Below are positions 1 to 54,185 of a stretch of DNA of 54,185 nucleotides, piece after piece. The notes beneath the pieces are model-generated. The model saw nothing but the letters and a program-made list of their open reading frames with translations. It did no database searches and was not told where the DNA came from. Location of the stretch: positions 1 to 54,185 of the forward strand of contig NZ_LYUZ01000089.1 of assembly GCF_001679925.1 (NCBI RefSeq). The letters are read 5' to 3'. Origin of the DNA: Leisingera sp. JC1. Its GTDB lineage: Bacteria > Pseudomonadota > Alphaproteobacteria > Rhodobacterales > Rhodobacteraceae. The translations under genes and the position numbers were made by a program. The number at the start of each line of letters is the position of its first letter. The stretch's first letter is position 1.

Positions 1-1
1 G

Positions 2-1819
<1,818 letters not shown>

Positions 1820-1842
1820 CCTCCAGGCGAGAAACAACAGAA

Positions 1843-1871
1843 GCGCCCCGGATGTCCGGGGCGCTTTTTTA
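1843..1871 (+). terminator. rho-independent terminator of katG
   Basis: GCGCCCCGGA pairs perfectly with TCCGGGGCGC across a very short loop and is followed by six T residues, 23 bases after the katG stop codon. Confidence 0.93.
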
Positions 1872-1905
1872 TGCGTGGCTGAACCCGCCGGCCACCGCAC
1901 GGACA

Positions 1906-1933
1906 GAAAAAGCCGGAGGATTCCCCCCGGCTT
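1906..1933 (-). terminator. probable terminator of the BCCT operon
   Basis: On the minus strand AGCCGG (1927-1932) pairs with CCGGCT (1911-1916) and is followed by a short T run. It lies about 70 bases beyond the stop of the BCCT gene, the last gene of the operon. The stem is short, so this is less certain than the katG terminator. Confidence 0.6.
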
Positions 1934-2001
1934 CCGGCCCTTCATCGAAAGGGCGTTTGTAGCAGCCGGGCAACGCAGCTGCGCCGCCCGGTGTTCTGGC
2001 G

Positions 2002-3825
2002 TTATTCGGCGGGCGCCGCAGCCTTCTCGCGCTGGCCGTCGCGGAACAGCGCCTTGGCCAGGGACACGCACATCAGGCCCATAACCATGGTGAAGGGCAG
2101 CGCGCCGATGATCATGGCGCTTTTCAGCGCTTCCATCGGGTCGGCCCCGCCATTCTGCTTGCCTGCGAACAGCAGGGTGCCAATGACTGCGGTCAGGATC
2201 AGGCCCCAGACGATCTTGTGCTTGTTGCCGATGTTCTGGTCGCCGCCGGACATGATGGTGTTCATCACCAGGATGCCGGAGTCCGCCGAGGTGACCAGGA
2301 AGGTCATGATCAGCACAACACACATGATGGTGATGCCGGACAGCAGGCCGCCGTCGATCATCTGGCCCAGGGTCACGAACAGCTTGGCGGTGTTCGATGC
2401 GCCGATGATCGCGCCTTCGGCGCCGCCGGTCAGTTCCAGGTCGATAGCGGTGCCGCCCAGAATGGTCATCCAGGCAAAGCAGACCAGTGCCGGTGCGATC
2501 ACACAGCCGAGGATGAACTCACGCACCGAGCGGCCGCGGGAAATGCGCGCCAGGAACAGGCCCACGAAGGGCGAGAACGCGATCCACCAGGCCCAGTAGA
2601 AAGTGGTCCAGCCTGCCTGCCAGCCGAACTGGCGCTGTGCCTCGCCAGCGGCATAGGTTGCTGCCAGAACATCGTCGGACAGAGCAGCGGCTTCGCCTTC
2701 AAGGCCGGATTTGAAGCCGTCGAAGGAGCCCCAGGCATTGGTAGCACCACCGCGCAGCGCATCGGCATAAGGTGCAGCTTCGGACGGCAGAGCCGCTGCG
2801 AAGTCAGCAGCCGACTGCGGGCCGTAGGCACCGAAGCTCAGCGAGGTGAAGTGCAGGATGTAGTCCACGAAGGCCGAGGCATAGGTGGTCATTGCGAACA
2901 TGAAGGAGCCGAAGACAACGAAGGTCAGCAGCAGGATGATCGACAGAACCAGGTTCAGGTTCGACAGATACTTCACGCCGCGGCCCACGCCGGACACCGC
3001 CGAGATGATCGACAGGCCCATGATCGCGAACAGGCCGGCCAGAAGGCCAACGGTGCCCGGTGCAGGCGCGTCGCCGCTCATGTCCATCATCCATTCCATG
3101 CCGGTGATGGCATACACGCCGTCCACGAATTGAGAGACGCCGAAACCGATGGTCACGGAGACACCCAGGATGGTGGCAACAACACCCAGCACGTCAACGA
3201 CGTGGCCCAGGAAGCCGTTCATCAGCCTGCCGAACAGCGGTGTCAGCGCGGTGCGGATAGTCAGCGGCATGTCGCGGGTATAGGCGTAGTAGGCCAGCGA
3301 CAGGCCGGTCACAACGTAGATCGCCCAGGCGTGGAAGCCGTAGTGCAGGAACGTGTAGCGGAAGCCGGACTGGATGGCTTCTTCGGTGTTGCCGGTCACT
3401 TCCTGAGCCAGAACCACCGGGTTGGAGCCCCAGAGGCCCAGCGGTTCGGCGGTTGCGAAGACCATCAGGCCGACGCCCAGACCGGCGCCGAACATCATCG
3501 AGAACCAGGAGAAATCCGAGAACTCCTTGCCTTGGCCCGGTCCCCCCATGATCCGCTTACCGGTTTGCGGCAGTGCGGCGACCACAAACAGGAAAAAGGC
3601 GAAGAAACCGACGATGATGATGTAGAAGGCGTTGAAATCCTCAAGGATCCGCCAGTTGAGGCTGCCCAGAACGCCCGTGGCGTTTGCCGGCCAGACCAGT
3701 GCCCAGAGAACCAGGGCGACCATGATCCCCTTGCTGAGCAAGGCGATCTCGACGCTGTGCCCCTTATAGAAGCCCTCGTCGGAGGTCTTGATCTCCAGAT
3801 CTGTAAAAGGTTGCTTTATTGACAT
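2002..3825 (-). CDS. BCCT-family betaine/choline/carnitine-type transporter
   Basis: Secondary carrier of the inner membrane for zwitterionic or quaternary ammonium compounds. The glycine-rich substrate segment (FGAGLGVGLM) and the BCCT tryptophan box GWTTFYWAWWIAF are present, followed by FVGLFLARISRGR and TSADSGILVMNT. The protein is 607 residues with about twelve hydrophobic segments. The start at 3825 is chosen because GGGAGG lies just upstream; a start 30 bases further up adds only a charged tail. Compared with the second BCCT in this window (50281-51942) it carries roughly 45 extra, mostly acidic or alanine-rich residues before the tryptophan box, probably an extracytoplasmic loop. It is last in a six-gene operon, 77 bases after the Ldh gene, and likely imports that pathway's substrate. 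The substrate cannot be read from the sequence. Confidence 0.93.
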   Translation of the reverse strand: MSIKQPFTDLEIKTSDEGFYKGHSVEIALLSKGIMVALVLWALVWPANATGVLGSLNWRILEDFNAFYIIIVGFFAFFLFVVAALPQTGKRIMGGPGQGKEFSDFSWFSMMFGAGLGVGLMVFATAEPLGLWGSNPVVLAQEVTGNTEEAIQSGFRYTFLHYGFHAWAIYVVTGLSLAYYAYTRDMPLTIRTALTPLFGRLMNGFLGHVVDVLGVVATILGVSVTIGFGVSQFVDGVYAITGMEWMMDMSGDAPAPGTVGLLAGLFAIMGLSIISAVSGVGRGVKYLSNLNLVLSIILLLTFVVFGSFMFAMTTYASAFVDYILHFTSLSFGAYGPQSAADFAAALPSEAAPYADALRGGATNAWGSFDGFKSGLEGEAAALSDDVLAATYAAGEAQRQFGWQAGWTTFYWAWWIAFSPFVGLFLARISRGRSVREFILGCVIAPALVCFAWMTILGGTAIDLELTGGAEGAIIGASNTAKLFVTLGQMIDGGLLSGITIMCVVLIMTFLVTSADSGILVMNTIMSGGDQNIGNKHKIVWGLILTAVIGTLLFAGKQNGGADPMEALKSAMIIGALPFTMVMGLMCVSLAKALFRDGQREKAAAPAE

Positions 3826-3902
3826 GCGTTTCCTCCCGTTTCGCACGTGCCGCACCGGGGTGCGGATTGTCCGGCGGTTCGCGCAACCGCCGGTATCTGG
3901 CG

Positions 3903-4913
3903 TCAGCCCAGCAGGGCTTCGATCCTTGCCAGCGTTGCAACGCTGACAGCGACGCCGTCCTGACGGGCCTGCAAGCGTTTTGCCCGCCGCCCGTCTCCGG
4001 GCAGATGTGCGCCGTCTTGGCTGCGCACCGCTTCCACGATCCCGGCCATTCCAGCACCAAAAGCGTCATTTGCTGTCGCACCCGGGTCGATTGCGATGAA
4101 CATCTGGCCGGTTTTCGGCGGCCCGCCCGCGGTACCGGAGAACGGCGATGCGTTGATGCCAAGCGTTGCTCCGGTCAGTGCGGCGGCCATGATTTCGGTC
4201 AGCAGTGCCACACCGACGCCTTTGTAGCCCCCCGACGGCGCCATCGAGCCCTTGAGGCCTGCGTCCGGGTCAGTAGTCGGATTGCCGTCAGCGTCCAGCG
4301 CCCAGCCCAGCGGGATCTCCTTGCCTTCGCGGGCGTGTTTCATCACTTCGCTCTTGGCGATGGTGCTGGCGCTTTGGTCAATCAGTAGTTCAGGCTCGCC
4401 ATCCGCGCCCGGCACTGCAACCGAGAATGGATTGGTGCCAACCACCGGTTTCTTGCCGCCCGAGGGCGCAATAGACGCCGGCGCGTTGGTAAAGCCCAGC
4501 CCCACCAGCCCGGCGCGGGCCAGACGAGCGGTGTGGTAGCCCAGAACGCCGCAGTTGTAGCTGTTACGGATGGCCAGAACCGCAACGCCCTGTTCGCGGG
4601 CCGCGGGGATCAGCGCCTCAAAACCCTGATCGATCGCGGAATGGGCAAAGCCGGTGGCGGCATCCACCGCCACGACGCCAGGACGCGGGCGGGACAGCAC
4701 CGGAGCCGCCTGCCCGTCCACCTTGCCGCATTGCACGTGCTCTGCGTAGATCGGGATATAGGCAAGTCCGTGGCTGGCCACGCCGTCTGCCTCAGTCGCG
4801 GCGGTGGCAACCGCCAGCGGGCGGGCGTTGGCTTCGGACGTGCCTGCGGCCACCAGGGCACGGAAGGACAAGTCCTCGATCTCGGCAAGGGTCAGGGTTC
4901 TGGTTTCGGTCAT
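3903..4913 (-). CDS. Ldh-family (malate/L-lactate/imino-acid type) NAD(P)-dependent oxidoreductase
   Basis: 336-residue member of the LDH2/MDH2 fold, which is unrelated to classical lactate dehydrogenases. Family members reduce or oxidise 2-hydroxyacids (malate, lactate, sulfolactate, ureidoglycolate) or reduce cyclic imino acids such as piperideine- and pyrroline-2-carboxylate. The catalytic histidine is in VASHGLAYIP, and the nucleotide and substrate elements GTNPFSVAVPG, DQSAS and GGYKGVGVALL are in the usual order. The gene lies 12 bases after DUF3726 and upstream of the BCCT gene. Together with the 2-oxoglutarate-semialdehyde-type dehydrogenase at the head of the operon, an imino-acid or hydroxy-acid step is plausible, but this is inference. 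Confidence 0.92.
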   Translation of the reverse strand: MTETRTLTLAEIEDLSFRALVAAGTSEANARPLAVATAATEADGVASHGLAYIPIYAEHVQCGKVDGQAAPVLSRPRPGVVAVDAATGFAHSAIDQGFEALIPAAREQGVAVLAIRNSYNCGVLGYHTARLARAGLVGLGFTNAPASIAPSGGKKPVVGTNPFSVAVPGADGEPELLIDQSASTIAKSEVMKHAREGKEIPLGWALDADGNPTTDPDAGLKGSMAPSGGYKGVGVALLTEIMAAALTGATLGINASPFSGTAGGPPKTGQMFIAIDPGATANDAFGAGMAGIVEAVRSQDGAHLPGDGRRAKRLQARQDGVAVSVATLARIEALLG

Positions 4914-4925
4914 GTCGGTGCCTCT

Positions 4926-5555
4926 TCAGTCGTTGTCCGACAGCCCGGCGCCGGCGCCCAGCAAGCGCGACTCCTCGGTGGCCGGAGCGTAGGTTTTATG
5001 GGCATAGCGGTTCAGGACGGCCCAGGCCGCCTCCTCCGGTTCGGCCCGGGTGCAGATCGGGTATGGGTTTGACAGGCTGCCTGCCGCGCGGATGGTCAGC
5101 CGGGCCGCCTCGTTTGGCAGTGTGCCTTCGCATTGCAGCCTGGTACCGTCGGTGACGGATTGAAAGCCTTCGCCCTCAACCGTGACACAGGCGCCAAGCT
5201 GGCGTGCGGCCAGTGCGGCAAAGGGCAGGATCATTGCGGGCTGGGAAACTGGCCCGATGGCCAATGTCAGCACCTGCAGCCGCGCAGCGCAGTCTGACAG
5301 CGCCGCACCAGTCGCCAGCGGGCACAGCGGCGCCTCGGCCAGCCAGTCGCCATCCAGGCTTTGCGGCACATGAGCTGGCAGCTTCGCCGCATATCCGGCC
5401 TCCAGCAGTCCGGCCAGCAGAGCGGATCCGTCAATCCCCTTCGCGCACAGCCAGCGGGTGGCTTTGGAGGCTTCCTCTGCCAAACCCCAGCTGTACCCTG
5501 CCCCGCGGGCGGCGCGTTTGGCGGTGGCTTCGACTTCGTTCAGCGCATAGCTCAT
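4926..5555 (-). CDS. DUF3726-domain protein of unknown function
   Basis: 209 residues, no signal peptide or membrane segment. The N-terminus (MSYALNEVEATAKRAARGAG, then YSWGLAEEASKATRWL) is the conserved face of DUF3726 proteins as I remember them, and these often sit beside Ldh-family oxidoreductases. The start codon overlaps the stop of the 562-residue gene upstream by 4 bases, and the Ldh gene follows 12 bases later, so the three are probably translationally coupled. A role as partner or accessory of the oxidoreductase is a guess. The C-terminal part (TRAEPEEAAWAVLNRYAHKT) contains a helix that could be a binding surface. Confidence 0.82.
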   Translation of the reverse strand: MSYALNEVEATAKRAARGAGYSWGLAEEASKATRWLCAKGIDGSALLAGLLEAGYAAKLPAHVPQSLDGDWLAEAPLCPLATGAALSDCAARLQVLTLAIGPVSQPAMILPFAALAARQLGACVTVEGEGFQSVTDGTRLQCEGTLPNEAARLTIRAAGSLSNPYPICTRAEPEEAAWAVLNRYAHKTYAPATEESRLLGAGAGLSDND

Positions 5556-7240
5556 TGATCAGCCTCCGGATAAACCCACAGGTCGGCGTTGGCGGTGGAC
5601 AGGTCCTCCGGGTACGGCGCGCCCGCATACATGCAGATCCGCACCCAGCGGTCAGAGCGGGGGTCGAAATGGGTTGCCCCGAAAAACGAGAGTTTCGCCC
5701 GCAGCATGTCAATCGGCAGCACCCGGTCGCTGATGGTGTTGCTGCGGATTTCGCCATAAGGCGCCACCAGGCTCATCTGTGCGCGGCGCACGGTGTGGCG
5801 GTGTTCCGGGTGACGCAGCAGGAAGGCTGCGATGGGTTCCTCGCCATCCTGGCCTGCCAGCGCGGCATGCGCCGCAGCAGCGTCACGGGCCGGGGCCAGC
5901 GGCTGCTCGTACTCGGCAATCGGCTCGTCAAAGCGTTCGCCCATGCGCGGTTCCAGCTTCTCCTCCGAGACATACCAGGCGCGGGCGCAGTTTTCGCGCG
6001 CAGACCAGTCCAGATCAAGCGCCCAGCCAAAGCTGTCTTTCAGCAGCTCCCGCACCTGCGCGACCGGCATGGCGCCATCAATGATGAAGGCGTCCTTGTT
6101 GGCGTCGGCCATGCAGTCGGACAGCCCGTCCACCAGCTCGGCATAGGGTTCCAGGATCAGCGAAGCCGCCAGTTCCTGGCCCTCCAGGCTCAGCTCCGTC
6201 GCGCTCCAGCTGATCAAGCGGTCCCAAGGTTTATCGTTGAGCAGATCATCTGAGGCGACCCATGCAGCCAGCGCCTCAAGGTCCTTTTGCAGGCTTGCAA
6301 GCTTTTCGATCTGCACCGGGTGTTCGGAACGCCAGCGCGCTGCCGACAGCTCACTCCGCCGAAGCATGCGGCGGAAACAGGCGGCTTCGTCAGCGGTGGC
6401 GGTTTCGACCGAGCGCACCCGCGCAATCGCCTCTTCCCGCGCCTTGATCCAATTGTTGAACAGCACCGGGTGGTTGACGATGTAGGGCGCCATGCCCAGG
6501 CCGGTGGAATTGCCGATGCCCAGCCGCCGCGCGGTCTCGGGCGCCAGAGATACCGCGTTTTCACCGCCCTTGGCGCGCGCCATATGCTCCACCAGATCGC
6601 GGACAAAGACGCGGGTCAGATAGACCGACAGCATCTCTGCCTGGAACGGCGCATTGAGTTCCGGGCGGTCCGCAATGGCCTCACGGTCCGCGGCCCCCAG
6701 CTTGCCGGAGCCGTAGACGGCGGTGGTGCGCATCAGGTAGCCGACGGCGTCCACCTGCGCGGGGTCCGGCTGCCGGCCCTGCGACAGCGCATCAACGAAA
6801 TGCGCCCAGAGGCGCACAGAGCGGTTGGCGCGGGAGACCGACAGGGACTTCTCGTTGACCCGGCCTGCCTCCTGATACGGCACGTTTTTGGAAAGGCGTT
6901 CAATATCCGCTTCCGTGGGCACCCCGTCGAAGAGGGTGAAGGTCGCGTCCCAAGCGGTGGCGATCACCCTGTCCGACCGCATTTCCGGCGGCAGGTCGTG
7001 GGCGAAGGCAATCAGGGAGTAGGTCCGCGCAGGGCCGGTGGCAGTGTAGACCGCCACGCCGACGCCCTTGGCATCGATATCGAACTTGGGGCGCGCAAAG
7101 CTCCAGTTTTCCCGAGCCATGCGGCGTGTCAGCACCCGCATGAAGCTGAGGCGGCACTGATGCAGGGAGCCGAGGCGGCTGAGGCGCATGACCTGCGCCG
7201 GGTCCCGTCGTGATATCGTTGTCTGCGCGGTTGTTTCCAT
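5552..7240 (-). CDS. conserved hypothetical protein, 562 residues, probably cytosolic
   Basis: I do not recognise a named domain. The protein has no signal peptide and no hydrophobic membrane span, and is rich in charged and aromatic residues, suggesting a soluble enzyme or scaffold. Stretches that look conserved are RLSRLGSLHQCRLSFMRVLT near the N-terminus, GIGNSTGLGMAPYIVNHPVL in the middle, and SFFGATHFDPRSDRWVRI near the C-terminus. The start has AGGGATAGG upstream. It begins 3 bases after the dipeptidase stop and overlaps DUF3726 by 4 bases, so it is a core member of this operon rather than a passenger. Base composition matches its neighbours. Confidence 0.85.
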   Translation of the reverse strand: METTAQTTISRRDPAQVMRLSRLGSLHQCRLSFMRVLTRRMARENWSFARPKFDIDAKGVGVAVYTATGPARTYSLIAFAHDLPPEMRSDRVIATAWDATFTLFDGVPTEADIERLSKNVPYQEAGRVNEKSLSVSRANRSVRLWAHFVDALSQGRQPDPAQVDAVGYLMRTTAVYGSGKLGAADREAIADRPELNAPFQAEMLSVYLTRVFVRDLVEHMARAKGGENAVSLAPETARRLGIGNSTGLGMAPYIVNHPVLFNNWIKAREEAIARVRSVETATADEAACFRRMLRRSELSAARWRSEHPVQIEKLASLQKDLEALAAWVASDDLLNDKPWDRLISWSATELSLEGQELAASLILEPYAELVDGLSDCMADANKDAFIIDGAMPVAQVRELLKDSFGWALDLDWSARENCARAWYVSEEKLEPRMGERFDEPIAEYEQPLAPARDAAAAHAALAGQDGEEPIAAFLLRHPEHRHTVRRAQMSLVAPYGEIRSNTISDRVLPIDMLRAKLSFFGATHFDPRSDRWVRICMYAGAPYPEDLSTANADLWVYPEADQ

Positions 7241-7243
7241 GAC

Positions 7244-8227
7244 CTATCCCTTTGGGCCAAAGTTTTCGGCAAAGAACCGGTACCAGTTCCCGCCCATGAT
7301 GCCGCTGACCTCGTCATCGTTCATGCCCGTCGCGCGAAGGCCCTCTTCGATGTTTCCAAAGTCGCGGTTGTCCTTGAACCAGCTGGGCATTTCCGGGAAG
7401 CCCGGAGCGGCGGCTGATCCTTCGCCGTAGTCGATCTCTTTCGTCCAGCGGCCGACGCGCATCCATTCAACGATGCTGTCGGGCTGATCCTGGCAGAGAT
7501 CGGTGCCGATCCCGAGATGCTCCACCCCGTATTTTTCGGCGGTGCGTGCGATCATCTCGCAGAAACTTTGCAAGGTGCAGTTAGATTTATCTTTCAGATG
7601 GTGCGGATAGACCGAGAAGCCCAGCATGCCGCCATGGCCGGTCACTGCGCGGATCACGTCGTCCTTCTTGTTGCGCAGCGCGGGCGACCATTCATGCGGG
7701 TTGGCATGGGTGATGGCGATGGGGCGGGTGGAAATCTCCGCCGCCTCGATGGTGGAGCGGTCGGCGGAGTGGCTCATGTCCACAACCAGGCCGACGCGGT
7801 TCATCTCCTTGATCACCTGCTTGCCCATGCGGGTGATGCCGCTGTCCTCGGCCTCGTAACAGCCGGTCGCCAGCAGCGACTGGTTGTTATAGGTAAGCTG
7901 CATGAAACGGGCGCCCAGCGTGTGCAGGATTTCGACGAGGCCGATGTCATCCTCCATCGGCGAGGGGTTCTGGAAGCCGAAGAACACCGCGGTTCGGCCG
8001 GTTTCGCGGGCCTTGTCGATGTCAGAGGCCCACTGCCCCTTCATGATCAGGTCCGGGTACTGCTCGAACCAGCGGTTCCATTTCTCGAAGTTCAGAACCG
8101 TCTCACGGAAGGTCTCGTGATAGGCAATGGTGACATGGATCGCGTCCACGCCGCCCTCGCGCAGCTGGCGGAAAATCTTTTCGGACCAGTTGGCATATTG
8201 CAGGCAGTCGATACGGTATCCGGTCAT
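7244..8227 (-). CDS. membrane-dipeptidase (renal dipeptidase) family protein, likely a divergent amidohydrolase
   Basis: 327 residues of the peptidase M19 fold. The later metal-site histidines are visible in VVDMSHSADRS and ITHANPHEW, and the helix GITRMGKQVIKEMNRVGLVV is typical. The N-terminal His-x-Asp metal motif of classical renal dipeptidases is absent: the strand reads YRIDCLQYANW. From memory, a similar variant occurs in M19 proteins next to dimethylglycine and betaine catabolism genes in Pseudomonas. No signal peptide is seen, so the protein is probably cytoplasmic. GAGGTG upstream of ATG supports the start. It is second in the operon and may hydrolyse an amide or N-substituted amino acid instead of a dipeptide. 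Confidence 0.88.
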   Translation of the reverse strand: MTGYRIDCLQYANWSEKIFRQLREGGVDAIHVTIAYHETFRETVLNFEKWNRWFEQYPDLIMKGQWASDIDKARETGRTAVFFGFQNPSPMEDDIGLVEILHTLGARFMQLTYNNQSLLATGCYEAEDSGITRMGKQVIKEMNRVGLVVDMSHSADRSTIEAAEISTRPIAITHANPHEWSPALRNKKDDVIRAVTGHGGMLGFSVYPHHLKDKSNCTLQSFCEMIARTAEKYGVEHLGIGTDLCQDQPDSIVEWMRVGRWTKEIDYGEGSAAAPGFPEMPSWFKDNRDFGNIEEGLRATGMNDDEVSGIMGGNWYRFFAENFGPKG

Positions 8228-8282
8228 TCAAGCACCTCGGTTTTCAAAGTCGCGCACCCGCCCTTCAGGCGGCGGGCAGGAC

Positions 8283-8317
8283 GCGCCCGCCACAGGGGAA
8301 ACAAGGAGGGCGGGCGC
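8283..8317. other. GC-rich hairpin between the aldehyde dehydrogenase and dipeptidase genes
   Basis: GCGCCCGCC (8283-8291) pairs perfectly with GGCGGGCGC (8309-8317) around a 17-base loop, inside the 137-base gap of an otherwise tightly packed operon. No T run follows on the minus strand, so it is more likely an mRNA-processing or stability element than a full terminator. Confidence 0.5.
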
Positions 8318-8364
8318 TTCCGCAAACTGGCAGGCCGGTTTTCGGCGCGGCCAGGATTTCAGTC

Positions 8365-9810
8365 TCAGACCGGCTTGCCGGCGCTGATGTAGGCGGTCTT
8401 GACAGTGGTGTAGAATTCCGCCGCCGCCTTGCCCTGCTCGCGCGGGCCATAGGAGCTGTCGCCGCGGCCGCCGAAGGGCACGTGGTAGTCGGTGCCTGCG
8501 GTCGGCAGGTTGACAGTGACCACACCGGTGCGCGCGTTGCGGCGGAAATGGGTGGCGCGGGCCAGCGACTGGGTGACGATGCCGGAGGTCAGGCCGAAGT
8601 TGGTGTCGTTCACCACCGACAGCGCCTCGTCATAGCTGCCGACCTTGATAACGCTGGTCAGCGGCGCGAACATTTCCTCGCGGTTGATGCGCATGTCGTT
8701 GGTGGTGTTCAGGAACACGCCCGGGGACATGTAGAAGCCCTCGTGCGGCATCTCCAGGCGCTGACCGCCGCAGGCCAGCTCGGCGCCTTCGGATTTACCC
8801 AGATCGACATATGCCAGGTTTTCGTTCAGCTGCTGCTCGCTGACGACCGGCCCCATTTGCACGCCCGCTTCCAGCGCGTGGCCCACTTTCATGGCCTGTG
8901 CCCCGGCGACAAGCTTGTCGACAAAGGCATCATGGATGGCCGCGTGGACCACGAGCCGGGAGGAGGCGGTGCATTTCTGTCCGGTGCCGCCAAAGGCGCC
9001 GCCCAGCGCCAGGGTGACGGCCAGATCCAGGTCGGCGTCGTCCATCACCGCCAGCGCGTTTTTGGAGCCCATCTCCATCTGCACTTTGGTCAGGTTCTGG
9101 ATGGCGGCGGACGCGATACCCTTGCCCACCGGCACCGAGCCGGTGAAGGAGATCGCGTTCACCTTGGGACTTTCAACCAGGCGCTGGCCGATCGAGCGTC
9201 CGGAGCCCATGACCAGCGAGAACAGGCCCTTGGGGATGTCCTGACGTTCGATGATCTCGGTCAGGGCAACAGCCGAGGCCGGGGTGATGTTGGCGGGTTT
9301 CCACACAACGGCGTTGCCGTAACAAAGCGCCGGCGCGATTTTCCAAGAGGCAGTGGCGGTCGGGAAGTTCCAGGGGGAGATGATTGCCACCACACCGACG
9401 GCCTCGCGGCGCACGTCCACCTCGATGTCGGGGCGCACGGAGTCAGCGTTTTCGCCGATCTGGCGCAGGCATTCGGCGGCGTAGTAGGTGAAAAACTGGC
9501 CCGCACGGTAGACTTCGCCTTTGCCCTCGGCCAGCGGCTTGCCTTCTTCGCGGCTCAAGAGCGTGCCCAGCTCCTCGGCGCGGGCCATCAACTCATTGCC
9601 GATATTCATCAGCACCGCCTGCTTGCGCTCCAGCCCGTAAGCCGCCCATTCGCGCTGTGCGATCTGCGCCTGATCCAGGGTTGCTTCCAGCTGATCGCCG
9701 CTTGCCTGCGCAAACATGCCAACCAGATCACTCAGATCAGAAGGGTTACGGTTTTCGATTTCGCTTTCGCCCGCCAGCCATTCGCCGGCAATCAGGTTCA
9801 GTTTGGTCAC
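8365..9810 (-). CDS. aldehyde dehydrogenase, 2-oxoglutarate-semialdehyde (2,5-dioxovalerate) type
   Basis: NAD(P)-dependent aldehyde oxidation. The catalytic cysteine is in GTGQKCTASSRLV and the general-base glutamate in QMEMGSKNALAVMDD. The C-terminal signature PTAGTDYHVPFGGRGDSSYG, followed by PREQGKAAAEFYTTVKTAY, resembles the 2-oxoglutarate semialdehyde dehydrogenases of hydroxyproline, glucarate and arabinose catabolism. The chosen GTG start at 9810 gives VTKLNLIAGEW and 481 residues, the usual family length. A TTG 72 bases further up would add an unlikely tail. This is the first gene of the six-gene operon and faces the LysR gene. It would feed the pathway into 2-oxoglutarate if the subfamily assignment is right. 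Confidence 0.9.
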   Translation of the reverse strand: MTKLNLIAGEWLAGESEIENRNPSDLSDLVGMFAQASGDQLEATLDQAQIAQREWAAYGLERKQAVLMNIGNELMARAEELGTLLSREEGKPLAEGKGEVYRAGQFFTYYAAECLRQIGENADSVRPDIEVDVRREAVGVVAIISPWNFPTATASWKIAPALCYGNAVVWKPANITPASAVALTEIIERQDIPKGLFSLVMGSGRSIGQRLVESPKVNAISFTGSVPVGKGIASAAIQNLTKVQMEMGSKNALAVMDDADLDLAVTLALGGAFGGTGQKCTASSRLVVHAAIHDAFVDKLVAGAQAMKVGHALEAGVQMGPVVSEQQLNENLAYVDLGKSEGAELACGGQRLEMPHEGFYMSPGVFLNTTNDMRINREEMFAPLTSVIKVGSYDEALSVVNDTNFGLTSGIVTQSLARATHFRRNARTGVVTVNLPTAGTDYHVPFGGRGDSSYGPREQGKAAAEFYTTVKTAYISAGKPV

Positions 9811-9878
9811 AGAGAAGCCCCAGATGCTGAATTTCAGGTTTGCAGCAGGATGGACTCCGCAGTCCACATCAGTCAAAC

Positions 9879-9911
9879 TCAATAAACTGTAAAGAACTTC
9901 AGAGTTATTGA
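9879..9911. promoter_or_regulatory. inverted repeat between divergent ALDH and LysR genes, candidate LysR operator
   Basis: TCAATAA at 9879-9885 and TTATTGA at 9905-9911 form a perfect 7-base inverted repeat with a 19-base centre, ending just before the lysR start codon. Such sites between a LysR gene and its divergent target are typical autoregulatory and activation sites. Confidence 0.5.
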
Positions 9912-9914
9912 ATC

Positions 9915-10799
9915 ATGGCATTGAAAATCGAAATGCTGCGCGCCTTCTGCACTGTGGCCCAAACGGGCAATCTGTCAGAGGCCGCCAACCGGCTGGGCCG
10001 GACCCAATCCGCCGTTTCAATGACTCTGAAGCAGATGGAGGAGCATCTGGGCAAAAGGCTGTTCGAGGGCGAGCGCAAAAATCAGTTATCGCCTTTGGGC
10101 GCGCAGGTTTTTGAACTGGCGCAGCAGCAGGTGCGCCGTTTTGACCAGACTGTGCAGAGCATCGAACTGGCGGCGGAAGCCGCTCACGGGCTGCTGCAGA
10201 TCGTTTCGGTTCCATCGGTTGCGGCGTTGGTTTTCCCGGCGGTGCTGGAGCATATGACGGCCCGCCATCCCGGCCTCAAGGTGGAACTGCGCGACACCGA
10301 CACCCAGGAGGTGCTGGACGCGCTGGCGGAGGGAAAGGCCGATATCGGCATTGCTTCCGGCTATCACCCGCTGAATGGCGTCAGGGCCGTGCCCCTGTTC
10401 GAAGACCGCTTTGGCTTGGTCTGTTCCACCAATCATCCGCTGCACCAGCAGGAGGCTGCCCCTTCCATTGCAGATGTGATCGGTGCATCCTTTGTCCGCA
10501 ACGCCCTGTGCAGCCTGATCCGAAACGAGCGTTTCGTTGAGGCCAGCAGTAATGCCGACGTGACGATCCACAACACCCATTCGCTGATTACCATGGTGCG
10601 GACCGGCAAATGGGTGACGGTGCTGCCGCAGACAGTCGCCCGCTTCATGCCAGAAGCCACCGCCTTCCGTCCGATAGCAGATCTGCCCGACAAGCGTGCG
10701 GTTTACCTGTACCAGCGCGAACGGTCCCGCTTCGCCGCGCTGACAGAGGAGTGCTGCGCCTTCATCCAGTCTTGCGATCTGTCCGGCGCACCAGGCTGA
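9915..10799 (+). CDS. LysR-family transcriptional regulator
   Basis: 294 residues. The N-terminal winged helix-turn-helix is clear (RAFCTVAQTGNLSEAANRLG, then RTQSAVSMTLKQMEEHLG), followed by the two-lobed effector domain (QIVSVPSVAALVFPAVLEHM and onward). It is transcribed divergently from the six-gene operon beginning at 9810, with about 104 bases between the start codons, so it is the probable activator of that operon. The effector is likely the imported substrate or an early intermediate. It converges with the cobalamin transporter genes on its other side. Confidence 0.93.
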   Translation: MALKIEMLRAFCTVAQTGNLSEAANRLGRTQSAVSMTLKQMEEHLGKRLFEGERKNQLSPLGAQVFELAQQQVRRFDQTVQSIELAAEAAHGLLQIVSVPSVAALVFPAVLEHMTARHPGLKVELRDTDTQEVLDALAEGKADIGIASGYHPLNGVRAVPLFEDRFGLVCSTNHPLHQQEAAPSIADVIGASFVRNALCSLIRNERFVEASSNADVTIHNTHSLITMVRTGKWVTVLPQTVARFMPEATAFRPIADLPDKRAVYLYQRERSRFAALTEECCAFIQSCDLSGAPG

Positions 10800-10849
10800 G
10801 AACCTCCGGCGCGGGTCAGCAGGTACGGGCGGCCTGTGCGTCTGAGGCC

Positions 10850-11611
10850 TCAGGCCAATTGAAAGGACAGGAAGGGTTCCTCGCCCTCGGCATCCTGGAG
10901 CCAGCGGGCCTTGATACCAAATATCTCAGACACCGTTTCAGGCGCCAGCGCCTGCGCGGGTGCGCCGCATGCCACGAGGCGCCCATGTGACAGCACTGCC
11001 ACCCGGTCGCAGGTCAGGGCCTGGTTCAGGTCATGCAGGGCCACCACGGTTGTCACTTTCAGGTTCCGGATGCAGTTCAGGATCGACAGCTGGTGGTGGA
11101 TGTCCAAGTGGTTCGTTGGCTCATCCAGCAGCAAGAGCCCCGGCTGCTGCACCAAGGCGCGGGCGATGTGCAGCCGCTGCCGCTCACCACCGGACAAGGT
11201 AGCCCATTCGCGGCTGGCAAAGCCTTCCATCTCCACCGTGCGCAGCGCCTTGTCCACCAATTGCGTGTCCTGCCCGCTCCAGGGTTTCAACACCGACAGC
11301 CAGGGGGTACGGCCCAGTTCCACCACAGAGCGCGCGGTGATGCGCTCTGCCGTGTCGGCCTGCTGTTCAACAATGGCGATCCGCTGGGCGATCTCCCGGC
11401 GGGTCAGGCTGGTCAGCGGCTTGTCTGCCAGCAGCACCTCGCCCTGCGAGGGTTTGGCCAGGCCGGACAGAAGCCGCATCAGGGTTGACTTGCCGGAGCC
11501 GTTCGGGCCGACCAGCGCCAGCGTTTCACCGGGCTGCACTGCCAGCAACACATCCTGCAGCAAGGTCTTACCGCGCACGGCAAAGGACAGGTTGCGGGCT
11601 TCGATCCTCAT
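10850..11611 (-). CDS. FecE/BtuD-type ABC transporter ATPase (probable cobalamin importer)
   Basis: 253 residues. Walker A is GPNGSGKST, the signature LSGGERQRLHIARAL, Walker B LLLLDEPTNHLD, and the H-loop VALHDLNQA. This arrangement is typical of siderophore, heme and vitamin B12 importers. The start at 11611 (MRIEARNLSFAV) overlaps the end of the permease gene by 4 bases, which favours it over longer alternatives. It is the third gene of an operon led by a binding protein gene that sits behind a cobalamin riboswitch, so vitamin B12 or another corrinoid is the likely cargo. Confidence 0.93.
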   Translation of the reverse strand: MRIEARNLSFAVRGKTLLQDVLLAVQPGETLALVGPNGSGKSTLMRLLSGLAKPSQGEVLLADKPLTSLTRREIAQRIAIVEQQADTAERITARSVVELGRTPWLSVLKPWSGQDTQLVDKALRTVEMEGFASREWATLSGGERQRLHIARALVQQPGLLLLDEPTNHLDIHHQLSILNCIRNLKVTTVVALHDLNQALTCDRVAVLSHGRLVACGAPAQALAPETVSEIFGIKARWLQDAEGEEPFLSFQLA

Positions 11612-12657
11612 CGCGCCGTCCTTTGCCCGCGCACCAGGATCACCGCAAAGGACGGTGCCCCGATCAGGGCGGTGACAACCCCGATGGGCAGCACCTGGCC
11701 GGGGATGATGATGCGGGAAGCGATGTCGGCGGCGATCAGGAACACGGCGCCGGTCAGTGCCGCGGCAGGCATCAGCCTGCGGTGGCCGGGACCAACCAGG
11801 AACCGCGCCGCATGCGGAATCACCAGGCCGACAAAGCCAATGGAGCCGACGATCGACACCATCACTGCGGTCATCAGCGCGGTGGCAAAGATCAACACCA
11901 CCTGTACCCACCGGACCGGGATGCCAAGCGAGGCGGCAGAGTCGCTGCCAAAGGTGAAAGCGTCCAGCGCGCGGGCATGGAACCGGCAGATCATCCAGCC
12001 CGCCATCGCCAGCGGCACCGCCAGCCACACATCCGGCCAGCGCACGCCGCTGAGGTTGCCCATCAGCCAGAACATGATGCCGCGGGCCTGGTCGGCATTG
12101 GCGGATTTGGCGATGATGAAGGCTGTCAGCGCGTTGAACAGCTGCGAACCCGCTATGCCTGCCAGCACAATCTGCGCCGTAGCCGCGCGGTTGCCCCCTG
12201 CCCCGGCGGCCCGCGCCAGAATGGCGACAAAGCCGAATGCCAGCAGCGCCCCGTTGAAGGCGCCGAAGGACAGCGACAGGGCGCCGCCACCGAGGCCGGC
12301 AATGGTGACCGCCACCGCCCCGGTCGAGGCGCCGGCAGAAATACCAAGAATGTAGGGATCGGCCAGCGCATTGCGCAGCAAGGCCTGCAGCACCACCCCG
12401 GCCACCGCCAGCGCCGCCCCGCAGGCCGCAGCCACCAGCGCCCGCGGCAGCCGATAGCTCCAGATGATGCCCTGGTCCACCGGGTCCACCGGCAGGCCCG
12501 CTCCCGCCAGCTTGTTGGCCAGAACGGACAGGACGAGGTCAGGCGCAAGCGCGGTTTCCCCGATCATTGCGCCTGCCAGAACCGCCGCAGCCAGCACCGG
12601 CAGGGCAAGGCACGCGCCCCGGATGCCCTGCCAGGCTAGTGCGGCGGCTGCACTCAT
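11608..12657 (-). CDS. FecCD/BtuC-type ABC transporter permease
   Basis: 349 residues with about nine or ten membrane spans. The family segments GVVLQALLRNALADPYILG and SIVGSIGFVGLVIPHAARFL (the coupling-helix region that contacts the ATPase) are present. Start and stop each overlap their neighbours by 4 bases (ATGA), so translation is coupled with the binding protein and the ATPase. Members of this family transport iron-siderophores, heme or B12; the riboswitch upstream points to B12. Confidence 0.93.
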   Translation of the reverse strand: MSAAAALAWQGIRGACLALPVLAAAVLAGAMIGETALAPDLVLSVLANKLAGAGLPVDPVDQGIIWSYRLPRALVAAACGAALAVAGVVLQALLRNALADPYILGISAGASTGAVAVTIAGLGGGALSLSFGAFNGALLAFGFVAILARAAGAGGNRAATAQIVLAGIAGSQLFNALTAFIIAKSANADQARGIMFWLMGNLSGVRWPDVWLAVPLAMAGWMICRFHARALDAFTFGSDSAASLGIPVRWVQVVLIFATALMTAVMVSIVGSIGFVGLVIPHAARFLVGPGHRRLMPAAALTGAVFLIAADIASRIIIPGQVLPIGVVTALIGAPSFAVILVRGQRTAR

Positions 12658-13664
12658 TCGCTTGCGCCGATCGCGCTGAGTTCAGCCGCCAGATCCTCCA
12701 GCGCCGAAATGGCGCGGATGGTGGCGTCCATGGCCTGGGCGTCCATTACCACGATGCGGCCGTTCTTGACCGCGTCCATCTGGCTGGCGACCGGGTCATT
12801 GCGCAGGAACTCCAGCTTTTTCTCGTAATCGTCTGCGGCAAAGCGGCGGCGGTCCATGCGGGCAATCACGATCACCGTCGGGTTGGCCTTGGCGATGGTT
12901 TCCCAGCCAACGGTCGGCCATTCCTCGTCCGTTTCGATGACGTTCTTCAGGCCCAGCTGCTGCATCATGTAGCCCGGCGCGCCTTTCTGGCCGGCCACAA
13001 ACGGATCGCTTTCCATTTCAGGCGAGGAGAACCAGAACACGGCGGAGGCATCGTCCAGCGCAACCTCTTGCGCCTTGGCTACAGCCGCGGCCTCGCGCGC
13101 CTTGTAGTCTGCGACCAGCTCTGCGCCTTTTTCGGACTCGCCGAAGATTGCTGCCAGCTCCTCGATGCCCTGATAGAGGCTTTCGGTGGTGAACATCCGG
13201 GTGCGGGTGCCGTCGCCGCCGGTGGTGTTGTCCTTGCCGACGCAATCCGCGGGCATCACATAGGTCGGGATGCCGAGGTCATGGAACTGCTCGCGCTTGG
13301 CGACCACGCCTTCGGGGCCGACATGCCACTCATACTGGGCAGCCACCAGACCCGGGCGCTTGGCTACAACGCTTTCAAAGCTCGGGTCGTTGTCGGCCAG
13401 CCGCTCGACCTTGGCGTTCAGCTCAGCATATTCGGGCAGCACGTCGTTGAACCAGACCGAGGTGCCCAGCACCTTGTCGCCCAGCCCCAGCGCATAGAGC
13501 ACCTCTGTCGCGGCCTGGCCGACGGTCACGGAGGACGCAACCGGCGCCTCGAAGGTGACGGCCTCGCCGCAGTTTTGAATGGTCAGCGGAAAGGTCTCGC
13601 TGGCTGCTGCGGCCTGAGCTGCCGCAACGAAGGAAAGGCCCATCAGGCCGGAACGCAGAAACAT
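12654..13664 (-). CDS. periplasmic binding protein of the FecB/BtuF type
   Basis: 336 residues with an N-terminal signal peptide (MFLRSGLMGLSFVAAAQAAA) and the helical-backbone fold of Peripla_BP_2: VGQAATEVLYALGLGDKVLG, then FESVVAKRPGLVAAQYEW. It captures the substrate in the periplasm and delivers it to the FecCD/FecE-like pair encoded downstream with 4-base overlaps. A cobalamin riboswitch lies 156 bases upstream of the start, suggesting a corrinoid ligand. The family also binds siderophores, so ligand identity is inferred from regulation only. Confidence 0.9.
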   Translation of the reverse strand: MFLRSGLMGLSFVAAAQAAAASETFPLTIQNCGEAVTFEAPVASSVTVGQAATEVLYALGLGDKVLGTSVWFNDVLPEYAELNAKVERLADNDPSFESVVAKRPGLVAAQYEWHVGPEGVVAKREQFHDLGIPTYVMPADCVGKDNTTGGDGTRTRMFTTESLYQGIEELAAIFGESEKGAELVADYKAREAAAVAKAQEVALDDASAVFWFSSPEMESDPFVAGQKGAPGYMMQQLGLKNVIETDEEWPTVGWETIAKANPTVIVIARMDRRRFAADDYEKKLEFLRNDPVASQMDAVKNGRIVVMDAQAMDATIRAISALEDLAAELSAIGASE

Positions 13665-13819
13665 GATCTTCGATCTCCATGTGTCAATGACCGGAGAACG
13701 GGTGAAAGGGCATTGACCGCTAAGGCGGGAGCCTGGCCCCCTTCATGCGGCACCAGACAGCGGCGGCGCATCTTATCGGCAACCTCCCCGGACAACCCCG
13801 TCCGGTGTGTTTCGGTTTC

Positions 13820-13986
13820 GCACCGGCAGGTCTCCTGACTGGCGGGTCATTGCCTGTGCCGTCTTCCCGGACCGGATGGTCCAGTGACTTTATGGCACAG
13901 CACTCGCCGCCTACAGTTGCGGGGGCAGTTCCGTTTGGCACCGTACGGCGCCGCGGATTCCCTCTTAGCCCTTGCGGGACCGGTAA
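13820..13986 (-). promoter_or_regulatory. cobalamin riboswitch (AdoCbl aptamer)
   Basis: Read on the minus strand, the hallmark segments appear in order: AAGAGGGAATCC (13955-13966), GAACTGCCCCCGCAACTGTA, CACTGG with CCGGGAAGACGG, and the B12 box GTCAGGAGACCTGCC (from 13839 down). ACCGGT and GCCGGT close the P1 stem. A CCGGAC/GTCCGG hairpin follows at 13788-13805. I see no poly-U tract before the binding protein gene, so control may be translational. In the bound state it should turn the downstream transporter off. Confidence 0.95.
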
Positions 13987-14144
13987 AGCGCGGGTAGCGC
14001 ATCACCTCTCTTGCGGCAAGAAAAACTTCACTGGAAAGCTGGTTTCCCCGAACACGCCAAGCAATGCAAAATGCTGCGAAGATTTGTGAACTGGAAGCAC
14101 TGCTGCTTCCTTGGCCGATCGCTACCCGGTGGCACCGGCTGCCC

Positions 14145-15758
14145 TTAGGCGGCCTGGAAGCAGCGCTCCACCAGCGCAGTTGTGTCGAGGATCAAAATCG
14201 ACTCGTGCCTGCCATCCGCTGTTTTATGCTGCAGGCAGCCGGACACATCCTCTGCAATATTCTTCGAGGTGTTTTGCTGATCCAAGGGTTTCAGTTCAGC
14301 CACCCGGTTTTCCGTCGAAATGATAATCTCGTCGACGGAGTCCACGAGTATCCCGAACTTCTGCGTTCCGTGCCTGAAAATCAGGACCTTCTGATCCCGG
14401 CTGGATGCCGGCGGCAGGCCGTACAGCACCCGGGGATTGAACAAGGTAATCAGCTCCCCCCGCAAATTGAGAATACCTTCGACGAATTCCAAGGAAAACG
14501 GCGGTTCCAGAAGATCCTTGGGCCGGTTGATCACCTCGCTGACGTGCGCGGTGTCCAACGCAAACCTTTTCTCGAAAGTAAACTTAATGAAGGTGCGCCG
14601 CGCCGACCGGGCTTCCTGCTCCTCAGCCTCGCCCTCTGCCGTCTCAGGCGGAAAAACCTCCTGACATGCTTTTGCGGCGGCCAGAAAGCTGGGCTCTTTC
14701 AATAGCTTCTCCGGATCCAGCATCATGACAATCTGATTGTTTTTATCCAGAAGGCACCCGTTTACCAGATCGCCGCGCGGCAAGGCCAGCTTGGCAAAGG
14801 GCAGCACTTCATCCTCAAAAAACGGCAGGATGCTGTCGATTGAGAAGACCATGAGCCCTACCGGCCCCTCGAGGGTATCTATCACCAGCATGCGCCGTTC
14901 CTTGGGAGTGGTTGCCCCAAGCTTGAATTGTGCGTCATCGCCCATGAAACCGCGGAAATCTATCACTGGCAGAATGACGCCGCGCATGTTTGCGGTGCCG
15001 ATCACGTTGCCGCCGGTCAACAGGGACTGCTCCAGCTCGGGAACCGTTCTGACCTCTTTCACGAAGCGAAGGTCAATTGCACAGGTGGTGTGTCCGGTTT
15101 GAAAGGATACGCAGGCGAGCTTTTTGCCCCTGTTGAGCTTGACGCTTTCCTTGCTGGCTTCATTGTCCGCCCGAGGCAGCTTCTCCAGGTTCAGCAATTC
15201 ATGCGGGTCCAGTATCTGCACCAGCCTTTCGCCGCCGTCGAATTTCAGCACCCCGTCGATGACCACATCCTTGATGCCGTCGCCATTGGGCCGGAAATCC
15301 ACCCGCGCCACGCCTTTTCCGTTCAAGACCTCGCCGGTCCTGTCAAAGAGCAGGCCAATGCAATGTTCACCGTGTTCTATGATTGCCACCTTGCGCGCAG
15401 TCGCACTGCCAGCCGCCGGGAACTCCAGCAGGCTGCGCAAGTCTATCACCGGAACAATCATGCCGCGAAGGTTGAACAGGCCCAGCATAAAAGACGGAGC
15501 AAGCGGCACCGGCGAAATATCCTCCGGTTCATTCACGATCTCCTGGAGCGAGGAGACCGGTATTGCAAACTCGCTGTCGTCAATCAGGAAAGACCCGTAC
15601 TTGTTTGAATGGCTGCGCTTCTCTTTTGCAGCGGGCGGCGGTTCCGTGGCTTGCCCAGCTGCTGCGCGGCCCTCGGCCCCGGCTGCGGAACAGCCCGCTC
15701 GTCCCTGGGATGCACCTTCCGCGCCAAGGATCAGCGGCGTCGAGGTTTCCGGTTTCAT
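14145..15758 (-). CDS. CheW-like coupling protein with three tandem CheW domains
   Basis: 537 residues. After a low-complexity Ala/Gly/Pro linker of about 65 residues come three CheW folds: around residues 65-215 (SFLIDDSEFAIPVSSLQEIV, LGLFNLRGMIVPVIDLRSLL), 225-375 (CVSFQTGHTTCAIDLRFVKE, GTANMRGVILPVIDFRGFM) and 395-535 (FTFEKRFALDTAHVSEVINR, EGILNLRGELITLFNPRVLY). CheW normally has one domain and links receptors to CheA. A triple form may build or cap an unusual array. The start at 15758 overlaps the cheD stop by 4 bases. It is the last gene of an mcp-cheR-cheD-cheW operon, and no cheA is in the window. Confidence 0.93.
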   Translation of the reverse strand: MKPETSTPLILGAEGASQGRAGCSAAGAEGRAAAGQATEPPPAAKEKRSHSNKYGSFLIDDSEFAIPVSSLQEIVNEPEDISPVPLAPSFMLGLFNLRGMIVPVIDLRSLLEFPAAGSATARKVAIIEHGEHCIGLLFDRTGEVLNGKGVARVDFRPNGDGIKDVVIDGVLKFDGGERLVQILDPHELLNLEKLPRADNEASKESVKLNRGKKLACVSFQTGHTTCAIDLRFVKEVRTVPELEQSLLTGGNVIGTANMRGVILPVIDFRGFMGDDAQFKLGATTPKERRMLVIDTLEGPVGLMVFSIDSILPFFEDEVLPFAKLALPRGDLVNGCLLDKNNQIVMMLDPEKLLKEPSFLAAAKACQEVFPPETAEGEAEEQEARSARRTFIKFTFEKRFALDTAHVSEVINRPKDLLEPPFSLEFVEGILNLRGELITLFNPRVLYGLPPASSRDQKVLIFRHGTQKFGILVDSVDEIIISTENRVAELKPLDQQNTSKNIAEDVSGCLQHKTADGRHESILILDTTALVERCFQAA

Positions 15759-16246
15759 GACTGCCCCCCCAAGCGCGGAATGGATTTGACAGTGAACTCG
15801 CCGCTGGAGCAGTCGATGGTCACTTGCCGCCCCTGCATTCCGCCAACATCTTCGTGGATATTGCGGACGCCGGCGTCCCGCAGCGCCCGGTAGGCGGAAC
15901 GCGCATTGATGCTCCCGACAAGCCGCTCTGGATCCGTATCTGCCGGCATCGTCATATTGGCGCCGCCAACGACAATCGCCTGAAGCTTGCGCAGATCCTT
16001 GCCAGACACCTCCATCAGGGACTGCAGTGACCTGAGCGCCTGATCGACATGCCTGCCGCTGATGGCATCCGAGGTTTCCGGAGACTTGGACAGCAGGCAA
16101 TGCGCCAGCCCATAGATCCCCCTGGCAGGATGCAGCAGCCCGAGGCCGATGCAGGAGCCGAGAATCGCGTTCAGCGACTGTCCGGCCCGGCCGGTTTTCA
16201 CCTGGCCGATCTGCACGTGAATTTTCTGAACATCATTCACGCACAT
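15755..16246 (-). CDS. cheD: CheD, chemoreceptor glutamine deamidase
   Basis: 163 residues. CheD deamidates glutamines of chemoreceptors and in some species binds CheC. The catalytic cysteine is in AILGSCIGLGLL and the histidine in GIYGLAHCLLS. The closing motif NIHEDVGGMQGRQVTID, with the GG turn, is also typical. It overlaps cheR by 10 bases and the triple CheW gene by 4 bases, so it belongs to the same operon and probably acts on the soluble receptor encoded first. Confidence 0.93.
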   Translation of the reverse strand: MCVNDVQKIHVQIGQVKTGRAGQSLNAILGSCIGLGLLHPARGIYGLAHCLLSKSPETSDAISGRHVDQALRSLQSLMEVSGKDLRKLQAIVVGGANMTMPADTDPERLVGSINARSAYRALRDAGVRNIHEDVGGMQGRQVTIDCSSGEFTVKSIPRLGGQS

Positions 16247-17091
16247 GGGCTGCTCACCCTGGCGGACGGGCGGTAGATAATCGGTGCAAGCTGCTCGAAC
16301 CCGGTACGAAGATTGTTCAGTGTCTCGCTTTCACCGATGAACAGAACTCCATCTGGTTTGATCAGTTCCCTGACATGCTGGAGGATCTTTTCCTGATCTT
16401 CGTCAGTGAAGTAAATCAGCACATTGCGCAGGAAAACGACATCGAACGGGCTGGTGCCGCCAAGCTTTTCCAGAAGGTTGTGCAGCTTGAACTTCAGCCG
16501 GGCCCGGATCTGCGGCACCGCTTTGTATCCGTCTGCATCGCTGCCTTTCATGTGGCTGGCAAACAGGTCGGGCTTTTCTTTGCGGAAGCGGGCAATCGAG
16601 CGGCCGTTGTAAACCCCCGTTTGCGCCACATCCAGAACCCGCGAAGAGACATCCGTGCCAAGCACGGAATAGTCGAAACCCGGTTTCTCCAGCCGCTGCT
16701 TCTCCAGGATGGTGCCGATGGTGTGGGCCTCCTCCCCGCTTGAAGCCGCGGCTGACCAGACCCGCATCCGGAGGTTTTCGCCCCGAGCGTGGAATTCCGG
16801 CAGGAACACATCCTGAAAATAGTCCCAAACCCGCGGTGTGCGGTAAAAATAGGTTTCGTTGGTGGTCACCCGGTTCGTCAGTTCCTGCATCTCCGCAGGG
16901 TCGGAGGCGAGACGGGAGATATAAGATGCAAAGCTCGGTTCATCGACCTCCCGCAGCCGCCGCCGCAAGCGGCTGACCAGCATTGTCTTGCGGGTCTCGC
17001 CGATGGTAATTCCGGTGTTCCGGTGAACGATGGCGCGGAGTTTGGAAAAATCCCCATCGCTCATGGTGATGTCAGTGTCAGGTTTTCTCAT
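16237..17091 (-). CDS. cheR: CheR, chemoreceptor glutamate methyltransferase
   Basis: 284 residues from the ATG at 17091; a TTG 18 bases upstream is less likely. The N-terminal helical domain carries RLRRRLREVD. TTNETYFYRTPRVWDYF, the SAM site VWSAAASSGEEAHTIG and FDVVFLRNVLIYF mark the methyltransferase. It methylates receptor glutamates with S-adenosylmethionine during adaptation. It lies 27 bases after the receptor gene and overlaps cheD. No CheB methylesterase is visible, so adaptation in this locus would depend on CheD or on proteins encoded elsewhere. Confidence 0.95.
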   Translation of the reverse strand: MRKPDTDITMSDGDFSKLRAIVHRNTGITIGETRKTMLVSRLRRRLREVDEPSFASYISRLASDPAEMQELTNRVTTNETYFYRTPRVWDYFQDVFLPEFHARGENLRMRVWSAAASSGEEAHTIGTILEKQRLEKPGFDYSVLGTDVSSRVLDVAQTGVYNGRSIARFRKEKPDLFASHMKGSDADGYKAVPQIRARLKFKLHNLLEKLGGTSPFDVVFLRNVLIYFTDEDQEKILQHVRELIKPDGVLFIGESETLNNLRTGFEQLAPIIYRPSARVSSPCA

Positions 17092-17118
17092 CCCCGGTCC
17101 TTTCGCCAATGCAATGGA

Positions 17119-19380
17119 TCAGCAGCCAAGCCGGCCGACTTCAGTCTTCAGTTCCTGCGCTCCGCTGTTCAGCTCCTCGGTCGCAGCGGCGATGGAATCT
17201 GAGGCGATAACAGCTTCTTCGGATGCGTCCACGATGCTCTGGATGGCCTCAGACACGTCCCGCGCCGCTGTCTGCTGCTCATTTGCGGCCACTGATATCT
17301 GAGCGATGGAATCGGTGGTATCCGAGATGCCCGTGAGGATCTTTGTGAAGGCCGCGCCCGCCTCTCTCGAGACCTCGCTGCCCTGGGTCACGCGCTTCAC
17401 CGTTTCATTGATCAGCTTGCTGATTTCCTTGGCAGATTGCGACGACCGCTCCGCCAGCTTGCGCACCTCGTCCGCCACCACAGAGAAACCCAGGCCGTGC
17501 TCCCCGGCCCGCGCAGCCTCAATCGCGGCGTTGAAGGCCAGCAGGTTGGTTTGCCCGGCAATCTCGCTGATCGTCTTGACGATTTCGCTGATCTCTTCGG
17601 AAGAGGCGTTGATCAGGTCCATGGCCTCAATCGACCGTTCAATCGCCTTTGCCCCCAGGTCGGCTTCTTCCTTGGTTTTCTGGGCGATCTCGTCGGAATG
17701 ATTGCTGTTCTGGGCAATTGAGTCGATGGAAGCGCTCAGCTCCTCGACAGAGGCGCTGATTTCCTCGGTGGTGCAGCCCAGGGTCTGGGCGCCGCCGGCA
17801 ACCGTGTGGGCCTGCTCCGAGATCTTCTTGGACTGTTCAGCAAACTGCGTTGCAATCCGGGTCACTTCCTGTGCCACCTGCTTTTCAGCGGTGATGTTGG
17901 TGGCGAATTTCACCACCTTGAAGGGTTTGCCATCGGCATTGAACACCGGGTTGTAGGAGGCATTGATCCAGACCTCCTTGCCGCCCTTGCCAAAGCGTTT
18001 GTATTCGCCAGCCGAGAACTCGCCGGAGGCCAGATCTGCCCAGAACTTCCTGTACTCAGGCGAGCTTGTGTACTCCGGATCGCAGAACATCCGGTGGTGC
18101 TGGCCGCGGATTTCATCCATGGAGTACCCTACTGTAGCCAGGAAATTCTGGTTGGCGGTCAGAATGGTGCCGTCCAGTTCAAACTCAATCATGGCCTGGG
18201 CCCGGCTGATGGCCGCCATCTTGCCATCCTGCTCAGCAATGCGTTGTTTTTCTTCAGTGATGTCGCTGGCAAATTTAACCACCTTGAAGGTCTTGCCGCC
18301 TGCATCCAGGATCGGATTGTAAGAGGCGTTGATCCAGACCTCCGCCCCGCCCTTGCCGAAGCGCTTGAATTCGCCGGCCGCAAACTCTCCGGCGGCCAGA
18401 TCGGCCCAGAACTTCTGATACTCTGGAGAGCTCGCATAATCCGGATCGCAGAACATCCGGTGATGCTGACCGACGATCTCATCCAGCGAATATCCCACCG
18501 TTGCCAGAAAATTCTCGTTGGCGTTGGTGATTTTGCCGTCCGGGGTGAATTCGATGATGGCCTGCGCACGGTCCAGAGCAGCAAGAACGCCGGCATTCAT
18601 CCGGGCTTCGGTCACATCGGCCCATTCCAGCATATTACCGACATATTCGCCGCCTTGATCAAAGATGCCGCCCACATTCAGCGCGAACTTGTAGTCTCCG
18701 ATTGTTATGTCGGTCTTGTACGGAAGATTGGCTGGGTCCGACAGCAGCTTGCGCTGGTGGGCCGGGTTCTTGTGGAACTGGTCGATGCAGGTTCCGATGA
18801 TATGGGCCGGATCGAAATTCGGCCAGACTTGTGCAAAAGCTTCTGCACTTCGGCTCAACAACTCTCGGGTCGCTGCGTTGACATCGGTTACGATAAAGTC
18901 GCGGTCAACGGTCATCATGGCCGCGGACGCATTTTCATACCCCGTGGTCTTGCGCAGGTTCACCTGTTCCAGCTGTTTCTGTTTGGAAACATCGGTGGCA
19001 AACTTGACCACTTTGTATGGCCTGCCATCCGCGTTGAAGACCGGATTGTAAGAGGCATTGATCCACACTTCTGCGCCATTCTTGCCCAGGCGTTTGTACT
19101 CGCCGGCCGAAAACTCACCCATCGCGAGCTGAAGCCAGAAATCCCGGTATTCGTCAGACGCCGCATAGGCCGGGTCGCAGAACATGCGGTGGTGCTTGCC
19201 TTCGATCTCCCCCAGCGTGTATCCGACCGTTGCAAGAAAGTTCTCGTTCGCCGTTATGATTGTGCCATCCAGCTCGAACTCAATGACAGCCTGGACGCGG
19301 TTAATGGCGTCCACGACCCCCTGAAGGTCCTTGCTGGCCTGACCTGTTTCCGGCGTTGCGGCCTTTTCGTTCGCACCCAT
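17119..19380 (-). CDS. soluble methyl-accepting chemotaxis protein with four PAS units
   Basis: 753 residues, no membrane span, so a cytoplasmic receptor. Four PAS-like units precede the signalling domain: about residues 27-132, 150-262 (divergent), 269-374 and 391-496. Units 1, 3 and 4 are near copies, each with [15 protein letters not shown] and [10 protein letters not shown]. The methyl-accepting domain spans 505-753 with the hairpin tip [20 protein letters not shown]. The start has GAGGCG upstream. PAS domains of this kind often bind flavin, heme or small metabolites; a histidine- and cysteine-bearing HHRMFC segment recurs, but the ligand is unknown. First gene of the chemotaxis operon. 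Confidence 0.95.
17893..19302 (-). repeat. three near-identical PAS-coding repeat units inside the receptor gene
   Basis: Units lie at about 18985-19302, 18259-18576 and 17893-18210. They encode the same approx. 106-residue PAS module with only scattered changes. The spacing of the FLATVGY motif is 243 and then 122 residues, so the divergent PAS2 occupies exactly one repeat length. The similarity extends to the DNA level, which points to recent internal duplication or gene conversion. Confidence 0.85.
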
Positions 19381-19564
19381 AGTTTCGCCTCACTCATATA
19401 AATGTTTCGAGGCCACGTTGGGGGACAGCTGTTAACAACCGGATATCAATGCATCCTGAACGTGCATTAACGGTTGCCTTTATCTTTAAAATGCAACTCA
19501 AGAGATATTAAATCAAGGCAACACCGCCATTAATTGCATTCACCCCATTGTCTGCCAAGCGACG

Positions 19565-19688
19565 TGATCCTCCACAATTGAAGTGGTCCGATGCTATGTT
19601 TGAGAAAACGAAGAACCAGAACGGGAACGAAGCTGCACAAGCTCGACGAGATTGCCACGAAGTTGCGGCAGGTTGAGGCGCCCGACGT
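19565..19688 (+). mobile_element. decayed 5' end of an IS3-family element (orfA start)
   Basis: A frame reading GTKLHKLDEIATKLRQVEAP resembles the first residues of an IS3-family OrfA, but its start codon is ACG and a stop follows after about 25 codons. The same DNA, about 70 percent identical by eye and including the non-coding stretch before it, recurs inverted at 38375-38505. The remaining bases of the 19381-20024 gap hold no gene; 19381-19560 is AT-rich and presumably carries the receptor promoter. Confidence 0.6.
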
Positions 19689-19727
19689 CTAGCCCAGCGA
19701 ATTTCCTTGTTCTGCTCCCGCGTTCAT

Positions 19728-19850
19728 TCAGCGCCAGCTTTCGTTGCTAGTTTCAATAATGTCAAAGTGATGGATGAACCGGCTGAACAACCATTCGCCA
19801 AAGGAGAGGTCGTATTGACGGCATCGAAACGCGTTCGCAGAGGCAGCTGA
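19728..19850 (-). pseudogene. remnant of an IS21-family istB (C-terminal end)
   Basis: The minus strand reads YDLSFGEW, then after what looks like an internal deletion RFIHHFDIIETSNESWR and a stop. This matches the end of IstB ATPases (the ...LSFxEW...LTHHxxIxExxxES... region). There is no start and no body of the gene. It is debris of a second mobile element type beside the IS3 remnant. The match is by memory and short. Confidence 0.5.
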
Positions 19851-20024
19851 CCCTAGCGGTCGATCATGCAGGTCCGGTGAACGAAGGAGAGCTCAAATTG
19901 CCTTAGGTCCTGCCCGAAGGATGGGAAGTAGCTCACTCGCCGAAAATCAATGGGGCTGCTCTTAGATCATTGCTGAAAAGCGAGAAAAAATTTTGCTCAT
20001 TGCCGTCTGTTTTGCCGAACCAGT

Positions 20025-20810
20025 TTACCAGCCTTCAGTTTGAACAACGACCGTTTCGATCTCATGCTTTTCCAGCATGGCCCTGATGCCATCCGGCGGG
20101 GGGGTGTCGGTGAAGAAGACGTCGATCGCCGACATCTTGTCCAGAGAGACCGGAGCGCGTTTGTTGAACTTGCCGCTGTCCGCCACGACGATGCAGACCT
20201 GCGCGTTCTCAGCTGCGATGCGCGCAATATTGGCTTCCTCAAGATCGTGCAGCATGAAGCCCAGTTCACTGTTTACAGCGCCAACCGAGAACACCGCGAA
20301 TTGAACATTGAGGCGCCGCACCAGGTCCAGCGCCTCTGCGCCGAAAGCGCCGCCGTCATGGGCGCGCAGCTCGCCGCCTGCCAGAAAAACCCGGTTGTTG
20401 TTCCGCGTGGCCAGCGTCTGAGCTACAAAAACCGAGTTCGTGACCACAAACAGGTTGCTGTGATTTCTGAGCGCCAGCGCGACATAGGCCGTTGTCGACC
20501 CGATATCCAGAAACACTGAATCCCCGTCACTTATTGTGTCCGCCACGGATTGGGCCAGTATTGTTTTCACATCGGCATGTGCGCTGAGGCGGTTTTCGAA
20601 TGGCGGCTCGATGACATCTTCATTCAGATGCACACCGCCATGCACCTTGCGCACTATTCTGCGCTCCTCAAGCGTCTTGACGTTGCGCCGGATGGTTTCG
20701 TTCGAGACGTTCAGCTGCTCGGCAAGCGCGCTCACACGGCAGGATCCTCCTGCGCGATGAAGCTCGCGCAGTATCTCTTCTTCGCGCTGATTGGTGGTTT
20801 TCTGGTTCAT
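20025..20810 (-). CDS. DeoR/GlpR-family transcriptional regulator
   Basis: 261 residues. The N-terminal DeoR helix-turn-helix (REEEILRELHRAGGSCRVSA, VSNETIRRNVKTLEERR, IVRKVHGGVHL) is followed by the sugar-isomerase-like sensor domain (GDSVFLDIGSTTAYVALAL, VVTNSVFVAQTL, FLAGGELR, VVADSGKFNKRAPV). DeoR proteins usually repress nearby uptake and catabolic genes and respond to phosphorylated metabolites. This fits the divergent operon, which contains a small-molecule kinase. A cluster of GCCAAG half-sites in the shared intergenic region is a candidate operator. Confidence 0.94.
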   Translation of the reverse strand: MNQKTTNQREEEILRELHRAGGSCRVSALAEQLNVSNETIRRNVKTLEERRIVRKVHGGVHLNEDVIEPPFENRLSAHADVKTILAQSVADTISDGDSVFLDIGSTTAYVALALRNHSNLFVVTNSVFVAQTLATRNNNRVFLAGGELRAHDGGAFGAEALDLVRRLNVQFAVFSVGAVNSELGFMLHDLEEANIARIAAENAQVCIVVADSGKFNKRAPVSLDKMSAIDVFFTDTPPPDGIRAMLEKHEIETVVVQTEGW

Positions 20811-20830
20811 TTCACAAGCAGGACATTGTT

Positions 20831-20992
20831 CTTGGCGCCACCCAAGCCGTATTTAAAAAAGCCACACAATGCAACATGCAGCCTCGTGTTTTGGCGCACA
20901 TCTTGGCACGCCAAGCGCAATTATGTTGCTTTTTGTGGTTTTTGTTGACGGAAAGCCAAGCAATCTGCACGATAACCCTACGCGACGCCAAG
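20831..20992. promoter_or_regulatory. cluster of CTTGGC/GCCAAG half-sites, candidate DeoR operators
   Basis: Between the divergent DeoR gene and the ABC operon the hexamer or close variants occur seven times: 20831, 20842 (CCAAG), 20891 (TTGGC), 20902, 20910, 20955 and 20987. The pair at 20902-20915 is a perfect palindrome, CTTGGC-AC-GCCAAG, and an imperfect one lies at 20831-20846. Several spacings are near 11 or 32 bases, that is whole helical turns. Confidence 0.55.
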
Positions 20993-21027
20993 AATCGCAC
21001 ACAACACCACACAACAGGGAAATCCAC

Positions 21028-21975
21028 ATGCGACAGAACCTCAGAATATTGGGAGCCGCGGCGCTGACAGCCGCCCTTTCCGTATCATCCGCCTGGTCTG
21101 CAGAATCCGCCGATCCGATCAAACTGACACTGCACGACTGGTCCGGCCAGCTGATCAACACCAAGATCATGGGCAGCATCCTGCAGGAGGCCGGATACAA
21201 CGTCGAATACGTCCAGGCGGATTACATCGCGCAATTTGCCGGGCTGAAGACCGGCGACCTGCATCTGGCTATGGAGATCTGGGAGACAACGGGCCGCGAA
21301 GCGCTGGACGAAGCCACTGCGTCCGGCAAGGTGATCAATGCAGGCGAAACCGGTCTGATGGCGATCGAGGAATGGTGGTACCCGGCCTATATGAAGGACC
21401 GCTGCCCGGGCCTGCCCGACTGGCAGGCCCTGAAGGACTGCGCCGACGAATTTGCCACCGCGGAGACCTCGCCCTACGGCCGCTATGTCGGCGGTCCGGT
21501 AACCTGGGGCGGTTTCGACGAAGAGCGTGTCGAGGCGCTGGAGCTTGAGTTTGAAGTGGTGCATGCCGGCACCGATGCGGCACTGTTTGCAGAACTGGAA
21601 TCCGCCTATCAGCGCCAGGACCCGATTGTCCTGTGGGTCTATGTGCCACACTGGGCTCCCTCAAAATACGACGGAGAGTTTGTTGAGTTTCCCGCCTATT
21701 CTCCGGAATGCTATTCTGATCCGTCGGTAGGCGTGAACCCGGACATGGCCTATGACTGCGGCAAGCCGCGCGGCCCGATCTGGAAAGCGGCCTGGGCCGG
21801 CCTGCCGGAGAAATGGCCGGGCGCCTATGACGTCATTCAGGCTTACAGCATCACCAACGAAGAAATGAGCGCCATGGTCGGCAAGGCGGACCTTGAAGGC
21901 GTTGAAGTGGACACCGTGGTCTCCGACTGGATGGCTGCGAACAAGGATCGCTGGTCCGGCTGGATCAGCAACTGA
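21028..21975 (+). CDS. periplasmic binding protein of a glycine betaine/choline-type ABC transporter (OpuAC/ProX fold)
   Basis: 315 residues with signal peptide (MRQNLRILGAAALTAALSVS). The OpuAC fold is seen in KLTLHDWSGQLINTKIMGSI and GDLHLAMEIWETTG. Several tryptophans (EEWWYPAYM, LWVYVPHWAP) could form the aromatic cage for a quaternary ammonium group. The start at 21028 has AGGGA upstream and gives a proper signal peptide. It heads the operon repressed in all likelihood by the divergent DeoR protein, and is followed by an intercistronic hairpin and then the ATPase. The ligand (choline, betaine or another methylated amine) is inferred from family and downstream enzymes. Confidence 0.9.
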   Translation: MRQNLRILGAAALTAALSVSSAWSAESADPIKLTLHDWSGQLINTKIMGSILQEAGYNVEYVQADYIAQFAGLKTGDLHLAMEIWETTGREALDEATASGKVINAGETGLMAIEEWWYPAYMKDRCPGLPDWQALKDCADEFATAETSPYGRYVGGPVTWGGFDEERVEALELEFEVVHAGTDAALFAELESAYQRQDPIVLWVYVPHWAPSKYDGEFVEFPAYSPECYSDPSVGVNPDMAYDCGKPRGPIWKAAWAGLPEKWPGAYDVIQAYSITNEEMSAMVGKADLEGVEVDTVVSDWMAANKDRWSGWISN

Positions 21976-21985
21976 TCTCACTCCT

Positions 21986-22026
21986 CCGGGGCTGCCCTTA
22001 CGCTCTCAGGCGGCCCCGGCTTTTCT
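21986..22026 (+). terminator. intercistronic hairpin/attenuator after the binding-protein gene
   Basis: CCGGGGC (21986-21992) pairs with GCCCCGG (22013-22019) and is followed by CTTTTCTT. It sits 10 bases after the stop of the binding protein and 56 bases before the ATPase start, so it probably raises binding-protein mRNA over that of the membrane genes. Confidence 0.7.
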
Positions 22027-22081
22027 TCTGACCCGTCAATTTTCCCCGGCTGCCCTTGCGGGCCGGGTCCGGAGCTGCGTG

Positions 22082-23104
22082 ATGACACCCAAGACCAAAT
22101 TATCCTGCCGCAATGTCTGGAAGCTTTACGGCGCGAACCCTGAAGGCTTTCTGCGCGAAAATCCCGCCCCCAGCGGCGGAGATATCCAGCGTGCAGGCAT
22201 CATCGGTGCCGTGCGCAATGCCAGCATCGACATCGCCGAAGGGGAAATCTTCATCATCATGGGGCTGTCCGGCTCCGGTAAGTCGACCCTGGTGCGCTGC
22301 CTGTCCCGGCTGATCGAACCGACAGGCGGCGAAGTGCTGTTTGACGGCGTCGATCTTTTGCGTGCCAGCGAGCAGGAATTGATTGATATCCGCCGCCACA
22401 AGATGGGCATGGTGTTCCAGCACTTTGCCCTGCTGCCGCATTTGACCGTGCTGCAGAACGTGATGTTCCCGCTGGCCGTTCAGGCCGCTCCCAGGGCCGA
22501 AGCCGAAGCCAAGGCCCGGGAAGTTGTGGAACTTGTCGGATTGAAGGGGCGCGAGGACTATTACCCGCGAGAGCTGTCCGGCGGCCAGCAGCAGCGTGTC
22601 GGCATCGCCCGCTCGCTGGTGACGGAGCCCGACCTGTGGTTTCTGGACGAGCCCTTCTCTGCGCTTGACCCGCTGATCCGCCGCGAGATGCAGGACGAGT
22701 TCATGCGCTTGCAGGCGCGCCTGCACAAAACCATCGTCTTTATCACCCACGACTTCGAGGAGGCCGTGCGCCTCGCCGACCGCATTGCCATCATGAAGGA
22801 CGGCGAGATCATTCAGGTCGCCACTCCGGAGGAACTGGTGCTGAACCCGGCCACGGATTATGTCGCTGAATTCACCCGCCACATCCCGCGCTCCAAGGTG
22901 CTGACGGTGGGAGGCATCATGACCCCTGGCACGCAAGCCGAGGGCCTGCCCGTTCCGGCAGCCGCCCGGGTGTCGGAGGTCGCGGAACAGATCATCGCCG
23001 CGGATGCTCCGCGACCGGTGTGTGATGCGGACGGCCGGATCGTTGGCAGCATTGGCCGCACGGCGGTGGCACGGGTGCTGTTCGGCGCCGGAGAGGCGGC
23101 ATGA
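22082..23104 (+). CDS. quaternary-amine-type ABC transporter ATPase (ProV/OpuAA-like)
   Basis: 340 residues. Walker A GLSGSGKST, the ProV-typical MGMVFQHFALLPHLTVLQNV, signature LSGGQQQRVGIARSL and Walker B LWFLDEPFSALDPLIRREMQ are present, then the switch histidine in FITHDFEEA. The C-terminal part (about residues 275-340) is a short, degenerate CBS-like regulatory tail. The start at 22082 is preceded by GGAG. The stop overlaps the permease start by 4 bases. It energises uptake for the binding protein encoded upstream. Confidence 0.94.
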   Translation: MTPKTKLSCRNVWKLYGANPEGFLRENPAPSGGDIQRAGIIGAVRNASIDIAEGEIFIIMGLSGSGKSTLVRCLSRLIEPTGGEVLFDGVDLLRASEQELIDIRRHKMGMVFQHFALLPHLTVLQNVMFPLAVQAAPRAEAEAKAREVVELVGLKGREDYYPRELSGGQQQRVGIARSLVTEPDLWFLDEPFSALDPLIRREMQDEFMRLQARLHKTIVFITHDFEEAVRLADRIAIMKDGEIIQVATPEELVLNPATDYVAEFTRHIPRSKVLTVGGIMTPGTQAEGLPVPAAARVSEVAEQIIAADAPRPVCDADGRIVGSIGRTAVARVLFGAGEAA

Positions 23105-25095
23105 AAGCGCATCTGACACGGCAGGCTGCGATCTGCTGGGGGCTGGTGCTTGCCACGATTCTGCTGGGCTGGTTCGGCCGCGACCTGGCCAAGGCGTTGG
23201 ATGCGCGCTGGATGGTCAAGATCCCGTCCTCCTGGGATATTCCGTTCAACACATACATCTCCGCGACCATGGCCTGGCTGATGGAGGAGGCAGCTGTCGG
23301 CCCGGTCTCCTTCACCGATGCCACCCGCGCCATCGCCTGGCTGATTGAGCAGCCCTATGAATTGGCCTTGAACCTGCTGGCACACGGCTTTCTGTTCGAT
23401 CCAGGCCCGGAGCCGCAGGTTCTGCTCCCAGCCGCCAGCTGGATCGCCGTCACCGCTGCGGTGATCTCCCTGGGGCATTACTGCCGCAGTTGGGGTCTGG
23501 CCGCGCTTGTTGGAGCCTGCTTTGCTTATCTCGCGGTTTTCGGGCAATGGGACAGCGCCATGGTCACGCTGGCCTCAGTGCTCATCGCGGTGCCGCTCGG
23601 CGCGGGCGGCGGGCTGCTGGCCGGCATCTGGGCCTACCGCCATCCCCTGGGCGAGCGCATCCTCTCCCCCGTTCTGGACCTGATGCAGACGATCCCGATC
23701 TTCGCTTACCTGGTGCCGATCCTGTTCATGTTCGGCTTTGGCCCGGTATCGGCGCTGGTTGCCACCATCATCTATGCAACCCCGCCGATGATCCGCATCA
23801 CAATCATGGCGCTGAAGGCGGTGGATCCGGAAATCCTCGACTTCGGCCGGATGGCCGGCACCACCCGGCGGCAGCTGATGTGGCGGGTGCTGGTGCCCTC
23901 GGCCAGCCAAAGCCTGATGGTCGGCGTCAACCAGGTGATCATGCTGACGCTCAACATGGTGATCATCGCCTCGATGATCGGCGCGGGCGGGCTTGGCTTC
24001 GACGTGCTGGCCGCGCTGCGCCGCCTCGACATCGGCGCGGGCTTTGAGGCGGGCATCGCCATCGTGGTGCTAGCCATTGCGGTGGACCGGCTGAGCCAGG
24101 CCTTCGCAGAGCGCATGGGCCAAGTCCACCACACAAAGCCTGGTTCTTGGGCCGCCCGGAACAAGCGCACGGTGCTGGTGCTCTGCCTGCTGGCGGTCAC
24201 CTGGGTACTGGGCCGTTTCTCGCCGTTACTGCTGGACTACCCGCAAAGCCAGACCATCACCACCGGCGCTTTCTGGAATGACACCGTCAAGTACTTGAAC
24301 GTGAACTACTTCGATGCGTTCGAGGCCGTGAAAATCTTCTTCCTGCAGTGGTTCCTGCTGCCAATCAAGAAAACCCTGCTGGGCATTCCCTGGCCCTGGG
24401 CCATTGCCATGCTGACGCTGCTTGGCTGGCACGCCGGCGGCTGGAAGCTGGCAGCTCTGTGCGGCGCGATGTCTGCCCTGATTGCGGTCAGCGGCCTGTG
24501 GGCCAAGGCGATGGTCACTGTCTATCTCTGCGGCGCCTCAGTTATCCTTGCCACCCTGATCGGGGTTCCCCTGGGCGTTCTGGCCGCACTGAACCGACGC
24601 GCGGGTATCGCCATCAACCTGCTGATCGACACGCTGCAGACCTTGCCCAGCTTCGTCTACCTGATCCCGGTGGTGATGCTGTTTCGGGTTGGCGACTTCA
24701 CCGCAATGATCGCCATCGTCCTTTATGCGCTGGCACCGGCTGTCCGCTATGCCGCCCACGGGGTGCGCAGCGTCAGCAGCGAGCTGATCGAGGCAGGCCT
24801 GGTATCCGGCTGCACCAAATGGCAGCTGCTGCGCCTGGTTCGGCTGCCGATGGCGCTGCCGGAGATCCTGCTGGGCATCAACCAGACCATCATGCTGGCG
24901 CTGTCGATGCTGGTGATCACCGCGCTGGTCGGCACCCGCGACCTGGGCCAGGAGGTCTATATTGCACTGACCAAGGCCGACACCGGGCGCGGTCTGGTCG
25001 CCGGGCTCGCCATCGCCTTTATCGCCATCATCGCCGACCGGCTGGTCAACGCCGGTGCCCGCGGCGCCCGCATCCGCTTTGGACTGGAGAGCTGA
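23101..25095 (+). CDS. double-length ABC permease (two fused ProW-type domains)
   Basis: 664 residues, about twice a normal ProW-type permease. Two BPD_transp_1 domains occur in tandem, each with its own EAA-type coupling loop: EILDFGRMAGTTRRQLMWRV near residue 250 and ELIEAGLVSGCTKWQLLRLV near 565. Each is preceded by LDLMQTIPIFAYLVP and IDTLQTLPSFVYLIP respectively. One polypeptide can therefore supply both halves of the membrane channel. It overlaps the ATPase gene by 4 bases and ends 2 bases before the kinase start. Confidence 0.93.
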   Translation: MKAHLTRQAAICWGLVLATILLGWFGRDLAKALDARWMVKIPSSWDIPFNTYISATMAWLMEEAAVGPVSFTDATRAIAWLIEQPYELALNLLAHGFLFDPGPEPQVLLPAASWIAVTAAVISLGHYCRSWGLAALVGACFAYLAVFGQWDSAMVTLASVLIAVPLGAGGGLLAGIWAYRHPLGERILSPVLDLMQTIPIFAYLVPILFMFGFGPVSALVATIIYATPPMIRITIMALKAVDPEILDFGRMAGTTRRQLMWRVLVPSASQSLMVGVNQVIMLTLNMVIIASMIGAGGLGFDVLAALRRLDIGAGFEAGIAIVVLAIAVDRLSQAFAERMGQVHHTKPGSWAARNKRTVLVLCLLAVTWVLGRFSPLLLDYPQSQTITTGAFWNDTVKYLNVNYFDAFEAVKIFFLQWFLLPIKKTLLGIPWPWAIAMLTLLGWHAGGWKLAALCGAMSALIAVSGLWAKAMVTVYLCGASVILATLIGVPLGVLAALNRRAGIAINLLIDTLQTLPSFVYLIPVVMLFRVGDFTAMIAIVLYALAPAVRYAAHGVRSVSSELIEAGLVSGCTKWQLLRLVRLPMALPEILLGINQTIMLALSMLVITALVGTRDLGQEVYIALTKADTGRGLVAGLAIAFIAIIADRLVNAGARGARIRFGLES

Positions 25096-25097
25096 CC

Positions 25098-25979
25098 ATG
25101 AGCCAATCCGACCTGCTTCACAAAATCCGCGCACTGCCCATCTGGCAGGGGTATATCACCGTTGACCCGTTGAAAGGCGGCATCACCAACGAGAACTACC
25201 TGGTTGAGGACAGCGCCGGAAAATACGTGGTGCGGGCGGGCGACGACATCCCGCTGCACCAAGTGCTGCGCTTCAACGAACTGGCCGCCAGCCGCGCCGC
25301 CCATGCTGCGGGCCTGTCGCCTGCGGTTCTGCATGCCGAAGGCGGCCTGACGGTGCTGGAGTTCATCAAAAGCCGTACCCTGACCGAGGAAGACGTGCGC
25401 GATCCGGCAATGCTGCCGCGGGTGCTGGAGCTGGTGAAATCCTGCCACCGCGACGTGCCCAAGCATTTGCGCGGCCCGGCGCTGGTGTTCTGGGTGTTCC
25501 ATGTGATCCGGGACTATGCCGCCACCCTGCAGGACAAAGGCAGTCCGCATTCGGCAGCGGCCTCGGAACTGGCGGACATCGGCAGCACTCTGGAACAGGC
25601 GGCAGGCCCGTTCGACATCGTCTTCGGGCACAACGACCTCTTGTGTGGCAATTTCCTCGACGACGGCCAGCGGCTCTGGCTGATCGACTTCGACTATGCC
25701 GGCTTCAACTCGCCGCTGTTCGACCTTGGCGGCCTCGCTTCCAACAACGGGCTGTCGCAGGCGCAAGAGCAATGGCTGCTGGAAACCTACTTCGAGGCGC
25801 CGGTGAGTGATGACCTGCTGCATCGCTACAGCGCCATGAAATGCGCTTCGCTTCTGCGCGAAACCATGTGGAGCATGGTCTCCGAAATCACCTCCGAAAT
25901 CGACTTTGACTACGCGGCCTACACCGCTAGCAACCTCGCGCGCTTCCGCGCGGCGCTTGACGACTTTCAAAACACCTGA
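25098..25979 (+). CDS. choline/ethanolamine-kinase-like phosphotransferase (APH fold)
   Basis: 293 residues. The APH/choline kinase catalytic motif is VFGHNDLLCGNF and the metal-binding DFD triad lies in LWLIDFDYAGFN; the glycine-rich N-lobe is GGITNENYLVE. It resembles LicA-type choline kinases more than antibiotic-modifying enzymes. Its position between a betaine-type importer and an FAD-GcvT demethylase-like enzyme indicates phosphorylation of an imported amino alcohol. The start at 25098 lies 2 bases after the permease stop. A phosphorylated product would be a natural effector for the DeoR regulator (inference). Confidence 0.87.
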   Translation: MSQSDLLHKIRALPIWQGYITVDPLKGGITNENYLVEDSAGKYVVRAGDDIPLHQVLRFNELAASRAAHAAGLSPAVLHAEGGLTVLEFIKSRTLTEEDVRDPAMLPRVLELVKSCHRDVPKHLRGPALVFWVFHVIRDYAATLQDKGSPHSAAASELADIGSTLEQAAGPFDIVFGHNDLLCGNFLDDGQRLWLIDFDYAGFNSPLFDLGGLASNNGLSQAQEQWLLETYFEAPVSDDLLHRYSAMKCASLLRETMWSMVSEITSEIDFDYAAYTASNLARFRAALDDFQNT

Positions 25980-25987
25980 GGACTGAC

Positions 25988-28435
25988 ATGACTGAATTTC
26001 CCTCAACTGCCAAGGCAGTCATCATTGGCGGCGGCATCATCGGCTGCTCCACCGCCTACCACTTGGCCAAGCTAGGCTGGACCGACACCATTCTGCTGGA
26101 GCGGAAAAAGCTGACCTCGGGCACCACCTTCCACGCCGCCGGGCTGGTCGGGCAGCTGCGCTCGAACGCCAATATCACCCAGCTCTTGGGCTATTCGGTC
26201 GATCTCTACAATAAGATCGAAGAGGAGACCGGCCTGGGCACCGGCTGGAAGATGAACGGCGGGTTGCGGCTGGCATGCAATGAGGAACGCTGGACAGAGG
26301 TCAAGCGCCAGGCCACCACCGCGCATTCCTTCGGTCTGGAGATGGAGCTGCTGACCCCAAAAGAGGCGCAGGAACTGTGGCCGCTGATGGATATCTCCGA
26401 CGTCATCGGCGCGGCATTCATGCCGACCGACGGTCAGGCTAATCCCTCCGACATCACCCAGGCGCTGGCCAAGGGCGCGCGGATGGCCGGGGCGAAGATC
26501 TTCGAGGATACCAAGGTCACTGATATCGAGCTCGAAAACGGCAAGATACGCGCCGTCATCACCGAACGTGGCCGTATCGAATGCGAGAAGGTGATCTGCT
26601 GCGCCGGCCAGTGGACCCGCACCTTTGCCAAGCGGTTCGGGGTCAACGTGCCGCTGGTGCCGATGGAGCACCAGTATATGGTGACGGAGCCGTTCGAGGG
26701 CGTCCCCTCGGGCCTGCCCACCCTGCGCGACCCGGACCGGCTGACCTACTACAAGGAGGAAGTCGGCGGGCTGGTGATGGGCGGCTATGAGCCGAATCCG
26801 ATCCCCTGGGCCACGGACGGCATCCCGCAGGGTTTCCACTACACCCTTCTCGACAGCAACTTCGACCATTTTGAGCAGCTTATGGAGCTGGCGCTTGGCC
26901 GTGTGCCTGCCTTGGAGCATGCCGGCATCAAAACCCTGACCAACGGGCCGGAAAGTTTCACACCAGACGGCAACTTCATCATCGGCGAGGCGCCAGAGCT
27001 GCGGAACTTCTATGTCGGCGCGGGCTTCAACGCGTTTGGCATCGCCGCGGGCGGCGGCGCAGGCATGGCGCTGGCGGAATGGGTAATAAATGGTGAACCG
27101 CCGTTTGACCTCTGGTCCGCTGACATCCGCCGCTTTGGCCGCACGCATTTCGACACCGACTGGGTCCGCACCCGCACGGTCGAGGCTTACGGCAAACATT
27201 ACACCATGGCGTGGCCGCATGAGGAGCACGACAGCGGCCGCCCCTGCCGCAAGTCGCCGCTTTACGACACGCTGAAAAGCCAAGGCGCCTGTTTCGGCGA
27301 GAAGCTCGGCTGGGAGCGCCCGAACTGGTTTGCCGATGCCGCCAGGGGCGAGACACCTAAAGACGTCTACAGCTTCGGCCGCCAGAACTGGTTCGAGGCG
27401 GTGGGCCGCGAGCACAAGGCCGCGCGCGAGGCGGCGGTGCTGTATGATCAGACGTCCTTTGCCAAATTCGCGCTGAAAGGCCCGGATGCGGTCGCCGCGA
27501 TGAACTGGATCTGCGCCAATGACGTGAACAAGCCGGTGGGATCTCTGATCTACACCCAGATGCTGAATGACAAGGGCGGCATTGAATGCGATCTCACGGT
27601 GGGCCGTGTCGCGCATGACGAGTTCTACATCGTCACCGGCACCGGCTACGCCACCCATGACTTCGACTGGATCCGCCGCAACATTCCCAACGGTATGAAC
27701 TGCCAGCTGTTCGACATTACCTCCTCCAACGCGGTGCTGTCGCTGATGGGGCCGAAAGCGCGCGGCATCCTCGCCGCTGTTACGCGCGACGATGTCTCCA
27801 ACGACGGTTTCAAGTTCGGCACCATCCGCACCATCGGTATCGCAGGCTGCCCAGTGCAGGCGCTGCGCGTGACCTATGTGGGCGAGCTGGGCTGGGAGCT
27901 GCACCTGCCGGTGGAATACGCCCAGACCGTCTATGCCGCACTGATGGAGGCAGGCAAACCGCACGGCCTGGTCAATGCCGGCTACCGCTCGATCGAATCC
28001 CTGCGCCTTGAAAAAGGTTACCGCGCCTGGGGCTCGGATATCGGCCCCGATCACACCCCGTTCGAGGCCGGGCTCGGCTGGGCGGTGAAGCTCAGGAAGA
28101 ACATCCCCTTCAAGGGCCGCACAGCCGCCGAAGCGCAGAAGGCAGAGGGCGTCAAGAAGATGCTCGCCTGTTTCACCACCGATCCCGGCGTGGTGCTCCT
28201 TGGCCGCGAAACCATCTACCGCAATGGCAAGCGCGCCGGCTGGCTCACCTCCGGCGGTTACGGCTACACCGTCGGACGGTCCATTGGCTACGGCTACATC
28301 CGCAACCCCGATGGCGTGGATGCCGAATACGTGCTGAGCGGGGACTACGAGCTGGAGGTCGCCACAGAACGCGTCCCCTGCAACGTGAAGCTCTCACCTC
28401 TCTATGATCCGTCGATGAGCCGGGTGAAGATCTGA
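25988..28435 (+). CDS. FAD-dependent oxidoreductase fused to GcvT, dimethylglycine/sarcosine dehydrogenase-like
   Basis: 815 residues. Residues 1-370 form a DAO-type FAD domain (AVIIGGGIIGCSTAYHLAKL; SGTTFHAAGLVGQ, where the histidine is the likely covalent flavin link). About 370-425 is the FAO_M linker, and 430-805 the GcvT and GcvT C-terminal folate domains (YVGELGWELHLPVEYA, ESLRLEKGYRAWGSDIGPDH). Such enzymes oxidatively remove an N-methyl group and pass it to tetrahydrofolate. It starts 8 bases after the kinase stop and is last in the operon. Substrate could be dimethylglycine, sarcosine or a related N-methyl compound. Confidence 0.93.
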   Translation: MTEFPSTAKAVIIGGGIIGCSTAYHLAKLGWTDTILLERKKLTSGTTFHAAGLVGQLRSNANITQLLGYSVDLYNKIEEETGLGTGWKMNGGLRLACNEERWTEVKRQATTAHSFGLEMELLTPKEAQELWPLMDISDVIGAAFMPTDGQANPSDITQALAKGARMAGAKIFEDTKVTDIELENGKIRAVITERGRIECEKVICCAGQWTRTFAKRFGVNVPLVPMEHQYMVTEPFEGVPSGLPTLRDPDRLTYYKEEVGGLVMGGYEPNPIPWATDGIPQGFHYTLLDSNFDHFEQLMELALGRVPALEHAGIKTLTNGPESFTPDGNFIIGEAPELRNFYVGAGFNAFGIAAGGGAGMALAEWVINGEPPFDLWSADIRRFGRTHFDTDWVRTRTVEAYGKHYTMAWPHEEHDSGRPCRKSPLYDTLKSQGACFGEKLGWERPNWFADAARGETPKDVYSFGRQNWFEAVGREHKAAREAAVLYDQTSFAKFALKGPDAVAAMNWICANDVNKPVGSLIYTQMLNDKGGIECDLTVGRVAHDEFYIVTGTGYATHDFDWIRRNIPNGMNCQLFDITSSNAVLSLMGPKARGILAAVTRDDVSNDGFKFGTIRTIGIAGCPVQALRVTYVGELGWELHLPVEYAQTVYAALMEAGKPHGLVNAGYRSIESLRLEKGYRAWGSDIGPDHTPFEAGLGWAVKLRKNIPFKGRTAAEAQKAEGVKKMLACFTTDPGVVLLGRETIYRNGKRAGWLTSGGYGYTVGRSIGYGYIRNPDGVDAEYVLSGDYELEVATERVPCNVKLSPLYDPSMSRVKI

Positions 28436-28650
28436 ATCTGCGCTCCGCCATCGCCAAGGATACGATGATGCAATACTTGAAACAGAGGCAGCTAGCAGCC
28501 GTTTGCAGTTTCACCGGCAATTGGCATCTGTTCGGGACTGAGCGCTCAATCAATCCTTGGCGAACTTCGCAGCGGAGCAATCAAAGGGAAACTGGTACGC
28601 CGCCCGGGGCGCAAGAGGCTTAGTACTTCCCGCAGCAATGTTTCCCTTCA

Positions 28651-29562
28651 CTACTGCGGGCCTGTGCCAGCGGCCATGTGCTCAAGCAGCTCAAGGCAGC
28701 GTTGAGCGGACGGGTTGGCCCGTCCGAACCTGGTGAGCTTTGCGTAAAGCCGGGTGTTTCTTGAGTGCCAATCCACAGGCATTTCAACCAGGGAACCCCT
28801 GGCAAGGTAGGAATCGGCAAAGCTGCGCCAGCCCAGTCCCAGGCCGGCGCCGGCCGCGGCGGCCTCCAGCAGATAGACATAGCTGTCGAACTCCTCTCTG
28901 ACCTGCCAGCCGGCAAAGTCAGGATGCGCCCGCTGCCAGTCCCGCCAAGTCATCCAGCCGAAATTGTCCTTGCTCAGTTCCAGCAGCGGCGGCGGGGCAC
29001 AGGAACTTTCAAGCGCTTCCTTCGCCTGCTCGATCAGTTCAGGCGTGCCGACCGGTTTGATTTCCTCCTCGCAAACCACAACGTGCTTTTCCGCCGGAGG
29101 GAGTGAGGAGTACTCGAACACGATATCAGCCCCAGTATCAATTGCCGACCGGGTGAGGTTGTATTCGGCAGTCAGCAAGCGCAGCTCAACTTCCGGACCC
29201 AGAGCTTTACGCAGCTGGCCATGGCGCGGCATCAGCAAAAGATGTGAAACCGAATGCGAACAGACCAAGGTGACCAGGTTACCGGTCCGCGCCAGGCCAT
29301 GGACCGAATCCTGCAGCATGTCGAGGCCTTGTACCACCCCGGCATAGAACTGCTGCCCCTTTCTTGTCAGGCGGATAGGTGAACTTCCCCGGTCAAACAG
29401 CAGTGTGCCGAAGCGGATTTCCAGGTTGCGGATATGGCGGCTTATGGCGGGCTGTGACGTGTTCAGCTCCTCCGCCGCGCGGGCAAACCCCTGAAGGCGG
29501 GCCACTGCTTCAAATGCAGCCAGCGCATTGAAGGATGGAAGAGCGTATTTCCGTTCCGACAT
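28651..29562 (-). CDS. LysR-family transcriptional regulator
   Basis: 303 residues from MSERKYALPSFNALAAFEAV; upstream in-frame codons exist but add an unlikely tail. The helix-turn-helix is ARAAEELNTSQPAISRHIRN, and the region LTRKGQQFYAGV is typical of GcvA-like LysR proteins. Divergent to the racemase-like/sulfotransferase/FrhB operon, with about 106 bases between starts, so it is the likely regulator of that operon. The 215 bases between its stop and the FAD-GcvT gene contain nothing I can name. Confidence 0.93.
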   Translation of the reverse strand: MSERKYALPSFNALAAFEAVARLQGFARAAEELNTSQPAISRHIRNLEIRFGTLLFDRGSSPIRLTRKGQQFYAGVVQGLDMLQDSVHGLARTGNLVTLVCSHSVSHLLLMPRHGQLRKALGPEVELRLLTAEYNLTRSAIDTGADIVFEYSSLPPAEKHVVVCEEEIKPVGTPELIEQAKEALESSCAPPPLLELSKDNFGWMTWRDWQRAHPDFAGWQVREEFDSYVYLLEAAAAGAGLGLGWRSFADSYLARGSLVEMPVDWHSRNTRLYAKLTRFGRANPSAQRCLELLEHMAAGTGPQ

Positions 29563-29576
29563 ATCAATTTCGATAT
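29561..29576. promoter_or_regulatory. near-palindrome at the lysR start, candidate operator
   Basis: ATATCAATTTCGATAT is an inverted repeat (ATATC...GATAT with an AT-rich centre) covering the lysR start codon and lying about 95 bases before the divergent operon. This position suits autoregulation by the LysR protein. Confidence 0.4.
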
Positions 29577-29668
29577 GCCTATATGAACGCAAAAGCAATG
29601 GAAATCCATTGAGAACCCGGGGAAGCTCCTGTGCGAAAGACACCTCTAACCAACTGGCGGATTGCAGC

Positions 29669-30505
29669 ATGGGCGACTACGAAAAACCACGTAAATGGGC
29701 AGATCCCAAAGTGAAACTCTTCCCGCACCAGGTTGGGTTTACCTGTCCGCCGCATGATTTCGATGCAGCCCCTTCGGACTTCCTCCGCATGGCGCCGCAC
29801 AGTGTCGGCGCCCATGGCTGGATGCTGCATGTGCCCGATTATGCGCACCGGCTGGAGCAGCGGAAAAAGAACTTCGGCATGCTTGAGGATTTTCTGGAGT
29901 GCATGGCGAACAACGGGGCCGACGTCTGCGGGCAGGTGGGATCAAATTGGGTGCACGCCTCGGGCCTGGGCGTCGAAGGGATCCGCCAGCACTGCGAAAT
30001 GCTGAGCGACAAATACGAAACTCCGTTTCACATGGCCGGCTACGCAATGGTCGAAGCCCTGCGTGCAAGCAATGTCGAGAAGGTGGCGCTGAATGCCTGC
30101 TACCATCCTGCCAGCTGGTATCAGGGTACCGTCAGCTTCCTGAAAGAAGCCGGATTCGACGTGATCTGGGCCGGGAACTTCTACGATCAGGGCTGGTTCG
30201 CCTCGCAGCAGGAGGTCGACGACTGCATCTGGTGTTTCGACGAAGAGCTGATCTGGAAGTCCTTTGACTACACTGCCGAACAGGCGCCAAGTGCCGACGC
30301 CTACCTGATCAACGGGATGAGCAACTACCGCCGCCCTTCGGACGGGATTGCGCAGCGCCCGGTCCACTACGCCGCTGCGCTGGAGGAGCGCTTGGGCAAG
30401 CCGGTCATCGGCCATGACATCGCTCTCTACTGGCGGATTTTCAAAACCCTCGGCATAGCGCCGGAAACCGAACAGGGCAGTTTGCTCTCCTCTCTGAAAG
30501 ACTGA
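29669..30505 (+). CDS. Asp/Glu racemase-superfamily protein (maleate isomerase/arylmalonate decarboxylase-like), both catalytic Cys replaced
   Basis: 278 residues. The overall pattern matches the arylmalonate decarboxylase/maleate isomerase branch: VGFTCPPHDFDAAPSDFLRM, then NACYHPASWYQGTVSFLKEA, then YAAALEERLGKPVIGHDIAL. In my by-eye alignment the first catalytic cysteine position is glycine (GQVGSNWVHASG) and the second is also glycine (YLINGMSNYRR). A cysteine four residues before the first site might substitute. Racemization or decarboxylation by the usual chemistry is therefore doubtful. First gene of a three-gene operon; the sulfotransferase starts 2 bases after its stop. Start 29669 was chosen because an upstream extension overlaps the LysR promoter. 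Confidence 0.72.
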   Translation: MGDYEKPRKWADPKVKLFPHQVGFTCPPHDFDAAPSDFLRMAPHSVGAHGWMLHVPDYAHRLEQRKKNFGMLEDFLECMANNGADVCGQVGSNWVHASGLGVEGIRQHCEMLSDKYETPFHMAGYAMVEALRASNVEKVALNACYHPASWYQGTVSFLKEAGFDVIWAGNFYDQGWFASQQEVDDCIWCFDEELIWKSFDYTAEQAPSADAYLINGMSNYRRPSDGIAQRPVHYAAALEERLGKPVIGHDIALYWRIFKTLGIAPETEQGSLLSSLKD

Positions 30506-30507
30506 CC

Positions 30508-31263
30508 ATGCACAAGATCGTTGCCCTCTGGGCCATCCCCCGCTCCACCTCCACCGCCTTCGAATGGATGATGCGGCAGCGCGGTGATCTGGACTGCCTG
30601 CACGAACCTTTTGGCGAAGCCTGGTATCAGGGCGAGGACCCGCTCTGGCCGCGGTTCAGGGAAGGCGAAAAGACAACGCCCGGTCTGACACTGGACAGTG
30701 TGTGGGATGATATCCGCGAGCGGGCGCATAAAGGTCCAGTCTTCATCAAGGACTTTCCGCATTACATCAATCACATGTGGGACGCGGAGTTTCTGTCGCA
30801 TTTCACCCACGCCTTCCTGATCCGCGACCCCGCCAAGACCATCACGTCTATGCACCACAAGTGGCCCGACTTTGACGAATTGGAAGTAGGTTTTCCCGAG
30901 CAGCGGGCCCTGTTCGACCTTCTGACGGCGCTGAATGGCACACCTCCGCCGGTTGTCGACAGTGACGATCTGCTGGAATACCCGGAGGAGGTGACACACG
31001 CCTTCTGCGATGCAGTTGACATCCCCTTCATACAAGAGGCGCTGAGCTGGGAAGCCGGAGGCGACCCCTCTGCCCACAGCTGGTGGGACGGCGGGTCGTT
31101 TCATGCAAACTTGGCCCAATCCACCGGCCTGACGCCGCAGAGGCGCAAGTACATCGATCTTAAGGACACGCCGGAACGGGTTCAACGGGTGCACCGCCGG
31201 ATGAAGCCGCACTACGATCACATGTACAAGCACCGCCTGCGTGTGCGGCAATCCGCAGGTTAA
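30508..31263 (+). CDS. sulfotransferase-family protein
   Basis: 251 residues. The 5'-phosphosulfate loop of PAPS-dependent sulfotransferases is seen at the N-terminus (VALWAIPRSTSTAFEWMM) and the 3'-phosphate site in HAFLIRDPAKTITSMHHKWP. FIKDFPHYINHMW also fits. It should transfer sulfate from PAPS to an alcohol or amine. Alternatively it may be one of the PAPS-fold proteins used for other activation chemistry. It sits between a racemase-superfamily protein and an FrhB-like iron-sulfur protein, both with tight spacing (2 and 18 bases), so the three probably act on one compound. The acceptor is unknown. Confidence 0.88.
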   Translation: MHKIVALWAIPRSTSTAFEWMMRQRGDLDCLHEPFGEAWYQGEDPLWPRFREGEKTTPGLTLDSVWDDIRERAHKGPVFIKDFPHYINHMWDAEFLSHFTHAFLIRDPAKTITSMHHKWPDFDELEVGFPEQRALFDLLTALNGTPPPVVDSDDLLEYPEEVTHAFCDAVDIPFIQEALSWEAGGDPSAHSWWDGGSFHANLAQSTGLTPQRRKYIDLKDTPERVQRVHRRMKPHYDHMYKHRLRVRQSAG

Positions 31264-31281
31264 AGCAGGAGTATTTGGAGA

Positions 31282-32481
31282 ATGCGGCAGCCCGGTTCAG
31301 TGAAAGAAGTCGTCGAAGCCGGCCTATGCATCGGCTGCGGGCTGTGCGAGGCGATGGCGCCGGAACGCTGGAAAATGGCCTACACGCCGCAAGGCCGCCT
31401 GCGCCCGTCCAGGATAGGCGCGGGATCTGATGCGGAAATCCTGCAAGCCTGCCCGGGGGCAGTTGCCCGTCCCAACAGCGAATCCGCCCCGCTCGGGGAC
31501 GCAGTCTGGGGCGGCTATCACCGGATGCAGGAAGCCTGGGCCAGCGATCCGGACACCCGGTTCCGGGCAGCTACGGGTGGTGTTCTGACCGCACTTGCCG
31601 CGCACTTGCTCCGGTCCGGCCAGGCACGTTTCATCCTGCATTGCGCCGCCGACCCGCAAGCGCCGATGCGATCGGTCTGGTGCCTCAGCGGCACGCCCAG
31701 CCAGCTCTTGCAGCGCGCAGGATCGCGCTATGGCCCAAGCGACACGCTGGCCGGGCTGCAAGCGGCGCTTGACCGCGATGAGCCTTTTGCCGTTATTGCA
31801 AAACCCTGCGATGCCGGTGCGCTGCGCGAAGTTTCTAAATCCGATCAACGGCTGGCACGGAACCTCGTGGGTGTTCTCGTCATGGTTTGCGGCGGCGCAT
31901 CGGATCTGGGCAAGTCGCAAGCCGTGCTCGATGAATACAAGCTGTCCGAAACAGACGTCGCACTGTTCCGCTACCGGGGCCACGGCAACCCAGGACCGAC
32001 AAGGATCGAAACGCACGACGGCCGCGCCTTCCAGAAAACTTATGGCGAGATGTGGGCTGACGAAAGCGGCTGGCGTATCCAGACCCGCTGCAAGATCTGT
32101 CCCGATGCCTTGGGGGAAGCTGCGGATGTAGCAGCCGCGGATATATGGCCGGATGCCAGTCCTGATGGCGATGATGAGGGCTTCAACGGGGTAATCACAC
32201 GGACAGCCGCCGGCGAGCGGCTCTTCCGCGCCGCGTGCGAAGCCGGGAGCCTGACCGCCGGCGCAGACATCACCCCCCGCCAGTTCGACACCTTTCAGCC
32301 GCATCAGGTCCGCAAGAAACACGCCTTGGCCGCGCGGCTCAGAGGCATGGATGCGGCGGGCTCGCCGGTGTACCGGCATGAAGGTCTAAGGCTGGAAACA
32401 CTCGATACCCGCGATGCGCAGGAGGAGGCGGGAACCCTGCAGCGAGTCCGCAACGGCAGGTTCCATGAAAAACTTCCTTAG
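31282..32481 (+). CDS. FrhB/FdhB-like (coenzyme F420 hydrogenase beta-subunit family) iron-sulfur flavoprotein
   Basis: 399 residues. An N-terminal 4Fe-4S site uses Cys16, 19 and 22 (CIGCGLC) and Cys57 (QACPGA). The FrhB N domain (FRAATGGVLTALAAHLLRSG) and FrhB/FdhB C domain (CKICPDALGEAADVAAADIW, two more cysteines) follow. In methanogens and actinobacteria such proteins reduce F420; in other bacteria they act as FAD/Fe-S reductases in unrelated pathways. Rhodobacteraceae are not known to make F420, so this is presumably an F420-independent redox enzyme. AGGAG upstream supports the start. Last gene of the operon. Confidence 0.9.
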   Translation: MRQPGSVKEVVEAGLCIGCGLCEAMAPERWKMAYTPQGRLRPSRIGAGSDAEILQACPGAVARPNSESAPLGDAVWGGYHRMQEAWASDPDTRFRAATGGVLTALAAHLLRSGQARFILHCAADPQAPMRSVWCLSGTPSQLLQRAGSRYGPSDTLAGLQAALDRDEPFAVIAKPCDAGALREVSKSDQRLARNLVGVLVMVCGGASDLGKSQAVLDEYKLSETDVALFRYRGHGNPGPTRIETHDGRAFQKTYGEMWADESGWRIQTRCKICPDALGEAADVAAADIWPDASPDGDDEGFNGVITRTAAGERLFRAACEAGSLTAGADITPRQFDTFQPHQVRKKHALAARLRGMDAAGSPVYRHEGLRLETLDTRDAQEEAGTLQRVRNGRFHEKLP

Positions 32482-33109
32482 CGGGGGACAGACCAAAGGG
32501 TTTGACCTATAGTGAAATTGGCGCACGCCGCCCAGCAGCTTGCGTTAAGGTCCGCCTTGGTCCGAACTGATCCTTCTTGCGATGCGTTTCGGAAGTGCAG
32601 CCAGGGTCACATACTGCTTCGGTCAGTGGTGGCGCTGAACCGGCCCTACCCGATCCTGTTTCAAGCAGCATCCAACACTATAGCCGCTTCCAGTTGGGTT
32701 TCTGGCATAGCTTCAGTCTCCTCAAAAGGAAGCACTGTTCCGCGCTGAGAAGGTTCACGATTTCAAGCCGTTTGCGCATTTCCAGGATAACTGCCGTTCG
32801 TTCTGCACAGCAGAACCGGGTTAGCAGCAGCGCAGAAGGATTTCTGCTAAGCGTCTGCTCGCAGCTTTAGAATAGCACTTCCGCAATTGCACAATGCCGA
32901 CCTCGGATACAACGCAGAACCAGTGCCATGGCGAAGAGGTCCGCCTCCATGAACGGCCCAATGCTGCCGTATGTGCGGCATTCAAATTGCTGCAGCGCGG
33001 CCTGCAATTCCGTGCAATCGCGAAACCGTGCTTGGCCCGCACTAGCAAGATTGGGCACAAGCCTGTTCGCCCAAAAGCTCAAAGAAGCAATTCAGCAAGA
33101 TGAGCCAGT
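32482..33109. other. 628-base stretch with no convincing gene
   Basis: Short open frames exist on both strands (for example minus 32870-33080), but none has a ribosome-binding site, a recognisable domain or codon use like the neighbours. GC content is lower than in the flanking genes. It may be decayed DNA between the FrhB operon and the next regulator. Confidence 0.6.
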
Positions 33110-33979
33110 CTATTGGGTTTGCAACCATCTCGAAAACGCAGCGGCGCAGTCTTGGGAAGCAGCTTTGCGCGGGCGCACCAGAAAGTAGCCGTAGTCCTGC
33201 AGCACATGCGGTGACAGGCGGAACAGCTTTGCTTCTTCCAGTTCCCGCTCGATCAGCGTGTCCATCAGGGCGATCCCCTGACCATCAGAAACCGCCTGAA
33301 CACGCACATTGGGGTCAGGGATGATCAGCGTGTCCCGGCGCGTCCGGTGCGGCAGCCCCGCGGCATTCAGCCAGTCGGTCCAGGCATCGCTGTCATCATG
33401 ATCACGCAGCAGCGTAAATGTTGAAACCGCATGCTCCCAGCCGAGCCGCTCCACCGTTTCCATTGCTGCAGCGTTGCCTGCAGGAAAGGCCGGGCACGGC
33501 AGGAACGGTATAACCTCGCCATCTCCCCATTGCCCGCTTCCCCAACGGATTGCGATATCAACACCTTGCGCTTCAAGGTCGAACAGCCGGATCATCGGTT
33601 GCAGCCGCAGCTGGATATCCGGATGCTCCTGCATGAAGGACATCAGCCGCGGCGACAGCCAGCGGGCGGCGAAATAGGTGGAGACACCCACTGTCAAGGT
33701 TCTGGCAGAGATCCCTTTGAGGGCCAGAATGCCGACCTCAATCTCTTCATAGAGGCTTTGGCAGGCAGCCAGCAGCTTGAGCCCGCCCGGCGTCATCTCC
33801 ACCCCGCGGGCGTTGCGCTGAAACAGCGCGAACCCCAGATCCGCCTCCAGCGTTTTCACCTGATAGCTGACCGCGCCCTTGGTCATGTTCAGCGCCCCGG
33901 CCGCATCTGAAAAACTGCGGTAGCGGGCGATCTCAGCAAACAGGCGCAGGCTGTCGTGATGGCGGAATTCTACGGCCAT
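33110..33979 (-). CDS. LysR-family (GcvA-like) transcriptional regulator
   Basis: 289 residues starting MAVEFRHHDSLRLFAEIARY; the longer in-frame start would run into the promoter of the divergent gene. The helix-turn-helix is FSDAAGALNMTKGAVSYQVK and the effector domain contains LFDLEAQGVDIAIRWGSGQW, a GcvA-type signature. It faces the MttB-family gene with 118 bases between starts, where an ATATT/AATAT inverted repeat lies at 34041-34055. It is the probable regulator of that methyltransferase operon. Confidence 0.93.
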   Translation of the reverse strand: MAVEFRHHDSLRLFAEIARYRSFSDAAGALNMTKGAVSYQVKTLEADLGFALFQRNARGVEMTPGGLKLLAACQSLYEEIEVGILALKGISARTLTVGVSTYFAARWLSPRLMSFMQEHPDIQLRLQPMIRLFDLEAQGVDIAIRWGSGQWGDGEVIPFLPCPAFPAGNAAAMETVERLGWEHAVSTFTLLRDHDDSDAWTDWLNAAGLPHRTRRDTLIIPDPNVRVQAVSDGQGIALMDTLIERELEEAKLFRLSPHVLQDYGYFLVRPRKAASQDCAAAFSRWLQTQ

Positions 33980-34097
33980 GATGCAAAACGTATAAATTCT
34001 CTGAACGTTGCGGGCAAATAATATCGATTGCTGGCGGGAAATATTCTGAAAATATGGGTCACGAGGCACATCCTCGGGAGTTTCATCGTTGGGAAAT

Positions 34098-35639
34098 ATG
34101 AACGCCGGCACCCATATCACCCAGCGCGGAAAGTCACGCCGGGGGCGGCTGACCCGGCACAACGCACCACAGGCGGCACCGGTGTACAGGCGCCGTCAGA
34201 TCCCAGCCTACGATCTGCTGGATGAGACCGCACTCCGGCGCATCGAAGCTCAGTCGGACTGGATCCTGGAGCATATCGGCGTCGAATTCCGCGGTGATGA
34301 CACGGCACTTGCGCTGTTTGCCGCAGCCGGAGCGCGCGTCGACGGTGTCCGGGTCCGCTTCGAACAAGGCCATGTGCGCCAGCTTTGCAAAACCGCTCCC
34401 GCCGAATTCCAGCTGCATGGCCGTGATTCCGCCCGCACGGTGGCCTTGGGTGGGGACAACCTGGTGCTGATGCCCGGCTACGGCTCGCCCTTTGTCACCG
34501 ACCTGGAGCAAGGCCGCCGCTATGCCACGCTGGAGGATTTCGAAAACTTCGCGAAGCTTTCGCATATGTCGCCCGTCCTGCACCATACCGGCGGTACTGT
34601 CGTCGAGCCGACCGATGTGCCGGTGAACAAGCGGCATCTGGACATGATGCTGGCCCATCTCACCCTGTCGGACAAACCCTTCATGGGCGGTGTGACATCC
34701 GCGCAGGGCGCACAAGACAGTATAAAAATGGCCCGGCTGGCCTTCGGTCCGGAATTCCTGGACCGAAACGCGGTGATGCAGGCCAATATCAACGTTAATT
34801 CGCCGCTGATCTTTGACGGGGTGATGTCCGCCTCCCTGTGTATCTATGCGGCGGCCAACCAATGCGTCTGCATCTCGCCTGCCATCTTTGCTGGCGCCAT
34901 GGGTCCCCTCTCACCGGCGGCGGTTGCCGCCCAGACACTGGCCGAGGCGATGGTGGGCATCGCCCTTAGCCAGCTGGTGCGCCCCGGCTGCCCGGTGGTT
35001 TTCGGCAGCTTTCATTCCTCGATGAACCTGCGCACCGGCGCGCTGACGTTTGGTTCGCCCGAGGCGAACCTGACCACCATGGCGCTGAGCCAGCTTGGCC
35101 GCAGGCTGGGGGTGCCGGTGCGATCCGGCGGCGGTCAAGTCACAGCTTCCAATGCCGCCGACGGCCAGGCGATGCAGGACAGCGCCGGTGCGATGTGGGC
35201 AACCCTTCTGTCCGGCGGCCATCAGGTCTGGCACGCGGCTGGCTGGCTCGAAGGCGGGCTGGTGATGTCCTACGAAAAGTTCGTGATGGACCTCGACCAT
35301 TGCGGCGCGATGCTGAGGATGCTGCAGGGGTTTGGCACGGACGACGAGGCCTTTGGCCGCGATGCCTACGCCGAGGCAGGTCCGGGTGAAAACTTCCTGT
35401 CTACCAGCCACACCCTGCGCCACTACACAACCGCCAATTTTGAACCGCAGGTGCCCGAAGGCGGCCCCTTTGAAACCTGGGACGAGAACGGCCGCCTGAC
35501 CGCTGATCAGCGGGCCGCAGCCCGATGGCGGCAGATGCTGAAGGAATATCAGCCGCCGGAAATGAACGGCAGCACCCGCACTGCCCTGAATGACTTCGTG
35601 GCGGAGCGCAAAGCCGCCATGCCCGACGAATGGTATTGA
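34098..35639 (+). CDS. trimethylamine methyltransferase family protein (non-pyrrolysine MttB, COG5598)
   Basis: 513 residues from the ATG at 34098; a TTG 9 bases upstream is possible. Typical segments are DWILEHIGVEFRGD, LVLMPGYGSPFVTDLE, FENFAKLSHMSPVLHHTGG and ALTFGSPEANLTTMALSQLG. The frame is open with no internal amber, so it is not a pyrrolysine enzyme. Non-pyrrolysine members demethylate betaines (glycine betaine, proline betaine, carnitine) using a corrinoid protein in anaerobes. No corrinoid protein gene is seen here, so the methyl acceptor in this presumably aerobic host is open. A six-TM ABC gene, now broken, begins 16 bases downstream. Confidence 0.92.
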   Translation: MNAGTHITQRGKSRRGRLTRHNAPQAAPVYRRRQIPAYDLLDETALRRIEAQSDWILEHIGVEFRGDDTALALFAAAGARVDGVRVRFEQGHVRQLCKTAPAEFQLHGRDSARTVALGGDNLVLMPGYGSPFVTDLEQGRRYATLEDFENFAKLSHMSPVLHHTGGTVVEPTDVPVNKRHLDMMLAHLTLSDKPFMGGVTSAQGAQDSIKMARLAFGPEFLDRNAVMQANINVNSPLIFDGVMSASLCIYAAANQCVCISPAIFAGAMGPLSPAAVAAQTLAEAMVGIALSQLVRPGCPVVFGSFHSSMNLRTGALTFGSPEANLTTMALSQLGRRLGVPVRSGGGQVTASNAADGQAMQDSAGAMWATLLSGGHQVWHAAGWLEGGLVMSYEKFVMDLDHCGAMLRMLQGFGTDDEAFGRDAYAEAGPGENFLSTSHTLRHYTTANFEPQVPEGGPFETWDENGRLTADQRAAARWRQMLKEYQPPEMNGSTRTALNDFVAERKAAMPDEWY

Positions 35640-35655
35640 GAAAGGACCCTGAAAC

Positions 35656-35959
35656 ATGACCGAAGAATTGAGCCGCACCTCGGCGCTTGCCTCCCGCCAC
35701 ATTGCCCTGGGATTAGGGCTTGGCCGAAGTGATGATGTTCGCACTGATCCCCTTGCTGATCGGGAAGGCCATCGACGGGCTGCTGGCCGCAAATTTCGAA
35801 GCGTTCATTCAACTTGGTGCGGTGCTGAGCGGGCTTGTCCTCCTTGGCACCCTGCGCCGGGTGTACGACACCCGCGCCTATGGCCTGATGCGAGTCGAAC
35901 TCGGCAAAGAGCTTGCAAAGAGATCGGGAGGCACGCCTGTCACGCGGCTTCTGAAGTAA
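35656..35959 (+). pseudogene. N-terminal fragment of a six-TM ABC transporter protein, frameshifted and truncated
   Basis: AGAAAGGA and an ATG follow the mttB stop by 16 bases. The reading begins RTSALASRHIALGLGLG and needs a one-base shift near 35714-35722 to continue as EVMMFALIPLLIGKAIDGLL, then LRRVYDTRAYGLMRVELGKE, ending TPVTRLLK and a stop. These are the first membrane helices of ABC six-TM proteins. The missing remainder of such a protein is found on the other strand at 37803-38360. The 298 bases between this fragment and the reductase gene hold no gene I can identify. Confidence 0.8.
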
Positions 35960-36257
35960 GTGCCGTGGTTTGCTGGGACCCGCCGGTATGGCGAGGTGAG
36001 ATGATGTTGAAAGGTCCGTTTTCGGCTTGGAAGTTTGCTGTAGCATGGTTGCCATGGGCTCTATCCCGCCAATGTCCGAGATCGCGCGAAGGGCAGGTTT
36101 GTCCAGCACTGCCATCACAATTTACCTGCGGTGCTGCACGATGCACCAAGGACCTCTGTAGCGGGCTGCACCGTGGCATCGGAATAGCGCCAGAGGTCGG
36201 CTATGGGCCGTCCATGGCCGCGCACGCCATCAGGATTGGGTCCCCTCATTGGGCACG

Positions 36258-37319
36258 TTAGCTTGGAAACTCAATCTGCAGTTCGGGCGTGTCGGCGACA
36301 CTTTGGCAGGTGAGAATGTCTCCTTGCTTAATGTCTCTTTCGGTAAGCGCCATTTGCGTTCGCATGCGAACCTTGCCTTTCACAAGCCGCGCCTTGCAGG
36401 CACCGCAGACACCGGACTGGCAGCTGTAGGGCGGTTTCAGCCCGAATGCGAGTGCCGCCTCCAACAGTGTCTGATCTTCGGCCATCCCAATGCTCTGGCG
36501 GCTGCCGTTCAGGGTGAGCGAGGCTGTGGCGTCAATGCCTTTGATTGCGGTGCCAGTATCCATTTCACCACAGCCGAAGCTCTCCAGGTGAATGCGGCTT
36601 GCAGGCACATCCAGTGCCATCAAGGTGCCGCGCACACTTTTGTTCATCGCGCCCGGGCCGCAGATCCAGTATCTTACGTCCTGTGCCACCGGCCGGGTTT
36701 CCGCGAAGGCTGCACTGATGGCCTCAGCACCGATACGGCCACTGCGCCAGGGGGCAAACCAGCTCCACATCGACGGCGACGAGAGCATGTAACGCAGGGT
36801 GAATCGATCCGGGTGTTCGTCGACGAGTGCGTCCAATTCCTCGCGAAAAAGGATGGTGTCAGCAGTTTTGTTGCCGAAAATCAGGTGGATAACTGAATGC
36901 GGTTCATGCACCAGGAGTTCTTTGATCATTGCGAACAGGGGGGTAATTCCGCTGCCGCCTCCAAAGAAATAGTGGGTGCGGCGCGCCATCGGATCGGGCT
37001 GGAGAAAAAACTGCCCTAGTGGCGGCATCGCTTCCAGGGTTTGGCCGGCCTTTAGGTCGTCTGCGATATGGTTTGAAACCACACCGTCTTTGAGCCGCTT
37101 GACCGTGATGCGCAGGGGAGCACCGGGCGGGTTGGAGATTATGTAACAGCGACGGTGTTCTTTGCCGTCGATCTTAAACCGCAAGGGTAAATGCTGCCCG
37201 GCTCCCCAGCTAAAGGTTTCGTTCAGCTCCGGCGGCACGGCAAAGGTAACGCTGGCGGCTTTGCTGCCAATCTCCTGGCGGATGCCTGCAATGGTAAGGG
37301 TATGAAATCGGGTATTCAT
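36258..37319 (-). CDS. ferredoxin-type oxidoreductase (PaaE/GbcB-like) with FAD, NAD(P) and 2Fe-2S domains
   Basis: 353 residues. FAD-binding barrel (HRRCYIISNPPGAPLRI), NAD-binding domain (THYFFGGGSGITPLFAMI) and a C-terminal plant-type 2Fe-2S domain (PYSCQSGVCGACKARL with the last cysteine in ILTCQS) are in class IB reductase order. Such proteins feed electrons from NAD(P)H to Rieske or di-iron oxygenases. No oxygenase is visible nearby. The start at 37319 has GAGG 5 bases upstream and follows the small exported protein by 7 bases. By position it probably belonged to the mttB operon before a rearrangement. Confidence 0.93.
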   Translation of the reverse strand: MNTRFHTLTIAGIRQEIGSKAASVTFAVPPELNETFSWGAGQHLPLRFKIDGKEHRRCYIISNPPGAPLRITVKRLKDGVVSNHIADDLKAGQTLEAMPPLGQFFLQPDPMARRTHYFFGGGSGITPLFAMIKELLVHEPHSVIHLIFGNKTADTILFREELDALVDEHPDRFTLRYMLSSPSMWSWFAPWRSGRIGAEAISAAFAETRPVAQDVRYWICGPGAMNKSVRGTLMALDVPASRIHLESFGCGEMDTGTAIKGIDATASLTLNGSRQSIGMAEDQTLLEAALAFGLKPPYSCQSGVCGACKARLVKGKVRMRTQMALTERDIKQGDILTCQSVADTPELQIEFPS

Positions 37320-37326
37320 TGCGGCC

Positions 37327-37806
37327 TCAGCGGTAGTCATACTTGGAAGTCAGCGACCGTATCAGATGTCGCCCAGCAAGAGTGGTGATGTCGAAGCGGT
37401 CGGTCTGGGTCATGACCCCATCAAATGTACCCCAGACATAGTTGACCTGTGTCCGGGCGGTAATGACACTTGCGTTGCCTTCTGCGGTAACTTCCAGCAC
37501 CGCTTCGGAGCGGCCGGTTTCCTTATAGCCATGCATGGCCTCCATGAGCCTGGGGTCCTCGGTCCAGTCGGGCTGTACTTCCCATTCGGACAATGAATAG
37601 CTGAATTTCCAGGCTGGCGCGCCCGCGCCCATCTGAACGAAAACGCTATGGGTGGCTTCCGGGTGCCAATCCTGCAAGTGCGCGGCAGGCACCGAGATTG
37701 CAGAATATTGGCGTTTGACTAGGTTTTCAGGTGTGTCCCTAGGGGCTGCAATTGCCAGCCCGGCAGAAAGAAAAGTTCCGATTGCGGTAGCAGTGACGCT
37801 TTTCAT
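37327..37806 (-). CDS. small exported protein of unknown function
   Basis: 159 residues with a cleavable-looking signal peptide (MKSVTATAIGTFLSAGLAIA, then APRD). The mature part (LVKRQYSAISVPAAHLQDWH, TGRSEAVLEVTAEGNASVIT, TQVNYVWGTFDGVMTQTDRF) has the strand-rich look of small NTF2/SnoaL-like proteins, which I cannot confirm. Its start codon overlaps the stop of the broken ABC gene fragment upstream (ATGA) and the reductase follows 7 bases later, so it is the middle gene of that operon. Periplasmic location is inferred from the signal. Confidence 0.78.
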   Translation of the reverse strand: MKSVTATAIGTFLSAGLAIAAPRDTPENLVKRQYSAISVPAAHLQDWHPEATHSVFVQMGAGAPAWKFSYSLSEWEVQPDWTEDPRLMEAMHGYKETGRSEAVLEVTAEGNASVITARTQVNYVWGTFDGVMTQTDRFDITTLAGRHLIRSLTSKYDYR

Positions 37807-38360
37807 TCAGCGGCCTCCATTTTGTTGATGCGTGCAGTGATTTCGGACAGGCGCGAAAGCGTTTGCAGGGTCATCGGCAGGATCAGAGCGCTTTCAAAGA
37901 AGTCCCAGCTGTAGGTGACGATAGAAAACACGCCGCCGGCAGAGACTCCCAGCGATTGGGTCGCAAACCAAAGGTTGAACATCTCCATGCCGAGGAGGGC
38001 GGCGAGGATCATTCCGTAGATCAGGCCCTCGGTGTCAGAGATGCGGATTTCTGATTTCCTTAATGAAAGAAGATGCGCCCCCAGCCGCGGGGGCGATCGG
38101 GTTTCCAGCACGCCAACCTGCTGCTCAGCCCGCGCGTTGAGAGCTGCATTCAGGCGGAAAAACTTTTTGTGCGCCAGTGTATTAGTCAGCATGGTTGCTG
38201 CCAGCGCCGCCTAAGCAGCCAATGCCAGCACTGGGTGGAACCCTGCCAGAATGACAATTGCGGCAAAGACCCGGATAACCGCCGTCATGCTCTGAGGAAC
38301 CTCGGATTCCAAGAAATCCACAAGCTCGCGCCCCATGCCAAGTCGCGCGTTAACGGGGCC
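37803..38360 (-). pseudogene. C-terminal fragment of the six-TM ABC transporter protein, with internal amber stop
   Basis: One frame runs from 38360 to 37803, interrupted only by TAG at 38211-38213. It reads GPVNARLGMGRELVDFLESE, MTAVIRVFAAIVILAGFHPV, stop, then FFRLNAALNARAEQQVGVLE, RISDTEGLIYGMILAALLG and YSWDFFESALILPMTLQTL. This is the middle and end of the same kind of ABC six-TM protein whose start lies at 35656-35959 on the other strand. An IS3 remnant begins 15 bases beyond 38360. A short product could start at 38192, but it would lack half the fold. Confidence 0.8.
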
Positions 38361-38374
38361 AAAGCACGCTACTG

Positions 38375-38505
38375 TTTGCCGCTAATACACGACCAACCTG
38401 CCTAAGGTTCATGACAATTTCTTCGGGTTTGTGCTGCTTCGTTCCCATTCAGATCCTCCGTTTTCCCAAACAAAACGGCAAACCACTTCACTGGGAGAGG
38501 ATCAG
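38375..38505 (-). mobile_element. decayed 5' end of an IS3-family element at the broken ABC gene
   Basis: On the minus strand a leader of about 55 bases is followed by ATG at 38448 and MGTKQHKPEEIVMNLRQVG, the start of an IS3-family OrfA, then unrelated sequence. Leader and coding start match the remnant at 19565-19688. It abuts the truncated ABC fragment and is the likely cause or scar of that rearrangement. Confidence 0.65.
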
Positions 38506-38826
38506 AGGAAGCACTGCAAGTCCAAGATCCTCACAATGCACCGTTATATCGCCCGCCGGTCCCGGAAACCGTCATCCCGATGAAACGCAGGCCTATCATG
38601 CACTAAAACCCGCTTGGACCAGTCAGATGATGCTGCTCACAGGCAGTGCTTCGCCCGCTGAAACAGTGCGGACTTCCTAGACACTGAATTTCAGCTCGCT
38701 TTCGTATTCGGTGATTGGGTCGTCCAGTGCTGGCACATCTTTCGCGACTGGGCACCAATATTGCGCCTGGGAACCTCTCTATTGCTGCCCCTTTGCAAAA
38801 GATGGCGGCCCGCCCGTGCTGTCTGT
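38506..38826. other. gap with no intact gene, possible C-terminal gene scrap
   Basis: Nothing intact. On the minus strand near 38690-38770 a frame reads QYWCPVAKDVPALDDPITEY and ends ESELKFSV before a stop. It looks like a natural protein end but has no start and cannot be assigned. Confidence 0.4.
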
Positions 38827-39468
38827 TCAGAAGTAACCGGGAAAGAATGCGCAGGCGGTGGTCCGGCAGATTTCTATCGCATTCTCCCTGCTGAATTCGT
38901 CAGGGTGGGCGTGGAAGTCGGTCCACAACCCTTCCAACAGAGACATGATAGCCATCGCGACTGTCTCGGGATCGCCATGGGTTCCGCAGGCTTGGCACAG
39001 CACATGGCAGCAGTTGCGCACATGGTCATGCAGATCGGTTCCTCGGGTTTCGATATAGCCGGTTCCAAGCGCCTGCAATTCAGGTTCCGCGCGGAAAGCA
39101 AAGGTCAGCCGGGCGCTGCGCTTATTCAGCACAGCTTCTGAGAAATCGGTTTCAAACAGCGCTTGCAGACGGGCTGCAGCATGTTCCGGTGTGCTTACCT
39201 CTTCCGGGGCCTGGCTGGTGAAGTTCTGCCAGGCTGCATTGTACTCGCGCGTCATGTGTACCGCGAGTTCGCGAATCAGATTGTCCTTAGACTGAAAATG
39301 CAGGTTGATCATGCCGCGCGAGAGGCCTGATTCCTCCTGGATGCGGCTGATCGTGGCGCCGCTCACGCCGTGCCGAAGGATTACGCTGGCAGTGGCGTCC
39401 AGCAGAACCTCCCGGTGCAGGTCCTTGTCCACCTTCCGCTTTTTCTTGGCTTCTTCGGCACTTGCCAT
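38827..39468 (-). CDS. TetR-family regulator (BetI-like C-terminal domain)
   Basis: 213 residues from the ATG at 39468, preceded by AGGGG. After a lysine-rich N-terminus (EEAKKKRKVDKDLHREVLL) comes the helix-turn-helix GATISRIQEESGLSRGMINL, then HFQSKDNLIRELAVHMTREY. The C-terminal all-helical domain resembles TetR_C_6/BetI proteins. It faces the aminotransferase-potFGHI locus, and two TGAACG-type palindromes lie between the two starts, so it probably represses that locus and itself. The inducer may be a polyamine or its aldehyde product (inference). Confidence 0.92.
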   Translation of the reverse strand: MASAEEAKKKRKVDKDLHREVLLDATASVILRHGVSGATISRIQEESGLSRGMINLHFQSKDNLIRELAVHMTREYNAAWQNFTSQAPEEVSTPEHAAARLQALFETDFSEAVLNKRSARLTFAFRAEPELQALGTGYIETRGTDLHDHVRNCCHVLCQACGTHGDPETVAMAIMSLLEGLWTDFHAHPDEFSRENAIEICRTTACAFFPGYF

Positions 39469-39550
39469 TTGCCCGCCCCTCTTTTTCTTGTCACCGGCCC
39501 GCTGCCTTTCCGGCACCATGCCCGGGATTACAAGAAATTTCCATCGACAA

Positions 39551-39593
39551 TGAACGATCATTCACTTAAGCATTATGTATGAACGTTCATTCA
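39551..39593. promoter_or_regulatory. two TetR-type operator palindromes
   Basis: TGAACGATCATTCA (39551-39564) and TGAACGTTCATTCA (39580-39593) share the TGAAYG...CRTTCA symmetry of TetR-family operators. Their centres are 29 bases apart. They fill the space just before the aminotransferase start at 39625, so binding should block its promoter, and probably that of the divergent tetR. Confidence 0.8.
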
Positions 39594-39624
39594 TGAAAGC
39601 AACAACTCCGGACAGAGGGCCGAG

Positions 39625-41037
39625 ATGACCAAACTTGGAAACGACTTCGAAAACTTCAAAACCTGGGACAAGGAGAACTACTTCCATCCGTGGGAAGGGC
39701 TGGAAGTCCAGGGTGCCGGAAAAGCCGACAGGACGTTCAGCGAATACGCCGAAGGCATCTATGTCTACGACGAGCACGGCAACAAGGTGATCGACGGCCC
39801 CGGCGGCATGTGGTGCATGCAATTGGGCTACGGCAACACGGAAATCGCCGATGCGATGGCGGCGCAGGCCCGCAAGATGGCCTATTGCTCCCCCTTCTCC
39901 GAGGCCACGTCGGTGAGCGCGGAGTTCGCTCATGCCATCGCCAAACGCGCGCCAGGCGACCTCAACCGGGTCTATTTCACCACCGGCGGCTCCACCGCGG
40001 TGGACACCGCCATCCGCTTTGTCCACTTCCGCAACAACCTGCTGGGCAAGCCCGCAAAGAAGCGCATCATCACCCGGGCGCACGCCTATCACGGCGGCAC
40101 CTATCTGACCGCTTCGCTCAGCGGCAAGCCAAGCGAGCGGCAGTGGTTCGACACCGACCAGGTCATTCCCCATTTCCTGCCGGACGTGAACGCCTTCCGC
40201 CGCCCTGCCGGCATGAGCATCGAAACCTTCCTGGATGAAAAGGTGGCGGATCTGGAAAACGCCATCCTGGAGCTGGGCGCGGACAATGTCGCCGCCTTCA
40301 TTGCAGAGCCGGTGCTGGGCTCCGGCGGCGTGATCGTGCCGCCCGCTGGCTACCACAGCCGCTGTCTGGAGATCTGCCGCAAATATGACGTGCTCTATAT
40401 CTCCGACGAGGTCGTCACCGGCTTCGGCCGCCTCGGCCACTGGTTCGCCTCCGAGGAACTGTTCGGCATCACCCCCGACATCATCACCTGCGCCAAGGGT
40501 CTGACCTCGGGCTATGCGCCGATGGGGGCCGCGATCTTCTCCGACCGGCTGTTTCAGGACATAGAGGGCGACATCTCCAAGGACGTCTATTTCACCAGCG
40601 GCTACACCTATTCCGGCCATCCGGTCTGCGCCGCCGCAGGCCTCAAGAACATCGAGATCTTCGAGCGCGAGGGCATTCTGGAACATGTCCGCAAGGTGAC
40701 CCCGCATTTCCAGAGGCGCCTGCAGCAGATGCTGGAGCTTCCGCTGATCGCGGATGTGCGCGGCATGGGGCTGGTGGGCTGCATCGAATGCTCGCTGACC
40801 CGCGACGGCAAGGCCAGCGCCGAGATTGACGCCACCATCGGCGCCGTGATCGACGCCCGCTGCCAGGAGCTGGGCCTGATGGTCCGCCCCTACGGCAACA
40901 TGGCGATCTTCTCGCCGCCGCTGGTGATCACCGAAGCGCAGATCGACGACATGTTCGACATTCTGACCGAAGGCGTCCAGCGCGCAACCCGGGAACTGCT
41001 GGGCCAGGGCCTCGAACTGGAAGCGGTGCGGGCTTGA
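39625..41037 (+). CDS. class III aminotransferase, putrescine/polyamine-pyruvate type
   Basis: 470 residues. PLP fold type I, omega-aminotransferase class: the Schiff-base lysine is in ITCAKGLTSGYAPMG, the cofactor aspartate in VLYISDEVVTGFGRLG, and the phosphate site in YFTTGGSTAVDTAIRF. SpuC-type enzymes move the terminal amino group of putrescine or cadaverine to pyruvate, producing an aminoaldehyde. It heads the polyamine transport operon and is followed after 53 bases by potF. With the aldehyde dehydrogenase downstream it would give 4-aminobutyrate from putrescine. Exact amine not determined. Confidence 0.9.
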   Translation: MTKLGNDFENFKTWDKENYFHPWEGLEVQGAGKADRTFSEYAEGIYVYDEHGNKVIDGPGGMWCMQLGYGNTEIADAMAAQARKMAYCSPFSEATSVSAEFAHAIAKRAPGDLNRVYFTTGGSTAVDTAIRFVHFRNNLLGKPAKKRIITRAHAYHGGTYLTASLSGKPSERQWFDTDQVIPHFLPDVNAFRRPAGMSIETFLDEKVADLENAILELGADNVAAFIAEPVLGSGGVIVPPAGYHSRCLEICRKYDVLYISDEVVTGFGRLGHWFASEELFGITPDIITCAKGLTSGYAPMGAAIFSDRLFQDIEGDISKDVYFTSGYTYSGHPVCAAAGLKNIEIFEREGILEHVRKVTPHFQRRLQQMLELPLIADVRGMGLVGCIECSLTRDGKASAEIDATIGAVIDARCQELGLMVRPYGNMAIFSPPLVITEAQIDDMFDILTEGVQRATRELLGQGLELEAVRA

Positions 41038-41090
41038 GGCCCGCATCCCCGAAAAGAACCAGAAACAGAACCCCAACACGGGAGGGAACC

Positions 41091-42182
41091 ATGAAAACCA
41101 AGCTGACAACCAGCCTGCTGGCCGGAGCGGCCGCCATCTGGGGCGCCGCCGCGGCGGCAGAGGGCGAACTGGTGATCTACAACTGGAGCGACTACCTGGA
41201 TCCGGCGATCATCGAAGCCTTTGAAGCGGAAACCGGCATCGACGTCACCTATGACACCTATGATTCCAACGCGATGCTGGAAACCAAAGTGCTGGCGGGC
41301 AGCTCCGGCTACGACATCATCGTCCCCTCCTCCACCGGCACCGCGCGCCTGATCTCGGCCGGAGTGCTGCAGAAGATCGACAAGTCCAAGATCCCCAACC
41401 TGCAGCACGTCTGGCCCAAGATCGCCGGGCTGATCGAGACCTTCGATCCCGGCAACGAATACCTGGTGCCCTACAACTGGTGGACCTTCGGCATCGCCTA
41501 CAACACCGGCAAACTGGCTGAGCGGCTGGGCGCAGATCACCCTAAATCCTGGGACCTGCTGTTTGATCCGGAAATTTCCGCCAAGCTGGCTGATTGCAGC
41601 GTGATGATCGTGGACTCGCCCATGGATGTGATCGGCGCCGCGCTGATCGACATGGGCCAGGACCCCAACACCAGCGACAAGGACCAGATCACCGCCGCCG
41701 GGGCGCATATCGGCGCGGTCCGGGACAATATCGCCCAGATTTCCACTGATGCCATGATCGGTGCCCTGTCCGACGGCGATGCCTGCCTCGGACTGACCTG
41801 GAGCGGCGATGCCTACTGGGCGGCAGACGGCGCCAAGGAGGCCGGCAATGGCGTCGATCTGGAATACATCATCCCGGAGGAGGGCACCCTGCTGGACTTT
41901 GACGGCCTGGCCATCCTGGCCGATGCCAAGAACGTGGATGAGGCCCATGCCTTCCTGAACTACCTGATGCAGCCCTCGGTCTCGGCGCAGAATGCCAACT
42001 TCATCCGCTACGGCAGCGCCAATCTCACCGCTCAGGCGGAAATCGACCCGGAGCTGACCAGCAACCCCGCCGTCTATCCGACCGAGGCGACGATGGAGAT
42101 GCTGACCACCCCGGTGCTGCAGGACCGCAAGACAGAGCGTCTTTACACCCGCACCTGGTCCAAGGTCCGCACCGGCCAGTAA
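41091..42182 (+). CDS. potF: polyamine-binding periplasmic protein PotF-like
   Basis: 363 residues with signal peptide (MKTKLTTSLLAGAAAIWGAA). The polyamine-binding signature ELVIYNWSDYLDPAIIEAFE, then GIDVTYDTYDSNAMLETKVL and YDIIVPSSTG, is plain; PYNWWTFGIAYNTG and LGLTWSGDAYWA carry likely aromatic and acidic ligand residues. GGAGGG precedes the start. It delivers putrescine or spermidine to PotGHI, encoded downstream. Two GC-rich hairpins separate it from potG and may keep its mRNA more abundant. Confidence 0.94.
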   Translation: MKTKLTTSLLAGAAAIWGAAAAAEGELVIYNWSDYLDPAIIEAFEAETGIDVTYDTYDSNAMLETKVLAGSSGYDIIVPSSTGTARLISAGVLQKIDKSKIPNLQHVWPKIAGLIETFDPGNEYLVPYNWWTFGIAYNTGKLAERLGADHPKSWDLLFDPEISAKLADCSVMIVDSPMDVIGAALIDMGQDPNTSDKDQITAAGAHIGAVRDNIAQISTDAMIGALSDGDACLGLTWSGDAYWAADGAKEAGNGVDLEYIIPEEGTLLDFDGLAILADAKNVDEAHAFLNYLMQPSVSAQNANFIRYGSANLTAQAEIDPELTSNPAVYPTEATMEMLTTPVLQDRKTERLYTRTWSKVRTGQ

Positions 42183-42187
42183 GCCCT

Positions 42188-42240
42188 GGCGCGGCTTCCG
42201 GGCCGCGCCATTCCAGCCCTGCCGCGGCCTGCGGGCCGCG
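42188..42240 (+). other. two intercistronic hairpins after potF
   Basis: GGCGCGGC (42188-42195) pairs with GCCGCGCC (42202-42209), and CGCGGCC with GGCCGCG (42222-42240). No T run follows, so these are probably mRNA-stabilising or partial attenuation elements in the 126-base gap before potG. Confidence 0.6.
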
Positions 42241-42308
42241 CATCAATTGCCCTGCCGCAGCGCCCGCTTACATCGCGGCAGGGACTTGCAACAGGGGAAC
42301 CTGCACCA

Positions 42309-43475
42309 ATGAACTTCCATGATCCGGCCAGTGCCGCCGCCGCCCGGGCCGAACCCGCCAGTCCGCTGAAACCAGCCCGCCCGCCCTTGATCCGCTTCGA
42401 GAATGTGACCAAGACCTTTGGCAGCTTCACCGCGATCTCGGATCTGAACCTGGACATCCAGGAACGCGAGTTCTTCTCGCTCCTCGGCCCCTCCGGCTGC
42501 GGCAAGACCACGATGATGCGGCTGCTGGCAGGGTTCGAGGAAGTGACCACGGGCCGTATCTTGCTGGACGGCCAGGACCTGACCAGCATCCCGGCAAACC
42601 GCCGCCCGATCAACATGATGTTCCAATCCTACGCGCTGTTTCCGCATATGTCGGTGGCGAAAAACATCGGCTTCGGGCTCAAACAGGAACGCTGGAAGAA
42701 ACGCGACATCCAGGACCGGGTCGACGAGATGCTGGCGCTGGTGCAGCTCGAAGGCTTCGCCGACCGCAAGCCGCACCAGCTGTCAGGCGGCCAGATGCAG
42801 CGGGTGGCGCTGGCGCGCTCGCTGGCCAAGAAACCCAAGGTGCTGCTGCTGGACGAGCCGCTGGGCGCGCTCGACAAGAAGCTGCGCGAGGAGACCCAGT
42901 TCCAGCTGATGGATGTGCAGGACCGGCTGGGCCTTACCTTCATCATCGTGACCCACGATCAGGACGAGGCGATGACCGTCTCCTCCCGCATCGCGGTCAT
43001 GAAGGCGGGCAAGCTGCTGCAAACCGACACGCCTGCGCGGATCTACGAGCATCCAGCGTCCAGCTATGTCGCTGATTTCATTGGCAACGTGAACCTGATC
43101 AATGTGGAGCTCACAGGAATGGACGGCGAGCTGGCGCTGGCCGGCTGGGATGGCGGCACCCGGCTGGCAATCCGCCCGCAGCCCGAGGATGTACTGACCC
43201 CCGGCGCCCGCAAGACGCTGGTGCTGCGCCCCGAGAAGATCCACGTCACCAAGGACCGCCCCGCAGAAGCCGCAAACGTGAACATGGTGGATGGCACGGT
43301 CGAGGAGATATCCTACACCGGCAGCGCCTCCACCTACCTGGTCCGGCTTGACGGCGGCATGCTGATCCGCGCGCAGGAGGCCAACCGGCTGCTGACCTCG
43401 CGCCGCGAGGTTGACTGGAACGACCGGGTCTGGCTCAGCTGGCGCGCAGGCGCCTGCGTGCTGGTGGACGAGTGA
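42309..43475 (+). CDS. potG: polyamine ABC transporter ATPase PotG
   Basis: 388 residues. Walker A LLGPSGCGKTTMMRLLAGFE, Q-loop NMMFQSYALFPHMSV, signature LSGGQMQRVALARSLA, Walker B LLLDEPLGALDKKLRE and switch IIVTHDQDEAMT are intact. The C-terminal third is a TOBE-type regulatory domain (LRPEKIHVTKDRP). It couples ATP hydrolysis to polyamine import through PotH and PotI, encoded next with 10-base and overlapping spacing. Confidence 0.95.
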   Translation: MNFHDPASAAAARAEPASPLKPARPPLIRFENVTKTFGSFTAISDLNLDIQEREFFSLLGPSGCGKTTMMRLLAGFEEVTTGRILLDGQDLTSIPANRRPINMMFQSYALFPHMSVAKNIGFGLKQERWKKRDIQDRVDEMLALVQLEGFADRKPHQLSGGQMQRVALARSLAKKPKVLLLDEPLGALDKKLREETQFQLMDVQDRLGLTFIIVTHDQDEAMTVSSRIAVMKAGKLLQTDTPARIYEHPASSYVADFIGNVNLINVELTGMDGELALAGWDGGTRLAIRPQPEDVLTPGARKTLVLRPEKIHVTKDRPAEAANVNMVDGTVEEISYTGSASTYLVRLDGGMLIRAQEANRLLTSRREVDWNDRVWLSWRAGACVLVDE

Positions 43476-43485
43476 GGTTCGGACC

Positions 43486-44382
43486 ATGCGCACATCCCGC
43501 AAATTTCTGATCCTGACGCCTTACTTGTGGCTGGGGCTGTTCTTCCTGGTGCCCTTCCTGATCGTCATCAAGATCGCGCTGTCGGATTCCGTCACCGCCA
43601 GCCCGCCCTATGCCCCGACATTCAGCCTCGATGAGGGGCTTGCAGGCCTGCGTGCCTCCTTCGCGCAGCTCGATTTCGAGAATTTCCTCTGGCTGGCCGA
43701 GGACGGTATCTACCTCAAGGCCTACTTCAACAGCGTCAAGGTCGCCGCCATCGCAACCCTGCTCACCCTGCTGATCGGCTACCCGGTGGCCTATGCCATG
43801 GCCAAGGCGCCGCGGGACTGGCGCAAGACGCTGCTCCTGCTGGTGATCCTGCCGTTCTGGACCAGCTTCCTGATCCGCATCTACGCCTGGATCGGCATCC
43901 TGAAAAACGAGGGCTTCCTGAACCTCACTCTGATGAAGCTCGGCATCATCGACCAGCCGCTGGCAATCATGCACACCGAACTCGCGGTCTATATCGGCAT
44001 CGTCTATTCCTACCTGCCGTTCATGATCCTGCCGCTGTATGCCTCGCTGGAACGGATCGACGGCAAGCTCCTGGAAGCCGCCGAGGACCTCGGCTGCGGC
44101 GCCTTCGCCGCCTTCCGCCAGATCACCCTGCCGCTGTCGCTGCCGGGGGTGGTCGCGGGCTGCTTCCTGGTCTTCATCCCGGCGATCGGCGAATTTGTCA
44201 TCCCCGACCTCTTGGGCGGTTCCGGCACGCTGATGATCGGCAAGACCCTGTGGCTCGAGTTCTTCTCCAACCGCGACTGGGGCGTGGCGGCGGCGGTGGC
44301 CATCGTGTTGCTGACCATCCTGATCGTGCCCATCGTGCTGTTCCAGCGCCACCAGCAGAAACATCAGGAGGAGCTGGGATGA
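43486..44382 (+). CDS. potH: polyamine ABC transporter permease PotH
   Basis: 298 residues with six membrane spans. The EAA coupling loop is LLEAAEDLGCGAFAAFRQIT followed by LPLSLPGVVAG. The N-terminal loop (SLDEGLAGLRASFAQLDFEN) is typical of PotB/PotH proteins. The start at 43486 was chosen for its spacing after potG and the absence of a plausible longer form. The stop overlaps the potI start by 4 bases. Confidence 0.94.
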   Translation: MRTSRKFLILTPYLWLGLFFLVPFLIVIKIALSDSVTASPPYAPTFSLDEGLAGLRASFAQLDFENFLWLAEDGIYLKAYFNSVKVAAIATLLTLLIGYPVAYAMAKAPRDWRKTLLLLVILPFWTSFLIRIYAWIGILKNEGFLNLTLMKLGIIDQPLAIMHTELAVYIGIVYSYLPFMILPLYASLERIDGKLLEAAEDLGCGAFAAFRQITLPLSLPGVVAGCFLVFIPAIGEFVIPDLLGGSGTLMIGKTLWLEFFSNRDWGVAAAVAIVLLTILIVPIVLFQRHQQKHQEELG

Positions 44383-45200
44383 TCCGCCGTTTCAACATGT
44401 TCAACCTGACCTCGCTGACCTTCGGCCTGGCCTTCCTCTACCTGCCGCTCTTGCTGGTGGTGATCTACTCTTTCAACGACTCCCGCCTGGTCACCGTCTG
44501 GGGCGGTTTCAGCACCAAATGGTACGGCATCGTGCTGAACAACGACGCCTATCTGGAGGCCGCCTGGATCACCCTGCGCATCGCCTTTGTCTCGGCCACG
44601 CTGGCGACAGTTCTGGGCACGCTCAGCGCGGTTGTCATGGTGCGGGCGGGCTCCTTTCCGGGCCGCACGCTGTTCTCCGGCATGATCTTTGCGCCCTTGG
44701 TGATGCCCGAGGTGGTGACCGGCCTGTCGCTCCTCCTGCTGTTCGTTGCAATCGGTCTCGACCGCGGATTCTGGACCATCACCATTGCGCACGCGACCTT
44801 TGCCATGTGCTATGCATCGGTAGTGATCTCCTCCCGGCTGGCCAGCTTCGACCGCTCCCTTGAAGATGCCGCGCTGGATCTGGGGTGCACACCGCTTTCG
44901 GCCTTTCGCCAGGTGACCCTGCCGGTGATCGCGCCTGCAGTGATCTCGGCCTGGCTGCTTTCATTCACCCTGTCGCTTGATGATTTGGTGATCGCCACCT
45001 TCACCTCCGGCCCCGGCTCCACCACCCTGCCGGTGAAGCTTTATTCCTCGGTCCGGCTGGGTGTTTCGCCAGAAATCAACGCGCTGTCCACGATGCTGAT
45101 CGGTATCGTTACCTTTGGCGTCATCGCCGCGTCGCTGATCAACCGGCGGCAGGAGCGGCGCCAGAAACAGGAAAACCGCGCGGCGGCCGCCGCCGCGTGA
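44379..45200 (+). CDS. potI: polyamine ABC transporter permease PotI
   Basis: 273 residues, six membrane spans. PotC/PotI hallmarks are VIYSFNDSRLVTVWGGFSTK, the coupling loop LEDAALDLGCTPLSAFRQVT, and SFTLSLDDLVIATFTSGPGS. AGGAGG lies upstream of the ATG at 44379, which overlaps the potH stop. It pairs with PotH to form the membrane channel. The alanine-rich C-terminus (NRAAAAAA) ends where the aldehyde dehydrogenase leader begins. Confidence 0.94.
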   Translation: MIRRFNMFNLTSLTFGLAFLYLPLLLVVIYSFNDSRLVTVWGGFSTKWYGIVLNNDAYLEAAWITLRIAFVSATLATVLGTLSAVVMVRAGSFPGRTLFSGMIFAPLVMPEVVTGLSLLLLFVAIGLDRGFWTITIAHATFAMCYASVVISSRLASFDRSLEDAALDLGCTPLSAFRQVTLPVIAPAVISAWLLSFTLSLDDLVIATFTSGPGSTTLPVKLYSSVRLGVSPEINALSTMLIGIVTFGVIAASLINRRQERRQKQENRAAAAAA

Positions 45201-45229
45201 AACGCAATCAAACAAATTTGGATACGGCA

Positions 45230-46657
45230 ATGCAGTACAACATGTCCCAGTTCTATATCGGCGGCACCTGGACAGGTCCCCTCGGCAGCAGCTCGGCGGA
45301 GGTGATTAACCCCGCGACAGAACAATCCATGGGCCCGCTCGCGCTTGGCAGCGAAGCTGACATTAATGCCGCTGTCGCCGCGGCGAAGGCGGCGCTGCCC
45401 GGATTTGCCGCCACCAGCCGCGAGGACCGCATTGCGCTCCTTGAAAGGGTTCTGGAGGTCTACACCTCCCGTATTGATGATTTCGCAAAAGCCATCTCGC
45501 TGGAGATGGGTGCCCCGATCACCATGTCGCGCGAAATGCAGGCGCAGGTGGGCATCGACCACCTGGAGGCCATCATCGCCGACCTGAAAGCGCTCGATTT
45601 CGAGGAAACCCTGCCCAATGGCGACACGCTGGTGCGGATGCCGGCTGGCGTCTGCGGGCTGATCACCCCCTGGAACTGGCCGGTCAACCAGATCGTGCTG
45701 AAAGTGGGCCCTGCCCTGGCCGCCGGCTGCACAATGGTGCTGAAACCCTCCGAGCTGACGCCGTTGTCGGCAATCCTCTATGCCGAGGTGCTGCACGAGG
45801 CCGGCGTGCCTGCAGGCGTCTTCAACCTGGTCCACGGCGAAGGCCCGGTGGCAGGCGCAGCGCTGTCGCGCCACCCGGATGTTGCGATGATGTCCTTCAC
45901 CGGCTCCACCCGCGGCGGCGTTGCGGTGACGCGGGATGCCGCAGAGACGGTCAAGAAGGTGGCGCTGGAGCTGGGCGGCAAATCACCAAACCTGGTGTTT
46001 GCCGACTGCGACCTGGAAACCGCCATCTCCGAAGGGGTCGAGGCCTGTTTCATCAACACCGGCCAGAGTTGCGACGCCGCCTCCCGGATGCTGGTGGAGC
46101 GCAGCGTCTATGACCGCGCGGTGGAGCTGGCACAGGCCAAGGCGGCCGCGATGCCCGTGGGCAACCCGGCGGAGCCCGGCGATCACATGGGGCCGCTGGT
46201 AAGCGCGCAGCAATACGCCCGCGTGCAGGAGATGATCGAAGCCGGCATCGCCGAAGGCGCACGGCTGGTGGCGGGGGGGACGGGCAAACCCGACGGCTTG
46301 GAGACCGGATACTACGCCCGCCCCACCATCTTTGCCGACGCAAACAACGGGATGCGTATTGCACAGGAGGAAATCTTCGGCCCGGTGCTGGTGATGATCC
46401 CCTTTGACAACGAGGAAGAGGCGATCGCCATTGCCAATGACACACCTTTCGGCCTGTCGGCCTATGTGCAGACCGGCGACAGTGCCCGTGCGGCGCGGGT
46501 TGCCCGCGCGCTGCACTCCGGCATGGTCAATGTGAACGGCGCCTTCCTTGCTGCCGGGTCCCCCTTTGGCGGTGTCAAGATGTCGGGGATGGGGCGCGAG
46601 GGCGGCCGCGAAGGCATTCTCGAATTCCTCGAAACAAAGGTGATTGCAGCGCCCTGA
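45230..46657 (+). CDS. aldehyde dehydrogenase of the polyamine locus
   Basis: 475 residues from the ATG at 45230. A GTG at 45197 overlapping the potI stop, or an ATG at 45242, are alternatives. The catalytic cysteine is in INTGQSCDAASRM, the glutamate in ALELGGKSPNLVF, and the Rossmann region reads LITPWNWPVNQIVLKVGPAL. In this context it most likely oxidises 4-aminobutyraldehyde or 3-aminopropionaldehyde from polyamine breakdown, with NAD(P). It differs clearly from the dehydrogenase at 8365-9810. Substrate is inferred from neighbours. Confidence 0.92.
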   Translation: MQYNMSQFYIGGTWTGPLGSSSAEVINPATEQSMGPLALGSEADINAAVAAAKAALPGFAATSREDRIALLERVLEVYTSRIDDFAKAISLEMGAPITMSREMQAQVGIDHLEAIIADLKALDFEETLPNGDTLVRMPAGVCGLITPWNWPVNQIVLKVGPALAAGCTMVLKPSELTPLSAILYAEVLHEAGVPAGVFNLVHGEGPVAGAALSRHPDVAMMSFTGSTRGGVAVTRDAAETVKKVALELGGKSPNLVFADCDLETAISEGVEACFINTGQSCDAASRMLVERSVYDRAVELAQAKAAAMPVGNPAEPGDHMGPLVSAQQYARVQEMIEAGIAEGARLVAGGTGKPDGLETGYYARPTIFADANNGMRIAQEEIFGPVLVMIPFDNEEEAIAIANDTPFGLSAYVQTGDSARAARVARALHSGMVNVNGAFLAAGSPFGGVKMSGMGREGGREGILEFLETKVIAAP

Positions 46658-46684
46658 CGGAGGCTGCCGGAACGGACCAGTGCC

Positions 46685-48037
46685 ATGAAAACCCTCAACC
46701 GCATCTACAACTCCCACGCCTATGACACGGAAATCCAGGTCGGCAGCTACTGGGACGCCACTTTACCCGCTGCCCCCGATTATCCGGCGCTGGACGGCGA
46801 CCGGCGCACGGGAGTGGCCATAATCGGCGCGGGCTACACCGGCTTCAGCGCCGCGCTGCATCTGGCCCGCGAGCACGGTGAGGCACCGCTGGTGATCGAC
46901 GCTGCCCAGCCCGGCTGGGGTGCCTCGGGGCGCAATGCCGGTTTTTGCGGCTTCGGCGGCGCCAAGCTGGGCGACAGCGCCATCGTCCGCCGCTTCGGCG
47001 AGGATGATCTGCGCGCCTTCTACAGCGCCCAGAAGGAAGCGGTCGCGCTGGTTCGCGATCTCACCTCGCCAGGCAGCATCGAGGCAGAGGCACAGGATGA
47101 CGGCGAATACTGCCTAGCCCATAGCACCCGGGCCGCCCGAGCCCTGCCGGAAATGGCGGCAGGCCTGCGCCGCTATGCTGGGGTGGATTGCCCGGTGCTG
47201 TCGGCACAGGAGATGCGTCAGGAAGGCCTGCACGGCGATGGTTTTCACGGCGGCTTTCTGCTGCCCCTGGGCTTTGGCCTCAATCCGGGCAAATTTGCGG
47301 CCGGCCTGGCCCGCCTGGCGCAGCAGGCTGGCGCGGCGGTCCACGGCAATACCCCGGCGCTGTCGGTGCAGGAACAGCCCGAAGGCACCTATATCATCGA
47401 CACACCGTCGGGCCGCATCACAGCGGACCGGCTGATCGTCGCCAGCAACGGCTACAGCAGCGACAACCTGCCGGACTGGCTGCGCGGACGCTATTTGCCG
47501 GTGGTCTCGCATATCATGGTGACGCGGCCCCTGACCGAAGCCGAGAAACAGGCGCAGGGCTGGACCACCCGGCGCATCGCCTATGACACCCGCAACCTGC
47601 TGCATTACTTCCGCCTGCTGCCGGACAACCGGGTACTGTTTGGAATGCGCGGCACCAGCAACATCACCCCTGCCACCACGCAGCAGATGCGGCGCCGGAT
47701 CCGACGCGATTTCGAGGCGATGTTCCCGGCACTGGCCAATGCGGAAACCGAATATCACTGGAGCGGCCTGGTTTGCCTGACCCGCGGCTTGATACCATAT
47801 GTCGGACAGATCGGAGACTGGCGGCGCGCCTGGACCGGATTCGGTTACCACGGCGGCGGCGTGGCCATGGCGACCTATGCCGGGCGGCTGCTTGCAGGAG
47901 TTGCGGCCGACAAGCCTTGCAGCGTCCCCATACCTAAGTTTATGCAAAACAAACCCGCAACTTTCCCCATCCCTAAGTACCGCCGCCAATGCCTGCCATT
48001 AGCCTACACCTGCTACGGTGTCATGGATCTGCTTTAA
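46685..48037 (+). CDS. FAD-dependent amine oxidoreductase, PuuB-like
   Basis: 450 residues of the DAO family. The N-terminus (YNSHAYDTEIQVGSYWDATL) and the dinucleotide fold VAIIGAGYTGFSAALHLARE, then GWGASGRNAGFCGFGGAKLG, match gamma-glutamylputrescine oxidoreductase-type proteins. ASNGYSSDNLPDWLRGRYLP, then GFGYHGGGVAMATYAGRLLA, complete the FAD site. It would oxidise an amine or glutamyl-amine to the aldehyde used by the dehydrogenase just upstream. No gamma-glutamylputrescine synthetase is visible, so direct polyamine oxidation is equally possible. Last gene of the operon; no clear terminator follows. Confidence 0.9.
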   Translation: MKTLNRIYNSHAYDTEIQVGSYWDATLPAAPDYPALDGDRRTGVAIIGAGYTGFSAALHLAREHGEAPLVIDAAQPGWGASGRNAGFCGFGGAKLGDSAIVRRFGEDDLRAFYSAQKEAVALVRDLTSPGSIEAEAQDDGEYCLAHSTRAARALPEMAAGLRRYAGVDCPVLSAQEMRQEGLHGDGFHGGFLLPLGFGLNPGKFAAGLARLAQQAGAAVHGNTPALSVQEQPEGTYIIDTPSGRITADRLIVASNGYSSDNLPDWLRGRYLPVVSHIMVTRPLTEAEKQAQGWTTRRIAYDTRNLLHYFRLLPDNRVLFGMRGTSNITPATTQQMRRRIRRDFEAMFPALANAETEYHWSGLVCLTRGLIPYVGQIGDWRRAWTGFGYHGGGVAMATYAGRLLAGVAADKPCSVPIPKFMQNKPATFPIPKYRRQCLPLAYTCYGVMDLL

Positions 48038-48299
48038 GAGCCTCCAGTTTCCCTCGACTGAAAATGCGCCTCATCCCAAGATGGGAATGATCCAAGTTGT
48101 ACCGGTGTTTAACTCCCTTTTCTTCAAACCGTTGAGCCGCCGAACACCGGCTTCAAGCGCGACGGAGCGGAAAATTGCTTGATTAATTACCAGCACAGAA
48201 ATTGCGCCCAGTGCTTATTTCGAATGTCCACTCAGACAGGCGTCCGCTAGAGCATTCACGATTGCTTCGAACGACCGCTACCTCTCCTTGTCGAACGGT

Positions 48300-48765
48300 A
48301 TCTATCTGAGTGGTGCTCCGAAAATAGGCCTCAAGCCACTTTCCTGGATCATTGCGTTGGAGGATTGCCGCAGCTCCCATCCGCAACCGTCCGCTCATTT
48401 GCGCCAGTGCGCCTGTTGCACCGTCCAACCCCTGCAAGCTCAGCCTGTTCGCCACCAGCTGCAGCTGTCTAAGTGCCTCGGCACTGCTCCAGTTCGAAGA
48501 CTCCGAAAGCCGCGCGTGATGCAGATGCCGCCGGTCTGACAGCGCCGCCGAGGTTCCGGGTCAGGTTGAACAGTCCGTAGGTGCCTTTCATTTTTTCCGG
48601 CGGCAAAGTGCCCAGAGCGATGTTGCTGATCGGCACCATCGCGATCATCAGCGACATCCCCCACAAAGCTACCGGCAGCAGCAGTTCGTTGAAATCCCAA
48701 TCCGGCGTCATCCCAGTCAGCATCCATGTGGATAGCCATTGGCGCTGCAGGCTGTTCAGAAAATT
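48300..48765 (-). pseudogene. remnant of a DHA2 (EmrB-like) major-facilitator exporter gene
   Basis: In one minus frame TGMTPDWDFNELLLP, then IAMVPISNIALGTLPPEKMK and GLFNLTRNLGGAV, are classic EmrB C-half motifs. After a shift with a small deletion the reading continues as LHHARLSESSNWSSAEALRQ and LQLVANRLSLQGLDGATGAL. No start or N-terminal half is present. The surrounding bases 48038-48299 and 48766-49225 contain nothing I can assign. Confidence 0.75.
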
Positions 48766-49225
48766 GTCAGTCTGTCCGGGTCAGAAGAAAATTGAAACAG
48801 CCACAACCAGTGCTGTTTACACATTTCTGAACTGCTACGGGACTGAAGCAAAGATGAAAGAACCTTGATTAAAGCACTGAATTCACGGTGAGACTTGGCG
48901 GGTAGAACGACATACTGAACAAAGTACCATTTGGTACGGCCGGACGTGCCAGAGGAAAACTGCAATCAGACCTGTGGATGGGACCTTACCGGGCATGAGG
49001 GCTGTCATTTTTGTAGAGTGAATACCAGCCCGCAAGGCTTTGATCAGCGCTGCACATCACATCGAACTTTCTGGTCCACCTTTGCGACGCAAAGCGATCT
49101 GGCTACGGAGTTGATCGTTGTCGGTTCGGGCGGTCAACTGTGTTGGTATTGATCGCCTGCCCATGATGAAACCTCGTGATCAGGCATGCCGGTTGATGTG
49201 ATCACCAGCATCCTCGGTCAACGAA

Positions 49226-49504
49226 ATGTCTGACACGAGCCAAATTTTCGTTAAGCGTTCTTTCGGCCTATGCGCCTGTCTGGTTCGCGCTGAGGGGCGT
49301 GGCCGCTTACACGCCTGCATCCCAGGCAGGAAGCAACGGAAGGCGACCGCCCGATACGACAAGCGTCGCTACAAACAACGTAACCGCATTGAGATCATGT
49401 TCGGAAGACTGAAGGAGTGGCGGCGCGTGGCAACGCGATACGACAGGTGCCCAAAGGTCGTCCTGTCAGCAATCGCTTTGGCAGCGCTCATCATTTGCTG
49501 GCTA
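49226..49504 (+). pseudogene. C-terminal remnant of an IS5-family (IS427-like) transposase
   Basis: The reading ACIPGRKQRKATARYDKRRY, then KQRNRIEIMFGRLKEWRRVA and TRYDRCPKVVLSAIALAAL, is the DDE-domain end of IS5-family transposases, including the catalytic glutamate in RIEIMFGRLK. The N-terminal half is absent and the frame runs past the usual end. It lies 48 bases from betI. Confidence 0.82.
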
Positions 49505-49551
49505 CGTGTTCTTGGCCTAAAGCGTAATAGCCACCTTTGGAAACCGGCAAT

Positions 49552-50124
49552 TCACGCGTCCCCAAGCAGGGCGCAGCACGTCATCACTACGGTTTCTGCA
49601 GCCATAGGAACAGCCTCCTGTTTACTCAGAGCAGCCCGCAAATAGACGCCGTCGATTTGGGCGGACACCGCCTGCTCAATTGCTTCAGGCTGGTCACTGA
49701 GCGCACGCAGTTCATGCAACAGGTTGCTGCGCAGCCTGCGCTGATAGATCTGCATTAGATGGGCGGCATCTTCATTGGATTGCGACAGCGCATAAAAGCT
49801 GAGCCAAGCTGAGGTTTTCCGCTGGTCAAAGACATGATCTTCAAAGTTGGCGCGGATGATGGCCTCAAGCCGGCTGCGCGGCCCCTGTGCTTCTGCCAGC
49901 CCTTTCACAACCCGCTGCGAAAACACTTTCAGGATGTGCCGCATGGCAGCGATAAGCATCTGATCCTTGCTGCCGAAATAGTGGTGCGCCAGGCCGCTGC
50001 TCATGCCTGCACGCTTGGCAATCTTCGATACCGTGACATCGAGCGAGCCGGCTTCGCCGATTTCGTCAATCACGGCAGACACCAACGCCGCGCGGCGTTT
50101 CGGCTCCATTCCAAGTTTCGGCAT
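49552..50124 (-). CDS. betI: BetI, TetR-family repressor of choline/betaine genes
   Basis: 190 residues starting MPKLGMEPKRRAALVSAVID, the exact BetI N-terminal style, with the helix-turn-helix VSKIAKRAGMSSGLAHHYFG and KDQMLIAAMRHILKVF. The C-terminal half keeps the BetI pattern (KTSAWLSFYALSQ, IDGVYLRAALSKQE). BetI represses bet genes and releases DNA when choline is present. It is encoded downstream of the BCCT and betC genes in the same direction, behind a hairpin, so it may have its own promoter. Longer in-frame starts are rejected because MPKLGM is the family start. Confidence 0.93.
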   Translation of the reverse strand: MPKLGMEPKRRAALVSAVIDEIGEAGSLDVTVSKIAKRAGMSSGLAHHYFGSKDQMLIAAMRHILKVFSQRVVKGLAEAQGPRSRLEAIIRANFEDHVFDQRKTSAWLSFYALSQSNEDAAHLMQIYQRRLRSNLLHELRALSDQPEAIEQAVSAQIDGVYLRAALSKQEAVPMAAETVVMTCCALLGDA

Positions 50125-50136
50125 AGAAATCCCCTT

Positions 50137-50181
50137 GACTGCAGGCAGTCCTACCCCGTCTTTGACCGGATGATCAATCAA
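50137..50181. promoter_or_regulatory. candidate BetI-type sites upstream of betI
   Basis: TTGACTGCAGGCAGTC contains the perfect inverted repeat GACTGC-AG-GCAGTC (50137-50150), 13 bases before the betI start. TGATCAATCAA at 50171-50181 matches one arm of the palindrome found upstream of betC (53714-53729). Autoregulation is therefore plausible. Confidence 0.45.
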
Positions 50182-50233
50182 GTTTCTTGGCCTTATCTGC
50201 GCCGGAACTGCTTCTGAACGCAGCAAAATCAGA

Positions 50234-50269
50234 CCCCTGCGTGCGGAAATGGGAGTACGCACGCAGGGG
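50234..50269 (-). terminator. 12-bp hairpin downstream of the BCCT gene
   Basis: CCCCTGCGTGCG and CGCACGCAGGGG form a perfect 12-base-pair stem with a 12-base loop, starting 11 bases after the stop of the BCCT gene. The tail on the minus strand is TCTGATTTTG, a weak U tract, so termination may be partial and allow some read-through into betI. Confidence 0.7.
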
Positions 50270-50280
50270 CGCCGCAGGGC

Positions 50281-51942
50281 TTAGCCGGAGAGATCTCCGG
50301 CGGCCTCCAGCTTTTCACCGGCCCGCTCGCGCAGGCCGTCCCGGTAGATCGCTTTGAACAGGGCCAGGCACATCAGCACCATCACCAGCGAAAACGGCAA
50401 GGCACCGATGACCATGGCGGTCTGGATTGCCTTCAGCCCTCCGACCAGCAGCAGGGCCGCCACCACCAGGCCAAGCGCCACACCCCAGAACAGGATATGC
50501 GGGCGCGCCTTGGGGCCTTCGTCGCCGGCCGCGTTGATGGTGTTGACGATCAGCACCGCTGAGTCCGCCGAGGTGACCAGATAGGTCATCAGCAGCACCA
50601 CGATCAGCACCGCCATCAGCCAGCCAAGCACCGGCGACAGCATCAGCTGGGTCATGGCAAAGATCTTGTCGCCGTCCGGAACCGAGAAGATCGCACCGTT
50701 CGCGCTGCCGTTCAGCTCCATGTCAATCGCGGTCCCGCCCGCAAAGGAGAACCAGACGAAACACATCAGTGCCGGGGCGATGACCGCGCCGATCACAAAC
50801 TCGCGGATGGTGCGGCCCTTGGAAATGCGGGCGAGGAACAGGCCGACAAAGGGGGCAAACGCCACCCACCAGGCCCAGTAAAACACCGACCAGCCGCCCT
50901 GCCAGCCCTCCAGTTTGGTTGCCACGGACCCCTCGACGCCATCGCCCCGGTAGACGCTAAAGACCATCGACGGCAGTTCCGCCAGATACGTCCACAGCCC
51001 GCTGAACAGCGCGTTGAGGCCAAACCAGGTGGAGCCGAACAGCAGGAAGAAGCACAGCAGGAAAGTGCTGAGCACCATGTTGAGGTTGGAGAGCCACTTG
51101 ATCCCTTTGCCGACACCGGACAGTGCCGAAAGGGTGGAGGCGCCCATGATGATCAGGACCGCCACGATGATGCCGAGGCCGGAGGCGGTGCCCTCGTCGT
51201 TCAGCAGCCAGTCGCCGATGCCGATGCGGGCCATGCCGGAGACAAACTGCTCGACGCCGAACCCCAGCATCTGCGCCACGCCCAGGATGGTGGCGATGAC
51301 GGCAAAGATATCGACCGCGTGGCCCAAGGGGCCGGAGAGCCTTTCCCCGAACAGCGGCGCCAGCGACGACCGGATGGTCAGCGGCAGGCCGCGGCGGTAG
51401 GCAAAGAAGCCCAGCCCAAGACCTGCAATGGCATAGGACGCCCAGGCGGTGAAGCCCCAGTGCAAGTAGGACCATTTGTAGGCGTTCAAATAGTTGTTCA
51501 GCTCCCCGCCATCGGCCAGCCCCTGGATCACATCCGGGTTGTTCTTGAAATGATAGATCGGCTCAGCCACCGCCCAGGTCAGCATGCCGACGCCGATGCC
51601 GGCACCGAACATCATCGAAAACCAGGAAAACCGCGAAAACTCCGGCTTGTCATCCGGCTGGCCCAGTTTCAGCCGCCCTGCGGCAGGCCAGAGCACCAGC
51701 CCGATGCTGGCCAGCACAAAGGCCGCCATCACATAGACATACCAGGCGGCGAAATTGGCCAGGATCAGGCTGTTGAGCCCCGCCAGGACCGAACTGGCCT
51801 GGTCCGGGAAGGCGACGGCCCAGAGCACAAGCCCTGCGACCGCCAGTTTCGAGCTTACCGTGACATCAATACTGAAGCCCTCGTAGAACCCTTTGTCCGC
51901 CGTCTTGATCGGCAGTTCTGTCAGGGGTGGTTTCACCGACAT
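50281..51942 (-). CDS. BCCT-family transporter of the choline-sulfate locus (BetT-like)
   Basis: 553 residues, twelve membrane spans expected. Substrate segment FGAGIGVGMLTWAVAEPIYH, tryptophan box GGWSVFYWAWWVAFAPFVG, and TSADSAVLIVNTI are intact. GGGAGA lies before the ATG at 51942. Encoded between betC and betI, it most likely imports choline or choline-O-sulfate. It is closely related to the BCCT at 2002-3825 (same N-terminal SxKxPxTxLxIKTxDxGFYxG style) but lacks that protein's extra loop. Ion coupling cannot be read reliably. Confidence 0.94.
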   Translation of the reverse strand: MSVKPPLTELPIKTADKGFYEGFSIDVTVSSKLAVAGLVLWAVAFPDQASSVLAGLNSLILANFAAWYVYVMAAFVLASIGLVLWPAAGRLKLGQPDDKPEFSRFSWFSMMFGAGIGVGMLTWAVAEPIYHFKNNPDVIQGLADGGELNNYLNAYKWSYLHWGFTAWASYAIAGLGLGFFAYRRGLPLTIRSSLAPLFGERLSGPLGHAVDIFAVIATILGVAQMLGFGVEQFVSGMARIGIGDWLLNDEGTASGLGIIVAVLIIMGASTLSALSGVGKGIKWLSNLNMVLSTFLLCFFLLFGSTWFGLNALFSGLWTYLAELPSMVFSVYRGDGVEGSVATKLEGWQGGWSVFYWAWWVAFAPFVGLFLARISKGRTIREFVIGAVIAPALMCFVWFSFAGGTAIDMELNGSANGAIFSVPDGDKIFAMTQLMLSPVLGWLMAVLIVVLLMTYLVTSADSAVLIVNTINAAGDEGPKARPHILFWGVALGLVVAALLLVGGLKAIQTAMVIGALPFSLVMVLMCLALFKAIYRDGLRERAGEKLEAAGDLSG

Positions 51943-52034
51943 TGCGCGTCTCCCAGTTGGTAGGTTTTTCACTGCCCTGCGAAGGGATTTTGAGGATTGT
52001 TCTTTTTCCCCGCGCACTCTCGTTGCAGTTGCGC

Positions 52035-53543
52035 TTATTCCCCTCTTGGGAAACGGGCGTTTTCCTCGACCACGTTCAAATCCATGTGGTTGCGCATGTA
52101 GCGCTCGCTGGCCTTTTGCAGCGGCTGGTAATCCCATGGGAAATAGCCGCCCTGGCGCAGCGCCTCGTAGACCACCCAGCGGCGGGCCTGGCTTTCGCGC
52201 ACCTCGGCATCGAACCGCTCCAGATCCCAGCGCTCGGCCGCCATTGCCTTGAGCTCTGCCAGCGTGTCCTGATGGGCGGGGTCTCCGGCAAGGTTGGCCA
52301 GCTCGTGCGGGTCGGCCTCCAGATTGAACAGCTGGTCCGGGTCCAGATCGCACAGGTTCAGCTTCCACTGCCCCAGCCGCAACGACACCATCGGCGCATA
52401 GGAGGCCTCGGCGGCATATTCCATCGCCACCGGCGTTTCGCGGCTGCCGCCCTGCCCCAGCGGCACCAGGCTCTCGCCGGAGGTCCAGGGCATCACCTCA
52501 TCCATGCTGACCCCGGCCAGGTCGCACAGCGTCGGGCAGACGTCGATGTTGGACACCGGCGTTTCCACCAGCCCCGGCGCCATCTGCGGCGCCGACACCA
52601 TCAGCGGCACCCGCGACGACCCTTCGTAGAAGCTCATCTTGAACCACAGCCCGCGCTCGCCCAGCATGTCGCCGTGGTCGGACACGAACAGGATGATGGC
52701 TTCCTGCCGGGTGTTCTCCAGCGCTTCCATCACCTCGCCGATCTTGTCATCGAGATAGGAGATATTGGCGAAATAGGCGCGGCGGGACTTGCGGATGTCC
52801 TCTTCGGTGATGTCGAAGTTGCGCCAGTCGTTGGCGTCAAAGATCCGCTGCGCGTGCGGGTCCTGGCTGTCATAGCCAAGGTCCGCCACCTCCGGCAGCA
52901 GATGCTCGCAGTCCTCGTACAGGTCCCAGTACTTCTTGCGTGCCACATAGGGGTCGTGCGGATGGGTGAAGGACACCGTCAGCGCCCAGGGGCGGCCGTC
53001 CTTGCCGCGCGCCAAGTCATAGACCTTCTGCACCGCATGAAAAGCCACCTCGTCATCGAATTCCATCTGGTTGGAAATCTCGGCCACACCGGCGCCGGTG
53101 ACGGAGCCCATGTTGTGGTACCACCAGTCGATGCGCTCGCCCGGCTTGCGGTAATCCGGGGTCCAGCCGAAATCCGGCGGGTAGATGTCGGTGGTCAGGC
53201 GTTCCTCAAAGCCGTGCAACTGGTCGGGCCCGACGAAATGCATTTTGCCCGACAGGCAGGTGTAATACCCGGCCCGGCGCAGGTGATGCGCATAGGTGGG
53301 AATCGATGAGGCGAATTCCGCGGCGTTGTCATAGACCCGAGTCGCCGATGGCAACTGCCCGGACATGAAGCTTGCCCGCCCCGGCGCACAGAGCGGTGAG
53401 GCGGTATAGGCGTTGCGGAACCTGGTCGAGCGGGCCGCGAGCTTTTTCATGTTCGGCGCGTGCAGCCAGTCGGCCGGGCCATCCGGGAACAATGTTCCGT
53501 TCAGCTGGTCAACCATGAAAATCAGGATGTTGGGTCGGGTCAT
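52035..53543 (-). CDS. betC: choline-sulfatase BetC
   Basis: 502 residues. Hydrolyses choline-O-sulfate to choline and sulfate in the cytoplasm. The formylglycine precursor is Cys52 in SPLCAPGRASFMSGQ (type I sulfatase C-x-P-x-R). Metal ligands include MVDQLNG near residue 12 and VSDHGDMLGERG. The C-terminal choline-sulfatase domain RESQARRWVVYEALRQGGYF, then PWDYQPLQKASERYMRNHMD, separates it from other sulfatases. GGGAGAG precedes the start at 53543. It is first in a betC-BCCT-(betI) unit, with a BetI-like palindrome upstream. An anaerobic or FGE-type maturase must be encoded elsewhere. Confidence 0.96.
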   Translation of the reverse strand: MTRPNILIFMVDQLNGTLFPDGPADWLHAPNMKKLAARSTRFRNAYTASPLCAPGRASFMSGQLPSATRVYDNAAEFASSIPTYAHHLRRAGYYTCLSGKMHFVGPDQLHGFEERLTTDIYPPDFGWTPDYRKPGERIDWWYHNMGSVTGAGVAEISNQMEFDDEVAFHAVQKVYDLARGKDGRPWALTVSFTHPHDPYVARKKYWDLYEDCEHLLPEVADLGYDSQDPHAQRIFDANDWRNFDITEEDIRKSRRAYFANISYLDDKIGEVMEALENTRQEAIILFVSDHGDMLGERGLWFKMSFYEGSSRVPLMVSAPQMAPGLVETPVSNIDVCPTLCDLAGVSMDEVMPWTSGESLVPLGQGGSRETPVAMEYAAEASYAPMVSLRLGQWKLNLCDLDPDQLFNLEADPHELANLAGDPAHQDTLAELKAMAAERWDLERFDAEVRESQARRWVVYEALRQGGYFPWDYQPLQKASERYMRNHMDLNVVEENARFPRGE

Positions 53544-53713
53544 AGTCTCTCCCCCGCGTGGGACTGGGTTTCGGTTTACCGCCGCTATCCGCGGCAGTGT
53601 TGTCAGCTGCAGCGCCTGCCCGGCGTGTTTTCCGCCGCCTGCATGCGCTGCCCGGAAATGCAGAACCGGCGTGTTCCTGAGTCCGCTCCGAATTGGCCGG
53701 AATTTGCCTTGTA

Positions 53714-53729
53714 TTGATTGATCAGTCAA
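53714..53729. promoter_or_regulatory. BetI-like palindrome upstream of betC
   Basis: TTGATTGATCAGTCAA is a 16-base palindrome with one mismatch pair, 170 bases before the betC start. It resembles the TTGATTGATCAATCAA type of site expected for BetI-family repressors, and half of it recurs before betI. The remainder of 53544-53848 shows no gene. Confidence 0.6.
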
Positions 53730-53848
53730 TTTAAAAACAACAGGACCATTCAAACAGGTGACCCGTGACCTTCTGCACAGCGCTTGCAGCGGCCCCGGGC
53801 ACCGCACTCCCAGGGAGGCCGGCATGACCCGCCCCCCCCGCGCCGGTG

Positions 53849-53938
53849 ATGCACGCATCAGAGTGCAAGGCCAGCAAACTGCACCGGCGGGAGTTCCTGG
53901 CCAGGGCAATCCGAGCAGTGTCGCGGAAGCCCTTGATG
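53849..53938 (+). pseudogene. start of a Tat-signal protein gene, apparently cut by an IS5-family insertion
   Basis: From an ATG at 53849 the frame reads MHASECKASKLHRREFLARA, then IRAVSRKPL. The RREFLA core is a twin-arginine signal like those of exported binding proteins. The reading then enters the presumed IS end and stops about 20 codons later. No hydrophobic stretch follows, so the gene is either truncated at the insertion or the resemblance is chance. Confidence 0.4.
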
Positions 53939-54185
53939 GGCATTGTTGCAGAACTCTCTCGTTGGAGGATTCACAACACGAATCCATGGGGTTAGACGGA
54001 TGTCATGAGCAAGCCCAAGCCCGCCCGCTACCGCACGACGAACTGGTCCGCCTACAACGCTGCGCTCCGCAAGCGCGGGTCTTTGCTGATCTGGCTGGAC
54101 AAGGAGATGGCCTGGTACGCGCCGCATGAGGGCCGCCCTGGGCGCCCGCCGGTGTTCTCGAATGCGGCGATCCAGTTCTGCTTAT
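53939..54185 (+). mobile_element. IS5-family insertion sequence, left part only
   Basis: The element seems to begin near GGCATTGTTGCAGAACTCTC (about 53940), a terminal-repeat style usual for IS5 relatives. It continues with the transposase gene, which runs off the window. The exact end and any target duplication cannot be fixed without the right end. Confidence 0.7.
54005..54185 (+). CDS. IS5-family transposase, N-terminal part, cut by the window
   Basis: About 60 residues are visible: MSKPKPARYRTTNWSAYNAA, LRKRGSLLIWLDKEMAWYAP, then FSNAAIQFCL. This is the helix-rich N-terminal region (DUF772-like) of IS5-family transposases of the 'RYRTTNWxxYNxxLRKRGSL' type. The DDE catalytic domain lies beyond the window. 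It is a different type from the transposase remnant at 49226-49504. Confidence 0.92.
   Translation, partial: MSKPKPARYRTTNWSAYNAALRKRGSLLIWLDKEMAWYAPHEGRPGRPPVFSNAAIQFCL

Follow-up and report, generated by a model that had tools for sequence, protein, structure and literature searches.

A conserved racemase-fold and sulfotransferase gene pair in the context of N-methylated osmolyte catabolism, with sulfate as a possible leaving group

Introduction

PAPS-dependent sulfotransferases are mostly known for building and decorating molecules. Asp/Glu racemases, maleate isomerases and Alma-type lyases are defined by two catalytic cysteines, one per lobe, and in arylmalonate decarboxylase (AMDase) the stabilisation of an enediolate by the fold is established. 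Among the flavin Fe-S reductases related to FrhB, HCAR and BciB reduce carbon substrates.

Curacin A and cyanobacterial olefin-synthase termination relies on sulfotransferases of the CurM/Ols sulfotransferase-thioesterases that place a sulfonate group on a hydroxyl; sulfate is then lost with decarboxylation, so that the sulfonated hydroxyl acts as a leaving group (PMC3903477). The superfamily of Asp/Glu racemases, AMDase and maleate isomerase includes the algal DMSP lyase Alma (PMC10686828), and the dddQ genes of Ruegeria pomeroyi and Roseovarius nubinhibens are reported to be linked to an MDR-superfamily gene (PMC3338564).

Here we describe a locus of Leisingera sp. JC1, within an analysed stretch of 54,185 nucleotides (the window), that encodes a racemase-fold protein (AMD), a sulfotransferase (SULF) and an FrhB-type flavoprotein (FrhB). 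No described AMD-sulfotransferase system was found in the open-licence literature searched.

Results

Operon organisation and regulation

The open reading frames, the Pfam and fold assignments and the short junctions (2 bases between AMD and SULF, 18 between SULF and FrhB, all three genes in the same direction) confirmed the three-gene operon that the first-pass annotation had proposed (Table 1). None of the three proteins was named above a cut-off by NCBIfam. The annotation had also described a dedicated divergent LysR gene with a palindrome, and this held: the start of LysR is most likely at 29562 and not at 29670, and the exact palindrome is present as a single copy in the 5.19 Mb genome. 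It was also the only match in the window at one mismatch or fewer, with 0.04 expected.

Table 1. Features of the AMD-SULF-FrhB locus in the window
Feature	Position	Strand	Basis
AMD: Asp/Glu-racemase/arylmalonate-decarboxylase-fold protein, 278 aa, without catalytic cysteines	29669..30505	+	Pfam, fold comparison, alignment
SULF: PAPS-type sulfotransferase (Sulfotransfer_5), 251 aa, predicted	30508..31263	+	Pfam, fold comparison, sulfate-activation genes in homologous operons
FrhB-type iron-sulfur flavoprotein, 399 aa, accessory member	31282..32481	+	Pfam, conserved Cys
LysR-type regulator, divergent, likely start 29562	28651..29562	-	ORF and family match
Palindromic LysR-type site CATATC-N6-GATATG, overlapping the LysR start codon	29560..29577	.	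Motif search
Conserved block AAAGCAATGGA, downstream of the palindrome	29592..29602	+	Alignment of 22 upstream regions

The palindrome upstream of AMD recurs in relatives with a divergent LysR, and exact copies were found in 10 other fetched loci, always at the same place upstream of AMD. Both the palindrome and the block AAAGCAATGGA recur, with variations, in most of 22 aligned upstream regions, a chosen set made up of the window, locus L028 and those loci in which a LysR homologue stands divergently; the L028 region lacked the palindrome and several others had imperfect copies. The block is probably a promoter or a second regulator contact. Since the exact palindrome occurs once in the genome and holds the same place upstream of AMD in other loci, the operon appears to be served by a single-site LysR regulator of its own.

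The claim that no other enzyme lies nearby did not survive: a DAO-GcvT enzyme is encoded at 25988-28435, with 0.2 kb between its end and that of the LysR gene, and the coding region of an MttB-family protein begins at 34089.

Conservation of the AMD-SULF pair

Our one-genome-per-species scan returned 230 AMD relatives, and the best 80 of the 230 (loci L025-L104) were kept; they come from alphaproteobacteria and gammaproteobacteria, with a small number of other MAGs, and most are marine going by their names. The names of Ruegeria pomeroyi DSS-3 and Roseovarius nubinhibens ISM do not appear among the 80. SULF was adjacent to AMD, behind it on the same strand, in all of these best 80 loci, with a median gap of 4 bases and a gap of at most 30 bases in 73 of them. 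The SULF frame of L052 contained two internal stops. Genes were picked by an ORF heuristic, which missed AMD in L084 and SULF in L082 and L084 (the L082 SULF was placed in another cluster, c7); tblastn showed that all three are present. Many loci were cut by contig ends (50 of the 80 extend 5 kb or more in each direction), and absences among the 80 loci are thus lower bounds.

Some AMD match was found in 22 of the 295 genomes of the family. Full-length, close AMD proteins (56-100% identity) were present in 17, and the other five matches comprised one cut by a contig end and four weak ones. Close SULF proteins (55-100%) occurred in exactly those 17 genomes, adjoining AMD in every case (17/17), while the best other sulfotransferase matches in the 295 genomes reached at most 42%. 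None of the 17 SULF frames had an early stop: broken SULF genes were considered for the stops seen in 10 of the 17 matches and rejected, as these are the natural stop where tblastn shows one. As a check for co-evolution, evolutionary distances were compared, without correction for phylogeny; they correlated at only 0.35 between AMD and SULF (n=79), at 0.51 between AMD and FrhB (n=19) and at 0.79 between AMD and FrhB for the 11 adjacent trios.

A distant AMD relative in genome G024 (33% to the nearest family member) had no SULF homologue in the surrounding 19.5 kb (L106). Plasmid-borne spread was considered and set aside, the only plasmid matches being relatives at about 25% on three Planktothrix plasmids; on the one inspected, the gene table, itself incomplete, listed no annotated sulfotransferase within 8 kb.

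The ORF heuristic recovered FrhB in 19 of the 80 loci; tblastn raised this to 20 by adding a fragment in L051 where the contig breaks off. FrhB lay in the same-strand run in 14 loci and directly after SULF in 11, counting L082 by tblastn. All three genes are therefore adjacent in 11 of 80 loci, and the trio does exist in other genomes, so that its absence elsewhere, which the first-pass annotation had named as a refutation, does not apply. As a unit, the AMD-SULF part of the trio stood (80/80) and FrhB as a constant member did not (19/80): AMD and SULF form a conserved core unit and FrhB is an accessory, optional member. FrhB proteins of the same subfamily (at least 65%) were found in 3 of the 295 family genomes, all with AMD-SULF (P 2e-4).

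Protein families

SULF matched Sulfotransfer_5 (PF19798) with 61 bits (cut-off 23.2). Its residues P11-R12-S13-T14-S15-T16 and R106/S114, which we take to be the PAPS-binding segments of a PAPS-dependent sulfotransferase domain, were at least 97% conserved in 79 sequences. Among the chains compared, its fold was nearest to the curacin/olefin-synthase sulfotransferases. An ATP-sulfurylase/APS-kinase fusion stood directly 3' of SULF in 6 of the 80 loci (L030, L037, L043, L045, L047 and L056; representative 1040 bits, cut-off 669), which supports the earlier suggestion of sulfate activation or transfer, and APS-kinase proteins were found in 8 further loci, in 5 of them within the same-strand run. 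L030 and L047 also carried an inositol-phosphatase-family gene, whose L030 copy, the only one scored, is assigned to CysQ, the PAP phosphatase (271 bits, cut-off 229). ATP-sulfurylase/APS kinase and CysQ are the genes that a busy PAPS-dependent sulfotransferase requires, and because some copies have them in the operon SULF is very probably PAPS-dependent. In the window's genome, APS kinase is encoded elsewhere.

AMD scored 25.6 bits against the Pfam family Amdase (PF17645), just under the cut-off of 25.9, and 19.3 bits against the NCBIfam AMDase model (cut-off 225). The predicted two-lobed racemase fold spans the whole chain and places AMD in the Asp/Glu racemase/AMDase superfamily. Both superfamily catalytic-cysteine positions are occupied by glycine (G91 and G216), invariant in 56 sequences; the rows of alignments A2 (56) and A3 (46) were selected from the 80 loci and the window. 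AMD thus lacks the cysteine pair of Asp/Glu racemases, maleate isomerases and Alma-type lyases, for which reason a racemase or isomerase role was rejected, and it has G216 at the C-lobe cysteine position of AMDase. Judged from these substitutions, AMD is no ordinary racemase, isomerase or AMDase.

FrhB matched FrhB_FdhB_N (52 bits) and FrhB_FdhB_C (85 bits) and had eight invariant cysteines in 20 sequences, as in the FrhB/FdhB/HCAR family of Fe-S flavoproteins; two [4Fe-4S] clusters are expected from this pattern. The CofD model TIGR01819, the only F420 gene searched, had no match in the window's genome (99.6% complete), so that F420-dependent redox by FrhB seems less likely.

Neighbourhood in relatives and in the window's genome

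The recurrent neighbours, named from one representative per cluster, were a Rieske oxygenase (30 of the 80 loci), MR/MLE enolase-superfamily enzymes (28), a Zn-alcohol dehydrogenase (Zn-ADH; 24), a SIS-domain protein (23), DAO-GcvT (22), aldehyde dehydrogenase (ALDH; 13), CMD (13), GFA (12), an OYE-type flavoprotein (8), Ldh_2 (7), a DMSP_lyase-family cupin (7), an M24 protein nearest to DddP (6), a BCCT transporter (5) and MttB (4 and 5, in two clusters). The SIS-domain protein is probably a regulator of the RpiR type, judging from size and gene position, with only the SIS domain matched. Among the 50 loci that extend 5 kb or more in each direction, 14 had at least three of Rieske, MR/MLE, Zn-ADH and DAO-GcvT. 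Gene orders in Acidiferrobacter-type gammaproteobacteria were unlike those in roseobacters, evidence against the copying of a single island.

The fullest set was found in locus L107 of genome G194, where one arm comprises CMD, BCCT, ALDH, FrhB, a DsbA-like gene and DAO-GcvT, and the divergent arm SIS/RpiR, Rieske, sulfatase, AMD, SULF, Zn-ADH, MR/MLE, a DMSP_lyase-type cupin (typed by similarity to the scored L096 cupin) and two further MR/MLE genes. The MR/MLE neighbours in L025 matched two solved MR/MLE proteins, 2qdd and 2rdx, presumably from Roseovarius nubinhibens, at 600 and 686 bits. In the comparison with betaine epimerase, one representative reached 430.9 bits against a cut-off of 500, and scores to 2pmq/4h2h, which we take to be betaine epimerase, were 157-171 bits. 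Since AMD-SULF co-occurs with, and often lies beside, Rieske, DAO-GcvT, MR/MLE and Zn-ADH genes and sometimes a DddQ-like cupin, a context of N-methylated osmolyte catabolism is well supported, in agreement with the marine osmolyte setting suggested at first pass. The homarine pathway was also considered, and the literature searched gave no link between it and these genes.

In the window's genome, the AMD of the window is the only AMD match, and another contig (C1) carries a cluster with an aminotransferase, three MR/MLE genes, a cupin between the first two of them, Zn-ADH, DAO-GcvT, SIS/RpiR, Rieske and ALDH; no AMD-SULF was present in the stretch of C1 that was read. The MR/MLE orthologue was found in 18 of the 295 family genomes, including 14 of the 17 with AMD-SULF (1 expected). 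In 6 of these 14 (G000, G073, G082, G139, G200 and G249) the two were on different contigs or more than 1 Mb apart, with contig ends left unbridged. The pathway appears to be split between the window operon and the C1 cluster. Control of C1 by the same LysR was rejected, the cluster having no good copy of the palindrome and two sites with 2 mismatches (0.3 expected).

Discussion

We tentatively propose, as a reading that falls short of even confidence, that AMD-SULF(-FrhB) serves to break down a hydroxylated osmolyte of the N-methylated, betaine-like type by a sulfonate-then-eliminate route. The single-site LysR would turn on the operon, and SULF would transfer the sulfonate group from PAPS to a hydroxyl of the substrate or an intermediate, an activity predicted from its fold and the PAPS-supply genes, turning this hydroxyl into a leaving group. 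AMD may then hold the carboxylate and the sulfate ester in its two-lobed pocket and drive the sulfate out, which would leave a C=C bond; CO2 may depart along with the sulfate, as in curacin/olefin-synthase termination, or the reaction may be a plain beta-elimination. We infer this elimination by AMD, and prefer it, because a cysteine-free racemase fold cannot use the usual proton relay and a carbanion that expels sulfate needs no proton donor; the reduction or elimination envisaged at first pass after sulfate transfer is in this way narrowed to sulfate as the leaving group. FrhB, where present, is probably a flavoprotein with two Fe-S clusters and may reduce the C=C bond or feed electrons, its role as product reductase being the weakest step. 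Released sulfate would return to PAPS, and PAP would be removed by CysQ. The remaining steps, N-demethylation (Rieske, DAO-GcvT), epimerisation or dehydration (MR/MLE) and dehydrogenation, would fall to enzymes encoded in the neighbouring or, in the window's genome, separate DddQ-type cluster. The presence of Rieske, DAO-GcvT, BCCT and (hydroxy)proline-type MR/MLE enzymes makes a hydroxylated betaine the likely substrate, with carnitine or hydroxyproline betaines as candidates.

Alternatively, SULF could make a stable sulfated osmolyte or signal, resembling choline-O-sulfate, from a precursor prepared by AMD, with the catabolic neighbours degrading the same compounds. Sulfate activation in the operon would suit such bulk synthesis, a choline-sulfatase-like gene lies beside AMD in L107, the window itself holds a true choline-sulfatase (901 bits), and the best NCBIfam match of LysR is a choline-sulfate regulator, though far below its cut-off (159 of 325 bits). 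We consider synthesis or storage unlikely, however, as the Rieske, DAO-GcvT and MttB neighbours and the uptake-type transporters look catabolic, no exporter appeared among the annotated neighbour clusters, and sulfating a choline-like alcohol requires no partner of the Asp/Glu-racemase fold. The gene order AMD-SULF-FrhB could instead mean that the first step belongs to AMD, working as a decarboxylase or isomerase that needs no cysteine, and that SULF O-, N- or S-sulfonates the product, so that a reactive intermediate is trapped or detoxified ahead of its reduction by FrhB; AMD indeed keeps P27/P28, S92-N93 and Y145, at positions that presumably line the AMDase pocket. This order of events leaves the loss of both cysteines used by the decarboxylases and isomerases of the fold unexplained, and detoxification would hardly require an ATP-sulfurylase of its own, so that we regard it as unlikely too.

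Formation of a C-S bond, in which AMD would make a carbanion or enediolate and SULF would sulfonate the carbon to give a sulfonate, draws on the enediolates stabilised by relatives of AMD and on the Ldh_2 neighbour, whose nearest family is sulfolactate dehydrogenase. That match is far under its cut-off (190 bits against 500) and we know of no precedent for PAPS-dependent C-sulfonation by the sulfotransferase fold, which makes this route very improbable. Finally, the absence of FrhB from most loci as fetched could point to a chance or historical operon of three genes in separate pathways; SULF adjoins AMD in all 80 loci, the two co-occur in 17 of 17 genomes and there is a single dedicated LysR site, which makes this extremely improbable and already refutes it for AMD and SULF, if perhaps not for FrhB.

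Sulfonation-activated elimination is already known as a kind of chemistry, and the attachment and subsequent loss of sulfate for nutrient breakdown is undescribed in the literature searched. In its widest form, the sulfonate-then-eliminate proposal amounts to a new catabolic logic, which we put forward as doubtful: PAPS would be spent so that an osmolyte hydroxyl becomes a recyclable sulfate leaving group, a cysteine-free racemase-fold lyase would remove the sulfate with or without CO2, and the alkene may then be reduced by FrhB; the outcome would be a dehydroxylation independent of CoA and radicals and linked to DddQ-type clusters. If true, a conserved sulfotransferase among the osmolyte-breakdown genes of roseobacters, SAR116 and gammaproteobacteria would imply that sulfate serves as a disposable leaving group, paid for in ATP, in the marine carbon and nitrogen cycle. 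AMD-SULF gives a testable handle on DddQ-type clusters, whose gene number far exceeds the needs of a DMSP lyase. With AMD, a well-studied enzyme superfamily also gains a branch that lacks the cysteines.

Compared with AMDase, AMD has the same fold and replaces G-T-S (in AMDase numbering as we assume it) by G-S-N, and unlike AMDase, maleate isomerase and the racemases it has a cysteine at neither catalytic position. FrhB shares the Pfam domains FrhB_FdhB_N and FrhB_FdhB_C and the conserved cysteines with the HCAR/BciB/FrhB flavin Fe-S reductases; a CofD match, for F420 synthesis, was not found in the genome. Retinol dehydratase, whose structures 1x8k and 1fml appear in the SULF fold list, is also a sulfotransferase; its reaction ends as a dehydration, with an animal lipid substrate and one protein for both steps. 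The roseobacter DddQ clusters show a similar kind of neighbourhood, with a DMSP-lyase-family cupin, MR/MLE and Zn-ADH, and their MDR-superfamily gene fits the Zn-ADH neighbour of the AMD-SULF loci; they differ in that AMD and SULF are unmentioned in the sections consulted of PMC3338564 and in that only 7 of 80 AMD loci have the cupin. No thioesterase or PKS domain of the CurM/Ols type was found in the trio or in the annotated neighbour-cluster representatives. The leaving-group logic of CurM/Ols is the one proposed for SULF too, with the difference that the proteins of the trio are free-standing, that the partner has the AMDase fold and that the neighbours are catabolic.

Genes around AMD-SULF and its relatives

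The window encodes a choline-sulfatase with an adjoining BCCT transporter, so that choline-O-sulfate use appears, from the family assignments, to be encoded in the same window as the racemase-fold gene AMD and the sulfotransferase gene SULF. In one relative (L107, genome G194), a choline-sulfatase-like gene lies with a Rieske gene on one side and AMD on the other. The window's small-molecule kinase, flanked by genes for a betaine-type ABC transporter and for DAO-GcvT, is possibly a choline-type kinase. With 225 bits, the MttB-family protein fell well short of the 525-bit cut-off of the TMA methyltransferase model.

Features in the window, the own genome and loci of AMD relatives (cut-off, score limit of the family model)
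Feature	Location	Strand	Bits	Cut-off
BCCT / Ldh_2 / DUF3726 / 562-aa protein / M19 peptidase / ALDH block	window 2005-9882			
562-aa protein, member of this block	window 5555-7240			
Small-molecule kinase, distant GntI likeness	window 25092-25979		133	357
Second LysR, divergent to MttB-family protein	window 33110-35639			
Choline-sulfatase and adjoining BCCT transporter	window 50284-53987	-	901 (sulfatase)	433
Choline-sulfatase-like gene	L107 11766-13166		226	433
Extra sulfotransferase, 48-49% to SULF, just 5' of AMD	L051 7651-8394; L056 3604-4347			
DMSP_lyase-family cupin amid three MR/MLE genes, with Zn-ADH, DAO-GcvT, Rieske and ALDH	L114 8244-19434 (own genome, contig C1)			
Second DMSP_lyase-family cupin	C81:64735 (own genome)			

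The BCCT/Ldh_2/DUF3726 block adjoins AMD-SULF in three loci of relatives (L031, L032, L034), and only parts of it lie beside the pair in another three (L069, L078, L079). For its ALDH the nearest family was alpha-ketoglutaric semialdehyde dehydrogenase, at 478 bits vs a cut-off of 770. The 562-aa protein, which matched neither a Pfam family at E 0.001 nor an NCBIfam model at E 1e-30, belongs to a family kept in this block, the window copy being 78% to that of L031. In L051 and L056, both from a single Ruegeria atlantica genome but on separate contigs, AMD has a sulfotransferase on either side, the extra one lying just 5' of it.

DMSP-lyase-type families

M24 proteins were found near AMD-SULF in six loci (L064, L060, L066, L071, L075, L030). 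DddP was the nearest family to that of L064, at 254 bits vs a cut-off of 600, and these proteins may represent a second DMSP-lyase-type family in the AMD-SULF neighbourhood. The cupin-containing stretch on contig C1 is a cluster of the DddQ type and has more genes than a DMSP lyase would require.
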